Both the position numbers and the translations under genes were made by a program. From Auriscalpium vulgare (lineage: Eukaryota; Basidiomycota; Agaricomycetes; Russulales; Auriscalpiaceae): a stretch of DNA of 64,000 nt. The stretch lies in contig JAHBBC010000008.1 of assembly GCA_019915015.1 (NCBI GenBank), positions 1,488,001-1,552,000 of the forward strand, written 5' to 3'. The notes under the pieces are model-generated. The model was not told the origin of the DNA. It saw only the letters and a program-made list of their open reading frames with translations, and ran no database searches. Below, piece by piece: positions 1 to 64,000 of the stretch; position 1 is the stretch's first letter, and every line of letters begins with the position of its first letter.

Positions 1-3000
1 CAACACCCGCCCGCTCAGCCTTGGTCAATCCCAGCCGACCGCCCCACTCCGCCCGCCCTCAGACGCCTCATCCAGCACTTTGTCCAGTCCAATCTAGACG
101 TCTTCCTGCAGGTCTCTCCCTCGCTCTCTCCAATGCTTCGTGTGGCATATCATCGCGCTCATTTTCATCATGGCTCCTTCGCCAATGTCCACTCTCCTCG
201 TGCTCAAGCGCAAGGCGCCACGTTTCTGCATCAACCCTCCGAATTCGAGAAACGGGGCGGCTGGATATGTTGGAGGAGACGAGAGATCGGTCGGTGCAGG
301 TGAAGAGGCATAGGGAGTTGGAGCCGGCGAGCAGTCAGAGAATATGGCCCGGCCCTTCCACTCTCTTAACGACACCACGCCTCTGCCTCGCCGACACCAC
401 GCCCCTGCCTCGAATACCCCGCTATCTGTGCATACACCACGCACCCTACACCTCCGCACCCTGCGCTCAGCTCACGCCTACTCGGCCCCTGCACGTGCTC
501 TTGTCGCTGTATGTGCCACCCCCGCATACATTCTCTCACTCAACGCCAGGCCACCCCCGCATACATTTTGTCAATGTCCGCCAACCCGTCCCCGCGACCG
601 CCAAAGCTGCTGTGGCCTCCAACCAAGATTCGAATGTAACGGAGCTGCCATATGTGTGAATGACTGCAGCCGTCAGGACGCCTCGCCATGCTCGCGCACC
701 CAGGCTAGCCAGCCTCTCAGCAGCGCGCTCGTCCTCCCTGGCGTGTGTCTCTCCTGACGACATGCCGACCTCCGCGGCGGCCGCGCGTGCGAAGATTCGC
801 GTCTGTCCTCACGCACGAGGTTCGCGTCTGGCATCAAGCACGAGGTTCGCGTCTGGCCTCAAGCACGAGGTTACCATGCGCGCTTGGGAATGAGAAGCAA
901 GACGCGGAGATGGGCAGCCGACGACGCGAAGAACAGAGTCTAAACGACAACTGGGTACGGCTCCCGGCCCTTTCTGCCCCAGCTTCCCACCAGCGGACGC
1001 GTACCGGAGCAGGATTTGGACGTCATGCTGGGCCCGAACATCTGGTGCGCTCGCTGGGCAGTGTCTTCTTCCGTCATGCGGGTCACCTGTGTGCTATGCT
1101 GGCGGGTCGCATTCCGGACGTCTGGCGTGGGGGAGGGAACGGAGGCCGTGCACGATGGGCGGGAGGTAGCGCAGCCGCCGACGAAGCTATGACGTGGTCA
1201 CGCGTCGGGCGCAAGACCAAGACGTATATGGGGCTATACCGCGATACAACTCGTCGGCCAACTCTGGTGCGCGTTGCTCTGCCCCGCTCGCGGTATCCTC
1301 AACCCATAGACAACACCTCCTTCCTTTCTTGCGCCTCAATCCAGCGCGCATATTACAAGTTCAAACTGCTCGTCACCAGGCCCAAGTATCATGATGATCG
1401 TGCCAGCGAGCTGAGAATGTCTCGGAATGGGTGCCCCGTCCGCCGTCCAGCGTCGTGCGTCGGGTTGGCCCACACCAGCACGCGCGCGCAACCACTGCTG
1501 CGCTCAGAATCCCGAGATTTGCGTCGAGGGAGCACGTCGTCGGGAGCGCGGACCTGTCTGAACTCGGCCTGTCGAATTGAGGGTGGGCCTCCAGCTGTCG
1601 CTCCCCCTATGATTGCCCCTCCGGTCCTCCAACGGGTACCTTCTAACGAATGGTACGCGCAAGTCTTGATCTTAATGGAGGCGTACACATCTGATACCCG
1701 TCATTGTGTTCTATATGGATGATAGTGCGGGGAGCTGGCTGGCGCGTATCGGCAGCTGCCTGCGCACTGTGGATCGTCGCCGTAGCGTCGACCTCCGAGG
1801 CACTCTTCCCGAGCTCCTGCGTGGAGATTCTCCAGCCTGGGTTTTGTGTCCATTGACGTGCGTACACGGTCGTCGCTCGAGTTGCCATGATGTGCTTCGG
1901 ATGCGGTAATTCATCCGGTGCAGGTTTGTCGGTGCTCGAGCGAGGCCTGGTTATACGCTGAGCTCCCAAGGCCCGTTGCGGGCTCGGGACTGGGAGCCTG
2001 TGGTCGCGATGAGGTGGAGGTGGACAATGACGCAGTCAATATATGCGCCGCCCAAAGGTGATGACGAGGTGAGTTTGAGAACATGCTTATACGCCGGTAC
2101 GAGCATATTGTATACATGCTACAACAGAATCAGATTGTGCGTTTGAGATATCGACGAGACTTCCGAGCATCGATAGAGCTGCATGCCGGTATGTATGCGC
2201 GTAGAGGCCGTTCATACTGTTAGTATTCCACAAATATCGTCCGGTGCAGAACAGTTCACGTCGTCGGCATCCACGTCGCTTCGACTTCACTGTCTTTCTC
2301 TCATTTGGCAGTGCAACTCCTTGACCCGCGAGTCCTAGCTCCTCTGCGGCGCTCGGGCGGGTTCATATTATAATAGCCTCTGCGCGAAGACACGACTCGT
2401 ACGAAAGACAATGCTATTGTGCGGTGCCTCACGATGGGCCGCGTCTCATCCAACCAGAGAACTGGACTATGTATAGCAGTAGAACAGAAACAATTGTATT
2501 GCCAACGACGTGCGCCTGCCCGGCGCCAAGATGATGCGAGAGTACCTCCTATCGTGGTCACTGATCTTCGTCAGCAGTTTATCTGCATGATCTTCAGTTC
2601 TCCTCATCCGAGCGACAAATGAGACGACATACTTCGGCGTCTTTCGCGGGGCGGTGCCTTTTCAGGGCGCTGGCGCGGATATGTTTATACATCTTCAGAA
2701 TAATGAAATCAGCAATAGGGTCATAATAACGGTGGGAGAGGTGTGCTGACCACGCGCTCAGTATGCACGTCGGACTGGAGAGCGAGAGTAAAGGGCCATG
2801 GTGAGAGAGGGCGCGCAGAGGGCAGCAGGCGGAGGGCGCGATGCGGGCGGGGGCACGGTGGGAGTACGAGCGCAAGCGGCGACTTCAGAAAGCCTTGGTC
2901 GCGTTGCTTTATATAGGGTAGCGGTGTGTTGGCTGTAGGCATGAAGCCAGATAGCGTTGCGGGAGTCACCGCGTTGGGGCGTCGAGATCACGTGGCGTTC

Positions 3001-4379
3001 GTCGAGCTGCCAGCGTTGCGGCTCGCCTTGCTGCATCGCCGACTCTTTGTCTCTCTGCTCTGGTCTGAACTCCCTGGTTTATGTCGACGACTGGACTGAC
3101 GAATCGGCCCGGCATCGGGCCACCACAGCGGCGGGTGCCAGCTCGGTCTCTCTGGAACGCATCGGATGCCATCGTTACGTCCCTTCCTCTCATCTCCATA
3201 GCTCATGTTGCACGTCAGTACTGACAGTGGATGGTTATGGGCGAAGAACCGATGCGGTGGACGTCGTGCATGTGTTAGCACGCCGCAGTACGCAGTCGTA
3301 TGTCGTGTGTCCACAGAATCATACTGATCTCCCATCGAAGCGCTGCACTGCATCGCTTCAATGGGTATATTGTGCTCATATTCGGATGCGTACTATGGCA
3401 AGCACTGGACCATTGATCAAGCACCGCCCAGTGCGCGCCGTCCGTGTCGGTTCCTCGTCGCATTCCTCTACGTCCATGCGCGACTAAATACAAACTACAT
3501 GCTATGGGCAGCGTCCTGGAAGAGATATGCTGATGAGGGCCCGCTTGGCCGCGGTACGCTACAGGCCTCTTTCCTTAGAATCTTACTGAGTTTTTCTATG
3601 GTCATCGCCCGCACAAAATGCATCCAGCATCGTCCGCTCGATGCGCTCCTGAACCGACAGTCCATGCAATCTCCTCTCTACCTCCCAATGCTCCTGCCGC
3701 TCACTCCCACACCATCTGGTCTCAGAGGCATCTGAGTCCCCATCCCCAAGGCACGTCTCTGCCCATCAGGATATCCACGCGGCCATGGCCCGGCCGACCT
3801 GTGCCTCAAGCGCTGCGCTTGCGATTTATCGGGGATCCAAGCATGCGATGCCGCCTCTTTTACGCTGGACAGCGGCGCGCCTCCGTGCTATCAATAGTCC
3901 AGGATGTAATATATGCGCCTGCGCCTCACGCGTCGGGGTGGGTGTGCCGCCTGCGGTACGTCGATCCGCGTCTGTTCTTTGTGTTATACTGACCATTTTC
4001 ACTACTGCATCCATTTCTGTCTTCTCCGTTCGTCAAGTGGCGTCTCGATACAGTCTGCTGCCCATGTCAATGCGCGAGCTAGTCGCGGATCGTGCCCATC
4101 GTCGACTGTCCGCGCGGGGTATATGCGCCTCAAATATTCCTGTGCCGCTAGGGTGTCGCGGTGCGTCATGAGCACAGCTCCTCTGTCGAATTTGCGCTCA
4201 CAGGCCTCTCCATGAACACGTTTTCCTATCTTTTCGACGCGTGCACGTTGTGCGCGTCTTTCTCTGCGCCTGCGCGTGCTCATCCAGAACTCCATGATAG
4301 CTAGCTGCCATCGCCCGTGACTCAGTTCCGTGGTCCGCATCCGCGCCTCGCGGATGATGCTACCCAAAACGCAGGTCAG
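1..4379. other. No supportable gene
   Basis: Open frames here overlap on both strands, lack recognisable domains and do not join through plausible introns. I see no transposase, reverse transcriptase or zinc-finger relic. It may be decayed repeat or intergenic DNA. Confidence 0.5.
811..880. repeat. Short tandem repeat, about 26-bp unit, 2.5 copies
   Basis: The core GCACGAGGTTCGCGTCTGGC occurs twice in tandem, followed by a partial third copy that begins GCACGAGGTT. No function can be assigned. Confidence 0.7.
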
Positions 4380-4459
4380 ACAACTGTGTAGGTAGGTATA
4401 GTAGTACTAAGACCTATAATAGTAGTATATACGAAGTACCATTAGTAGCTAATACCAGT

Positions 4460-5480
4460 ACATATCTTAGTAGCTGTTTTCGCAGTGCGTAGTATTCACT
4501 TCTGTGTCCGCAGGGTCTAATAGGTTGTGATTCTCATAGGATCTAGTATGTACTTTGTGCCGACAGGATTACTTCGCAGCGCGTAGTATTTACGTCCGCG
4601 TCCGCTAGGGGGTATTTCTCATAGGATCCGGTATTTACTTTGTGACTATAGGATTACTTTGCAGCGCGTAGTGTTCACTTCTGGGTCCCCTAGTGTAGTA
4701 TTTCTCATAGGATCGGGTATTTACTTTGGGCCTACAGAATTGATTCGCGGCCCGTAGTATTCACTTCTGCGTCCGCTATGGGGTATTTCTCATAGGATCC
4801 AGTATTTACTTTGTGACTATAGGATTACTTTGCAGCGCGTAGTGTTCACTTCTGGGTCCCCTAGTGTAGTATTTCTCATAGGATCGGGTATTTACTTTGG
4901 GCCTACAGAATTGATTCGCGGCCCGTAGTATTCACTTCTGCGTCCGCTATGGGGTATTTCTCATAGGATCCAGTATTTACTTTGTGACTATAGGATTACT
5001 TTGCAGCGCGTAGTGTTCACTTCTGTGTCCGCTAGGGTATTATTTTTCATATGATCGGGTATTCACTTTGGGCCTACAGAATTGATTTGCGGCCCGTAGT
5101 ATTCACTTCTGCGTCCGCTATGGGGTATTTCTCATAGGATCCAGTATTTACTTTGTGACTATAGGATTACTTTGCAGCGCGTAGTGTTCACTTCTGTGTC
5201 CGCTAGGGTATTATTTTTCATATGATCGGGTATTTACTTTGGGCCTACAGAATTGATTCGCGGCCCGTAGTATTCACCTCTGCGTCCGCTAGGGGGTATT
5301 TCTCATAGGATCCAGTATTTACTTTGTGACTATAGGATTACTTTGTAGCGCGTAGTGTTCACTTCTGTGTCCGCTAGGGTAGCATTTTTCAATGATCGGG
5401 TATCTACTTTGTGCCTACAGAATTAATTTGCAGCGCGTAGTATTCACTTCAGTGTCCATTGGGTAGTATTCCTTGAGAAT
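4460..5480. repeat. 171-bp tandem array with 86+85-bp subunits
   Basis: The anchor GGATCC recurs at 4624, 4795, 4966, 5137 and 5308, an exact 171-bp spacing each time. Inside each unit a related anchor GGATCG begins 86 bp later (for example 4710), so the monomer is a dimer of diverged half-units. Each half-unit contains decamers of the type AGTATTTACT or AGTATTCACT. A more diverged copy precedes 4624. The array lies just beyond the 3' end of the minus-strand KDZ transposase gene, so it could be a subterminal transposase-binding array. That is inference; it could equally be an unrelated minisatellite. Confidence 0.85.
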
Positions 5481-5900
5481 ACTCCCGTTGCCAATAGCGG
5501 GCTACGGGGATGGAGTAAGTACTTTGCTCCGCTGAGACATAGTGAATACTGCCTACTACCTTCCTGGATATAAATTTTACAGCGGGAAACGGGTGGTGTC
5601 ATAGTAAGTACTAGCGCGCCTCTAGGTACGCCAGGGCACTGCCTCTCAACGTGTAGTGAATACTTAGTCATTTGAGTCGGCACTTAACTGCAGATATGGG
5701 GACCTACGACATAGTGATTACTACCGTGCCTCGCAAGTAAATATTGCGGCTGACCCAGTTGCGACATAGTATTAACTTGGTCGTGTACCTCGAGAGTTTG
5801 AGACTTAGCCGTACATCAGGCCTCCGGGTCAGCACACAGTATTTACTACAAGCGTGCCTCAAAATCCGCAACTTAGCCAACATAGTGATGACATCTAGAA
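5481..5900. repeat. Diverged continuation of the decamer array, inverted orientation
   Basis: The 171-bp periodicity is lost but the decamer persists, now mostly as the reverse complement (AGTGAATACT near 5540 and 5650) or as AGTAAGTACT and AGTATTTACT forms. The array therefore switches orientation around 5.47 kb. Confidence 0.6.
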
Positions 5901-6033
5901 CCTATTCGGAATGTGCCGGATGACTTGTACTCCCATTTGCACCGCACGCCGAGTTATCGCAAACTGTATCTGAGTTCTGCATCCATGGCCTTGTCATCAA
6001 GCTACTTATACACACAACGCCCGAGCGCGCTAG

Positions 6034-9000
6034 CTACCACATATCATCCATCGCGTCCTGCACATCACGACCAGCCGTCGCGAGATCAGTACTGTCAGGC
6101 TCACCAGTATGCAAGTCGTCGCCTTGGGACAAATCATCGGATATGTCAGAAGAGTCGACGTCGGAGGCATCTTCATCTGCGTCATTGTTGATGACGGAGC
6201 TGCTGCTGTCCACAGCGCGCGCTGGGTCGGAGGCTGCAGCTGTGGCTGCGGCGGCTGCGGCGGCTGCGACACCTGCGACACCTGTGCCATGTTGATTGGC
6301 GGTTGTGGACGGCGCGAGAGGCCACGGATCAGGGAGGGAGTACTGTGCGAGGATGGGTTTCCAGATGGAGATGAATGAGCGGCCGAGCTCGTCAAATTGA
6401 GCCGCCTGGCGATGAGCGTATGCGGTGAGCCCGGACGACACGTCAGGCCGGACCTCGGGTCGACTGCTGATGCGATCCCGCCACTGCTGCGCACGCGCTT
6501 CCATGAAGCGCACCGCCCGACGCATCTCCTCCTGAAGGTGCACGATTTCTTCGTCCCAGCGGTCAACGCGCGATTTTGCATTGACCCAGTCAACGCGGAC
6601 ACCTTATGATGAGGAAACATGAGGGGATATACCAGGTATAAGACAGCCAACACGTACTGTCCGTGATCTCAGCCTCTGACGCGTCTTCATCCATGCCGAC
6701 AATGTCGCGCGCGTCGGCCCGCAACGCACGCCATATCCAGCTCTGCTCGAAATGTCCCTTGCCGAGCTTGTTCGACTCCTGGCGTGGTGAGCGGATGTCG
6801 GCATCGCGCAGCTCCTTGAACTTGTGAGTCCAGGTGCCGTTCGGGTCCAGCTGGGTCAGTGCCGTGCGAGCGCCGCGATAGCGCTGAACATAACGCGTAA
6901 CCTTCTCCATCAGTCGTGTGATGTAGTTGCGTGAGCGTGTGTTGGCCTTCTGACCAGGACCGGCGATATGGATGCGCTTGAAGTGTACGTGGGTGTGCCG
7001 AATCCGTAGGTAGCGACGGACCTCAACTTCGAGTTAGCCCGACTGCGAGAAGACGTACGGACTGCTAGACTCACCTGATACAACGCCTCCTCTGCTTGCC
7101 CCAATCGAAGCCTCAGCTCCTTCTGAACCAGACCGGGCACGCAGCCGGTCGCGCGGAGCTCCGCAGGAAGTTGAGATGGTAGGTACAGGGTCTCCAGCTC
7201 GGGGCGATCAACGGGCGCACCGTTGTCGTTAGTCGTCCCGGCCTCGGACGGTTCAGAAGAGGGAGACGCAGCAGACAGCAGCGCAGCGGCGCACGGGATG
7301 TAGAGTTGTTGTACATGGCGCCAGGTGGTGATGCGGTGTCGAAGGGTGGTTTGCTTCTCCTTGAGTGCTACCTTCTCGACGCTGTTGTGTCGATCCTTCG
7401 GTGTCTTCTGTTTGCTCGAGCCTTCTGTTGGAATGCGCATGGCCGCACGGAGGCTCTGGGCTTTCTCCCTCACGAGGCGTCTAGCACAATCTGTCAGCCA
7501 TGAGTCGCAACCAAAACATGGCGACGCACTGTTGCTCCTCGAGTTCGAACCCAACTGTTAAGAACATACTCGCCGTAGTCTCGTGCGGTGCGAGCTGTCC
7601 CTCAGCCGCCTCTTTCGCCTCTTCCTCCGCAAGCTCCAAGCGAACGTCGACCAGTGATGTAGCTAAGGGGACAAAGACGCACCCATCAGCACAGCATAAA
7701 CACATCAAGGTACGAACACGTACATACGACGGGCTCCTCGTAGGGATTCGGCGCCCTTCTATCCCCATCATACGCGCGCATCATCTCGGCCCACTCTTGC
7801 TGTGTCTCGATAGGTATGTTCTCGGAAGCTTCTGCGAAGGCTGGCCGCTGTTGCTCGAGAGCTTCAAAAGCGACCTTCAGGCTCTTCTTCACCAGTCGAG
7901 CTGTATACTACGCGTGAGAAGCTACGTCAGAACAAAATGAGAGGACGCACGAGTCGAGATTGTCTTCCGCCAATTGATGGCGCCGAGACTGTCATCAATG
8001 CTCTCATGGCGCGAGGCACCCGTCATCTCCCGTGTGCTCAGCGCAACCCCATTTAGATCTGACCACCCGCCCTCGATTCCCTCGCCATGAGTTCGTCCCA
8101 CGCCGAATATGTTGTTGAGTGAGTACCCAGTCTGGCATTTGGGACCGTGCGCAATGAGGTGGAATTTGGGCACGGCCCACGTCAGACGGAGCGCGGCGGT
8201 GTCGATGTGAAAGTGCTCTGGGTACCTGGCCTGACGCGTGTCGAAGTTCTTGGAAAAAGAACACGCTATGTCATAGGAGATGTACAGCGTTCGGATCTCC
8301 GGCGCTGATAGCGCCAGGGCCGAGAGAAGCATATAGTCCATGCTTGCGTATCTGTCCGAGTGTTTCAGCACGCGTCAACACTGCAACGGACACGCTGCTC
8401 ACCTCTCACCGTAGTGCAAATCCCCCACGCCATGACGCAGATAAAAACAATGCCGGGAGCAGACGACCGCGCCAACACCGTTGACACTGAAGCGGCGCTG
8501 CGCGGGTAGGTTCGCATGGTCGATAGCAGAATGATTGGAGTCACAATATTTGATCTGCAGAATTCCATCAGACAATACTGATGACCGGCGATATTTTTAC
8601 TTACCTCCGGCTCGTTCTTGTACCTCTCACAGTGCTCGTTGTACGGGCCTTGCTCGACAAAATACCCCCAGCCCGGTGCGAGCTCAGTGTCGACGAGCTT
8701 CCGGTTCTTGAGCTTGAGCTTAAAGTTGGCATCGACAGCAAGAAACATGGCATGTTTCCATCTGCACGCAAACAATTCAATGTACGCTCGGAAATAGAAA
8801 TTCAGGGCGCACCTCTCGTCTTCAGGGACGTCTTCCCACCCATCGGGCATGTTCATGCCCGGCTGCGGACAGAGCGGACACTGGACTACCAACTCGCCGG
8901 GTTTGGTCGCCTCGATTCCCGCAGGATCGTGCCCACGACCGGCGCGCTTGAGAGCGCGAATGTGACGAAAGAACCGCACGGATCGAATGAACTCCCTGTA

Positions 9001-9280
9001 CCGATACTGTGAAAGGTAATGGTGAGTAAGGCAAGAGAGAGTCAAGCGAGACACGAACCTTTGGAGGCCGTGTTCCAATGCCGTCCGTGAGCCGGACAAG
9101 GCTGCACCAATAGTCATATGCATTGAGTTTGCTCTGCACCGTCATAGCATGGAAAGCCTTGAGCGTACGCAGCGTCACCGCAGTCTGCGGGCGCTCCGTT
9201 GTTGCTGGCCACAAGCTTGCGCGTAGGAGTTGGACGGTATGGTGATGTGAGCCGAGGACGCCGCACGCGCAGAAGTCAAC
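6034..9280 (-). pseudogene. KDZ (Kyakuja-Dileera-Zisupton) transposase, N-terminally truncated
   Basis: DDE-type transposase of the fungal KDZ superfamily, read on the minus strand through several short introns down to a stop at 6034. Family blocks appear in order: VDFCAC, then the block around RAGRGHDPAGIEA, a zinc-binding CPLCPQPG motif, then VDANFKLK, SYDIACSF, VPKFHLIAHGPKCQ and HGEGIEGGW. The presumed catalytic acids are the Asp codon at 8731-8733, the Asp codon at 8270-8272 and a Glu at 8072-8083. The coiled-coil region and acidic Ser/Asp-rich tail are also present. The catalytic part is undamaged, but upstream of VDFCAC the frame ends within about 3 bp of the terminal repeat of the neighbouring element. 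The cysteine-rich N-terminus usual in this family is missing and I could not find it beyond the far end of that element at 25.07 kb. It is best read as a KDZ gene cut by the insertion, followed by loss of the other half. Confidence 0.88.
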
Positions 9281-9282
9281 TT

Positions 9283-9307
9283 ATCTGGAAACCTACTCTA
9301 TACTAAT
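9283..9307 (+). repeat. Left terminal inverted repeat, 25 bp
   Basis: Begins ATCTGGAAACCTACTC and is the exact reverse complement of 25043-25067. It abuts the last in-frame codon of the KDZ transposase on its left. Confidence 0.9.
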
Positions 9308-9631
9308 ATCGTCTAAATTACCTCTTATAGCTGCTAATTATGATTAGCATTATATTAGGGTACCCCTTCGTTATTGTGCACTTATTTGTATCTTATTTGC
9401 ACACAATGCACCATATCCCACAGACTCTGCAGACAGCAATAGCATATAATTAGGCTCTAATTTGGCGCACAGAGTATATAATAAGTACAGAGCAGAAGAC
9501 AAGCATGGTAGTATTAGGGACAGGGACAGGCCATGTTGCAGAAAATATGAAGGAATAAGCAATGATCGCGCGCAAATAAGCCTGCACTTACAACACCGCA
9601 TCCGAAACCGCGACCACAGCGTGGCCCACAG

Positions 9632-12600
9632 TCAGCTCGAACCACTGGCAGCAAAATTCGCAGCAAAATGCTTGGCGTTCACGATATCGTCCTCGTCATC
9701 GCTGGGTGCGTCGCCGTCGCCGTCGTCGAACTCGTTGGGGTCGCGGCCCGCGCCAGATCTACATGCAAGGAACATCAGCACATGATCAAGGCTATACTCC
9801 CACAAAGCTAGTGCTCACGATGCGTCTTGGTACAACTTGGCTAGCATTGCCCAGAATGCTTGGGCATTTGTACCCTTCAGGCGCGCAAGGCGCTTCAGAT
9901 GGTCCTGGTACACGAGCTTGAATTTGTCCGAGTCGAAAGGGATCTTGGTCGCAGCGCCGGGGCCCAGCGCGTGAGATTGAAGGCCCGCGTCGATCTACAT
10001 TGTGTCGCGGTTAGTTTGATAGATCTAGCACGACAGGAACGTACCGTTGTTGCCACAAACGCCAGCATCACTGGCGGTATGACGGGCTCCTTGCGCCCAG
10101 GCGACACGTTGATGTACAATGCCTTCGGGAAGCGGAAGGCCGCGCGGGCTCCGAAGAACTTCTCCTCGAGGAGGTCCACAATGGCAGGGTGGTGGAACGG
10201 CAGGCCAGTGTTGAATTTCAGAGTCTAGGCAGCCGCGCCCGCCGCCGCCAGAGGGAAGCGTCACTCCAGTCAGACAAGGCGGCCACACAAATTGGGGAGG
10301 CAAGACCCACTCACCGCGATGTCGCCTGGGAAGACGTACAGACGGCCATTGAGCCCGCCCTGAAGCACGCGTGCCATATTCTTCGCGTACTTTCCCTCGG
10401 GTATCTCCTTGAGTTTGTACGCGGACTTGACGATGTTGTCGGCCCCAACTTTGATCTTCAACCGATGGTTCGCCATCCGCGCCTCGGGCTAAAAAGATGC
10501 GTCCTCCTCAGCGCACCCCAGCAGCAGCAATGTCGATGACTCACCATGATGGCCATGCCCTCCCTGTACGCCGGGTCCTCTTGCAGCCTTGCCACGATGT
10601 CCATCTTCTTCAAGTCGGTCGCGGCGACAGTTAGCGCCTCCGCAATGTACGCTTCCCTAGCGCCCTCCACAGGGTAAGCATTTTTGAAGAACATGAACTT
10701 CGACACCTCATGCTTCATGGCGCGCTGGATGACCTGCGCCACATCTCGTGTCTGGTCGCCCATGGTCATACGACTCCTTCCACCCTTCTCAGGGAAGACC
10801 AGGTCTGTTGACGCCGGCCAGCCGTTGCGCTCACTAGCCGGTGCAGCGATAGCAGTCTTCACGGCTTGACTTGCAGGGCCGCAGGAGTTGCTGCGTGCGA
10901 CGGAGCCGGCGACGTCGGGGCCGTGGTTACTGTCCTGCCCGTCTGCACTGTCGTGCAATACGAGCTGTAGCATGTCGTCGTCGATGCCGTTCTGAAGTTT
11001 GTTAGTACGCATACTAATCAAAACTTATCTCCTTAACTTGAGTAGATGGCGTGCCTGCGGCTCTTCTGCTGCCATTTGCTGCGGCAGTTGGTGTCTGCGC
11101 TTGTCGCGTTAGTGGCGCAGCGCAACCGATGTCGGGAGGTACATACGCGGCCGTATCTGCCCCACCCGGATGCCTCACCGTCGTCCGACGAATCTTCGAC
11201 GACGACCACACCGGACATGCTCGGGAGCAGGCCAGCGGTCTGCGATGAGCAACTCGTCGTCAGCCGCGCAGACGTCAAGAATATGGCGGCGACGTACCTT
11301 GGCAACGTTCAAACGTACCAGCCAAACAGATCAGCTAACGCCAGTGGGAGATCGGGCGTGCCAACTTACCTGTGTCTCGCTCTGATGGCCTCGAGGGTCG
11401 CTCGACAGCGCCTTCTTCTGCGCTGAAGGCCGCGACATGTTGGGCCTGCGCGGGACGACGACCATCTGCGAGGAAAACAAGTGAGTCCGACCGACAGGAC
11501 ATGCCTGTGGCCCGCGGGGTGCGCCTACATACCTCCACCTGTGTCGCATGGCCGTGGGTGTTGTTTGCTGGTGCCTTCTTCTGGACGGGCGGGCGCGGTT
11601 GAGCGGCCGCGATGGCAGCCTTCCCCTTACCTTTTAACGCTGACGGGATGCGCGGCGGGGAGCCCTCTGGCGAGGCAATGACTCGGGATGAGCGCGAGGA
11701 GGAGTGGCGAGGTCGGGAGGATGACTTTGCGACGTCTTCAAAGTCGGAGAGCTCTGCCAGGGAGTCGTCGAGCAAGCGTCGCTCGTCCTCTGTGACAGGC
11801 GCAGGTACAGCGTCTGTTGAGGCCCATTGGGGCGTCTGGATCCCACGGAGAAGGCGCTCAGCGCTTGAAAGCTTGAGGTCCAAATGAGGTGAACCAACTC
11901 ACCGCCCGGTTGAACTGACGCTCGACGTTAGACTTCCTACCTCCCTCTTCGCCGTCTACCTCCGCCGACCACTCTTCATCCTTCTCAGGCGCCTCTCCGT
12001 CGGACTCCGGAAGATCCAGGGCCTCGCCAAAGAGCTCTTCATCGTCCAGCGCCAGTTGTGTGCCGCGATTGGATGTGCTCAGGCTCGCGTTCGAAGCCAT
12101 CCAGGAGTTGTCGGCCGCCCTCGGGAGATCTTCAACGGGCGTGACCCGGGAAAGCACCATGCGCTATGATAAGGTGAGGTTGTTCTGACTTCATCCCGAG
12201 CAATCACTCACACGTGTCGCGCGTGTCTTCATCCGTCGTGTCTTCGTCCAGCGCATCGTTCAGGGCAGACTCGTTGGCGGCCTGCTCGCGCACGGTTGGT
12301 CCTTGCTTTCCAGACTGTGCTCGCGGGGCTGTGATGGCGCTGAGGGTGAATGGTTCGCTAATGCACGCCTTCACTCACCTGCGTTTGACTTTGCTTTCTT
12401 AGTAGCGCTTGATTTAGAAGCTCTCGGCTCGGCAGTTGACGCCGCCCGCTTGCGAGCCCCAGGGCCGTCGGACGCTTCCTCCTCGCTCTCACCGTTGGCG
12501 GGGCGACTGGATCTGTCCAGCGCTGTGGAAGAGTTGTCAGACGCCGCATACGTCGAGTAAAGGTGAGCTGCTGCGTGCCAGTCGACGATTTTTTCTTCGC

Positions 12601-12831
12601 TGCTGATTTTCTTGGCTCTGTGGGTGTTGATTAACGGCCAGCGCTCTGCACTACGAGACATAGCCGCTCACGACGTATGGGAGGGGTGTTCACATCCCCA
12701 TCAACGTTGACATCCCCGCCGGCGGCCTGCTTCCCGCGTTGACGTGGCGCTATCTTGCGCTGCGTACTAGGGGGCTGCTGCCCATCGCTATCTTTGCGGG
12801 CGCCCGATGTTTTCTTGCTACGAGTGCGCAT
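9632..12831 (-). CDS. DUF6532-domain protein
   Basis: Multi-exon minus-strand gene. The start at 12831 is chosen because the basic segment MRTRSKKTSGARK begins there and a TATAAAA lies about 90 bp upstream. The N-terminal half is low-complexity, acidic and Ser/Lys-rich, suggesting a disordered nuclear protein. The C-terminal half resembles the Agaricomycete DUF6532 domain, including PFHHPAIVDLLEEKFF and an IPPVMLAFVATT helix. Checked C-terminal exons are 10545-10991, 10315-10488, 10045-10224, 9819-9994 and 9632-9758; their phases are consistent and the last ends DDEDDIVNAKHF plus a short tail. N-terminal exon borders are not all resolved. The gene is divergent from the Plavaka transposase and lies inside the same element, which suggests co-mobilisation. 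DUF6532 has no known biochemical function. Confidence 0.75.
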
Positions 12832-13020
12832 CGACGAGCGGCCACCGGGCAGACAAAATGAGGGACAGTGTGGTGAGAGGACAAGTCGCACGGTCTGCCC
12901 GCTGCTGACTTGGAAGCAATTTTATAGGACCTGCCCGGGGCGCGCCACATTATAGCTCCGCCTTGGTGATTTGGTCCCTGCCTGTATCACTCCCTCCCGT
13001 TCCCCTTGAATTCACGCATC
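12832..13020. promoter_or_regulatory. Divergent promoter between DUF6532 gene and Plavaka transposase
   Basis: Only 189 bp separate the two start codons. On the minus strand CTATAAAATTG occurs near 12920, about 90 bp upstream of the DUF6532 start. No equally clear TATA faces the transposase. Both genes probably share this bidirectional control region. Confidence 0.6.
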
Positions 13021-16000
13021 ATGTCTACCAATCGCGAGCCCTGCGGTGGCTGCGGGAAAACTTTCCTACCGTCCGGACTCACCAAGCATCTTCGCTGGAC
13101 GACGGCCCTGCGCTGCGCGGCCTTTCGCGAGGAACAGCGCCAACACCCCACCGACGAAGCCCCCACAACCTCACACGATCGGCGTCGACAGCTTACCGTC
13201 GCCGCAGCGGAGTTGCATGCGCCCGGCCCACTCCCTGCCTCCAGTTCTTCCCCAGCAGCGGTCCATCCCGCCGGAGCGCCACTTCCCTCCGCCGGCAGTG
13301 AGGTCACCGTGCGCGCCCAATCACCGCTGGGCTCTGACTACGAAGAATTCGAGGCACGCGAAGAGGGATTCGATGGGGTGGATCCTCGTGAGCGTCGTCC
13401 CTTTGAACCTCTGTGGCCAAGCACTGACGCCTCTCTGCCACCAGTCGACATCTGGCGAGACGACCTGGCCCCGGACGATCTCGATTGGGCTGGAGAGGAC
13501 GATATCGCAGCGCAGGGAGACGATGCACCCTACGACGACGACCTAGACGAGGGGCAGGAAGAAGAGGACGAGGAGCTAGCGGGCCAGCTCGACGTCGACT
13601 ATGAGCCCATGGACGAGGACCGCCCCCACCCAGTAGATCCCCAACCCGCAGACGAACTCAACGGGCATCCGGCCTTCCCGGCCATGGACGAGGAGGAGGC
13701 GGCGCGCGTCGCAGAGCAGCAGCGGCGGCATGAAGACGAGCAGGGCCTTAACAAGCGGGCGAAGATAGTCCGCTTTGGGGGCCAAGCAGGGGAGGCCGTT
13801 GCGCAGGCGGCGCCGCTGGCGACCTACGACGCTTACCGCGACGCGCTTGGTCCCGGCGGGCCTGCAAACGTGTGGGCTCCGTTCCAAAATAAGTTGGAGT
13901 GGGAGATTGCACGATGGGCGAAGCTGCGCGGGCCCTCGTCGACGGCCTTCACTGAGCTGCTACAGATTGATGAGGTGCGTCATGGCGCTGCTCTCATACG
14001 GTTCATGGCTCATGCGCAGCGCTTTCCAAGGTTCGCCAAAAACTTGGCCTGTCGTTCAACACGTCCAAAGCGCTGAACGCCATCATTGACTCCTCCATGC
14101 CGAAATTCCCCGAGTTCAACTGCGAGGAAATCACCGTTGACGGTGAAACATACGAGCTGTATTCCCGCGACATTGTTGCATGCATACGATCGCTGTACGG
14201 CAACCCGGAGTATCTTCCTTCCATGGCCTTTACCCCGGAGGCGCATTATGTCGACGACGATGAAGAAGACGAAGGTGCACCCGACCGAGCAGAGCATGAT
14301 GGCCCCCGCCTGTACGGCCAGATGAACACGGGCAAGTGGTGGTGGCATATACAGGTGTGTCGCAGCGCTCGCTTCCTGGCATATCGGCTGATATCTGGCT
14401 TGCAGACCTTGCTCGAAAGCAGAACCCCGGGCGCTACCGTTGTGCCCCTGATCTTTTCCTCTGACAAGACTCTTGTCACCGACTTTCGCAACAAATCCGC
14501 TTACCCCCTCTATCTGACCATTGGCAACATTGCGAAGGAAGACCGGCGCAAACCATCCAAGCAGGCGCAGATTCTAATCGGCTACCTTCCTACTGCCCGC
14601 CTCTCCCATATCACCACTGCAGAGACTCGCCGGCGCGCCGCAGCAAATCTATTCCATGCGTGCGTTCACAGAATCGTCTCGCCGACACGCACGCATGCAC
14701 TTCACGGTATGAACATGGCAAGCGGCGACGGCGTTGTCCGTCGCTGCCACCCCATCTTCGCCGTGTTCATCGGAGACTACCCCGAGCAAGCTCTCGTCGC
14801 ATGCGTCAAATCTGGCGAGTGTCCCAAGTGTTTTGTCCATCCCGATTCCCTAGGCGATTACACACCTTCCTTGCCGTCTCCGCGGAGCATTTCAGCTGCT
14901 CGGGAGGCCCTCTCTGCCATCGATCGCGGGCCGGAGGCGTACATCGAGGCATGCCAGAACGTTGGGCTCAAGCCAGTCCTGCACCCCTTCTGGGAGGACC
15001 TGCCCTACTCCAACGTGTTCGTCGCAATCACTCCTGACATCCTCCATCAATTGTATCAGGGCATGGTCAAGCATCTCGTCGGTTGGCTCACAGTTGCCTT
15101 TGGCTCGGCCGAAATCGATGCGCGATGCGCCCGCCTCCCGCCCAATCACAACACACGCGTTTTCAAGAACGGCATCTCGATACTCTCCCGCGTCTCTGGA
15201 CAGGAACACAAAGACATCTGCCGTGTCCTGCTCGGCCTTATCGTCGACCTGCCACTCCCCGACGGGACGTCTCCCACACACGTCGTGCGCACGGTCCGCG
15301 CGCTCCTGGACTTCCTCTACTTGGCACAATATCCCTCGCATAGCGACGCCACTCTCAAGTACCTCAGCAAGGCTCTCAAACGCTTCCATGATAGCAAGTT
15401 CATATTTGAGCTCCTCGGCATTCGAGAAGGGTTCAATTTTCCCAAGCTGCACGCCCTTGCTCACTATGTTACTTCTATCAAGCTCATCGGAACAACAGAC
15501 AATAGCAACACAGAGGCAACCGAGCGGCTCCATATCGACTACGCAAAGAACGCGTACCGGGCTTCAAACCACAAGGACGTGTACCCTCAAATGACGAAAT
15601 GGCTCGTCCGCCGCGAACAGGTGCTTCGACATGCAAAATTCATCAAGTGGCGAGTCGCAAATGCAGGCCACGCCGCCGCCATTCCAGCCGCCGTCGTTCC
15701 CCATCCACGCATCCATATTGCGCGCAATCCGAGTGCCAAGGCCGTCTCCTTTGTGCAAATGGCGCATCGCCACGGAGCGGCCGACTTTGAGTATGCCTTG
15801 GCTCGATACATCCTTCGCGAGCGCAACCCCAACCATACGGACGCCCAGATTGCGAATGTCGCCAACGGGCTCCATCTGCCCTTCCGCACCGTTGCGACTT
15901 ACAACGTCATGAAGTTTTGGCTAGCAGACCCCCAGGATATCGACGGCGCCCCGGACACTCGCGACGCCGCCCACGCTCGGCCGTCTTATCTCGGCCCACG

Positions 16001-16477
16001 AGGGGCCGTGCCTGGCCGCTTCGACACTGTATTGGTCAACACGGGAGCGGGCGATGGCGACGGAGTCCAAGGTGTGCTGCAACAGGTTAGATATCGACTG
16101 CTGCTAAACTTCACGCAGGGTATCGCGTCGCGCAGCTACGCGCCATCTTCAGCCTGCCTGTGAGGGCTCGAGAGGCCGTCTTCCCTCCGCAGTACGAGGG
16201 CCCGAAATACCTGGCCTTTGTCGAGTGGTTTTCGCCATTCACGGGCGCTGCAGAGCCTGACCACCTCATGTACCGAGTGAAGCGGTCATACCGGGCGGAT
16301 GGTGTGAGGCAGTCGGCCGTGGTGGACATCGGGGCGATACGGCGGAGCGTGCACCTTCTTCCACGATTTGGTGCGGTCGTGCCGCGTCACTGGAGGTCCG
16401 ACAACGTCTTGGACGTCTGTGACTCGTTCCACGTGTCTTCTTTCGTAGACAGACATACATACATCACCATATACTAG
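13021..16477 (+). CDS. Plavaka transposase
   Basis: Complete gene with four exons: 13021-13974, 14031-14354, 14406-16071 and 16119-16477 (checked, 3303 nt, 1100 aa). The N-terminus has a zinc-finger-like CGGCGKTFLPSGLTKH segment, followed by a long acidic linker. The RNase H-fold core carries LIFSSDKTLVTDF (Asp at 14462-14464), GDYPEQ (Asp at 14775-14777) and EATERLHIDYAKN (Glu at 15522-15524) as likely catalytic acids; this assignment is by analogy. The C-terminal block ends with SDNVLDVCDSFHVSSFVDRH, as in family members. Length is typical and there are no frame breaks, so it may still be functional. It is the presumed mobilising enzyme of the 9283-25067 element. Plavaka elements are basidiomycete-specific DNA transposons related to the CMC group. 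Confidence 0.93.
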
Positions 16478-16710
16478 TCCTATAGTCCATTTGATATGCA
16501 GGCGTCGTGAACGTTCATCTCAAGGCAGACAGGTAGCACACAATGCGTCAAGAAATCATTCATTCGAAGCGTCAACGGTATGGACGGTGATGGCGGGTGA
16601 AAATTTCTACGGCGAGATACTCAGGTTGGTGGCCCGCGCACCGGCTGAAGGCGAGTCAGTGCACGCAAAAAAAGCAGGCCAAAGGACACGGACAGCGAGC
16701 CCACTCCACG

Positions 16711-17052
16711 CTACTCGCTGCCGTAGACTGTAGCGACGCCGTTGATGAGGTCGACGGCCTCAGCGAGGTCAACGCGTGAGCGATCGTTGGCCTTGTCCCC
16801 TACTTTGAGCTTCAGGTTGACGGTGCGCACAACGGGGAGACCGGATGGCCGCGCGTGTGGCAGGTTCAGCGCCGGTGGGATGGAGTACGATGTGCACGAC
16901 TTCTTGCCGTTGGGAGTGACGCGAACGTCGATGACCTGGGCGAGCAACCATCAGAGGGAGTGCGGTAGGTATAGTCAATGGATACGCACTATGGTCCCTT
17001 GGGCTTCAAGGTCAATCTCGAGCATGACGAGGGAGAGAGTGTTGGTCGGCAT
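16711..17052 (-). CDS. Small strand-turn-strand protein 1 (95 aa)
   Basis: Two exons, 17052-16990 and 16935-16711 (checked, phase 0, 95 aa), separated by a 54-nt intron with GTGCGT donor. The protein contains LEIDLEAQGTIVIDV, which aligns without gaps to segments of three other genes in this element (18479-18994, 19207-20175, 20473-21591). The intron falls two residues after the conserved Gly, exactly as in the 18479-18994 gene. The rest is VTPNGKKSC followed by a second strand-rich region. No known domain recognised; likely a small beta-rich protein. Confidence 0.65.
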
Positions 17053-17237
17053 GGTTGACGGTAGGCACATAAGAATGGGTCGTAATGTTCGCTGCCGGCG
17101 GGGTGTCACAGGCCGTCACACCCAGCTCCCTTGGCCTTCAAGGTACTTACGCTGTCGGGGTCTGGTCGGGCTGCATGCTGAGCAAGGCAAGTTGTCGGGC
17201 TCACTCCAATCATTTTGTATGCTAACTAGCTCTACAG

Positions 17238-17318
17238 GATACGTTACAACAAGTGGGCGTCCTCCTGTCCGACACGACGGACGCCGTTGTCAGGCTGCCA
17301 GAGTCGGGGGTCGGCACA
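17238..17318 (+). other. Possible exon of a fifth family member
   Basis: After a clear acceptor (branch-like GCTAAC, then TCTACAG) a 27-codon open segment contains VGVLLSDTTDAVVRL and ends at donor GTGAGT. It begins DTLQ, as does exon 2 of the gene at 20473-21591 (DTLQDVDVVV). I could not find an in-phase first exon or a convincing continuation, so it may be a decayed copy. Confidence 0.35.
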
Positions 17319-17781
17319 GTGAGTACACCCCTCTGTCCTTCTCTGAGGACTTAATCTGCATGACTGATCGCAACCCCGCCCTTCGCCATGCGTGGCGTGG
17401 GGCCGAGTCATTGCCTGCGGGCGCCGAAGATACCGCGAAACCCCGCCCCGCGATCTCAGCGCAAGCCGCCGCCATTCATCCGGTTACCTGTGGATACACC
17501 GCGCAGTTGTCGACCGGACCCGCTCCACCATTCCTGAGACACTGCACGAGGTCGGCGGCGCACACGGCGTACATCCCCCACCACTCTTAGCGATGCCGCG
17601 GCCGACGTGCATCGATGGACGAACAGTCCTCACCGATCGACGGCCCCCCATGATCATCTCGACTGCCCCGTGTTGGCCGGGGTTGTGCTTGAATATATGA
17701 GCCGGCGCGGGCAAGTCGTACGCGCAATCTACTAAGTATCCTATCCATCGCCCGTCTTCCTCGCCCACGCCCTACCCACCC

Positions 17782-18273
17782 ATGCGCATTGACACCCCCC
17801 AGCCGGGCTGGATGCGCGAAGCTCGCAAGAAGGCCACCGAGCTGAAGAAGCGCGAGGAGCGCTTCAAAGAATGGTGCGCCCTTGCCGAGTGCCCACGGAT
17901 GATCCAGCTGACAAGGCAGTGCAGGAGGATTGGGAAGCCCGTCTCGGGCTACGTCTGGATCAAGGGAGGTCTTGCCTGGGACCCGGACCAGGGGGTGTGG
18001 CGACACAGACAGGCAGCCGGGAGGGCGAGCGCGTTTGGGCCAAGCAGGCCGCCCCCGCGCGATCCCCGAGAGCGCGCGATCGCGGAGGTGGACACGCGCT
18101 CGCAGCCGCTCATGGAGGCGGTTGCGGAGGCCCCAGTGCAGGGGAGCTGGGGTGGGTGGTCCTGGGGGGGCTGGGGTGCGGCGGAGAGCGTGAGTGGTTG
18201 GACCGGCGGCTGGGAAGGTTGGACCGGCGGCTGGGGCGAGGAGAGCGTGAGTTCCCAGTCGGGGGGCTCGTGA
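17782..18273 (+). CDS. Gly/Trp-repeat protein (163 aa)
   Basis: Intronless ORF opening MRIDTPQPGWMREARKK, then a charged helical region and a segment with paired Cys (CALAECPRMIQLTRQC). The tail holds eight tryptophans in about 35 residues, nearly all next to Gly: GSWGGWSWGGWG, then GWTGGWEGWTGGWG. Part of the tail arose by duplication at DNA level, because GGTTGGACCGGCGGCTGGG is repeated. GW/WG-rich disordered tails are the known Argonaute-binding (AGO-hook) feature in eukaryotes, but here that is only inference. It lies between small cargo genes of the composite transposon. Alternatively it is a structural or low-complexity protein. Confidence 0.6.
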   Translation: MRIDTPQPGWMREARKKATELKKREERFKEWCALAECPRMIQLTRQCRRIGKPVSGYVWIKGGLAWDPDQGVWRHRQAAGRASAFGPSRPPPRDPRERAIAEVDTRSQPLMEAVAEAPVQGSWGGWSWGGWGAAESVSGWTGGWEGWTGGWGEESVSSQSGGS

Positions 18274-18478
18274 GCGCATCAGCACGACAATATAGTTGAG
18301 GCATAAACATGATATTGAGAACGAAACACAGTCACTAATGTAAGCTAGTCAATGTAAGCTAGTAATGTGGGGTTGGTACGTCCGCGCAACACGCACAAAA
18401 CGACCCTCGCTGCTGTCTGAAAGGAGGCCATGAGCGACGGTCAAGCAGCGCAGGGAAAGCACGCACCACAGGCGAGCC

Positions 18479-18994
18479 TTAGTGCTGCTTGTCTGCGGAC
18501 GAAGACTTCACGTCGTCGCGGAGAGGCGTTGCGGGCGCACGGGTCCCAAACTCGCTCATGGGGGGCAGATGCACTGCAACCGGGTTGGAGGGCACGCGTC
18601 GGTGCGAGCCTCGCGAGGACGCGGCGCGGCGGTGTCCCTGCTTGCGGCGCACCGGCGGAGGGGAGAGCGGGGTAAACAGCGGGGCGTCGTCGCCGGAGAG
18701 ATCGGCCGCAGCGTGCTGCTGCGTGGCGATAGGTGAGGGTGGAGGAGCTGGAGGCATGCCCGTCCCAAACGTGGCAGAAGCGCCGGCACCTGGCATTGGC
18801 GGGGCGTTGGTGGGGAAGCTGGTGAAGACGAAGGGCGAACCGGTCGCGCGGCCTGCAGCCCACGCAGGGAGCGCAACATCGAGAGTCTGAAAAAGCTGTC
18901 AGCAGGGTGTGATCAAGGCCAGTGTTGGGGGACGGACATAGCGCCCTGGGGCGGCGAGGGTTACGTTGATGTTGAGGTTCCAAACAGGCGACAT
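18479..18994 (-). CDS. Small strand-turn-strand protein 2 (154 aa)
   Basis: Exons 18994-18938 and 18886-18479 (checked, phase 0, 154 aa). The N-terminus contains LNINVTLAAPGRYTLDV, matching the family signature with Gly at the same place and the intron two residues after it, as in the 16711-17052 gene. The rest is Pro/Ser/Ala-rich with a basic stretch VRRKQGHRRAASSRGSHRR, suggesting a disordered nuclear protein. The donor is GTCCGT, slightly off consensus. Confidence 0.62.
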
Positions 18995-19206
18995 GATGGA
19001 GGGCCGAGACTGGAGAGAGCGCTGGGAAGAGAAGAGGTTCGCTGGCGAGAGAGTTCACCGACTCCATCAGTGGCTGTGCAGGGTACACTTACGCGGGCAA
19101 AGTGGCACTCACGCGGGCAAAGAGGCAGCGCGTGTGGCTGTGCACGCATGGGCGCTGCCGCGTTACACAATCTCCGGACACTGTCGACTCTGCCGACTGC
19201 CAAGCT

Positions 19207-20175
19207 ATGTCCTCAAGTCAGAATACTGTGCATGTATCGCTGCCCAGACCTGGCAAGGTCGAAATTCAGTATCTCCCCGAGATCGACCCTCTCACGGGGC
19301 GGCCGAGTCCTCTGGTGCGTCGCCGGATAAGCTTGCACCGCGTCCTTGCTGACTGCACCTCTTCTTGCCAGTTCCTCGAGGTCGATGGATCTCAGCGCCA
19401 GAACATAGAACCGCAAGATGGGCAACATGTAGCAGCGAGTATCTCCAGGAGAGACGAGAGAGTCAAGTCCGAGCCACGGTGCGTGCCCCACTCTGTCAAT
19501 CATGGACGCATCTGCCATTACTGAGCTCCTACGGACAGCTCTCCATATCAGGCGCGCTCGTCGCCCCGAATCGTCAATGACGCTGCCGAGGATGTGCCCG
19601 GCGATTCCCCCGCAATCGCACGTCGGGAGAGCAGCCCACTTGCGCCGCCAGAAGCGGGCTCGCCACCTGGCGAGGCCGCATCAGTTGGCGACAGTGGCGC
19701 GTCCGAGACCCAGCTAGCAGGCACGCAATTCACGTTCGACTCGGGCTCCAGCCAGTCGTACACGGAGCCCGACTCGGACGCCATCAATCCGCTCATTTTC
19801 GTGTCGTCGTCGCTGGCCCCGTCGTCGCCGGCACACGTCGCAGACGGCGAGGCGTCGCAAGCCCCGGAGGATTCCATAGCGAGTGCAGGCTTGCAATTGA
19901 GGTGCGTAGCAATCAACGACCAGTCAGCGCACGGGCAGATTTGTAACGAACGCCGCAGCGCCCAGGACATACTCACTACGACGCCCTCGCGCCTGCGGAC
20001 CCCCTCGGGAGTGCGGACGCCTGCAAGGTACCGCGCTATTGACAATGGCTGGATAGAGCCACCTGTCACGCCATGCAAGCGACGCCGCGAGGGCGACCGT
20101 GCGGACTCCGAGCCCCCGCGTGCTCGGGGCATCCGCGGTCCCACATTCACGGCAAAATTTAGCGGGCCTCAGTAG
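19207..20175 (+). CDS. Small strand-turn-strand protein 3 (about 283 aa)
   Basis: Exons 19207-19314, 19372-19478 and 19539-20175 (checked, 852 nt). VHVSLPRPGKVEIQYL near the start fits the family signature. It is followed by an acidic Ser/Glu-rich disordered region and a basic C-terminus containing PCKRRREGDR, a likely nuclear localisation signal. Another GTGCGT at 19902 could be an optional donor, so the 3' half is less certain. Confidence 0.6.
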
Positions 20176-20472
20176 TGCGTGCACTGCGCCGCGCCCGCCT
20201 GCCATGAGCGCATTCGGCGGTGCGCAGGCGATCGCTACGGGGCGCATGCATGGCTTACTTACCTCGAGGCGTATCGCACTCACACAAATGTAATTGACTT
20301 GGCACTCTCCTTCCCATGTGTGGCATGCCTCAAGAAATATCTGATTGCGCAAACAAGACACAAGCCTACGAACACGGTGCTACTCTGAATTGCTGCAACA
20401 CGCTCTCGGCAACCCCGCAGGCCCCGCCCGACTGTGGCCCAACCTAGATGGCCCGCAGCCGGCTTCCGCCTT

Positions 20473-21591
20473 TCACTCGGGGGTCGCCTGAAGGCGGGCG
20501 CGCTTGCGCACGCTCGCCGATTGACGTGGGGGCTGTGGGCTCGACCGCTTGGCGGCCGCGAGTCTGTTCGTCCGATTGGCGACCGCAAGGCTGGATCGTC
20601 TGGTGAGAACAGGAGAGTAGGGATATGTTTGCGAGGGCACTCACGGCGACGAGAGCTCGGAGGGACCAGCGCTGCGGCCGGCCAGGTCGGAAGCCCGCCG
20701 GCGCACCGAGTCGCGCAGAGGCTGGTCCGGAGCCGTCTGGTCATCGAGGTCGTAGGGGATGTCTGGCTGGCCGTCTGCAAGCTCGTCGACGTCTGCCTCA
20801 GAGGCGCTATCTCGCTGGGCGTCGTGCTGAACGCCGCTGCGGCCCTCCAGGAGAGCGAGAACGCGAGGGTTCGTCATCTTGAAGTACCCGGGAGCGCCGT
20901 CCATGGGCACGAGCTGAGCCTCGGACGGAGTGAGGACAAGCATGCCGTCGGCAGCATACTCGCCCCAGTCCGAAGGCGTGTTGGCTCGTATGCCATCATC
21001 GGACGGCGTGGTCGCGTGCGGGGAAGCCGTGTGGGTGCTCGGCGCGACGGGCTGCTCGGCGGTTTGGGGGCGCTCCTCGGGAGGAATGGTGTGGTTCATG
21101 GCAGCGGGTGCGCGCATGGCGCCGCGCACGGGGGCGTCCTGTCGATCTACGGGGGCGTCCTGTCGATCTACGTCCATCGGCGCGCCTGTGCCAGTAGGAC
21201 GGCGGGTGCCCGAGACGTCGCCTTGCCTGGGTGCGGGCGTCGCAGCTGGCTCACAGGGAGCTGGGGTGCCCCCGGTGCGGTTTTCATAGAGCGGAGGTTG
21301 GGCGGCCTGGGGGAGAGGTGCGGCGGCTCGGACAGCTTGCGCAGCCCCGCGATGCTTTGGCTGCGAGACAACTCGCATGTGCTAAACAGAGAGGGTGTCA
21401 AGATACGCCGCGCGGGGTCAAAAACTGAACACGCACCGTGGGGACGCCGCCGTCGTCGGGCTTGAAGCTCACCTCCAGCGTGCCGTGCCCTGATACCACA
21501 ACGTCCACATCTTGAAGAGTATCCTGGAGGCCCGGTAAGCGCACAGGTTGGAGTCCGGGGACCGACGACTGACCTTTGGCCAAAACGCCAT
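20473..21591 (-). CDS. Small strand-turn-strand protein 4 (322 aa)
   Basis: Four exons: 21591-21574 (an 18-nt first exon, MAFWPK), 21523-21437, 21381-20645 and 20599-20473 (checked, 969 nt, 322 aa). Exon 2 carries VDVVVSGHGTLEVSF, the family signature. The long exon 3 is Pro/Ala/Asp-rich with a tandem DVDRQDAPVDRQDAPV. The end is strongly basic (VRKRARLQATPE), a likely nuclear signal. It faces the TET/JBP gene with about 1.4 kb between. Function unknown. Confidence 0.62.
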
Positions 21592-21959
21592 TGAGTGGAG
21601 AGGGATGAAGGCGGAGGGCGAGGGTGCGTCGCGTGTTGTTGAAGTCGCGACCATCGGGGTTGGCAGTCCGTGGGAAACGACAACCAGAATCCCGCTCAAC
21701 CCACTGCGCCTCGACCGACCACCCTCCAACGCCCCCCACCCTTCGACAGCGCCCACGGATTGACCAGCCGAAGATAGGCGAGGAACACAGCGAGCGGTTG
21801 CACGTGAGTCGTTGGGTCTTGTTTCGTTTCTCTTCGGCATTCTCCCCGCCACGCGCGGGCTTTCGACGCGCATCGCGCTGGGCACGTTCTTTTTTGGGTT
21901 CATCTGTGGCCGTCTCCGCAGTACGCACGCCGTTTCGACGCGTCTCGCGCGATGCGCGC

Positions 21960-22235
21960 CGTCAAGACGCGCCTGCGCAGCCTTGTATGACGCTACACCA
22001 GGCGGCTCTGGGCCGCGCAGACGCGTCCTGACGACGCGCATGGCGCTGGACGCGTTTTTGTTCGTGCTCAGCTGTGGTCTTCTTCCCGCTGCCCGCGCCC
22101 TTTGGACGCGTCTCGCGGTACGCGCGCCGTCGAGCCGCGCCTGCGCAGCCTTGTATGACGCTACACCAGGCGGCTCTGGGCTGCGCAGACGCGTCCCGAC
22201 GACGTGTATGGCGCTGGACGCGTCTGGTCGCGGCG
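21960..22235. repeat. Direct repeat, 168-bp period
   Basis: GCCTGCGCAGCCTTGTATGA begins at 21971 and again at 22139, followed by near-identical sequence for about 90 bp. It lies between gene 4 and the TET/JBP gene and may include upstream control sequence of either. Confidence 0.75.
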
Positions 22236-22396
22236 CAGCGGCGCCCTCCTCTTTCTCAACATGAAACTAGCTTGCCTCTACTGACAAGAGTTGCCACAGG
22301 ACGTAGCTCGACGTGCAAGGCCCGCAGACTTCGCTGCGTTGGGCGCGGCCGTCATCCTGGGGAAAGGCCGTCTGTCAGGTCGATTGAGAGGCTACT

Positions 22397-22464
22397 GAGG
22401 TGCGCCACTCATCCGTTGTTTGTGTGCCAAGAGGTGCGCCACTCATCCGTTGTTTGTGTGCCAA
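22397..22464. repeat. Perfect 34-bp tandem duplication
   Basis: The unit starting GAGGTGCGCCACTCATCCG occurs at 22397 and 22431 back to back. It precedes likely 5' exons of the TET/JBP gene. Confidence 0.8.
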
Positions 22465-23011
22465 AGCTGATTGCTCTCCCAGCTCTCCCAGCGGCCCCAG
22501 CTTGCCCAGTGCAGGTGTGCATCAACAGCCAGAAAAAAACCAGGTGAGCACTCGTCCTCTGCCAGCCCGCTCACTCTCTGTGCCAGCGGCGCATGCTGAC
22601 GCAGCTGCATTTCATTCCTGCGCGGCAGTCGCGCTGTGCGCGCGAAGGGTGTCTGCAAGCAAAGGTCAAGGTGAGTTTGCCAGCTGTCTGCTCATTCATG
22701 GGCTGCGCAGATGCGGCGCACACGCTGACATGCCTTGTTCAGGTTGCGGGAGCCAAGCCGCCAAGGGAAGGCCTACAGCAAGCACCCAGGGTGAGGATCA
22801 CGCTGGCACCAGGTCTCTCGAGAGGCGTGCGGAGCGTGCGCGCGGCGGGTACGGGCTGCGCTGGCACACGTCCACAAACGCTGACACGTGTCGCCAAAAA
22901 GCTGCTCCTCGCAGGCAGGCATAGGAAGACGTGAGACAAAATGAGTGGAAGACGCACAGTACGCCGCCGTTCTACTGCGCCTTTACGTTCTGCTGAGCAT
23001 GCTGCCTCCAG

Positions 23012-24698
23012 ACGCGGTCAAAAAAAGGCTACGACGCCAATTACTCGTCCCTCGACTTCGACCTCGCGCGTGCCATCGAGGCGTCAGTTGCGCTCAGCCG
23101 CGCGAACGCGCGCTCAAGTTCGCCGGGCGGAGGTGATGCCGCATGCGAGAGAGAGGAGGCTAGGGGGTCGGGCGTGTCAAGTGAGCAGGCGGAAGCCGCC
23201 CGGAGCGCGGCGCGTGCGCGCGCCCGCGAGCGGCGGGAGTATGAAGACACGCAAGACGAGGAGAGGGCGATGCGGGTCGTGGAAGGCGAGGACCCCCAGA
23301 AGACCCGCAAGAAACGGCACCGGCGCGGCCGTCGCAAGGCAGCGAAGCCAAGGACCCAGTCAGGCCTGCCTCTGCCCACTCAGCACATGGCGGACACCCA
23401 CGCCTCCCATTCAATCACGCACTCGGAGGCCGTCCCGGCTGACACCATGGCCGACTTCAAGGTTTCCAGCGCAGGGTGGCGGGGAACGACGGCTTTAGAC
23501 GAGGTCGCGGCGACATACCTCGACAGGCTCGTACCGCCGGAGGAGCTGGTGGAGAAGCATGCGTTTCGGGTCCAGCACTGGGATGGAACGTGAGTGACGC
23601 CGGCACGTATTTGATTGGCCATGTCGGGGGCTGATTCTTTGCCTCAATGCACTCCCCAGTGGCAGCAAGTCGGTGGCCGACCGCGAGGACCGGATACTGG
23701 TACAATTGGCTGGTCGGCCGCCTACGGACAAAACCTGGCCCGACCAAGCAAAGAGCATGAGCGAAGTGCTAGATGAAGTCGCCCCGCTTGTTGATTTCGA
23801 GCCCGGCCCTCATCAGCGCGGGCGATACCCTTTTCTGCACGCAGGGTTTACTCATGGCGGAGGGTCGGAAGTGCGTGTTTGCCAGTGCTTGTCGCTGAAA
23901 ATTGAGCACTCACTTTTGATCCTCAGGAGCCTCATAATACAAAGGCCGGGAGCAGTGACCACCAGCTGGCAAGATCACGCATCCTGGCACACGAAGGCAT
24001 TCAGCGCGCGGCAGGGTTCCAGAGCAGTGAGTGTCTCCCTCTGCAGCTCCCACTCGACGACTCTCAACGCGACACACACACATTGCGGCATGTTAGGCGC
24101 AACGTCTCTCAACGCACCTCGTCTCTTTGGCCGCCTGGATGAAGTCGTGGAGGACGTGCGCGCGCGCAGGCCATTCCTCGAGAAGCCCTTCGCGCGGAGC
24201 GTGTTCCCCATGGCCACGTTCAACTTTGGACCACGGGCGTTGACCGTGCCCCACCGGGACTCAAAGAATGTGCCGTTCGGGTGGTGCGCAATAACTGCGC
24301 TCGGAAACTACGACTACAAAAAGGGAGGGCATCTGATTCTATGGGAGCTGAAGCTGATCGTAGAGTTCCCCCCCGGCTCCACTATACTCATTCCGTCGGC
24401 ACTTCTCACCCATAGCAACACCCCAATCCAGGACGGCGAAACGCGGCAGTCCTTCACACAGTGGTGCTCAGGCGATCTGGTTCGCTGGCAAGCGTACGGC
24501 CAGCGCACGGAGAAAGCACTTGAGCGCGAAGACCCGGAGCTCAAAAAACACCTAGACGAAGAGATCGATCTCCGGTGGAAGCGGTCGGTGGAGTTATTTT
24601 CAAAGAGGAGGGAGCTCCAGGACGACGTGAGGACGATGCGCGAGCGTTTGAGGGTGATGCACGGGCAGGGCGTTTCAAACCCTGCCATGGTTGATTGA
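23012..24698 (+). CDS. TET/JBP-family 2-oxoglutarate/Fe(II) dioxygenase (composite element copy)
   Basis: Predicted nuclear enzyme that oxidises 5-methylcytosine (or a related base) in DNA. Resolved exons are 23012-23589, 23660-23870, 23927-24026 and 24097-24698 (checked, at least 496 aa). Further short 5' exons probably lie at 22.45-22.93 kb but I could not join them, so the true start is unresolved. The N-terminal part is basic and charged. The double-stranded beta-helix holds FNFGPRALTVPHRDSKN (metal ligands His 24252 and Asp 24258), GWCAITALGNYDYKKGGHL, FPPGSTILIPSA, a second His at 24411 and the cofactor-binding Arg at 24444. All catalytic residues are present and no stops occur, so it looks functional. 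It sits at the right end of the composite transposon. Fungal TET/JBP genes are known to be expanded through transposons. Confidence 0.9.
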
Positions 24699-25042
24699 CT
24701 TAGCTGCCATGGTACCATAATTTATGTGCATACTGTAGATATTATGTTCTATGGTCCTCTGGACAAGTGCTACCCAATACTGTCAATACTGGCTTGGTTT
24801 GTGCCAGAGGGATGTGTTTTGTAGTACAGGTGACATGGATGTCACATGTGACCAGCACAGTGACAATTCACTCGGGAAATCAGTACCAAATCGCAACACA
24901 TATTGCTGGTCAGTGGGCAACCCAATCGACTTCATTTTTGGTGTGTGTGGTGCCCCCACTGAGGTGTACCTGCATGCCAAGTTTCACGCTGAAACTCCAA
25001 CATTTTCATTTTGGGGTGGGGTTAGACATCTGTAAGGCATTA
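24699..25042. other. AT-rich subterminal region of the composite element
   Basis: Non-coding. Contains palindromes such as TCACATGTGA near 24844 and a hairpin GTTTCACGCTGAAAC near 24981, which may be transposase-binding or structural sites. Confidence 0.45.
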
Positions 25043-25067
25043 ATTAGTATAGAGTAGGTTTCCAGAT
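25043..25067 (-). repeat. Right terminal inverted repeat, 25 bp
   Basis: Exact reverse complement of 9283-9307. Followed by CAGTG. Confidence 0.9.
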
Positions 25068-25748
25068 CAGTGACTGCCAGTCCAACGCAACTCGTCTCGC
25101 ATTTGGCTACCGCCGACCCCCAATAAGTATCCAATGATTACATTGCGTATGCAGGCGCAGCTGCGTCCCCCGGGGCGCGCAACTCAGGGACAGTCGTGGT
25201 TGGGCTTCGAAGCGCTCGATCGGCAGGCATCTCATGCACTGTGTAGAGCGAGAGGAGTGTCTCTGCTCCTGCCCAGTTTCCTCCGCCGGCGCGCATCGGT
25301 ACCGGATATCATCTTGATCTCGGACCGCGCGGGACGCTTTTCTCGTTCGGACGTCTCGCAACAGCTGCTTTCCTCTGGGATCACCGTCCCGATCCCTCGA
25401 CGTGCACTTTGCCTGGGTTGGAATCCGTTGGATGAGGTGAGCCAGGCGCCAGTGCTTCCTCCGTATCCCGTATCCACGCGACCAAACATGTGCAACGCCA
25501 AGCCCATGGACAAGTGGCGGCGCTGCAACTTGCAGAACACCGACAATTTGGCGCCTGCATGGTGCCCCTTTTACACGTCAATAAGGTATGAAACGTGGGC
25601 GAAAACATAGTGGGCTGGTGCGGCGCGTAACTTGCGTCCAAAGGAAGTCGCTTTCAGATGTGAAACACCTGCAAAACATAGTGGGCCGGGGCGGCCCGCA
25701 ATCTTCGTCCTTTAGGTGTGTATTTTAGCTCTACCCAGTTTGCATCCT
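25068..25748. other. Flank of composite element and upstream region of the first zinc-finger gene
   Basis: No gene recognised; in particular no KDZ N-terminus was found on the minus strand. An approximate duplication around AAAACATAGTGGGC occurs at about 25.60 and 25.67 kb. Confidence 0.5.
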
Positions 25749-25756
25749 TATATAAA
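25749..25756 (+). promoter_or_regulatory. TATA box of first zinc-finger gene
   Basis: TATATAAA, 51 bp upstream of the ATG at 25807. Its paralogues have TATA boxes in the same relative place. Confidence 0.7.
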
Positions 25757-25806
25757 CGTCGACCCACCCACCGCGCCCCCTCGCCAGCTTTGTGCCCAAC
25801 CTCCCA

Positions 25807-26279
25807 ATGGATCCCTTCTCCCAGCATCTGATCTTTGCCGAGCCTTACATCGAGCTCTCTGCATTCAATATCGACTTTGACACAAATTTCGTCGTGCCGG
25901 CTGTGTCAGCTATACCATCGCCGACGCTGTCATCGCCGGCGCTGTCCCCGCACCCTTCCTCCACGTCCCATATCTCCTCCGTCGACGGACAAGAGCAACA
26001 GCAGCCCGTCGACCCCTGGTTGCCAGAGTGGTCCCCGTGGGCCAATCAAGAGCTGATGCAATTGCTGCTCAACGCCGACGCCGGGCCGGCGACGTCATAC
26101 GTGTCTTGTTGCACTCGCCGTATATGCCATCGCCAACTAACATCCATGCAGGTCGTGGGACAACGACGAAGGTCTCGGCGCTGCGGCGGGTGACGCAGAG
26201 CTCCCTGCCGGGCACACCGCGGGACCACAGGTGGAGGACGCGACCGCGCTCCCTGCATCACGTGGTGCAACACCTCCGG
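25807..26279 (+). pseudogene. Zinc-finger gene copy 1, 5' part (split by Gypsy insertion)
   Basis: Exon 1 (25807-26093) encodes MDPFSQHLIFAEPYIELSAF, an acidic/aromatic N-terminus with the WSPWANQELMQLLLNADAG segment shared with the paralogues at 47994 and 62486. A 58-nt intron follows, then exon 2 from 26152 up to the insertion. Together with 39839-40293 the frame is continuous (870 nt, 289 aa), so the gene was intact before the Gypsy element landed. Probable transcription factor, now split and presumably inactive. Confidence 0.8.
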
Positions 26280-26937
26280 TGATAGGTTCAGGCCGCGGGC
26301 AAGCGTGTAGCGAGACGTCGCGAGACGGGGAAGCAGCATGCGAGGCGCAGGGTCGCGGGAGCGGGGGTGATGGGAACGTGGTCCGGCGACCCAGGAGCAG
26401 CCGGGACTGGCGACGGAACGGATCACCGGAACGGGCTAGATCGGGAGGGCTTAGCGACGTAGGTAGAGCCACTACTTAGGGAGCTGCGCGAGACGTAGCA
26501 ACCCAATCAACCTGTGGGCGGCGCAAGCCACCCACACCCTTTACCTCACAGAAACTGTAGCCTGAGGCGCTACCAGACTTAGGAAGGAAGGACCCCACCG
26601 ATGTGGGAACAGGTAGGCAGGCGGACAGGCAAGAGGGGGGTGCGACGGCCCATAGGCGGACGCTTCGCACACGGGTGCGAAGCACTCGGAGGAGGATCCC
26701 GTAGAGGGCATCCCCAGGCAGGTGAGTGTTTAGTTTGGTGTTTAGGCGGTAGGAGGTGGCCCCGCACGACCGCGGGGAGGGCACGAAGCGCAACAGCGAC
26801 ACGAACACCTTCCCCCCTCAGCAAGACTAGTCACCCGGACTGGATCGCGACGTATAGGAGGCAGTGTTGGTGGTTGTTGTCCTGTGAGGCACTCGCCGCA
26901 CGCCCCGCTAGGGTCCGTCCCGGGTGATAGCGTATCA
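26280..26937 (+). repeat. 5' LTR (658 bp)
   Basis: Starts TGATAGGTTCAGG and ends GCGTATCA, with terminal inverted TGATA/TATCA. Same length as 39177-39834 and matching over the ORF-spanning stretches I compared. Confidence 0.95.
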
Positions 26938-26940
26938 TTT

Positions 26941-26957
26941 TGGAGCCCACCGCGAGG
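26941..26957 (+). other. Primer-binding site
   Basis: TGGAGCCCACCGCGAGG, three bases after the 5' LTR. The leading TGG pairs with the CCA end of a primer tRNA; which tRNA is not determined. Confidence 0.6.
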
Positions 26958-27027
26958 GGTATGGTGATGACGATCGTGTTCGAGCTTTAAAATCAGCCTC
27001 GTAGACGGCACCCGGTCGCTGATCAAC

Positions 27028-30000
27028 ATGGCGCCGAAACCCAAGATAGCCCACCTCCCAACGCGAACACAGCCGCAGAGGACCACGAGGGCGGACGCTC
27101 GCAATACGTCGCGACAGGCGGCCATAGAGGCAGAAATCGAGGAACCACAAGACGAACAGGGGGAAGTCTCATCGCTATCAAGTCTGCCATCAGAAGAAGA
27201 GGATCCGCATGGACCGACCCTCAGTAGGGAGATCCGACGCGCCGGAGAGGACCCTAGGTCCCTGATCACAGGAGGGGATCGCGTCACGATCGAGGGACTA
27301 GAAGGTTTGCTTCTGAATTCTGATGGTGGCGATAGCGACCATCACACACGGCATGATCCGGAAGGGGAATGCTCGAGGAACGAACGGGTCAGTCCGGGAT
27401 GGGGACGGGCCGTTTCCTTACAAGATAGGACTTCGCGAAACGTCGCGGAAGCTAGCAACAATCCCCAAGAAGCTCCATCAAGCCGTTCGAACCCCAGCAA
27501 CCCAAAGTCGCCAACACAGTCAGGAATGAGTACACAGCAACAAGGAACAGGAACGGGTGGAGGAGGCGGCGGCGGAGGCGGAGGCGGTGGAGGAGGGGGA
27601 GGCGGCGGACAACAGGCAATACCGCCTCAGCCCAACGTCGCGCCAGTCGCAATGCCTACCCGCGGGGACCGCAACGCACCGTCTTTCAATCAGAAGGCCC
27701 GCGAGTTACCGCGTTACTTCGACGAGCTAAACCATCTCTTCGCCCGGGCTCAACTAGCGGATGATACGGCGAAGAAGGGCCATGCAGTGCGTTACCTAGA
27801 CGTCGCGACGGCTGAGGAGTGGGAAGCGAGGCCGGAGTTTAAGGATCCCACCAAGACCTACCAAGACTTTCAGGACGCCATTGTTAAACTGTACCCGGGA
27901 GCCGATGAGGACCGCAAGTATACCATCGCGGACATGGACGCGCTCGTAGGCAGTCGGTACCGTCTGGGCATTGCGTCCGGCGGCGAGCTCAGCGAATTCT
28001 ATCGGCAGTTCTTCGCGATCACCGACTTCCTGGTTAAGAAAAGCAGGATCTCGACCCGTGAGCGCGATATCGCGTTCCTTCGCGCTTTCCAGGACAGCCT
28101 CATGAACAGGGTGGCGACGAGACTGCAGATCAAATTGCCGGACCACGATAAAGAAACACCGTACCCCATGGCCGACGTGCTAGAGGCAGGAGAGTACGAA
28201 CTGAGGGGCACTCCCTCAATCGTACCAGCGGTCAGCGCAGGACCGGCAGTGGCGGTTGCAACGACGGAGCCTGTAATCAAAATAGAACAGTTTCAAGAAG
28301 CAATCAAAGCCGCGGTTGCCGAACAGTTCGCGCGGATGCTCGTCAACCAGGGGAACGGCGGAGGTCAGAGGGGTTATGGGGGTACCTCGGGAACTCAACA
28401 GCCGCGCGCCACGCAAGGAAATCAAGGCGGACAGGGAGGGCCGTCAGGATGCCTTTTCTGCGGCCAAACGGGGCACTTCGTCAGGGAATGTATGGTGGTC
28501 CAGGACTACATCGCGACGGGTCGCGTATCTAGGGACCACAACAACCGGGTCGTTCTGAAGGGTGGAGGACTTATCCCGCTAGGAGAAGGCCCGCTGAAGC
28601 AGCGTGTGGATGCGTACTACGCCGGGAATCAACACGGACAGTCAGAAGCCATGATGCTGACGACGATGGACTACGAGCCAGTGCCGGCCAAAGTGCAGAC
28701 GGTCGCCGGCCTAATCCAACTGACGCCGCAATTGACCGACGAAGACAGAATGACGGAGCTCCAGCAGGAGATGGCAGTGCTCCTGACGGCCCGAGCGGAA
28801 AGGCAAGCTCAGAAGGAACGCCGGCAGGCCGCACTGGACGCGGGCGAGTTTCCCCAGGCAATAGGGCTGCTGCCTGGCGAGCGCGAAAGATCGCGACGAG
28901 TTCCGGAGGTGGTCATTCCGAAAAGGAAGCCGTTTACGCAAGCCAAGAAGCAGGTTTCCTTCGAGCCGGAGGCCGTCGACCGACCAGGGGAGACTGGGGA
29001 TAGCGCAGACAAACAAAGGCAGGCCGACGAAGACACCACAGCGGGTGAGGAGCCGTTAACACCTCCGATCCACCCTTTCGCGAAGGTGCCCGACGCGACG
29101 TACATAGGGCCGGCAAGTTACCAACGAAGCGCGGGGCAGCGCAAGGCGGACCCAGCATACAATAAGGTCGCCCCGGTCCGCGACCCCGTAATAGCAAGTA
29201 AGGTTTATGAGAGGGCCATGAATGCGGAGGTCACCTTGACACAGAGGGAGCTCATGTCCATTGCCCCGGAAGTACGCGCTCAAGTTCGCAACGTGGTGAC
29301 CCCTAAGCGGGTCCCAAACGAGGCAAGAGTACCAGTAGTCCAGGCGATGGTGGAAAGCGAACCAGAGCTCTTTCCGTTCGACTTTGACCAGGACGAAGGG
29401 GAAGGAGAGGACGAGAAGGTGGTGAGGGGATTCGCGGACCATATGCCCGAAACCTTTCTGCAAGCCCTGGGACACCAGCCAGCGGAGTTGCCCGAGGGGA
29501 CGCGTGTAGGAGAAGTCATTGTGGAGGTTCTGATGGGAGATCTAGGAGAAGCAGGAGAAGGGGAACCAGACCCTGAGCCGTTGGAAGTCGCCAAGGAATC
29601 GCTGGCCCTCCGTTCGATCTTGCCACTAGTCGACAACCAAGCGCACATCGAGGCAGTCGTGGATCCCGGGTCGCAGATTATTTCCATGTCCGAGGACGTA
29701 TGCCATTACCTCGGGCTGCATTACGATCCGAACGTTCGCCTGGATATGATATCGGCCAACAAAAGTCGCGATAGGTCGCTAGGCCTGGCTAGAAACGTCC
29801 CGATGAAGATTGGGGGTATAACGCTATACGTACAGGTGCATATCATCCGCAACCCGGCGTACGACATGCTCCTGGGGAGGCCCTTTGACGTTCTCACGGG
29901 AAGTACCGTGCAAAACTTTGCAGACGAGAGGCAGACAATCACGATCACGGACCCAAACACGGGAGTCATGGCGTCAATCCCCACTATTCCACGCGGCCGC

Positions 30001-30051
30001 AAGCGCATCTCGCGAACCCAGAAGCAGGGGGTGGAGGGTTTTCGCGACTAG
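27028..30051 (+). CDS. Gag-protease polyprotein
   Basis: 1007-aa ORF from the first ATG after the primer-binding site. Gag has an N-terminal acidic region, a run of about 17 glycines near residue 180, a capsid-like helical region (KARELPRYFDELNHLF onward) and one CCHC zinc knuckle, CLFCGQTGHFVREC, near residue 475. A retropepsin-like protease follows, with active-site motif AVVDPGSQI near residue 880 (DPG in place of the usual D-S/T-G) and the flap-side LLGRPFDVL motif. Stop at 30049-30051, just after a slippery heptamer, so the downstream part is probably made by frameshifting. Confidence 0.92.
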   Translation: MAPKPKIAHLPTRTQPQRTTRADARNTSRQAAIEAEIEEPQDEQGEVSSLSSLPSEEEDPHGPTLSREIRRAGEDPRSLITGGDRVTIEGLEGLLLNSDGGDSDHHTRHDPEGECSRNERVSPGWGRAVSLQDRTSRNVAEASNNPQEAPSSRSNPSNPKSPTQSGMSTQQQGTGTGGGGGGGGGGGGGGGGGGQQAIPPQPNVAPVAMPTRGDRNAPSFNQKARELPRYFDELNHLFARAQLADDTAKKGHAVRYLDVATAEEWEARPEFKDPTKTYQDFQDAIVKLYPGADEDRKYTIADMDALVGSRYRLGIASGGELSEFYRQFFAITDFLVKKSRISTRERDIAFLRAFQDSLMNRVATRLQIKLPDHDKETPYPMADVLEAGEYELRGTPSIVPAVSAGPAVAVATTEPVIKIEQFQEAIKAAVAEQFARMLVNQGNGGGQRGYGGTSGTQQPRATQGNQGGQGGPSGCLFCGQTGHFVRECMVVQDYIATGRVSRDHNNRVVLKGGGLIPLGEGPLKQRVDAYYAGNQHGQSEAMMLTTMDYEPVPAKVQTVAGLIQLTPQLTDEDRMTELQQEMAVLLTARAERQAQKERRQAALDAGEFPQAIGLLPGERERSRRVPEVVIPKRKPFTQAKKQVSFEPEAVDRPGETGDSADKQRQADEDTTAGEEPLTPPIHPFAKVPDATYIGPASYQRSAGQRKADPAYNKVAPVRDPVIASKVYERAMNAEVTLTQRELMSIAPEVRAQVRNVVTPKRVPNEARVPVVQAMVESEPELFPFDFDQDEGEGEDEKVVRGFADHMPETFLQALGHQPAELPEGTRVGEVIVEVLMGDLGEAGEGEPDPEPLEVAKESLALRSILPLVDNQAHIEAVVDPGSQIISMSEDVCHYLGLHYDPNVRLDMISANKSRDRSLGLARNVPMKIGGITLYVQVHIIRNPAYDMLLGRPFDVLTGSTVQNFADERQTITITDPNTGVMASIPTIPRGRKRISRTQKQGVEGFRD
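30036..30042 (+). promoter_or_regulatory. Minus-1 ribosomal frameshift heptamer GGGTTTT
   Basis: In the gag-pro frame the bases read G GGT TTT, a canonical X XXY YYZ slip site, three codons before the stop. A minus-1 slip enters the open frame that continues SRLEDLLEDQEEVG. A downstream structure was not modelled. Confidence 0.6.
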
Positions 30052-33000
30052 AGGATTTGTTGGAGGACCAGGAGGAGGTAGGGCTGGTCGTGGGGTTCGA
30101 GCCCGATAAGCCTGATACTCTTAGAATGGAATCCCTGGTGTACCTCGAATCCTCGCCTACAATCGAAGATGTGCAGTCAGCTTATTTGTCAGTGTGCGAC
30201 CTACCGGAGGAATACGCGGGAGTGTTCGCGAAGCGAGCGGAAGAAGGAGAGGAAGAGGAGGAACGAGCAAGAGCAGGGACGTTTATTTGGACGGCGGCAG
30301 ACTGGGGAGACGGCGAGAGTGGGAGAGAAAGAGAGGAGGAAACGGACAGAGGTGAGCTACAGCCGACCGCGATGCAGCGCGAAGTCTTTGCGGCCACGAA
30401 GAAGCGTTACAAGCCAGCACACCTCAAGGTAAAGCCCATTCGTACGGACCTGCCGGAGCACTTCCGGATCCTCAGAGAGATCAGAGGGGACCCCCTGGCG
30501 GATATGCCGCCGCTCCCAGAGAAGCCACCGGACTTCGTACCCACGGGAAGGTACACCGCGGAACGTCGCGAACAATTTGACCGAGTCCACGACGGAGATT
30601 TCCTATGGCCGGAAGAAAGGAAGCTCATGCATGCGTTTATGTGCGCACAAAACGAGGCATTTGCCTGGGACGACTCGGAGCGGGGGCGCTTTCGAGAAGA
30701 CTTCTTCCCCCCGTCACAATACCAGTAGTTCCGCATCGGCCGTGGGTTCAGCGAAATATTCCGATTCCGCCAGGGATATACGACAAGGTCATGGCGCTCA
30801 TCAAGACCAAGATCGCCGCGGGAGTCTACGAGGACTCAAACTCGTCGTACCGCTCTAGGTGGTTCTGTGTGGTTAAGAAGGACGGGACCAGCCTCCGTAT
30901 AGTCCATAGTCTGGAACCCCTGAATGCGGTGACCATCGCGCACTCAGGAGTACCCCCCTTCCCAGATCATTTGGCGGAGCAGTTTGCGGGGCGGCCGTGC
31001 GGGGGAATTCTGGACCTCTACGTGGGCTATGACGAAAGGAGACTAGATGAAGCCTCAAGGGACCTCACGACTTTCCAGACGCCGTACGGCGCAAAACGGC
31101 TGGTGACCCTGCCTATGGGGTGGACGAATTCCGTCCCGATCTTCCACGACGACGTGACCTTTATTCTCCAACCGGAAATCCCGCATATTACGGTGCCTTT
31201 TATAGACGACGTCCCCCTGAAGGGGCCGGACTCGGACTACAGGACGGAAGGCGGAGGATACGAAACGATCCCCGGCAACAACGGCATAAGGCGGTTCGTA
31301 TGGGAACACTTTAACAACGTTAACAGGGTAGTCCAACGAATGCGCTACTGTCATGGCACGTTCTCAGGATGGAAATCACAGCTGTGCGTACCAGAATTCT
31401 ACGTGGTAGGGCACCGCTGCACACCGCAAGGAAGGATGGCAGACGAAGAAAAGGTCGCGAAGATTCGCAATTGGGGGCCGTGCACGGACCTCTCAGACGT
31501 ACGGGCCTTCTTGGGGACAGTCGGAGTCCTGCGCATCTTTATCCGTAACTTTGCGCACCGAGCCCATGCCTTGACACACCTGACGAGGAAGGACGTCCCG
31601 TTCGAATGGGGACCCGAACAGTCGCGAGCTATGGAGGACCTCAAGGAGGCAGTCCTCGCATCACCAGCGCTCCTACCGATTGATTACACGTCGGAGGCCC
31701 CCGTGATCCTAGCGGTAGACACCTCGTACATCGCGGTGGGTTTCCTATTGAGTCAGGCGGACCCCAACGTTCCCCAAGACAGGAAGAGACGCCGATATTC
31801 TCGATTTGGTAGCATCGCGCTAAACGATCGCGAAGCGCGGTTCTCGCAGCCCAAGCTGGAGCTCTATGGTCTTTTTCGAGCCCTGCGGGCCCTTAAAGTC
31901 TACCTGATAGGGGTGAGGAACCTGACCATTGAGGTCGACGCCAGGTATATCAAAGGCATGCTGGAAAATCCTGACCTCGAGCCATCGGCCAGTATGAACA
32001 GGTGGATTATAGGCATCCTGATGTTCCATTTTGAGCTAGTGCACGTGCCGGGACTCTTCCACGGGCCCGACGGCCTATCCAGGAGGCGTAGGCAACCAGG
32101 AGACGCTCTGGAACAGGAAGACGACTTCGACGACTGGGTTGATGCGGTGTATGGTTTCGCACATATCGTAAACATGGTAGTCCCGAAGACAGCGCAAGAG
32201 AGAGCCTCGCGACGGCAAGATGGATGGACGGGGCCAGGAAGCATACCAGACGAACATGGGGCTGGTTCAAGCCAGGACGCGATACGTCGCGAGGAGGCCC
32301 GGCGCTCCCACGATGAACCGGCCGACGTCTGGGCAACTACGGTCCAAATGCAACCCGCACCAGTACAGGACGCGACGTATCGCGATGTTCCCAGATCAGA
32401 CAAGGCTCATGAAGCTGACAAGCGGCTGGAACTAGTCAGGGACTGGTTAGGGACCCTGGCGCGGCCGGCGGACTTGACCGACGAACAGTTCGCTCGTTTC
32501 GCTCGATACGCGCTCCAGTTCTTCAAGGATGGGGACCGCCTTTTCAAAAGGCACCACCAAGGCAGGCACCAACTCGTGCTGGGAGGAGACCGACGTATCG
32601 CGGTCCTCAAAGCAGCTCATGACGATGTCGGACACAAAGGCGTCTACGCGACGCGGATGATGCTGTTGGAGCGTTTCTGGTGGCCATACGTGGACGCAGA
32701 CGTGGCCTGGTGGGTGAGAACGTGCCATATTTGCGAAACCCGACTAGTTCGCCACAGCCTGATACCGCCAACGGTGGCAACGCCGGCGAACCTTTTCGCA
32801 AAGATGTATGCAGACACCATGCATATGCCAGCAAGCGGCGGATTCAAATACATCGTGCAAGGACGCTGCTCCGTAACCCACTATCCAGAGTGGAGAATGC
32901 TAAGGGCGGAGACGGCGGACGCCATCGCGAAATGGATTTTCGAAGACGTCTTGTGCCGGTGGGGCGCCCTGCGAGAAGTGGTCACGGACAACGGCGCACC

Positions 33001-33826
33001 GTTCGTGTCGGCCTTGGAATCCCTGTCGCATAAGTATGGAGTCCGGCACATTCGAATATCGGGATATAATTCGCGAGCCAACGGAATAGTCGAGCGGTCT
33101 CACTTCGACGTACGTCAAGCGCTCTACAAGGCAGCCGATGGAAATGCTGCAAAATGGTCATCGGTTGCGTACTCGGTATTCTGGTCGGACAGGATAACGA
33201 TCAGGCGGAGGATGGGCTGCTCGCCATACTTCGCGGTAACAGGAACGCAGCCGCTAATGCCGCTGGATATCATCGAGGCTTCATACTTGATGCCTCCGCC
33301 CGAGTCTCTACTGTCTTCCACAGACCTCATAGCGCGCAGGGCAATGGCCCTACAAAAGAGAAAAGCCCAGTTAAGGACCATCCACGACAAAGTCTTTGAA
33401 GCGCGACGTATCGCGGCGGTAAAATTTGAACGTGACCACGAAGCGACGATTCGCGACTACAATTTCAAGAGAGGCGACTTGGTACTCCTACGGTTCACGC
33501 GGTACGAGAAGTCATTAGATCGAAAAATGCTTCCGCGCTACGATGGACCGTTCGTGGTAATTGGCCGACGGAAAGGAGGACCTTACGTGCTTGCGGACCT
33601 CCACGGTGCGCTCTTCGACCGACCGGTCGCGGAGTTTCGCGTCCTGCCTTACTTCGCGCGAACGAACATTGCGCTGCCAGAGTTGCCCGAATTTCTGGAC
33701 GTCCCACAGTCCAGGGTGGACGAGCTACTTCATGAAGATAGGCAGGATCACGATGCCATTCATGAAGAGGAAGCAGACGACCCCACCAGGGAAGACGATG
33801 ACAAGGACGACGAGATCACCGTCTAA
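30042..33826 (+). CDS. Pol polyprotein: reverse transcriptase, RNase H, integrase
   Basis: Two overlapping frames. 30042 to about 30712 encodes a linker and RT N-terminal region up to the DFFPP block. The main frame runs to 33826. RT: LDLYVGYDE and VPFIDDVPLKGP (the FIDD form of YxDD, Asp at 31205 and 31208). RNase H: ILAVDTSYIAVGFLL and QPKLELYG. Integrase: an HHCC zinc domain (H...H, then CHIC) and acids in MYADTMHMP, VTDNGAPF and NGIVERSHFD. No classical chromodomain is evident; the C-terminus is acidic. Joining the two frames needs a second minus-1 shift in the C6 run at 30707-30712, either programmed or a one-base deletion. Otherwise undamaged. Confidence 0.9.
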
Positions 33827-34298
33827 AAAGTACCGCCCAGCACTACGGCGACTGAGGACAGTCGATATTTCAGTTGGGGGGAGGATTAGACGGTGGTATT
33901 TAGGACTGAACAGCTGGAAGTACGGATGGAGACGAGTCAGGACGATAAGTCGAGGTCGCGAGCGCTAGCGAAGCTCGGACTGGGCAGGCACCGACTAAGG
34001 CTTCAAGGGTCTGGAACAAGGCTGAGGTCGCGCCGGAAACGCGATAGGACACGCTCACACTGTGACACAAGCAATGGACTCTATTCACAACATAGCAGGA
34101 TAGCGAATTCTATGTACACAGCAAAGAGGTAGCGACGGATAGCGAACAACTATGAACAGACCGATAACGAGCGGACAACACGACAGCGAGACGCCGAAAC
34201 CCCCACCTAGGACACGAGGAACGCCCCCCGCATCGAAGCACCAAGGCCCTCTGCTGTTGAAGCAGGGGCGACTCCTTTTGAAGAAGGCTCGCAAGCGG
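33827..34298. other. Post-pol non-coding segment with polypurine-like copy
   Basis: Contains at 33868-33883 the 16-mer TTTCAGTTGGGGGGAG, identical to the sequence at 39158-39173 that forms the polypurine tract before the 3' LTR. No gene seen. Confidence 0.7.
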
Positions 34299-35999
34299 CT
34301 AAGCGGCGGGCGCGGGGTCAGCGGGACCATCAGCCGCGGCGGAGGGCGGCGTGCCGACATCCTCGAAGGAGGGAGCGGCGGCGGTAGGCATGGTAGGGCC
34401 GGGGGCAGGGTCCGACGCGGGAGGAGCGGCAGCGGCGAGCGGCGAGAAGGGCGCGGCGGGAGCAACCGGAGGCACGGGGGAAGGAAGGCGAGAGGCGCGA
34501 CCGACGAGAGGCACGACGGCGGCGCTAAGCAGCGGGAGGGAAGAGGCGATGAGAGCCGACGAGGGTGGCGCGAGGAGGAGGCGCGAGGCAGGCCTGGCCG
34601 GCGCGGGAGAAGCGGCGCGCAACGCGGGGGGAGCAGGGAGAGGGATGCGGCGCGGCGGATCGAAGGGGCCAACCTGCGGCGAGATGAGGCCCCCAGCAGG
34701 CGCAGGGAACGCGGGGTCGCCGAGCTGCTGCAGGGTCTGCCAGACCCAGTTCCGCTCAGCGACGATGCCGCGGGCCCGGGCGTCGAGCGTCGCGTAGTTG
34801 ACGCTGATGGTGTTGAGCTCCTCCGTGAGCGCGTTGTAGGTCCGGAAAAGCTGCGGCGGGGAGTCGTAGCGGAGGATGGGGACGGCGCCGGCAGGGTCGG
34901 GGTGGTCGGCCCAGTCGAAGGCGGAGGACCGGGGACGGACATGGATGCCGGCAGGGTCGACATCCTGCGAGACTCCGTCGCTGCCCACCACGTAGAAGTG
35001 CGTCCCGCGGACACCGTCGTCGCACTTGTGGTGGCCCACGAAGCAGCGATGGCACTGGCGGCCGCTGACGTCCGTGAAGAAGCACGTGGGGTGGGAGTCC
35101 ATCGTGGCGCAGCGGTAGCAGGGGGCGGAAGCCTGAGGGTCGGAGCGTGAGCGGCGCAACACGACGGACAAGAAAAGGGCGACGTACCTGAAGGCGGCGG
35201 CCCGGGAAGGTGTCAGCGACGGGGATCTTGGCGCCCTTGACGGAGGTGGAAGGGTCGGCGGCGGGCGCGGGGGAGCCGGCCTCGGAAGAGGGGACAGTGG
35301 CGGCGGGCGGAGGCACGAGGGAGCCGGAGGGGACGTTGGCAGGGCGCTTGGAACTGCGGACGGCTTTGCCCTTGCCCTTCGACTTGGCGGCGGCGGGGAC
35401 TGATCGGGGGGCGGGGAGTTTGGTGGCGCCGCGGGTGCGCTGCGCGACGGGCCCCTGCGGGTCCCCCGCCTCATCTAGCTCGTCGACCTCGGCCTCGGCG
35501 TCAGCCTCGGAGGGGGCGGACTCGCGGTTGCGCTTGGTGGGCGGCGGGGAAGCGCGGGCGGCGGCGCGGTGAGGCGTGGAGGAGACCGGGGGGCGGACAG
35601 AAGGCGCGGGGAGGGCACTGTCGGCGCGGGCTCGCTTGCCAGCCTGACGGGAGAGGGGAGCGGCGACGGGAGTGGAGTAGGGGATGGCGGGTGAGGACGG
35701 CGTGGGGGAGGGGCCGGAGGACGGCCAGGCGTCGACAACGGCGGACACGGCCCCGATCCTGTCCAGCACCTCGGACGGCGGGGGGTCCTCCCCCAACACC
35801 TCAGCATAGGCGGACTGGACACAAGGGAGGGTCAGCAGGGCGTCGGGAGCGAGAGGCCGTGGGCACTCACCGTGGCCGACTCCCAGTCCGCGGCGAACTC
35901 GCCGTAGTGGGCGGAGTCGACTGTGGGGAGGGAGGCGACGAGCGCTTCTACGGCGGACAGCCGTTTCCTGAGGTTGATAGGGCGGGAGAACGCAGACAT
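34299..35999 (-). CDS. Antisense gene A of the Gypsy element: Cys-cluster protein (529 aa)
   Basis: Exons 35999-35871, 35814-35188 and 35132-34299, all joined in phase 0 (checked, 1590 nt, 529 aa). The N-terminus MSAFSRPINLRKRLSAVEA is helical. Then comes a long Pro/Ser/Ala-rich part with basic patches (KSKGKGKAVRSSKR, probable nuclear signal). Exon 3 begins with CYRCATMDSHPTC, then CHRCFVGHHKC, a C-x2-C-x8-C-x9-C-x2-C-x6-C array similar to a fungal binuclear Zn cluster. A coiled region with LFRTYNALTEELNTISVNYA follows, and an Ala/Pro tail. Lies opposite to gag-pol. Role unknown; a DNA-binding or regulatory protein is possible. Confidence 0.7.
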
Positions 36000-36278
36000 G
36001 GCCAGGGAAGGGGGGAGATAGGGAGAGGTGAGGGGAGGAAAGAGAGAGACGGAGAGGTCGAGGCGCAACGCGTCGCGTTAAGACGGGGCGCCGCGCCAGC
36101 GTGTGGGTTTTTGCTTCCGACGTGGAAGCAGAGCGGGCCCGCCGGGCCGCGACAGGTGCGGCGCTTACCTTCACACGGCTTAGCGAGCGTTCGCGCGCGA
36201 GTCAAGAAGAAGGGATAGGGAACGGAATGGCATTACTGGGCCCTAAGGGCGCCTTGGGCAAATTACAGGAATCGCTCG

Positions 36279-37460
36279 CTACGCGGGCGCACCGGACCCA
36301 GACGCACCATTGGGCGCGGGAGTCCGGGCGCGGTTACCCCCATTCCTACGACCAGCCCGTCGACTCAGGGCATCAGGAGGCCTCGGGCCCACGACCTCAA
36401 CAAGGTTGGGGACCCCCCACGAGAACGCGATAGAGCCGCGGCGGATGACTCGGTGAGTAAGCGGCGGGAAGGGAAGGGCGGTAAGCATACGGCGCATAGG
36501 ACCGGCACCGGCGAGGTGGTCGAGGACCGCGGCAACTTCGCAGGCATCGTACAGCAGCTTTCCCGCGGTGCCTTCGAGGCGAGTGACGGCGTGGCGCAGG
36601 TGGCTGGCGTTCAATTGGTCCGCCCAAACGAAGTCGCGAAGCTCCGCGACCAACTTGAGGCCGGGAACGAGATAGTCGGCGGCTTCACGGACGTTCGCAC
36701 GATGGGCAGCCTGCAACGAGGGACTCGCGGCCGCAAGGAAGTCGAGGACGCCAATGTCGCGGGGGTGGGTCATTCCGATCACGGCGCGGTTCAAGGGGAG
36801 CATGAGGGCCCCGACCAGCCCGTCGGCGTGGTCGAGGTCGTCACTCAAACGATCGAGGTCGCGAAGGAATAACTCGGCAACACGGGTGGCAAGGCCGTCG
36901 GGACGGGGGGCAAACTCGGGGCCGAACAGCGCTGCCAAGTTGACCTCGAAAGTTGCCCGGCCGTGAAGTTGGTGACGGTACAGCAACCAAACGGAGCGCT
37001 CCACCAGGTGGGCCAAGGAGTCCACATGGACCACGTGAGGAAGCAGAGCGACGCTGGGTGGCTGCCCCGGGGCGTTGTCCCCTCCGAACGGAATATTTCC
37101 TACGATATTCGCGCGAATGGGGGCGGTTTGTTCGAACGTTTCGGGAAAGCGCTCCGCTAGGTAGGAGAGCGTCGAGACGACGGTCATGGACGCGAGGGCC
37201 GGTAGGGTAAAATGCGACGTCTCGCGATGGTCCTGCTGAAAAGGGGGGAAGAAGCGAAGACAACGTCAGTACGAGGCCGGGATGAGGGAAAAGATGGCCG
37301 CGGGACGACGCACCAATAGGTCGGAGATCTCCTGAAGCCAGGCAACGGCGGCCGCGGGAAATGAGGAAGCGTCGGCACCAGGCAAGGGCACCTCAACCGG
37401 ATGTATCAACAGCTGGTACAGCCGGAAACGCGAAAACGCGCGGAGTAGGACGGCCTGCAT
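36279..37460 (-). CDS. Antisense gene B of the Gypsy element (367 aa)
   Basis: Exons 37460-37314 and 37235-36279 (checked, 1104 nt, 367 aa). The intron begins GTGCGT and sits at the same place as in gene C. Predicted mostly helical: LYQLLIHPVEVPLPGAD, then YLAERFPETFEQTAP and ATRVAELFLRDLDRLSDDLD. The N-terminal exon resembles that of gene C (LL..P..G.D....A....W....LL pattern), so the two are probably old duplicates. No known family recognised. A terminal Gly/Arg/Asn-rich tail follows. Confidence 0.65.
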
Positions 37461-37799
37461 GTGGAGGAGGTAGTCGGACGGACTGGGGCGTTGAGGGTTT
37501 TTTTGGAAAAGGCCATCGTCGCAGCCCCCTCATATAGGCGGCGCGAGTAGGGAAAGAGGCACACCATCGCGGCGTCGCGATACAGCGCGAAGACCAAAAC
37601 ACGAGGGTCTCGCCGGAGTTCCGGCCAACGTGGGTTATCGCGACAGATCGCGACCCAGACGGAGCCTCCGGCATGGGCCCAGGAGCTTATCGCAAGGCAT
37701 CGCGAAACGTGGCACAGGGACAGGGGGAAGCCGCACATGGCTCCTGGCTCCATTTCAATAGCTATGGAACATTCTACAGACATTGGCCCGGGAATATAC

Positions 37800-39048
37800 C
37801 TATTCCTCGCGCTCCATCAGAAGCTCGATCACCTCCCCCTCCTCGACTTCTTCCGAGCTGGCGATGGGCGGCGGTATCTCCCCGGCGTAGGTAGGAGACG
37901 CGGAGGGGGCCGTCGGCGCTGGTACCGTGGGGTGCGCGGGGAAGGGAAGAGGGCCCGGCTGGTCCGAGGGATGGACTATGGCATCGAAGCCTAGGGGTAT
38001 CTCAGCTATGGCTTGGGAGGAGGAGATGTGCGAGAGGCGCGCAGAACTGATCTGCTCGATGGCGCGAATCGAGGCCACGCTGATATCCTGGACCAGGAAG
38101 TCTGCGGGCTGGAGGTTGGCCAGGAGGCGGGACCCTAATCCCCATGCGTCCAGCATCCCGCCCATACAGGTTGCCATCGCGGCCCAGCGCATGTCGAGGC
38201 GATCCAACACCAGTGGCCAGTCCGCCCAAATATCGCGAAACGTGTCGAAGGCCTCGGAAATGGTGGTAAAGTCCCGTAACATATCCACCGAGTCCTCCGC
38301 GAGGCCCCCCAATAGGTAGTACACCACGCCCGTGGTGAGGCGGCCCGCGTAGGCACGAGAGTGGGGGGAGCTGGAGGCACCACGGACGTGGTAGGCCAGG
38401 GCGCGGCACACGGCGTCTTCGCGGGTAATAACAAACATCCCATGGACGGCCCGGGCGTTGAAATCACGTAGGAGCCAGCTCTGCATCCCCTGAGGACGCA
38501 GGGTGGGGAAGGCGCCATGCAACTCCGTGATTTCATGGAGGTAGGATTCGACAGAACCGTCTCCGAAGTAGTACACGGTCCAGAGCCCAGCCTCCACGAT
38601 GGTGATCAAGACGTGGAGTTCCGCGTCGGTAGCGTCGGCAGGGAAAGGGGAGAACATCTGGGACCACCGCGGGCTGGCGCGCGCTGAGTCGGGGAGGGTA
38701 CGCATGAGGGTGCCCTCGAAGCGCTGGGCGAGAGGGGCGGACGCTGGAACGAGCTTCACCATGAACTCGAGGATCGGCGAAGTGAAGTGGAAGGCAAGAT
38801 CGCGCAGGCTGCGGGACGCGCGGATTGAAGAAAGGGTCTGGAATTGAGTTCATCGTCAGCCAAGCCGGGAAAAGACGCGGTCGGGGACCAGCACGCACCA
38901 CGAGCTGGTTGACTTTGTCGGCCCACTCTAGACGTAGCGCAACCTCCCGTTCGGCATCCCCAAGGTCAAAACCAGCGAAGGGGGCCTGCGTCAACAGGCG
39001 GAGGAGGTCGAGGTTGTCGGCGGTGGCAGACGCTGCGGGGAGGGACAT
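37800..39048 (-). CDS. Antisense gene C of the Gypsy element (395 aa)
   Basis: Exons 39048-38899 and 38837-37800 (checked, 1188 nt, 395 aa). Starts MSLPAASATADNLDLLRLL. After the intron there are helical segments around APLAQRFEGTLMR, VLITIVEAGLWTVYYFG and YAGRLTTGVVYYLLGGLAED, then an acidic end EEVEEGEVIELLMEREE. Similar in layout, size and intron position to gene B. Its start lies about 130 bp inside the 3' LTR, so transcription would run from near the 3' LTR leftwards. Function unknown. Confidence 0.65.
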
Positions 39049-39165
39049 CGCGGGACAGAAATCGGCAAAGGGATGCTACAAGCGACGTTATCGCGAAAGG
39101 TCGCGAGCCCTTATATGCCGCTTCCGCACGGTTCCTGGCAACTGGGGACAGTTGCAGTTTCAGTT

Positions 39166-39176
39166 GGGGGGAGAAA
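39166..39176 (+). other. Polypurine tract
   Basis: GGGGGGAGAAA immediately before the 3' LTR: the expected primer for plus-strand DNA synthesis. Confidence 0.8.
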
Positions 39177-39834
39177 TGATAGGTTCAGGCCGCGGGCAAG
39201 CGTGTAGCGAGACGTCGCGAGACGGGGAAGCAGCATGCGAGGCGCAGGGTCGCGGGAGCGGGGGTGATGGGAACGTGGTCCGGCGACCCAGGAGCAGCCG
39301 GGACTGGCGACGGAACGGATCACCGGAACGGGCTAGATCGGGAGGGCTTAGCGACGTAGGTAGAGCCACTACTTAGGGAGCTGCGCGAGACGTAGCAACC
39401 CAATCAACCTGTGGGCGGCGCAAGCCACCCACACCCTTTACCTCACAGAAACTGTAGCCTGAGGCGCTACCAGACTTAGGAAGGAAGGACCCCACCGATG
39501 TGGGAACAGGTAGGCAGGCGGACAGGCAAGAGGGGGGTGCGACGGCCCATAGGCGGACGCTTCGCACACGGGTGCGAAGCACTCGGAGGAGGATCCCGTA
39601 GAGGGCATCCCCAGGCAGGTGAGTGTTTAGTTTGGTGTTTAGGCGGTAGGAGGTGGCCCCGCACGACCGCGGGGAGGGCACGAAGCGCAACAGCGACACG
39701 AACACCTTCCCCCCTCAGCAAGACTAGTCACCCGGACTGGATCGCGACGTATAGGAGGCAGTGTTGGTGGTTGTTGTCCTGTGAGGCACTCGCCGCACGC
39801 CCCGCTAGGGTCCGTCCCGGGTGATAGCGTATCA
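39177..39834 (+). repeat. 3' LTR (658 bp)
   Basis: Same length as 26280-26937 and identical in the parts compared. Followed by CCGG target duplication. Confidence 0.95.
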
Positions 39835-40293
39835 CCGGTCACGGGCGCGATGCCGCCCTTGACCCTGCCAGTGCCCGGCAACAACTCCCCCGCTCCTTCC
39901 AGCTCCACGTCCGCCGCCCTCCACGATGAGCAGCCCACCGACGACGCGCAGACAGTTTCCGCTGGATCGTCTCCCCCGGCTCTCGCCCTAGTTCCAACGC
40001 CTCCGCCAGCACACTCCCCGGTATCCTCGAGCACCTCGAGATCCTCGGCGCAAGCCGCCCGCAAGTCCCACGCGCACCCGTACGCTCTCATGTGCCCGCA
40101 CTGCGATTTTGTGCAGGAGAACGGTCGCAAGTGGGACCTGGACCGGCACGTCAAGACGCACGCGCCAGTTAGGAAGAAGTTCGTTTGCGGTTGCGGAGGT
40201 TGCGAGGAGGTGTTCAGCAGGAAGGATGCGGTTAGAAGGCATCAGAAGAACGCGAATGCCAGGTGCGCGTTGCCGCAGGACGATGATGCGTGA
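39835..40293 (+). pseudogene. Zinc-finger gene copy 1, 3' part
   Basis: Continues exon 2 of the 25807 gene after the Gypsy element, in frame, to a stop at 40291-40293. A Pro/Ser-rich linker leads to two fingers: CPHCDFVQENGRKWDLDRH with a second His at KTH (CCHH), then CGGCEEVFSRKDAVRRHQ ending NANARC (CCHC). The AHPYALMCP lead-in and ENGRKWDL core are shared by all family members. Confidence 0.82.
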
Positions 40294-41429
40294 GTTGCTC
40301 GTTTTTGTGCGCTTTCTGTTTCTTTGTCGATGTCGCTTTGCTATCGGTTTATTGCTATGCTGCCTATCGCTTTCTGTTGTCATCTGCTGTCATACTATGC
40401 CTCATCTTTCCGCTGCGCCTGCGCGCCCGCTCTTTGGCGCTCTTTCCCAAGTCTTATGTGCTCATATCCTCACTACCCAATATTAAATTGTATTCTCATA
40501 CCCCTGCCCTTGACCGTGCGTCCTATTTACCGCGGACATACCGGCTACCGACGCCACCAGTCGGTGTCGAGCGGCCGCCTACTGTGGTCGGATTTCGAGA
40601 GCGCGGGCTGAGAGGAACCGGGAGCTGGGCGCCTGTATTTGGCACGCGCCCGGATTGGTCGCCTACGCAACTCTTACAGTTTCCTGCACACGCACCCTCA
40701 TCCTCGAGACCCCCCCGCCTTCGCCTGCTCACTCTCTCAACATCCTCAACTGAGCGGGCCCGACAGACGTGCGCTGCGATCCCTTCAAGCCACGCGCAGG
40801 CGCCATCAAGGCCCAGTTCGATGCGAACGGTGCGTGTTTAATCGGGTTATGATTGGGTGGTGGGCATCTTGATTCGAGGTCAGGGACGTGCGAATCCAGT
40901 GCACGCTGGTCGCGATCGGAGAAGGCATAGGAGGATGTGGCCCAGCACCTGATCTTTCAGCACATCTGTGCGTCCACTCTCTCACCAAATTCCTACCGCG
41001 TCTCACACCATCTTCGCCGGCCGTTAGTACTGGCACGGCGACGATTTTAAAGGGTGCGCCTCGATATATCTTTGCCATGGGCTGTTACTGACACGTCGAC
41101 TGCCCTCGCGACCTGCGCAGACAGCCCTACCGGCAGCATGCCCGGACGCGCATGGCAATCACCTGGCCGACCGCAGCGCCCGCGCCCCTCCCGATCACAT
41201 ACGACGCGCCCTACCGTCGTGACGTAGCAAGATAGGCACGCAGTCCAAGTTTGCTGGTCGGCACCCCCGTGTCTCGCGCCGAGCGCGCTCCCTCTTCCAC
41301 GTCTTCCGCGCCACCGCAGTGTCCGTTCCCACTCAGGTCCAGAACAACCGCGGGCAGCCACATACGGCTCACCGATCTCCTCCACGCGCCTCGACTAGGC
41401 CGTGCGTCAGGACCTGTGCGGACCCCACG
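40294..41429. other. Intergenic, part of a segmental duplication
   Basis: No gene recognised. 40510-40800 is clearly similar to 63664-63960, both starting with a TTTACCGCGG block and containing GTCGGTGTCGAGCGGCCGCC, so the duplicated unit includes sequence beyond the zinc-finger gene. Confidence 0.65.
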
Positions 41430-41923
41430 AACCTTTCCGAGGTCTCTCGCGCGCACCGCGGTACCTGGGTCACGTGCGCAGCCGCCGGCTCCGAAATGCC
41501 GCAGCCCTTGCCCTTGACCCCGCTGAGCGACTTGCTCGCTCCTCCCACCCCCACCTCCCTCGTCGACTCGCAGCAGTATCCGAGCGCAGCAGCGCTCGCT
41601 GGCATATCCCACCCGTCTCCCGCTGGGATCCTTCGTGCTCCCAGCGCACAGGCCCTCCCGCTCCGACTTTCTTCCCCGGCGGCCCCTGCCCCATCGCAAC
41701 GCGCGCACCCGTGCGCTCTCGCCTGCCCGCAGTGCCACTTCGTGCAGGAGAACGGCCGCTCTTGGGACTTGAAGCGGCACGTCAAGACGCACGAGAAGAC
41801 CAGGAAGAGCTCGTCTGTGGTCGGCGGGGCTGCGAGGAGGTGTTCAGCAGGAAGGACGCGGTGAGAAGGCATCAGAGGAATTCGAATGCCAGGTGCGCAA
41901 AGGCGCAGGGCGGCGATGTGTGA
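41430..41923 (+). pseudogene. Zinc-finger gene copy 2, fragment with frameshift
   Basis: Matches exon 2 of the family from the PLTPLSD block to the terminal AKAQGGDV stop. Exon 1 is missing. One base is missing at AGGAAGAGCTCG compared with AGGAAGAAGCTCG in copy 3, which splits finger 1 (CPQCHFVQENGRSWDLKRH) from finger 2 (CGRRGCEEVFSRKDAVRRH). Decayed copy. Confidence 0.8.
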
Positions 41924-43439
41924 GCTTTCTGTTTGTTTGTCCGGTTTATCTGTTTGACTCGCTATCGTATTGTGTTCGTTGTCGTTATCGGCGTGTTGCT
42001 TACGCTTTCTACTTGCTATCCTGCTGTCATACTATACCCTTCTGTACCCATCGCTATGTCAATTCCACACTCTGTGTTTGATTCGTTCTCTCGGACGCGT
42101 GCATTCTACTGCGCCCTGTTCGTACGCACGGGGCGTCTATATTCCAGCGGCTGCGCATAAACCGTCGTGTCCCAGCCGTGACTCTCCTCCTCGCACTCTC
42201 CCCCTCAACTGCTATCGCTCGCTCTACCAACCGCTTGAACCGCGATAATATCACCTCGCCGCCCGTGCGCGCTCGTCCTGTGGTCCAGCACACACGCCAG
42301 TGCAACCGCGCCCGCTGCACCATTCCAATTTCCTCCCCATCGCGATACTGCCCTGTGACCTCTTCACGCGCTAGACCCGGTCTCCTAGTCTTGCTACCAA
42401 CTTGGAGATTCGTTGATCGACGCGTCCAGACCTGAGCTACGTACGTATTCTCCCGGCGTCCGCTTGGCTGTCCTGACCACTTGTGTCTGCAAATGTCTAC
42501 GGATAATACTCGCATATGCGACTTGGGGACTTCCGCGTGCGCTTAGTACCTGGCTGCCAGTTGCCAGCATCGGGGAGACAGATCTGAGTTTGGCTGCCAC
42601 TTCCCCGGCGCGCAAGCACTGCAATCGGTGTTTGTTTTGCGGGATAGGATAGGATAGGATAGGATTAAACCGCAGGGGTCCCGATGAGGAACATAGCGGG
42701 GGTCCGCGCTACGTAGCGGGGGTGGTCGGGGAACACAGAGCACGCGGGGTCCTGTGGTAAAAGTTTTTTCGATGGTCGCGCGGACGCCTCGAGGCTCTCG
42801 GAGGTCACCAAAGCCTAAGGACTCCCGACACCGTAGGGTGCCTACCTTGGTGACTCCCTGCGATGTCTCGTTTTCTCGAATGTGTTGATTCCACAGTCTT
42901 GTCTACCAAAAGGGCACCCATTTTCAAGTGCTCGGGCTCATCTGCCTCAGCCTGGCATTAACTGGCCATCTGACGAATCCATCGTGAGCCCGTGGGCTTT
43001 CGTGAGCTAGACTCGTGCATGAGATTTGTGCTCAGGCCCTGCGAGCCTTGTTCGCCGAGCCATCCCATTATCATCCCCCACACCATTTCTATGTCAAATG
43101 GCGCGCTACAGAGCACAGCAATCATGTCTGCTTGGTGGATGTCGAATCTCAATGAGCTCTCGGAGATCTCGATGTAAGTTCCGGCAGCCCATCTTCCTTC
43201 GCCACACTCCACATACATGCGACGTATCGCTGACACACCTCCTTCAAACCTCGTCACGCAACATACTCTCCGCACGCGGGTCGCCGTCTATCGTGCTGTA
43301 ATTCCTCTGCCCGCTCCTGGCTTCAGATGAACCCAATCCACCGTTCCCGATTTTCCTGTTCGGGGTGATGGCGACCAGGACCCCCGACACTCAGGGTAGG
43401 TGACCAGCTCTGAGTCTTTGCGATCTCTTGGAGAACGCG
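41924..43439. other. Intergenic region
   Basis: No gene recognised. Includes an AGG/GAT-type pentanucleotide repeat (42642-42665) and a GTCACCAA...TTGGTGAC inverted repeat near 42.81-42.86 kb. Confidence 0.5.
42642..42665. repeat. (GGATA)n microsatellite
   Basis: Nearly five GGATA units. The complementary (CCTAT)n run is at 62098-62117. Confidence 0.85.
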
Positions 43440-43448
43440 TATATAAAG
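43440..43448 (+). promoter_or_regulatory. TATA box of zinc-finger gene copy 3
   Basis: TATATAAAG, about 110 bp before the ATG at 43559. Confidence 0.65.
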
Positions 43449-43558
43449 TGCACATACTTCCTAGCCATGAATTATCGCCCGCCTCACTCTAGTATCCCAT
43501 CTCTCAAACGCCCTCCGTCTCCCATTATCCTGTTGAAGCCTCCACTGATTTCTCGGAC

Positions 43559-44597
43559 ATGGACTCTTTCGCTACTTGGGCAGCATCTGTGCTGTCCCTC
43601 GACAATGTCGCACCGCCGCCCACGTCCTTCAGGTTACACCTTCCCTCGACACCGTACACTTCTCCAAATGGGCACGCTTCATCCCAAGACACCCTGTCCA
43701 GTGCTCCTTGGTCCCCAGTGTGGAATCCGTGGGCCGACGCACAGTCTGTGAATGACATAGCCTATGCCGACACCGGCACGATGCTGTATGTCTACTGTTT
43801 CGCTCCTTGTCTTGACATCCTGAAGCCTCTATCCTGTGCAGGTCCAGCACCCTCCCAATGCTCGACGGCGTTCTCTCTGTAAGCCCGGCAGCCTTTTCTC
43901 TCGTGCCCACCGCGGAGCCTCAGCCACCGCTGATGTCACGTGATGCCCAGCCCTCTGCGGCTCTCAGGCTCGCTGCAGAGCCCGCCCCGGCGATGTCGTG
44001 CGTGTTTTATTTCCCTTGTCGGGTCATCGCACACGCCAACACACCAGCATATGCAGGCTCTCGCACATCTTCAACGGCTTCACCGTCGACCCCGCGATCC
44101 TTTCTCTCGCGCGCACCGGCTGGGACGCGACCGCGCCACGTGAGCGGGCGTCGGGGCCGGGCGCGCCGAGGTTTGAAATGCCCTTGACCCCGCAGAGCGA
44201 CTCTCCTCCTCCCACCTCCATCTCCCTCGCTGACTCGCAACACCGCACGACCACAGCGCCCGACGCCGCTCCCTCTAGCCTGCTTCCCGTGCCCAGCGCT
44301 GGCGCTCTCCCTCTTTTTCCACCCGGATCCTCGATTGCCGCATCAGCCGGCCGCAAGACCGCTCGCAAGACCCGCGCGCACCCGTACGCTCTCACATGCC
44401 CCCGCTGCTCCTTCGTGCAGGAGAACGGCCGCAAGTGGGACCTGGACCGGCACATCAAGACGCACGACGGAGTTAGGAAGAAGCTCGTCTGTGGTCGGCG
44501 GGGCTGCAAGGAGGTGTTCAGCAGGAAGGATGCGGTGAGAAGGCATCAGAGGAATGCGAATGCCAGGTGCGCAAAGGCGCAGGGCGGCGATGTGTGA
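43559..44597 (+). CDS. Two-finger zinc-finger protein, copy 3 (307 aa, intact)
   Basis: Exons 43559-43785, 43842-43997 and 44057-44597 (checked, 924 nt). It has one more intron than its paralogues. The N-terminus is Asp/Trp/Leu-rich and acidic (APWSPVWNPWADAQS), compatible with a transactivation region. After a Pro/Ser linker come finger 1 CPRCSFVQENGRKWDLDRH..KTH and finger 2 CGRRGCKEVFSRKDAVRRH with terminal NANARC. Likely sequence-specific DNA-binding regulator of the nucleus; target unknown. Confidence 0.8.
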
Positions 44598-45589
44598 GCT
44601 TTCTGTTTCTCTGTTTTGTTTTGTTTTCGTTTTCGTGTTTGATTCGCTATCGTGCTGTCTTCGTTGTTGCTATCCGCTGTCTTGCTTACGCTTCCGAGTT
44701 TTGACTCTGCTGTCATACTGTACTCTGTACCTACATCTATTCAAATCCCATGCCCAGCTTTTGATTCGCTCTTTTCAATGCGTCCAGTACGTGCAAGCGC
44801 CCGACTAGGCCTCAAGGCCTGTCGCCTGTGCACTCTCATAGATCTCATCCTCGCACTCTTCAACTCAAAGTCCTTGCTCTACAAACAGCCTCATGATTAC
44901 GTGCACGACAGGCTGAGGTACCCGTCGACGTCCTCAAGCCCCGCGCGGGGCCGCCATCTGCCAGTGAGAGGCGAACAGGTGCGTTACCTGCGGTCTCCTT
45001 TTCTGTCAATCTGACGAAGTCCTCCGTGATTCTGGTTCTGCCGCAATGAATATGGATCTCTGTGTGCATTGCATAAGTGGGCGGGAGGCGTGCGCTGATG
45101 CTCATACGCAGCACGCCGGCTCTGCTCCGAGTACTCGACCACAACGCGCTGTTGCCTCATCAGAACGTCGGCACGGGCGAGAGCAAGAGCACACCACACG
45201 CTGTACCCCTTCCGCGTTCCTTCCCAGGCGACAGCAAGCACCGTCTCCGCTCAATACCAACACCAATATGCCCACCAGCTACTGCCGACCATGGCTGGCG
45301 AGAGGCAGGATGCCCTCAACCACATAGTACGTCGACCACCTCGTCGAATCTTGCTCCCTCGTCTCACGCCTGGGTTTCTCATCAGCGTTCGGTACACCGG
45401 CGGCGCGAATTAGTGCCCCGTGCGCATACCGATACGGTACAGCCTCGTCGACTCGTCTTCCGCGTGAGTCTCCAAGACGACAGGCATCGTCATGTCGTCG
45501 TATCTCCCCGCTGAGTCATATTTCCTCGCTGACGACACGAATATGCTCGATCTGCAATCACGGAGACTCACGTCGCTGCTCGCTCTCCA
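44598..45589. other. Intergenic region
   Basis: The T/G-rich stretch after the copy-3 stop resembles that after other copies (TTTCTGTTT...), part of the duplicated unit. No gene recognised. Confidence 0.45.
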
Positions 45590-45885
45590 ACGTCAGAGAT
45601 CTGCGACCCCGATCCCGACGCGCGCCTCTCCCCCGGGGCCCGGGCCGCACCAGGGCGCCGAGTATACCCAGCCATCTGCGCGCACGAGAGCGGCCCACCC
45701 GCACTGGTGAGCCGCCCGCGCCGTCCCTCGTGCAGGAGAACCTGCGTGGAACGGCACCTCGAGGAGCTGCACGACGCAGACCGACCGGTGAAGTCTGTCG
45801 GCGCCGAGGCTGGAGATCATTCGGATGGACGGGATAAAGAGGCATCAAAAAGAGCCGCAACTCCGGGTGCGCTGCGCACAGTGAG
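45590..45885 (+). pseudogene. Zinc-finger gene relic (copy 4)
   Basis: Short islands match the family: GCAGGAGAAC, then a GAACGGCACCTCGAGGAGCTGCACGA helix-like segment, GGATAAAGAGGCATCA and a T/G-rich 3' flank with TGAGCTTATG. Both fingers have lost cysteines and frames. Highly decayed. Confidence 0.5.
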
Positions 45886-45935
45886 CTTATGTCTATCTGT
45901 TTTGTTTCTTTGCTGTTGTCGGAGTCTCGCAAGCA

Positions 45936-45990
45936 CTGGGGTAGACGCTTCGTGATCTCGACTGTCGAGATCCCAAGGCGTCTACCCCAG
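45936..45990. repeat. Strong imperfect hairpin
   Basis: Outer arms CTGGGGTAGACGC (45936-45948) and GCGTCTACCCCAG (45978-45990) pair over 13 bp. Inner arms GATCTCGA (45954-45961) and TCGAGATC (45965-45972) pair over 8 bp around CTG. Could form a cruciform or stem-loop RNA. Confidence 0.75.
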
Positions 45991-46249
45991 CGCCTAGTCC
46001 GTGCCTGTCCGCTTCTTTGCGGTCGCGGCCTCGCTCTTCTTGCTCCTTTTTTTCGTTTCGCTCACTTTCGCATCTCACAGCCTTCCTGTTCAGGTCTCTC
46101 GTGAACGGGAATCGATCCTTGCACCTGCTGGGCGACTTCCTCGCTCTCCATCGCCCACCAACAACGGCGCCCTTTCCATTCATCCGCGACTCTCGCACCC
46201 AATCCTCTACCCCTCCTACCTTCTCGCCCGGCAGCACATTTCCAGGACC

Positions 46250-46500
46250 CTCTCTGTCACCAGTACCTCGTCGCCTAGCCAGGCACAAGCGCTGCCTACC
46301 ACATTGACGTGCCCCCTCCGTACTTTCGTGCAGGAGAACGGCCGCGCGTCCGATCTGGAACGTCAAGACTCACAACTCTAACCAACTGGCCGATATTCTT
46401 AGGCGACGAACTTCAGGACCGCGAGGCGGAGTTCATTCCATGATGCGCCAAGGAGGTACCCGGAAGCCAGGTACGCGTCGTCGCAGGCGTCGAGGTGAGC
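46250..46500 (+). pseudogene. Zinc-finger gene relic (copy 5)
   Basis: Preserves CTTTCGTGCAGGAGAACGGC (TFVQENGR) and the following Asp-Leu-Glu-Arg, but the finger is cut by a stop about 50 bp later. Later fragments such as CGCCAAGGAGGTACCCGG are scrambled. Confidence 0.55.
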
Positions 46501-47927
46501 GCTCTCGGTCTGTTTTGTTTTCGACGAACCGGAATTGTATGCGCGCCCCCAGGTGGCATTACGCTGCCCAGGCCAGGCGCGGGTGAGCAGTGACGACGTC
46601 GGCCTCACCATCCATTCTCCTCCGCGCACCGCATCCACGTCAAGTCGCTCCGCAAGGGCACGCTCGCGCTCAAGAACGGGCGTGATTCTGCCGATCAATA
46701 CGATCCGTTCGACGCGCACTAGACATCGAAGGCGACCCGCTGTGTGTTTTGTGGCCTCCATTTCCCCCCCATTCTGACGCCGCATCCCTCTTTTTTTCCG
46801 GCGGTACTCTATTCGCGGATGCACGGTTGGGCGGGCGGAGTGGCGTGGTGTCGCGAGAGGCTCGCTGTGGTGGAGATGGCCAGAGCGCACCTGGCGCAGA
46901 GGCAGAACCAGGCCGTCAAAGGTACGTGTATCATCAATCATGAGTTCCCGATGTTACAGATGCTGCTCATCACGACCAAAAGACTATTTTCCCGACGACC
47001 GACGACGGTGTGTCGTCCAGCGCGCAGTGGCGTCAACGCAATCTGCAACGTACATACGGGCCTGGTCGTCGAGCACAGACTACTTAGGTATTTGCTCAAA
47101 TCCTTATCAGCCAGTTTACCGGCCGCCCAAACCGCCCGCCCGTCGCGTTGCAGATCTCAGATCCGCAGCAAGATTGCGTTCTGTCCAACGCAACTCGGAA
47201 ACTTATCTCACGCTACCGCCGGCCCCTCGTACAAATCCATTTTATTTTCATTGTGCCCCGGGTGCGCAGCAGGGAGAGTCGGTGTCACCTTCTCAGCGCT
47301 TGACCGGCGTCTTGTGCACTGTAGGGAGGTGAGCTTTCCAGCGCCGCCGGCGCGCATGCTGGGCCCGGCACGACTCTGTTCTCGGGATGGCCTGTGATGG
47401 CATGGTCGAGGCGGGCGCGGTGCACAGCCCCGGCTGTCTCCCCATGCGCGGACAGAAGCCGCCGTGCTATGTCGCGAGGGACGTTTACCGGATGTTCGTA
47501 CGTAACACATGGCCGAGGCGGGCGCAGTGCATAGCCCTGGCTGTTCCCCCATACGCGGACAGAAGCCGCCGTGCTAGCGAGGGAGGTTTACCGTTTGTTC
47601 GTACGTACCACACTGAGTCCTGGAACACCGATCGTGCAGCTGCTTTGCTTTGCTCTATTCGCTCCGCATACGTTGCCCTAGGTTGGATGAGGTGAGGGAT
47701 TCGGCCACGCGGCCTGCGTGGCGCCGTCAGTGACCTGCCAACAACTTCCGGGCGCGACGTGCTGCTATGATCTGGCGATCGCCCAGGATTGCCCTCGGAC
47801 GCTCGGTAGGAGTCGCTAGGCAGGCCTCATGGGGCAGATCTGCTGGGAATATCTGTGACCATATCAGGAATACGTTAGGGAACCAAACATGAACAAGCTG
47901 GTTAGCTCGTTCGTCCGAGTCTGCTTG
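46501..47927. other. Intergenic, duplicated upstream region of copy 6
   Basis: Parts resemble 61.66-62.1 kb upstream of copy 7, for example the CGACGACCGACG and CAGCGCGCAGTG blocks near 47.0 kb. No gene recognised. Confidence 0.5.
47407..47612. repeat. Direct repeat, about 107-bp period, two copies
   Basis: CGAGGCGGGCGC begins at 47407 and 47514. Both copies continue through ACAGAAGCCGCCGTGCTA and TTCGTACGTA. Confidence 0.75.
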
Positions 47928-47934
47928 CTATAAA
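47928..47934 (+). promoter_or_regulatory. TATA box of zinc-finger gene copy 6
   Basis: TATAAAG, 60 bp before the ATG. The surrounding ACATACAAATCATGCATCCC is identical to the promoter of copy 7. Confidence 0.7.
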
Positions 47935-47993
47935 GTCTACATACAAATCATGCATCCCCTCACCAGCCTCACCTGCACCTCTTCAACCCCCCA

Positions 47994-48464
47994 ATGGATT
48001 ACTTCACCCAGCATTTGCTCTACACCGACTTCTACACTGCCCAGGATCCCTCGGCGTTCGACATGGACGTGACGGCCGGGGAAGTAGCATACGATGCGGC
48101 ACCGCCGCCGACGCTGTCCGCGCGCCTCTCCTCCATGTCCTCCGTCTCGTCATCTGCGTTTGTCAACGAGCAGGAGCACCAGCAGCCCTTCGACCCCTGG
48201 TCCCCCGACTGGGACTTGTGGATCGACGCCCAGCTCAAACTGCTGCTGCTGAATGCCGACCCCGCCCCGGCGACGTCGTGCGTATTTATCTCCCTTGTCG
48301 TGTCATCGCGCGCTAACATACCACCATCTGTGCAGGACCTTGGAGGTCGCCAACAGCTTCGTTGTGGACCCCGCGATCCTGTCTCTCGCGCACAGCAGCT
48401 ATATGGTCGAGGACGCGACCGCGGCACGTGAGCAGCAGCCCGGGCCGGTGGGCGCTCCGGTGCT
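47994..48464 (+). pseudogene. Zinc-finger gene copy 6, 5' part (split by KDZ transposon)
   Basis: Exon 1 47994-48277 encodes MDYFTQHLLYTDFYTAQDPS and the acidic WSPDWDLWIDAQLKLLLLNA region. A 58-nt intron, then exon 2 from 48336 up to the insertion. Without the KDZ element and one copy of its target duplication, exon 2 runs on into 60426-60867 (855 nt in total, 284 aa, in frame). A recently disrupted gene. Confidence 0.88.
48457..48464 (+). repeat. 8-bp target-site duplication (left)
   Basis: CCGGTGCT, repeated at 60418-60425 on the other side of the KDZ element. Eight bp is the size reported for Zisupton-type insertions. Confidence 0.9.
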
Positions 48465-49096
48465 CACCTGATTGTACCTATTACCTAAGTTAATTAGCCC
48501 GGGTAGTGTGAGTGTGATGGCTAGGCTAGTAAGCCTTGTTAGCTGTAAAACGATAGCGGTAGCACTTCCCCCAGCACTCGGGGCCCAGCAGATCAAGAGA
48601 TATGAGGAGATAAGGTAGATAAGGGGGCAGCGGGAGATAGTACCGGATCACTGCCATCAGGGCACGTGCCCGCTCCGCTGCCGGCGTTCCCGCGCTTGCC
48701 GTCACCGGCGCCAACTGCCCCGACAGCGCGCTAAGGGTGTTCGTCATCGTCGCCGACGACGAGCTCGACCCTCCCCCCGTCCCCTCCCGTATATAGCAAC
48801 ATGTATATATCATTGGAACCGGAATTACAAGGGGAATGCAACCGTACTAATCGCCAAGCGAGCGGGGGACGGGGGACGGGGCAATGCGGTGAACTCCCGT
48901 TGCTGGGAAAAGAACCAACATCACGTGGTTGAAAATTTGCGTGCCGGCGGCACAGCGGTTCCGGGCGTCTCTGTCCTCTTGCCGGTTGATGCCGCGGCGC
49001 CCCCGCCGGCGCTTGTCCCGCTCGCCGTGCCAGTCCCGTCGTCACCGTCGCCGACGACGAGCTCGAATTCTCCCTCCATTTCCCTTGTAGCTAGCA
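48465..49096 (+). repeat. Left terminal inverted repeat, 632 bp
   Basis: Starts CACCTGATTGTACC. Pairs with 59786-60417; I noticed one substitution (GTTGATGCC against ATTGATGCC). It contains an internal direct repeat: the GTCGCCGACGACGAGCTCGA block near 48.75 and 49.05 kb, each followed by a CT-rich run and GCAACATGTAT. The short ORFs here are mirrored in the other repeat and are not genes. Confidence 0.93.
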
Positions 49097-49280
49097 ACAT
49101 GTATTGTATATAGATTGCAGTATCCAGTAGTTGTGCGGAGCAAATGAACATGATTGATCAGCAGATCGGCACGTGCAATCAACAACACGCGTCTATCACG
49201 TGTGGCGTGGACGGCGCGCCGCGACGCGTGATGGAGGCGCACTTGCCCTACCTCTACCTCTGCCCCTACCCACCCTACCA

Positions 49281-52200
49281 ATGTATTCGGCATCAAGAAG
49301 GAACCGGTCTACGTCTAGCAAGGTCATAAGCTACAATGCCGGACGTGGTCTTCATGCAACCGGCTCGAAGACGTCCATGGCGGCAATCCAGAAGAAGAAG
49401 CGTCAGCTCGAGGCAGAGCAGAGGTCGGAGGAGCACCGTACGTTGTCCATGTAATGTTCCTAACACAGCTCTGACTCTGTACGCGTAGGACTTACAAAGC
49501 AGATACGACACAACCTCGCAGAGGCCGGACTCGAGCTCGGCGGCTTCGACGTATCTCTGGACTTCAATATACCTCCCCTGCTCGATATGCCAATGGATAT
49601 AGACAACCACGAAGCAGATGAAGACTGGGTAGACGAAGATGAGGGAGAGGATGGCGAGCTTCGAGCCACCACGGACGAGGACCGGGCGTTGTACCGGGCC
49701 AAGCTGCAGGCTATGATCTCGTGCGTCGCATTGTATTTCCTGCTGGCATCGCGAACTCAACTAGCCGTCCATTATCAGGCTATATGGTGGCAAAATACGA
49801 TCCAAGGACCAACGAACGCGGACGGACCGACGCCGCGCCGTCCATAGCGAATGGGCGGCAATTGCCCCCAAGCTAGTCGACGCCTATCTATCATGGAGGC
49901 ATCCCCCGGCAGAAGATACCTCCTCAAGCCCCGATGAAACATCCGAACAGCAACCCCACACGTTCTCTGTGGCAGTCATCGGTCTCGACGGTGCGTGCTC
50001 ACCCCGTTTTTAAATGCCCAGTTCCTAACGTTGGGGCAGGCTATCAGGCTGCGCGCACGGTGATCCAGCGCGCCGGCGATGAAGCGAACGTGTCGCTTGT
50101 GCTGGACGGTCTCCTGGGAGGCGCTCCTTTCCTGCCGGAAACCGCGTTTTCCCTCCCCCTCCTCGAACTCTACCACCAGCTCCGACGTCGGCATCAGGTC
50201 GGAGTCCAGGGCTTCATGAAGGTGATATGCTCTACACATTCGGTACGATTAATATCCCCCCACCTTGCCAATGAGATCTGACCGTTCCTAGATAGCTTAC
50301 TACCCTGCCCTGCAAGAGAAATTCTCCCAGGCGTTCGACGCATACTTCGACCTACTGCAGCGTCTGCAAAAGCGTGTCGACCGCACCCTGGGACGTGATA
50401 TCGAAGGGTGGCGACTCCGGAACTACTGCCCCTGCTGCAGTTTTCAGGTGAGCGGTCCTCCTTCTCAACGATGCGTAGCGTCTTGTGAACCTGCCATTCA
50501 ACAGCAGCCCGAGGAGCCTGCCTTGGTGCCTGCACGACTGCATGCCATGGACGGATGCAGTTCGCACAAGAGACTCAACGGCGCCGGACACACCGACGAG
50601 CGGTCGTTCAACAGCGACTACTTCCAGACCCCGGAACACGTCAACACCTTCAAGGATGAGGTGAAGCCCCGCAAGCGGCGGAAGAACGTGGAAGACGACG
50701 ACGACGTTGACGCCGAACCGCCCAGTGCAGACTCGACGGAGGGTCTGCCAACCGACGTCGGAGGCCCAACCAAATGCACGGACCGGTGGGTCACGGAAAA
50801 TGCGACGTCAACAGGGAAGACTGCGGTCGTCTTTGAACATACAGGAATCTTCGTAGGAGCGTGTCGACATGGGATTGTCGAGCTAGTGCAGGAGATGATA
50901 CGAAGCGGAGAACTGTGCGTCGTGAATGTCCCTTTCTTATTTGCCAGGGCTAACAGTCATTTCATAGGGCCAAATATCCTCTCGCCATGCTCGACGCGTA
51001 CATGCGTGAGTTTGGAGAGGACCAATGTGTCGGGTATGATATAGGTTGCTCCATGGGCAGAACGGTACAGGCGACCTCTTTGAAGGCCCGCGCGAATGAG
51101 CTCAAGCTCAAGCTCATCGTCAACGCCTTCCACGGGTACGCACACAATCGACTTTGTCAACTCTGTAATCACCCCCTCTTCCAAACGGGCCTTGGCCTTG
51201 AGGATTTTGAGACGTGCGAGCGCATCTTCTCGAGCCTCGGCACCGTCGCGAGGCTCATCCGACACGCCTCGTACTTCCACTGGAAGATGTTCATCCATCT
51301 CCACATCCAGGGGTGGGACGAGGATCGCTATGCCGAACTCTGTACGTAAAATCGGCATTCATCTCCAACCGCCAACTTACCGAACCGCTTAGCAAACTTT
51401 CTACTCAAGAACTACAAGCAGGCGATCGCGGTACTCACTGATTACGAGCCTGAGGTTCGCGTGTTCAAGGCAGCCTCAGGCTACACCGAAGAAGACTTCG
51501 AATCGTGGATAATCGCGGAACGACAATATCTACAGGACGCCAAGAAGGTGCCAGCAGGCGATGCACAGGAACAGGCGTACGTCCAGGCGCTCATTGACCT
51601 CGACAACGCAAAGTACGTGGCCTCGAAGTGCCTTCGTTCCGCACATTCTAACAGGGTTTCTAGTCAAAAGTATGCCTGGGTCTCGATGGTTGACTGGGAG
51701 ACCGTTGCCCCTTCGTCCATCGCGGAAGGCACCGATGAGGTCATACTGAAGAAGGCAGGCAAGGCAGCCAAGGAGGCCGAGCGCCGAGCCGCAGTTGCCA
51801 GGCTAACCCTGGCTCAAAACGTGGTCGCTGACCTTGAACGCCGACTCGGCCTTGCAGAACCGTGGACGGTCGACAGTCCGGAATATCAGCGAAACCTCAG
51901 AGTCCTGCAGAGGACGAAGTTTGAAAAGGCGGTCGACCACCTCGAAGGTCTGGTGGTGCAGAGGCTGTTTGAGCTCGCGAAGGCGAACATTTCCGGTACA
52001 GGTGCGTAACTGAACGGCTGGTTTCAAAACCACTACTGACAAGAGGGCAGGCTACAAGATGCGGAAGCATATTTCTTCGGCGATCACGCGCCGTTCAGCC
52101 GCCGTTCGCAACGCCGTCAATGCATACAACCGCCTTGCCCCGCAACAGGACCCCCCACGTCCCATAGTGCCCTACAGCGAGGTGGCTAACTACGGCTGGC

Positions 52201-52670
52201 TTGGTGAGTTTGACCTGTTGAAGGAATCCCGACACGAGGTTCTGGAGAAGCCATGGACCCAACCAGCGAACCGTGAGGCGCTCACGAAGTACCTCAAGAC
52301 CCTCCGCGCGCGCGAGGAAATCCATCGACTGAACGTCGAGGTGCCGAGGCTCCATGCTTGGCTCGACGCTGAGGACGACACATACCGCCGCGCGGAGGCA
52401 GCTGCGAGGACAGAAGACCCGCGACTTGCTGACCACATCCAACACCTGCACGGTCGACGATCACAAGTCAACGATCGCCATCTACAACGGCTGCAGCAGA
52501 TCTACAGGCTTGCCGGGTACACCGGACCTATCGGTGGACCGAGCGCCGTGGTCCACAGACAAGAACACGAGCCGGTTGAGGTTGAGGCGGAGCTCGAGAT
52601 TGAGGAGCACGATGAGTTGAATGAGGAGCTGGTCCGCCTCGGCGAGGCTTTGGAGCAGGCGACGGTGTAG
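49281..52670 (+). CDS. KDZ transposase (966 aa, intact)
   Basis: Ten exons: 49281-49437, 49489-49720, 49779-49990, 50040-50221, 50292-50447, 50505-50914, 50968-51341, 51393-51612, 51664-52001 and 52051-52670 (checked, 2901 nt, 966 aa). The start is the first ATG in frame after the terminal repeat. Blocks in order: a basic N-terminus, WAAIAPKLVDAYLSW, a zinc-binding CPCC, MDGCSSHKR (Asp 50550), FEHTGIFVGACRHG, GYDIGCS (Asp 51038), AFHGYAHNRLCQL and GLEDFETCERIFSSLG (Glu 51218), forming the presumed DDE triad. A long coiled C-terminal half follows with RLFELAKANISGTGYK. Cuts and joins the ends of its own element in the nucleus. No defects seen. Confidence 0.95.
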
Positions 52671-52873
52671 CGTTTATATAATTGTACGGTATATCGTTTG
52701 TATTTAGACAGCCAAGTCAATATGACGTACGTGGGTCCCAGATTTGGTTGAATGAGATTGATGCGATCTCGGTTCGGGCTCGGATCGATGAAACATGTGC
52801 AAAGAGTCGCCAACGTTGCACGACCAGCGCCCTCCAACACCCTCCACGCCCCCACCTTCCCACCGACGACAAC

Positions 52874-54090
52874 ATGACAGACCGTGCAGGCAACGACCTT
52901 GAAGATCCGGAGGTCGAAGCCCAGATCTCGCCCGAAGATGACCTGTCTCTGGTGATGGCCGGTCTCGACCTCAGCCTTGTTGAAGATCGCCAGCTTGCCC
53001 GACCGCCGGTCCAAAGCAACGGCCACCATTACCGAGTGGACAAGGACGGGCAGAAGGTGAACATGGAGGCCTGGTGAGTTTTATTTTTGTATTCTATTAG
53101 CTGTTTGTTGACGACGGGGCAAGGTACCGCGCCGCGGACGCCTCGCAGGGCGTCCCGGGCGCGCATGTTCGGGCGTTCAAGGCCAGTGACTCCGCCCAGC
53201 CCGGTTCAAAGCCCGAGCCTGCTCCCTCCATCCCCCCAGGACGTCCCCCCGCTTCTCCTCCGGCTTCGAAAGCCCCCGCCGGTTCGACGAAGCGGCCGTA
53301 CAAGCTGGACACCGTCGTCTTCCGCGGCTTCATCCCCGGGTTATATGACTGGTACGCTTGCTACATAACGCGGCAACACAGCACTCACCTCCATCAGGCC
53401 CGATGCTGTTCAACAGGTGGTGGGGTACAGGGAAGGGGAGGTGATGTACAGGAAGAGCAGGACCGAGCAGGGCGCTCTCAACCATTGGAGGCAGGCCCTG
53501 GCGGCCGGGGAGGTAGTGGCCTTGGGGCCGGATACGATCAAAGAGGTAAGCCATAGCGTCCTCTGTGACCTTGTCATAGGCTGACGACCCTCCCAGCGCA
53601 ATCGGCAGATCCGTGCGTACTACGAGGCCCGAGACCGCCGCAACCGGGAGGAGGCCCAACGCAAGGAACGGGATGAGGCAGCGAGGATGGACTTGGCTCG
53701 GCGGCAGGAAGCTGCTCGTAGGGAACGCGAGCTGGCTGCACGCCGCGAGCAGGAGGCGGCCGAACGGCTCAAGGCTCAGGAGCAGGCTCGGAAGGACAGC
53801 GATCCCTCCGCTGTCGATCCTCCTACGGCCTGCCCCCACGGCTGCAGTCGCCATCGAAAGCATTGGTACGTAGTCTTCGCCGGCATGGAGACAGGCGTCT
53901 TCCCCAACTGGTATGCCCCTTTTACAGGCTCATGAGCACCACCTGACTCGCTTGCAGGGGGGCCATGGCCCACCTCGTCCTCGGCGTGCCGCTCAACGTG
54001 CACTGCAGGTTCCCGACGAAGGCCGCTGCGGATCAGGCATACGGAATGGCTTCGGAGGAGGGCCATGTCCGTGTGCGGAGGAGGTGTTGA
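52874..54090 (+). CDS. Protein with two RNase H1 N-terminal-like domains (340 aa)
   Basis: Exons 52874-53073, 53124-53351, 53398-53545, 53597-53910 and 53958-54090 (checked, 1023 nt). Two domains resemble the RNase H1 N-terminal/viroplasmin fold that binds RNA:DNA hybrid or dsRNA: VVFRGFIPGLYDWPDAVQQV (middle) and WYVVFAGMETGVFPNW plus VLGVPLNVHCRFPTKAAA (C-terminal). Between them is a strongly charged coiled coil rich in Arg/Glu/Ala (RREQEAAERLKAQEQ). The N-terminus is acidic. No RNase H catalytic domain. It lies 204 bp after the transposase on the same strand. Basidiomycetes have many such proteins of unknown role. Confidence 0.75.
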
Positions 54091-55866
54091 ACTGCCCTGG
54101 GGGCCGGCTGCTCTTCGTGTACCTTGTATATAGCTGTCTCGAATACGATCTTCTTGGTGACTGAGGTCCAAACTCAAAGACGCCGCCCCGTACAGCTGCC
54201 AAGTAAAGAATGCGGCTGGCAGGAGTGCTGCCAGATAGATGCCCGAAATGACCGACTCACATTCGGTATCCCTCGGCCTCGACAAAAAGTCCTCTGTAAG
54301 GCCACAGGGAAATGAATTGAACCAATGTGGGTACATAAGCATCATATGAGTCAATTCCGGGAGCGGTTTGTGAGTGCACGGTGGAGTCGTTGTAAAGCAC
54401 CTCGTTCGCAGCTAAAGCTCGTACTCACATAACGCGGCATGTCGTGTGCTCCTACTTCACCGCCTCCATCGCCCTTCGTCAGGCCTCACCCAGGCAGCAT
54501 CGCTCCAGGCACAAACCATATATGCAATGTGGCCCGTGTCTCGCACAGTTTTGCTTCTTCACAGCGTCTACACATGCGTCGATCTGATATTGGCCTCTTG
54601 AGCAACAATGGAACAACGCGACAGCGTCGCAGCCACCCGTCACGAAACTAGCCTCCGGCGCATGGATAGGCCTCTCGAACATGAACCGAGTATTTGTATC
54701 CACTCACTCATGCCTTGCAACTCATTTTCCGTCTTTCATCTGTAGATTTTGATGCGGTCAAAATTGGTGCAGAGCCAGGCGGCTCACGGAAGGATGGAGA
54801 GTTTGCAGCCCTATCGAGGCGCATAATCAACGCAACGGTTCGTATCTATACACATGTATCGTTCTACAGTGCTGCCATGCATTTTCATAGTTGTAGACCG
54901 CTCTTCTGATGGCGGCTCTGTACAGGCGGTTCACTGAGAGGTGAGACCATGCAGATCAATTTCAACATATGCATGGGACGCAGAAGTAAGCAAACATGCT
55001 CCCTGTGTATACGCGGGTGCGCTAATCGGCCTTTTTCAGCTTCACTTCAGCTTCTGGGCAGTTGACCGTTCGCAGCTAGCGGTTGGACGTGGCAGGTCAG
55101 TTCCATTGCGGGGGAGCATTGTTCGGCAGCCAAGGAGCATTGTTGGTCACGGTCCGTGATTTTCTATTGTACTTCTGTGCATTGTCTATTGTTCTCCACA
55201 TCATGCACTTCCACCGGGTCCACGCGACCTCCAGAACTTGCGGAGGTACAACCTGTCCCAGCAGACGCACCTTCGCCCTTGAACACAGACTCTACCACCA
55301 CTGTATGATATGAAAAGTATATACACTGTATAGATGCGAGAGAATGGCACAGCGTCCGTCGTCGCAATGGGAGTACAGCGAACTGCAACCGGCGCCCTAA
55401 GTCGCGTCTCCAGGAGCGCCGTCGTGTCGGCGCATCGGCATCTTCCTGTTGATCACACCGACGGCCAAGCGACTCTGACGGCCACACAGCGCAACTTATA
55501 AGGCGCGCGCAGACCCACCCCCTCCCCCCCCCCCACACCCACGACCGCGGTCAAAGTGAGTCTCCCATTACTTGATCCTCACCTTTGTGCACCCTCGCTT
55601 CCATTTCGTTCCACGCCCTCGATGCAGAAGGGTCCCTCCAGGGCCCAGACGCGTCGTGGTACCCCGAACGCGTCGTGGTTGGCCACCCTTCATTTACGTC
55701 CTACAAACCGCGCGACGTTGCCTCCTCCTCGATGCGGAAGGGTCCCTCCAGGGCCCAGACGCGTCGTCGAGATTGGACGCATCGTGTTTGTTTCTTCTCT
55801 CACTACATCCCATCTTCCCGGCTTCTGTGTACGACGCTAATGCATGGTTGACAGAAACATACTCAA
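54091..55866. other. Non-coding 1.8 kb between RNase H1-N-like and TET/JBP genes
   Basis: No ORF with family features or consistent introns. Holds a poly-C tract near 55519-55540 and a direct repeat before the TET/JBP gene; probably regulatory. Confidence 0.5.
55618..55772. repeat. Direct repeat upstream of TET/JBP gene, 110-bp period
   Basis: CTCGATGC followed by GAAGGGTCCCTCCAGGGCCC occurs at 55618 and 55728, within 250 bp of the start codon. GGGTCCCTCCAGGGCCC is itself partly palindromic; candidate control sites. Confidence 0.65.
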
Positions 55867-57900
55867 ATGATTTGCCGTCCCAACGTAGGTGCACCGTCGT
55901 CCGCCGGACCGCACTCTCGCTGATGGTCCCATGTTAGTTGCGCGTGACGCGGACCGGTCGAATCTACGCGGCCGTCCCCTCCACTCAGCCCCTCCAAACG
56001 AACCTCAACTACGGACGGCTGCTGCAAAAGGCCGTGGAGCGCGACAACCAGATAGCGGCCGCCACGGACCTCCACCGCGTTCTTGCGCAGTTGCACCTCG
56101 GCGCGCGTGATACGCCGGAGGGCGACGCAGACCCTCTGGAAACCGACGCGTTCTACTCGCCCACCGCCCTCTCTCCCGTTCCATCCACCCCTTCCACTCG
56201 TCCCACCACCCCGATTGCCGACTACGAGTGCCCTGCCAGCCCCGGCGAGCCGACAGAGCTGGTCGCCGAACCCTCCGTTGCGAGACCCCAGCTCTCTCAT
56301 TCACAAAAGCGACGACGCCGGCAAGCCGCTGCAAAGAAGGCCAGGGTTGAAGGCGGTGGGTTAGTCGAGGCGGTAGAGGTGGACAAGCGCCTGAAGCAGC
56401 CCGTGGGCGCCTGCGGGGTGGAGGCGGTGGGCACCGTCGGTACGCAACCCAGCCCGTATTGCTCCGAGCTCCATTCTGAGGGCGACGTGGTAGAGCGTCC
56501 GTCCATCCCAGTTCGGTCTGCGGGAGCGTCCGAGGCGGGCGACGTGCAGAAGAAGGGCCCAAAGGCTTCGTCAAAGCGCGCCAAGAGGCAGCGGCGGCTG
56601 CGCAACCGTCAGGAAGCAGCCGCATGCAGGAACCCCCTCACGGAAATCCACGAGCCGTCGTTCGCCAGACGCCATGCCGCGCCGCCCGTTTTCACCGTCG
56701 AAGCGGACGCCTATGAGTACGCAATCACCAAAGGCGCGTACACCGTGCGCCGCCTCGGCAGCTTTCAAGACGAGCCTTGGACGGCGAGCGAGCTCGATGA
56801 GATGGGCTTCGCGGAGTTCCCATGGAACGGAAGGTACGCCGCGCCCACACGAGTACTCAGCGACGCGGTTGCTCACGTAGCTCAGGGACACGTACGCCAT
56901 TCTTGACCTTGAGGAGCGCATCGTTGCCGTTCTTTTGGGTCGCCCCGAGGACGACGAGGACCGTCCGCTCAACGAAGGCTGGAGCGCCTCCGCCGGGCGC
57001 ATAGCGACGTTATTCGAGACGTCTCGTAGGTTCGGGGAGAAGCACCGCGCCTTCCCTGACCGGCTGGTTCACCATCGTCGCGGCAACTTCACCGCGGTGT
57101 CCTTCGGAATGTCGTACGGCGGTGGCCAAACGGTGAGCGCATATTCCTTGCGATGTAGTCGTTGCTGACGGAGCTCTAGGTCCCTGGCGTGCTTCGGCAT
57201 ACGAAGGCGCGACAGGCGGTGGTGGACCGTCTGCGAGGGTCAAAGGATCTGGGTCGGTGCGCGGGCCACGCCAATAGTACGTCTCCTGTGCATCACCGGC
57301 CATTGCCTCACTAACTGCTCAACAGAGGGACTCGCGGCATTCTTCCCACAGCCATACCAGCACATGCGCGAAAGCCTCCACGACCTATGCGAGGAGTACC
57401 CAGAGCTGGTGGAACTTCCCTTCAACACGAGCGCATACCCTACAGCAACTGCCAACCTAGGCCCCGACACTACCACGCTTGATCATAACGACTGTACTAA
57501 CTTCCCGAGCCTGCCCTGCGCGATCACCCCCTTTGGCGATTTCGACGCGGACAAGGGCGGGCAGCTGTACTTCTGGGACATGGGCCTGCGGGTCCGCTTT
57601 CCTGCAGGCTCCACCATTCTCCTCTCATCTGCCGGACTTCGTCACGGCAACCTTCCCATCCAGCCGGGTGAGAGGAGGTTTTCCTTCACGCAATATTGCC
57701 CGGGCGGCTTGCTTCGTTGGGTGAGGCATGGAATGCGCCCCGCGGGCGATCTTTCGCAGGAGGAACGCGACCGGTTGGACGGGGCCGACGGTGAGGGCTG
57801 GGAGAGGCAGTTGGAGAGGCTCTCGAAGTATAACCGTCTTCAGGAAGACCGAGAGGCCGTGCTCCGTCGGGAGAGGGAGCTTTGGGGTTGTGAAAAATAG
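55867..57900 (+). CDS. TET/JBP-family 2-oxoglutarate/Fe(II) dioxygenase (KDZ copy, 610 aa)
   Basis: Five exons: 55867-55884 (an 18-nt first exon, MICRPN), 55938-56833, 56886-57132, 57180-57276 and 57326-57900 (checked, 1833 nt, 610 aa). N-terminal half basic and disordered (KASSKRAKRQRRLRNRQEAA, nuclear signal). Then a conserved pre-core block with FGMSYGGGQTVPG, and the beta-helix core with LDHNDCTN (His473, Asp475), GDFDADKGGQLYFWDMGL, FPAGSTILLSSAGLRHGN (His526) and GERRFSFTQYCPGG (Arg536/537). All metal and 2-oxoglutarate ligands are present. Expected activity: oxidation of 5-methylcytosine. Clearly diverged from the copy at 23012-24698 (for example DHNDCTN against PHRDSKN). Confidence 0.93.
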
Positions 57901-58149
57901 TCTCAAACGTGCGCACTGCTTTCCATGCAGACTTTTGTGTATATACTGTAATTCTCAATCCAGAGATGCTCCTGCCTTCAAACCCCCAACGGAAATAACC
58001 GGCGGAGCACTAACCGTCTCGCCACGTAAGGGCCCGGGGTGACCAATAAGAACTTTCATACCCCGCCCGCCTTGAACCTCGCGAAGACGAACTCAACGTG
58101 TCTCGTCGCGTCGCATTCCCCTCATCCCGACATCTTGCCCTCAAACAAC

Positions 58150-59506
58150 ATGGCTCGAACTCGACGCGGTGGATCCGCGAAGCTGACGAAGGAGGCCAAG
58201 GAACGTCGTAAAGCTAAGCAGGTCCGGATGACGCAGGCGATCCGTGAGGCGCAGACCGAATACTATGCGAAGGCCGGAGAGATCGCGGTGACGCACGGGC
58301 GGTATGTATTCTTGTTGGAGCTCTCGCAACAATGACTGACCATCCCGTAGGTCTCTGCAGTGGGTCGTCGGGCAGTTGCACCTTGGCGGGAGGCGCCTTA
58401 CGAAGAAGCGCGCCGTCAGCCCATGGAGTACGTTCCTCAGCCGCCAGCTGAAGAAGCTGAACCAAGGTAAAGTTCTCTGAATTCGACCTCCGTGTCCTCT
58501 CAGTTGACGGTTCCACAGGGAGGGCCAAGGGCGACAAGTTATCAATCAGCAAGTTTCTCGATGAGGACAAGCAGGAGCTGCAGGACGCCTATGAGAAGCT
58601 CACGAAGGCGGAGAAGGAAGCCCTCAAAGAGGAGGGAGAGAAAAGCCGCAACGAGAGGGAGGACCTGCCCATGCGGAAGAGCGAGAAGGCCGTCCAGAAA
58701 GACTTCCACGAGACCTTCAAGGCGATTGCAAACGAGGTGCGTTCAGCACCGGCCTCCTTTTCTTATGCTCAAGTATTACCCCAGGTACACGGCGGCCTCC
58801 AACGGACGCAAGGCGAAGCGATCATGATTGGCGTCCGCGGCGACGTCACTCAGTACGGTGCCCCCGAAATATACGTGTCCCTGAAGGCGAAGGTCTTTCT
58901 CGCCAAGGCCTTCAACGTCACCCCAGAACAGTTTGCACTGAAGTTGGAGGCCTTCGTGCTCGCGGATCTTGGCGAAGGTGAGCCGTCCTCGACCACGAGT
59001 GCAGTATACCCGCCCATCGCCTATAGATCATGTATCCAGGTCCAAGAGGAGCATGACGGATGACCAAAGCACTGCGCGGGGTTGGATTCAGGAGGGTCAC
59101 GGTGCGCAAACACGAGATTCACAAAGGCGATGTTGAACTAATCGGGTTGTTAACAGACACGGTACTTTTCAAGACGAAGGGCATCAAGCCGCGTACCGTC
59201 AAGATGAACTATCGGAACTACGAGGGCAAGGTGGTCGAGGCACACAAGATCGAGCTACGTGGCTGGCCGCTCCCCGGGCCCGTGCAGAACCCAGGCAACC
59301 TCAAACGGCACGAGCTCACAACCCTCCTCCGCGCGCTAGAGAACAAGACCTGCCGATGGGAAGCAATGACCGACCTCGAGCTCGCTGCGCGTATCGAGCT
59401 CAACCAAGAGCGACAGGGTCGTGGAGAGCAAGTTTATGTACACAGGAAGTCCAAGAAGGCCACCTCAGAGCTGCCCAATGCCTCCGCCAGCTCCTCGTCG
59501 ACGTGA
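58150..59506 (+). CDS. KDZ cargo protein of unknown function (367 aa)
   Basis: Six exons: 58150-58301, 58351-58466, 58519-58736, 58785-58977, 59027-59101 and 59157-59506 (checked, 1104 nt). Basic N-terminus MARTRRGGSAKLTKEAKERR. A helical WSTFLSRQLKKLNQ plus LQDAYEKLTKAEKEALKEE region is vaguely HMG-box-like. Then IGVRGDVTQYGAPEIYVSL, and a C-terminal block KMNYRNYEGKVVEAHKIEL followed by RGWPLPGPVQNPGNL and LLRALENKTCRWEAMTDLEL. I believe the last block (GWP...L...LL....C.W) recurs in many Agaricomycete proteins of unknown role, but cannot verify it here. Same strand and 250 bp after the TET/JBP gene. Confidence 0.7.
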
Positions 59507-59785
59507 ACCGCCCGCCCCTCGTGCACGTTGAGTTTAATACGTAGTGAGCCTCTGAGGCCAAAATAAATCGTTTTGTTGCCATTCTTAGTGCGATGATACG
59601 TGCCTTGTATGAGATGGCACCGAATTGAACCGTCCAGACGCGTCCACCACACGAATTTAAGCCGTTTCGTGAGTTCTCGACTTGTGAAGAAAACCGTGTT
59701 TTCGAACACGTGACCGTGTTGACTTCAATCATAAGACCAATTCTATCTATTCTCAGGGCAATTTGGATGTACACATAGCATATAC

Positions 59786-60417
59786 TGCTAGCTACAAGGG
59801 AAATGGAGGGAGAATTCGAGCTCGTCGTCGGCGACGGTGACGACGGGACTGGCACGGCGAGCGGGACAAGCGCCGGCGGGGGCGCCGCGGCATCAATCGG
59901 CAAGAGGACAGAGACGCCCGGAACCGCTGTGCCGCCGGCACGCAAATTTTCAACCACGTGATGTTGGTTCTTTTCCCAGCAACGGGAGTTCACCGCATTG
60001 CCCCGTCCCCCGTCCCCCGCTCGCTTGGCGATTAGTACGGTTGCATTCCCCTTGTAATTCCGGTTCCAATGATATATACATGTTGCTATATACGGGAGGG
60101 GACGGGGGGAGGGTCGAGCTCGTCGTCGGCGACGATGACGAACACCCTTAGCGCGCTGTCGGGGCAGTTGGCGCCGGTGACGGCAAGCGCGGGAACGCCG
60201 GCAGCGGAGCGGGCACGTGCCCTGATGGCAGTGATCCGGTACTATCTCCCGCTGCCCCCTTATCTACCTTATCTCCTCATATCTCTTGATCTGCTGGGCC
60301 CCGAGTGCTGGGGGAAGTGCTACCGCTATCGTTTTACAGCTAACAAGGCTTACTAGCCTAGCCATCACACTCACACTACCCGGGCTAATTAACTTAGGTA
60401 ATAGGTACAATCAGGTG
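59786..60417 (-). repeat. Right terminal inverted repeat, 632 bp
   Basis: Reverse complement of 48465-49096 with one difference noticed. Ends ...GGTACAATCAGGTG. Confidence 0.93.
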
Positions 60418-60867
60418 CCGGTGCTCCAAATGCCCTTGACCCCGCGCAGCGACTCGCTCGCTGCTCCCACCTCCATCTCCCTCGCCGACTCGCAGCAGCA
60501 AGCGAGCGCTGCGCCCGCCACCGCGCCCGCTCCTGCTATCCCGCTTCACGTGCCCGGCACCGAGGCCCTCCCGTTCCCAGTTTCTTTCCCCGCATCCGCG
60601 ACTCCTTCATCGCAAGCCGGCGGCAAGACCCTGCGCAAGACCCGCGCGCACCCGTACACCCTCCCGTGCCCGCGCTGTCCCTTTGTCCAGGAGAACGGGC
60701 GCTCGTGGGACTTGAAGCGGCATATCAAGACGCACGAGGGAGTCAGGAGGAAGTACGTGTGCGGTCGGCGGGGCTGCAAGGAGGTGTTTAGCAGGATGGA
60801 TGCGGTGAGGAGGCATCAGAAGAGCCCCAACGCCAGGTGTGCGGGGGCGCGGGGCGGCGATGTGTGA
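60418..60867 (+). pseudogene. Zinc-finger gene copy 6, 3' part
   Basis: Begins with the second CCGGTGCT duplication and continues exon 2 of the 47994 gene in frame: linker, finger 1 CPRCPFVQENGRSWDLKRH..KTH, finger 2 CGRRGCKEVFSRMDAVRRH with NARC, stop at 60865-60867. Confidence 0.88.
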
Positions 60868-62427
60868 GCATTCTGTCTGTGTGTCGGTTCTGTTTTGTTT
60901 TCGTGTTGGTTTCGCTATATGTTTGCTTTCGATGTCATGTTGCTATCCGAAGTTGTCGTGCTCGTGTTTCCTGGTTGCTATTCCTCTGCTGTCACACGCT
61001 ACCTCTCTGTACCTATGGTCACTCAAATCCCATGCCTATCTTTTGATTTGCTTTTTTTTTTTGCCTGACTGGAGTTCGCCGTGCGTGCTGCCTGCGAACA
61101 GGGCGTCCATATTCCAAGTGCCCGGCACATCTGTCTTGCCATCAATCATAGCGGCGAGCAACACACCGTACGTCTTCATCTTGACGTGATTTCCTTTCAA
61201 TTTCCTTGCATCCACTGACTCTGCGGCACCCCCTTGGCCCAACCGTCTGCGGAAACGGGCGCGGATCGCATACGACAGCAGCAGCAGCACCGCCCGTGAG
61301 CACCAGCGCGTCTGCTGGCATTCCGCGCATACGCGACGGCAGTTCGATCGCCCGTCGCAAGCCGAGCACGAGCACCTGCTCAAGCCCCGCGCACTCAGCG
61401 CTAGGGGGGAGCTGACCGGGGGGACTCAGGCTGCATCCCCTTGCTCGATTCGTTCAACCGATCCGGTGGAGCAGAGGGCACCGGGCCTGACATCGGTGTG
61501 TACCGTCATGATCTAAGCTTTCCCCCTCGTCTGACGCTCTGGCTGCTTTGTAGCGGCTCTGTTGTCTGGCGCGTACCCCTCAAAGTGCGGACATATCCGC
61601 TTCGACTTTGCTCGCTCTCGGGGAGCGTGGCAGCGCAGCTGTATATAAGTTGCCGATGTTACGGATGTTCCTGATATCCAGGCACCGACGACCGACGCGT
61701 CAAGCGCGCAGTGACGTCAACACAGTCTCCTAGTACGCGCCTGGATGCCCCTGGTACTTCCTCCTTTCCTCATTGGCCCGCGCTGGCCGCATCTCTATAA
61801 GGGCGCTCGCCGACGCATCGTGTCTCAAATCGGCAGGGAGATCGCGTCACGTCCACCGAGTCTTATCTCACACTTAGCTACCACCGACCTATAGAGTCGG
61901 TGTCCCGCTTCCAAGCGCTCGACCTCGCTCGACTGGCCGACTTCTCAAGCACTGTGCAGAGGGGAGGGAGAGGAGCCGGCGCGCATACCGGGCGCGGCGC
62001 AACGCTGTTCTCGTTGTTTGTCCGTACGTACGTGCCACGCGGAGTCCTGGCATACCGATATGCAGCTGCGTTGCTGAGATCGCCGCCCCGTTGGCTTCCT
62101 ATCCTATCCTATCCTATGAGTGAGCGGCGACACTCTACCCTCTCATCGTCAGGCAGACAGATGGCAACGGGATCTGATAGGATCGTGTGAATTATGACAA
62201 CTGCATGGTTGCTTGGCTGGGAATATATGTGATCATATGAGGAAATTCGCATTGCGCGGCAGCCCACTTATGACTTTGGAGGCGTCGGCTCGAACCACGA
62301 GGACAGCTGCTGGAACGTCTGGAAGTCACAATGTTTTGAACAAAAGCCAAACGTGTGCAAACCGCCTTGAGTTCCTGAACGCGCATCCATTGTAGAAAGG
62401 CAGCGCCGAACCTCCGAGTCTGCTTGT
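60868..62427. other. Intergenic between copies 6 and 7
   Basis: No gene recognised. Contains a (CCTAT)n run (62098-62117) and sequence similar to the 47.0-47.7 kb region upstream of copy 6, indicating duplication of gene plus flank. Confidence 0.5.
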
Positions 62428-62434
62428 TATAAAG
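62428..62434 (+). promoter_or_regulatory. TATA box of zinc-finger gene copy 7
   Basis: TATAAAG, 58 bp before the ATG; context nearly identical to copy 6. Confidence 0.7.
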
Positions 62435-62485
62435 TCCACATACAAATCATGCATCCCCTCACCAGCCGCATCTCTCAACCCCCCA

Positions 62486-63382
62486 ATGGACTCCTTCACC
62501 CAGCATTTGCTTTATGCCGACTTTTATACTGCCCAGGATCCCTCGGCGTTCGACATGGACGTGACGACTGGGGCACCAGCATCCGATGCGGCACCACTGT
62601 CCGCGCACCTCTCCTCCACGTCCTCTGCCTCGTCATTCGCGTTCGTCAACGAGCAAGCGCAGCAGCAGCCCGTCGACCCCTGGTCCCCCGACTGGGACTT
62701 GTCGATCGACGCCCAGCTCAAACTGCTGCTGCTGAATGCCGACCCCGCCCCGACGTCGTCGTGCGTCTTTTACTTCCATCATCATGGCATCGCGCGCTAA
62801 CACATTACCATTTGCAGGCTCTTGGACGTTGACAACGTCAGCTTCGCTGTGGACCCCGCGATCCTGTCTCTCGCGCACACAAGCTATATGGTCGAGGACG
62901 CGACCGCGGCACGTGAGCAGCAGCCCGGGCCGGGGGGCGCTCCGGTGTTCCAAATGCCCTTGACCCCGCAGAGCGCCGCCCTCGACGCTCCTCCCGCCAC
63001 CATCGCCGCCCTCGACGACTCGCAACTGCGCACGAGCACAGCGCCCGCCTCCGCCGCCGCCCCTGCTAGCCTGCTTCGCGTGCCCAGCGCTCAGGCTCTC
63101 CCTCTGCCACTTTCTCCCCCCGGATCCTCGACTGGCGGCAAAACCCATCGCAAGACCCGCGCGCAACCGTACGCTCTCATGTGCCCGCGCTGCTCCTTCG
63201 TGCAGGAGAACGGCCGCAAGTGGGACCTGAACAGGCATATCAAGACTCACGAGCCTGTTCGGAATAAGTTCGTATGCCGTCGGCGGGGCTGCGAGGAGAG
63301 CTTTAGCAGGATGGATGCGCTGAGGAGGCATCAGCAGAACCCCAATGCGAGGTGCGCGATGGTGCAGGGCGATGATGTGTGA
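62486..63382 (+). CDS. Two-finger zinc-finger protein, copy 7 (279 aa, intact)
   Basis: Exons 62486-62760 and 62818-63382 (checked, 840 nt). N-terminus MDSFTQHLLYADFYTAQDPS, acidic WSPDWDLSIDAQLKLLLLNA, then SFAVDPAILSLAHTSYMVED, a Pro/Ala/Ser linker, and fingers CPRCSFVQENGRKWDLNRH..KTH and CRRRGCEESFSRMDALRRH with NPNARC. Closest relative is copy 6, with which it shares promoter and exon 1. Predicted nuclear DNA-binding protein. It shows the uninterrupted form of the site used by the two transposons: GCTCCGGTGTTCCAAATG. Confidence 0.82.
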
Positions 63383-64000
63383 AGGTTATCGCGTCCGTGA
63401 GCATCCATTCTGTTCATTTTGTTTGTTTGTTTCGCTGTCGATTCGCTATCGTTCCCGTTCGTTCGTTTCAGCTATCCTGCCCATGCTATTCTGTTATCAT
63501 TTTCTGCTATACTATCACCCCATCCCACCGCTGCACCTGCGCGCCGGTCTGTGTATCGACACGTCCTTCTCCAGTCTCTATGTACGCGTACCCTGGCTAC
63601 CCAATCATATTCCATGCCCCACCTTCCATTCGCTCGCTCGCTCGAACGAAAGTATGCTCCTCACCATGCGTCCACTTTACCGCGGGCAGACCGGCTGCCG
63701 GCGTCACGAGTCGGTGTCGAGCGGCCGCCAACTGTGGTCGAATTCCGAGTGCGCGACCTGGGAGGAGCCAGGAGCTGTATTCACGCGCCCGAATTAGTCG
63801 CCGCCTACGCACTCTCGCAGTATCTACTCTCCTCCTCGCGACCCCCCCAACTTGGGCTGCTCGCGCTCTCAACATCTCCCACTGAGCGGGCCCGACCAAG
63901 GTGCGTTGCGACGTCTTCAAGCCCCGTGCGGATGCTGTCACGGCCGAGGCGAAGCGGTGCGCCGCCTGCGGCCTTTTTCTGCTCCCACTCTGACGCATTC
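63383..64000. other. 3' flank of copy 7, segmental duplicate of 40.3-40.8 kb
   Basis: 63664-63960 matches 40510-40800 in order and orientation. No gene recognised. Confidence 0.6.

Follow-up and report, generated by a model that had tools for sequence, protein, structure and literature searches.

Known TET-bearing transposons

Iyer et al. (2014) reportedly gave the earliest account of Plavaka and TET. TET enzymes borne by transposons are believed to reverse the methylation by which transposons are silenced, and to our knowledge direct tests of this anti-silencing role are few.

Two species of Agaricales, Agaricus bisporus and Gymnopus confluens, are known to have Plavaka elements with TET (Kojima 2025, PMC12730594). 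As presented in the main text of that study, these elements resemble the one described here in having a Plavaka transposase, a TET/JBP gene within their ends, short target duplications (2 or 3 bp there, 2 bp here) and termini starting with CATC. DUF6532 and cargo genes, both features of the present element, are not mentioned in the main text. Kyakuja elements that carry an AG-type TET (CcTET, Coprinopsis cinerea) are likewise DNA transposons bearing a TET dioxygenase, but are described as having a transposase of another superfamily, 7-bp duplications and no terminal repeats (PMC12730594). In the Pucciniales, IS3EU elements carry TET together with an alpha-kinase, and are thus also multi-gene transposons that include TET and have a conserved gene order; however, their transposase and partner gene are different and their duplications are of 6 bp (PMC12730594).

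The window examined here is a 64,000-nt stretch of the Auriscalpium vulgare genome. The segment between positions 9282 and 25068 is very probably a single Plavaka-family transposon that carries its transposase and seven further predicted genes, including a predicted TET that would counter silencing (Table 1). This probably places TET-bearing Plavaka in the Russulales, an order in which only Kyakuja is reported with TET in the main text of PMC12730594; the TET concerned lacks the PE and AG hallmarks published to date.

Table 1. Features of the element, in window coordinates
Feature	Position	Strand	Details
Left terminal inverted repeat	9282–9307	+	26 bp; from repeat pairing, genome search and empty sites
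DUF6532 gene	9632–12831	-	many introns; core exons within 9800–11003; outer ends approximate, placed by eye; omega 0.24 against C45 relative
Plavaka transposase gene	13021–16477	+	4 exons, 1100 aa; PF18759 match, GT-AG model; omega 0.11–0.13
Small gene A	16711–17052	-	95 aa; relative in C45, omega 0.24
Small gene B	17782–18273	+	163 aa; weakest model
Small gene C	18479–18994	-	154 aa; relatives at C10 (omega 0.32), C45 (omega 0.51) and C48
Small gene D	19207–20175	+	283 aa; relatives at C32, C38 and C2 (omega 0.40, 0.46 and 0.34)
Small gene E	20473–21654	-	343 aa; relative at C10, omega 0.52
GC-rich minisatellite	21860–22240		one 96-bp unit difference between copies
TET/JBP-type 2OG-Fe(II) dioxygenase gene	22941–24698	+	5 exons, 502 aa; motif HRDSKN..GWC
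Right terminal inverted repeat	25043–25068	-	from repeat pairing, genome search and empty sites

Copies of the element and their ends

A preliminary description had placed exact 25-bp inverted repeats around the block, and these were found at 9283–9307 and 25043–25067, as the inner part of an inverted pair with 29-nt arms of 97% identity. The 25-mer was sought across the whole 51.6-Mb genome, allowing at most 3 mismatches. It matched in 11 places, and the reversed pattern in none. Eight of these make up four pairs spaced 15,781–15,877 bp, namely 15,785 bp in the window copy (C8), 15,877 bp in C22, 15,877 bp in C51, where the right repeat has one mismatch, and 15,781 bp in C52. The others are lone right ends at C2:2107214 and C10:274709, each adjoining a TET match, and a lone left end with 3 mismatches at C10:206595. 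No transposase was found on the inner side of the C2 right end. The repeats are thus not widespread in the genome apart from Plavaka genes.

The four copies differ from each other by 1–14 substitutions over ~15.78 kb (0.006–0.089%), and their lengths differ by one 96-bp minisatellite unit and by a 4-bp indel that falls in a predicted DUF6532 intron. An unoccupied counterpart site was found for three of the four copies (C22, C51 and C52), each with a 2-bp target duplication. Together with the unrelated flanks of the near-identical copies, these sites bear out the proposal that the block is one mobile unit. They also place the element boundaries at 9282 and 25068, so that the ends first proposed hold to within one base, the true ends being one base further out on each side. 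The proposed composite structure was not borne out, as there is no second full element at either end and only a single Plavaka match inside the block.

In the C22, C51 and C52 copies the left terminus reads CATCTGG.. and the outermost base of the right terminus is G, and the full terminus pair CATCTGG..CCAGATG was read in C22 and C52. The window copy is the exception, with T at the left and C at the right in the outermost positions and no target duplication. Relatives of its left flank were found in the genome, and the two that were read lack its right flank, indicating that either the surroundings of the window copy have been rearranged or its insertion was irregular. Terminal inverted repeats and target duplications of 2 or 3 bp are Plavaka traits; duplications of 2 bp are seen in three of the four copies, and in all four of the diverged two-ended elements described below, but not in the window copy. 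PlavakaB termini are given in the main text of PMC12730594 as 5'-CATCA..TGATG-3'; the element found here shares CATC but has T as the fifth base, and so does not have PlavakaB termini. When subterminal repeats were sought as transposase-binding sites, no word of 8–12 bases occurred more than 3 times in the terminal 500 bp on both strands.

Predicted genes

GT-AG gene models were built for the transposase and six other genes, and the DUF6532 gene was added using its Pfam match, giving the transposase plus seven genes (DUF6532, five small genes and TET), in agreement with the minimum of seven expected from the preliminary description. The Plavaka domain (PF18759) of the transposase scored 345.8 bits (cut-off 26.3). 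Plavaka transposases have DDE catalytic residues with C(2)C and H(3–4)H motifs; CPKC and HALAH, which may represent these two motifs, were seen by eye in the gene model, and the N-terminus includes a zinc-finger-like stretch that scores under the Pfam cut-off. The DUF6532 domain (PF20149) scored 91.2 bits (cut-off 24). A protein search with DUF6532 returned a single relative, P0001 from Auriscalpium vulgare, and an AlphaFold2 model of the C45 relative, with introns read through and an alignment of exon fragments, reached a pLDDT of 53.9, which is too poor for use.

No Pfam families were found in small genes A, C, D and E. As their N-termini looked alike by eye, these genes were considered as a paralogous family; however, no significant pair was found among ten when alignments were compared with 500 shuffles, the best pairs being C–D (35/500) and A–E (41/500), and the idea was rejected.

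The TET protein

The TET gene adjoins the right repeat, as first described, and its product, a predicted TET/JBP-type dioxygenase, has the TET fold. The residues of the Fe(II) triad HxD..H and the 2OG-binding R are present (HRD, H and R), and in an alignment of 44 relatives H165, D167 and R229 are invariant and H218 is found in at least 90%. For the predicted structure of a relative, P0002, the closest structure was CcTET, about level with NgTET1. The Pfam Tet_JBP score of 13.7 bits is under the cut-off of 34.9, this match not being a defining feature of the superfamily, and when solved structures were searched by sequence using the TET alignment, a single match came back, at an E value of 0.15, which was taken as chance.

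In the main text of PMC12730594, the TET assigned to Plavaka is of the PE type, with HxE. In contrast, the protein encoded here has HxD (HRD, with D167 invariant in the 44 relatives), followed by N at H+5 and C at H+11. The AG residues Gly (H+5) and Asp (H+11), which are Gly331 and Asp337 in CcTET, are absent, as N and C at these sequence offsets, counted without structural alignment, are also invariant in the 44 relatives, whereas the two AG-like proteins of the same genome that were read carry G and D.

Recurrence in other Plavaka loci

The multi-gene payload is present, as first described, but is not peculiar to this copy, as other Plavaka elements of the genome likewise have DUF6532 at the left and TET at the right. 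DUF6532 was found in the same divergent position at 12 other Plavaka loci, seven of which also have TET downstream; at the remaining five (C2 twice, C44:145 kb, C45 and C5:357 kb) no same-strand TET match lies in the 15 kb downstream. In four diverged elements (13.4–14.5 kb), the two ends are present with matching 2-bp duplications, DUF6532 lies at the left and TET at the right. Both findings indicate that the gene load is not accidental.

The search for left ends found none in 3 of 15 loci, and the left ends accepted at C10:1.37 Mb, C2:2.11 Mb and C18 surpass the highest-scoring of 20 shuffles by just 1–2 matches. Right ends sought past TET were missing in 5 of 11 loci. Neither a left end nor DUF6532 was found in 4.5 kb of C48, and the examined part of the relative at C10:257–277 kb yielded no DUF6532 core.

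Alternative explanations

Host genes could have been enclosed by chance in a Plavaka transposon and now be passive passengers. No function can be read from Pfam for A, C, D and E, each of which is present in some elements only, and a genome search for relatives of gene B found none beyond the four copies, all of which would suit passengers. However, DUF6532 and TET hold their position and orientation in diverged elements, and, judging from the omega values in Table 1, purifying selection acts between elements on DUF6532 and on the four small genes A, C, D and E, which is unexpected for passengers. This explanation is therefore unlikely.

It is less probable still that a Plavaka element abuts a separate TET or DUF6532 element by chance. 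TET matches occur at 99 loci in the genome, 67 of them >15 kb from any Plavaka match or with none on the contig, and E-like matches with no full Plavaka gene are present on C26, C42, C51 and, in two places, C56, each ~3.8 kb away from a TET match, which would suit separate elements (three further E-like matches, on C2, C4 and at C26:501 kb, have no TET nearby). However, the whole 15.8 kb recurs as one unit at four sites, and the 26-bp ends are the sole long-span, high-identity pair in the block among the listed inverted pairs (25 of 46), with no comparable pair spanning a similar distance inside. A segmental duplication, in which a 15.8-kb chromosomal block was copied by recombination and the inverted repeats are incidental, would account for copies that are 99.9% identical but is most improbable, as homology halts at the repeats in all four copies, the flanks are unrelated, and the C22, C51 and C52 copies have empty sites with 2-bp duplications.

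Proposed function

For a single Plavaka transposon, the transposase would be likely to bind the terminal repeats and move the unit by cut and paste, and joining to the target would leave the 2-bp duplications. The TET protein would probably oxidise 5-methylcytosine within the element, which would thereby stay expressed and mobile; its inferred function is demethylation. The DUF6532 protein, kept beside the left repeat across diverged elements, is likely to be an accessory factor serving the element, as are small proteins A, C, D and E, with possible roles in repeat binding, targeting or anti-silencing. As its ends are fixed, empty sites are available and its copies are near-identical and very recent, the element can be followed. 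Bench work could thus ask directly whether the TET shields the element that carries it, and what roles DUF6532, which is conserved, and the small proteins have.

More tentatively, Plavaka in this lineage may be a conserved multi-gene anti-silencing vehicle, with DUF6532 at one end and, at the other, a third and previously unclassified kind of mushroom TET (HxDxxN..GWC), the small helpers in between being selected but variable from element to element. In this view, the TET/right-end half would be exchanged between elements by recombination. Such exchange, if true, would explain the spread of TET among transposons. The C2 right end was considered as a swapped TET module and rejected. Its similarity to the element begins at window position 22883, and the sequence upstream holds a 1009-aa frame with no Pfam family, together with an integrase match that is weak and under the cut-off, so that a 5'-truncated remnant is the simpler reading. 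Support for exchange between elements comes from C10 only.

Copies of the element and their insertion sites

The element had been described in the preliminary description as bounded by perfect 25-bp inverted repeats, and the exact pair was confirmed by sequence comparison. The 25-mer was found at 11 places in the 51.6 Mb genome with up to 3 mismatches allowed, and the reversed control at none. Among these places are four pairs enclosing 15.78–15.88 kb, on contigs C8 (the window copy), C22, C51 and C52. When aligned, these copies differed pairwise by 1–14 substitutions in about 15.78 kb. They also vary by one minisatellite unit of 96 bp and by a 4-bp indel within an intron, and the sequences outside the repeats were unrelated among the four.

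Empty sites were sought by searching the genome with one flank per copy, and the candidates were fetched and compared. Unoccupied counterparts were found for the C52 copy on C13 (flank identity 99.8–100%) and for the C51 copy on C42 (99.2–99.8%, a repeated stretch), with a second empty version of the C51 site in a further fetched stretch, L025. The counterpart of the C22 copy, on C29, is perhaps a paralogous site, as flank identity was 93% and 80%. A 2-bp target duplication was present at the C52, C51 and C22 sites (TT, TA and GT, respectively). The 25-bp repeats held as boundaries of the block, except that at these three empty sites the true ends lie one terminal base further out, and the ends therefore read CATCTGG..CCAGATG (..CCAGAAG in C51).

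No target duplication was seen in the window copy, and its outermost bases are T (9282) and C (25068). The outermost base is likewise altered in the left end at C44:145–147 kb (fetched stretch L037), and the last base of the element may therefore vary or be remade. The left flank of the window copy (8282–9281) is one member of a sequence family that has some 15 other long matches in the genome (67–82% identity). Neither of the two relatives compared (82% and less) runs on into the right flank of the window copy; in both, the family stretch continues beyond the junction point, where it stops in the window.

At 1.2 kb to the right of the transposon, a direct repeat of 300 bp occurs in two identical copies 12.9 kb apart, and frames between them match aspartyl protease, RNase H and integrase zinc-binding. 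This is a long LTR retroelement, probably young; its 3' part holds five antisense frames of 328–481 aa, and no Pfam family was matched by the three of the five scanned.

A recurrent gene arrangement

The genome-wide positions of matches to Plavaka, TET, DUF6532 and the small proteins were compared, all counts of loci being lower bounds. There are at least 80 clusters of Plavaka matches, 22 loci with DUF6532 and 99 with TET. At 17 of the 22 DUF6532 loci a Plavaka cluster is no more than 15 kb away, such zones making up 4.2% of the genome, and at 16 of these 17 DUF6532 is 3.3–6.3 kb upstream on the opposite strand. With near-identical copies counted once (four are among the 16), 13 of 19 loci have this position. 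A TET match is located downstream on the same strand at 7 of the 12 other DUF6532-Plavaka loci (C4, C10:1.37 Mb, C17, C18, C32, C38 and C44:81 kb) and was not found there at the remaining five. Of the 99 TET loci, 32 have a Plavaka match no more than 15 kb away, and in 16 of these TET is 6–10 kb downstream of it in the same orientation.

The left-end repeat was found directly beyond DUF6532 in 12 of 15 other loci examined, including C32, and not at C2:320 kb or C5:357 kb; C10:220 kb was not counted among the twelve, the best match there being inside the DUF6532 gene. Three of the 11 left ends other than C32 exceed the best of 20 shuffles by no more than 1–2 matches, and two of the twelve loci (C1 and C11:121 kb) are >15 kb from any Plavaka match. 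The right-end repeat was found directly beyond TET in 6 of 11 loci examined (not at C44, C4, C18, C35 or C5), that of C32 being one match above the best of 30 shuffles. All four diverged elements having two ends also carry matching 2-bp duplications (Table), and the C32 and C38 elements seem closely related. The order DUF6532, Plavaka transposase, small genes and TET is therefore a design that recurs among the elements but is not the sole one. In the open-licence literature searched, no report was found of DUF6532 in Plavaka elements, or of a DNA transposon with cargo genes and terminal inverted repeats in Basidiomycota. The single paper that came up for DUF6532 is a genome study of Ganoderma.

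Table. Coordinates of related elements and other features (sizes of diverged elements computed from coordinates)
Feature	Location	Strand	Size	Basis
Diverged element	C17:870747-885240		14.5 kb	both ends, duplication AT
Diverged element	C10:1371026-1385074		14.0 kb	both ends, duplication TT
Diverged element	C38:156161-169560		13.4 kb	both ends, duplication AG
Diverged element	C32:222463-235896		13.4 kb	both ends, duplication TA
Possible split element	C10:206594-274734		68 kb	order of matches
E-like/TET unit	C26:4206-8527			sequence matches
E-like/TET unit	C42:1882-6210			sequence matches
E-like/TET unit	C51:23762-28103			sequence matches
E-like/TET unit	C56:7992-12295			sequence matches
E-like/TET unit	C56:60196-64499			sequence matches
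Second TET-like frame	window 56896-57888 (C8:1544896-1545888)			36% identical
LTR retroelement, probably young	window 26280-39476			direct repeats, frames

Gene content and selection

A complete Plavaka transposase and at least seven other genes had been proposed, and the transposase plus seven predicted genes were recovered. GT-AG models gave a transposase of 1100 aa (345.8 bits), a TET of 502 aa, and between them small genes A (-), B (+), C (-), D (+) and E (-). The DUF6532 gene (91.2 bits) lies upstream of the transposase on the minus strand and has many exons, its outer ends being read by eye from frames. No Pfam family was matched by A, C, D or E, and B gave a sub-threshold match only.

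Omega between elements, calculated by Nei-Gojobori, was 0.12–0.13 for the transposase (0.11 against C2, 171 codons). The DUF6532 core and A each gave 0.24, and TET gave 0.22 against C10. For C the two comparisons gave 0.32 and 0.51, for D 0.40 and 0.46 (0.34 against C2, 43 codons), and the value for E was 0.52. In every comparison the 95% bounds of pN/pS were below 1, except for TET against C2, where there were too few changes. Judging by their families, the transposase would act on the 26-bp ends and the TET would keep the element active by oxidising its methylcytosine. DUF6532 and the small proteins might, at a guess from conservation and position only, assist the element.

The TET protein

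TET residues 200–502 have 411 relatives, and among the 120 listed all are fungal wherever the organism is given. The closest listed is from Auriscalpium vulgare (P0002, 84% identical), and outside that species the closest come from Artomyces pyxidatus, both species being Auriscalpiaceae (Russulales). The predicted structure of P0002 (pLDDT 91.6) is nearest to the solved structures of CcTET, NgTET1 and TET2. HxD, with Asn at H+5 and Cys at H+11 (offsets from the His), is invariant across 44 aligned relatives chosen from the 120 listed. The H+5 place is occupied by Asn in human TET2 and Asp in NgTET1; on this comparison, the window TET would fit an ordinary type of 5mC enzyme.

In Kojima 2025 (PMC12730594), Plavaka elements carry PE-type TETs with HxE, whereas the window TET has HxD. 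The AG type, as defined there, has Gly at H+5 and Asp at H+11, both present in two AG-like proteins of the same genome but not in the window TET. For Russulales, TET dioxygenase and transposon together, nothing was found in the open-licence literature searched beyond this paper. A second, diverged TET-like frame with one TGA is located in the window, 32 kb downstream.

Probable exchange between elements

Identity to the relative on C10 (257–275 kb) rises from 69–78% in the aligned part of the transposase to 83–87% in E and 97–100% in TET and the right end, with dS of 1.6, 0.19 and 0.03 for transposase, E and TET. This gradient toward the right end suggests that the right half was recently exchanged between elements.

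A stretch of 68 kb on C10 is possibly a single element split by large nested insertions. It starts with a left end, followed in order by the DUF6532 core at 220 kb and, at 263 kb, a remnant resembling the DUF6532 gene in its N-terminal part; then come transposase, C, E, TET and a right end. E-like and TET matches about 3.8 kb apart also occur as five copies on C26, C42, C51 and C56 (two). Those on C26 and C42 are close to the ends of their contigs, and the end of C2 holds a further E-like match; the unit is possibly a subtelomeric repeat.
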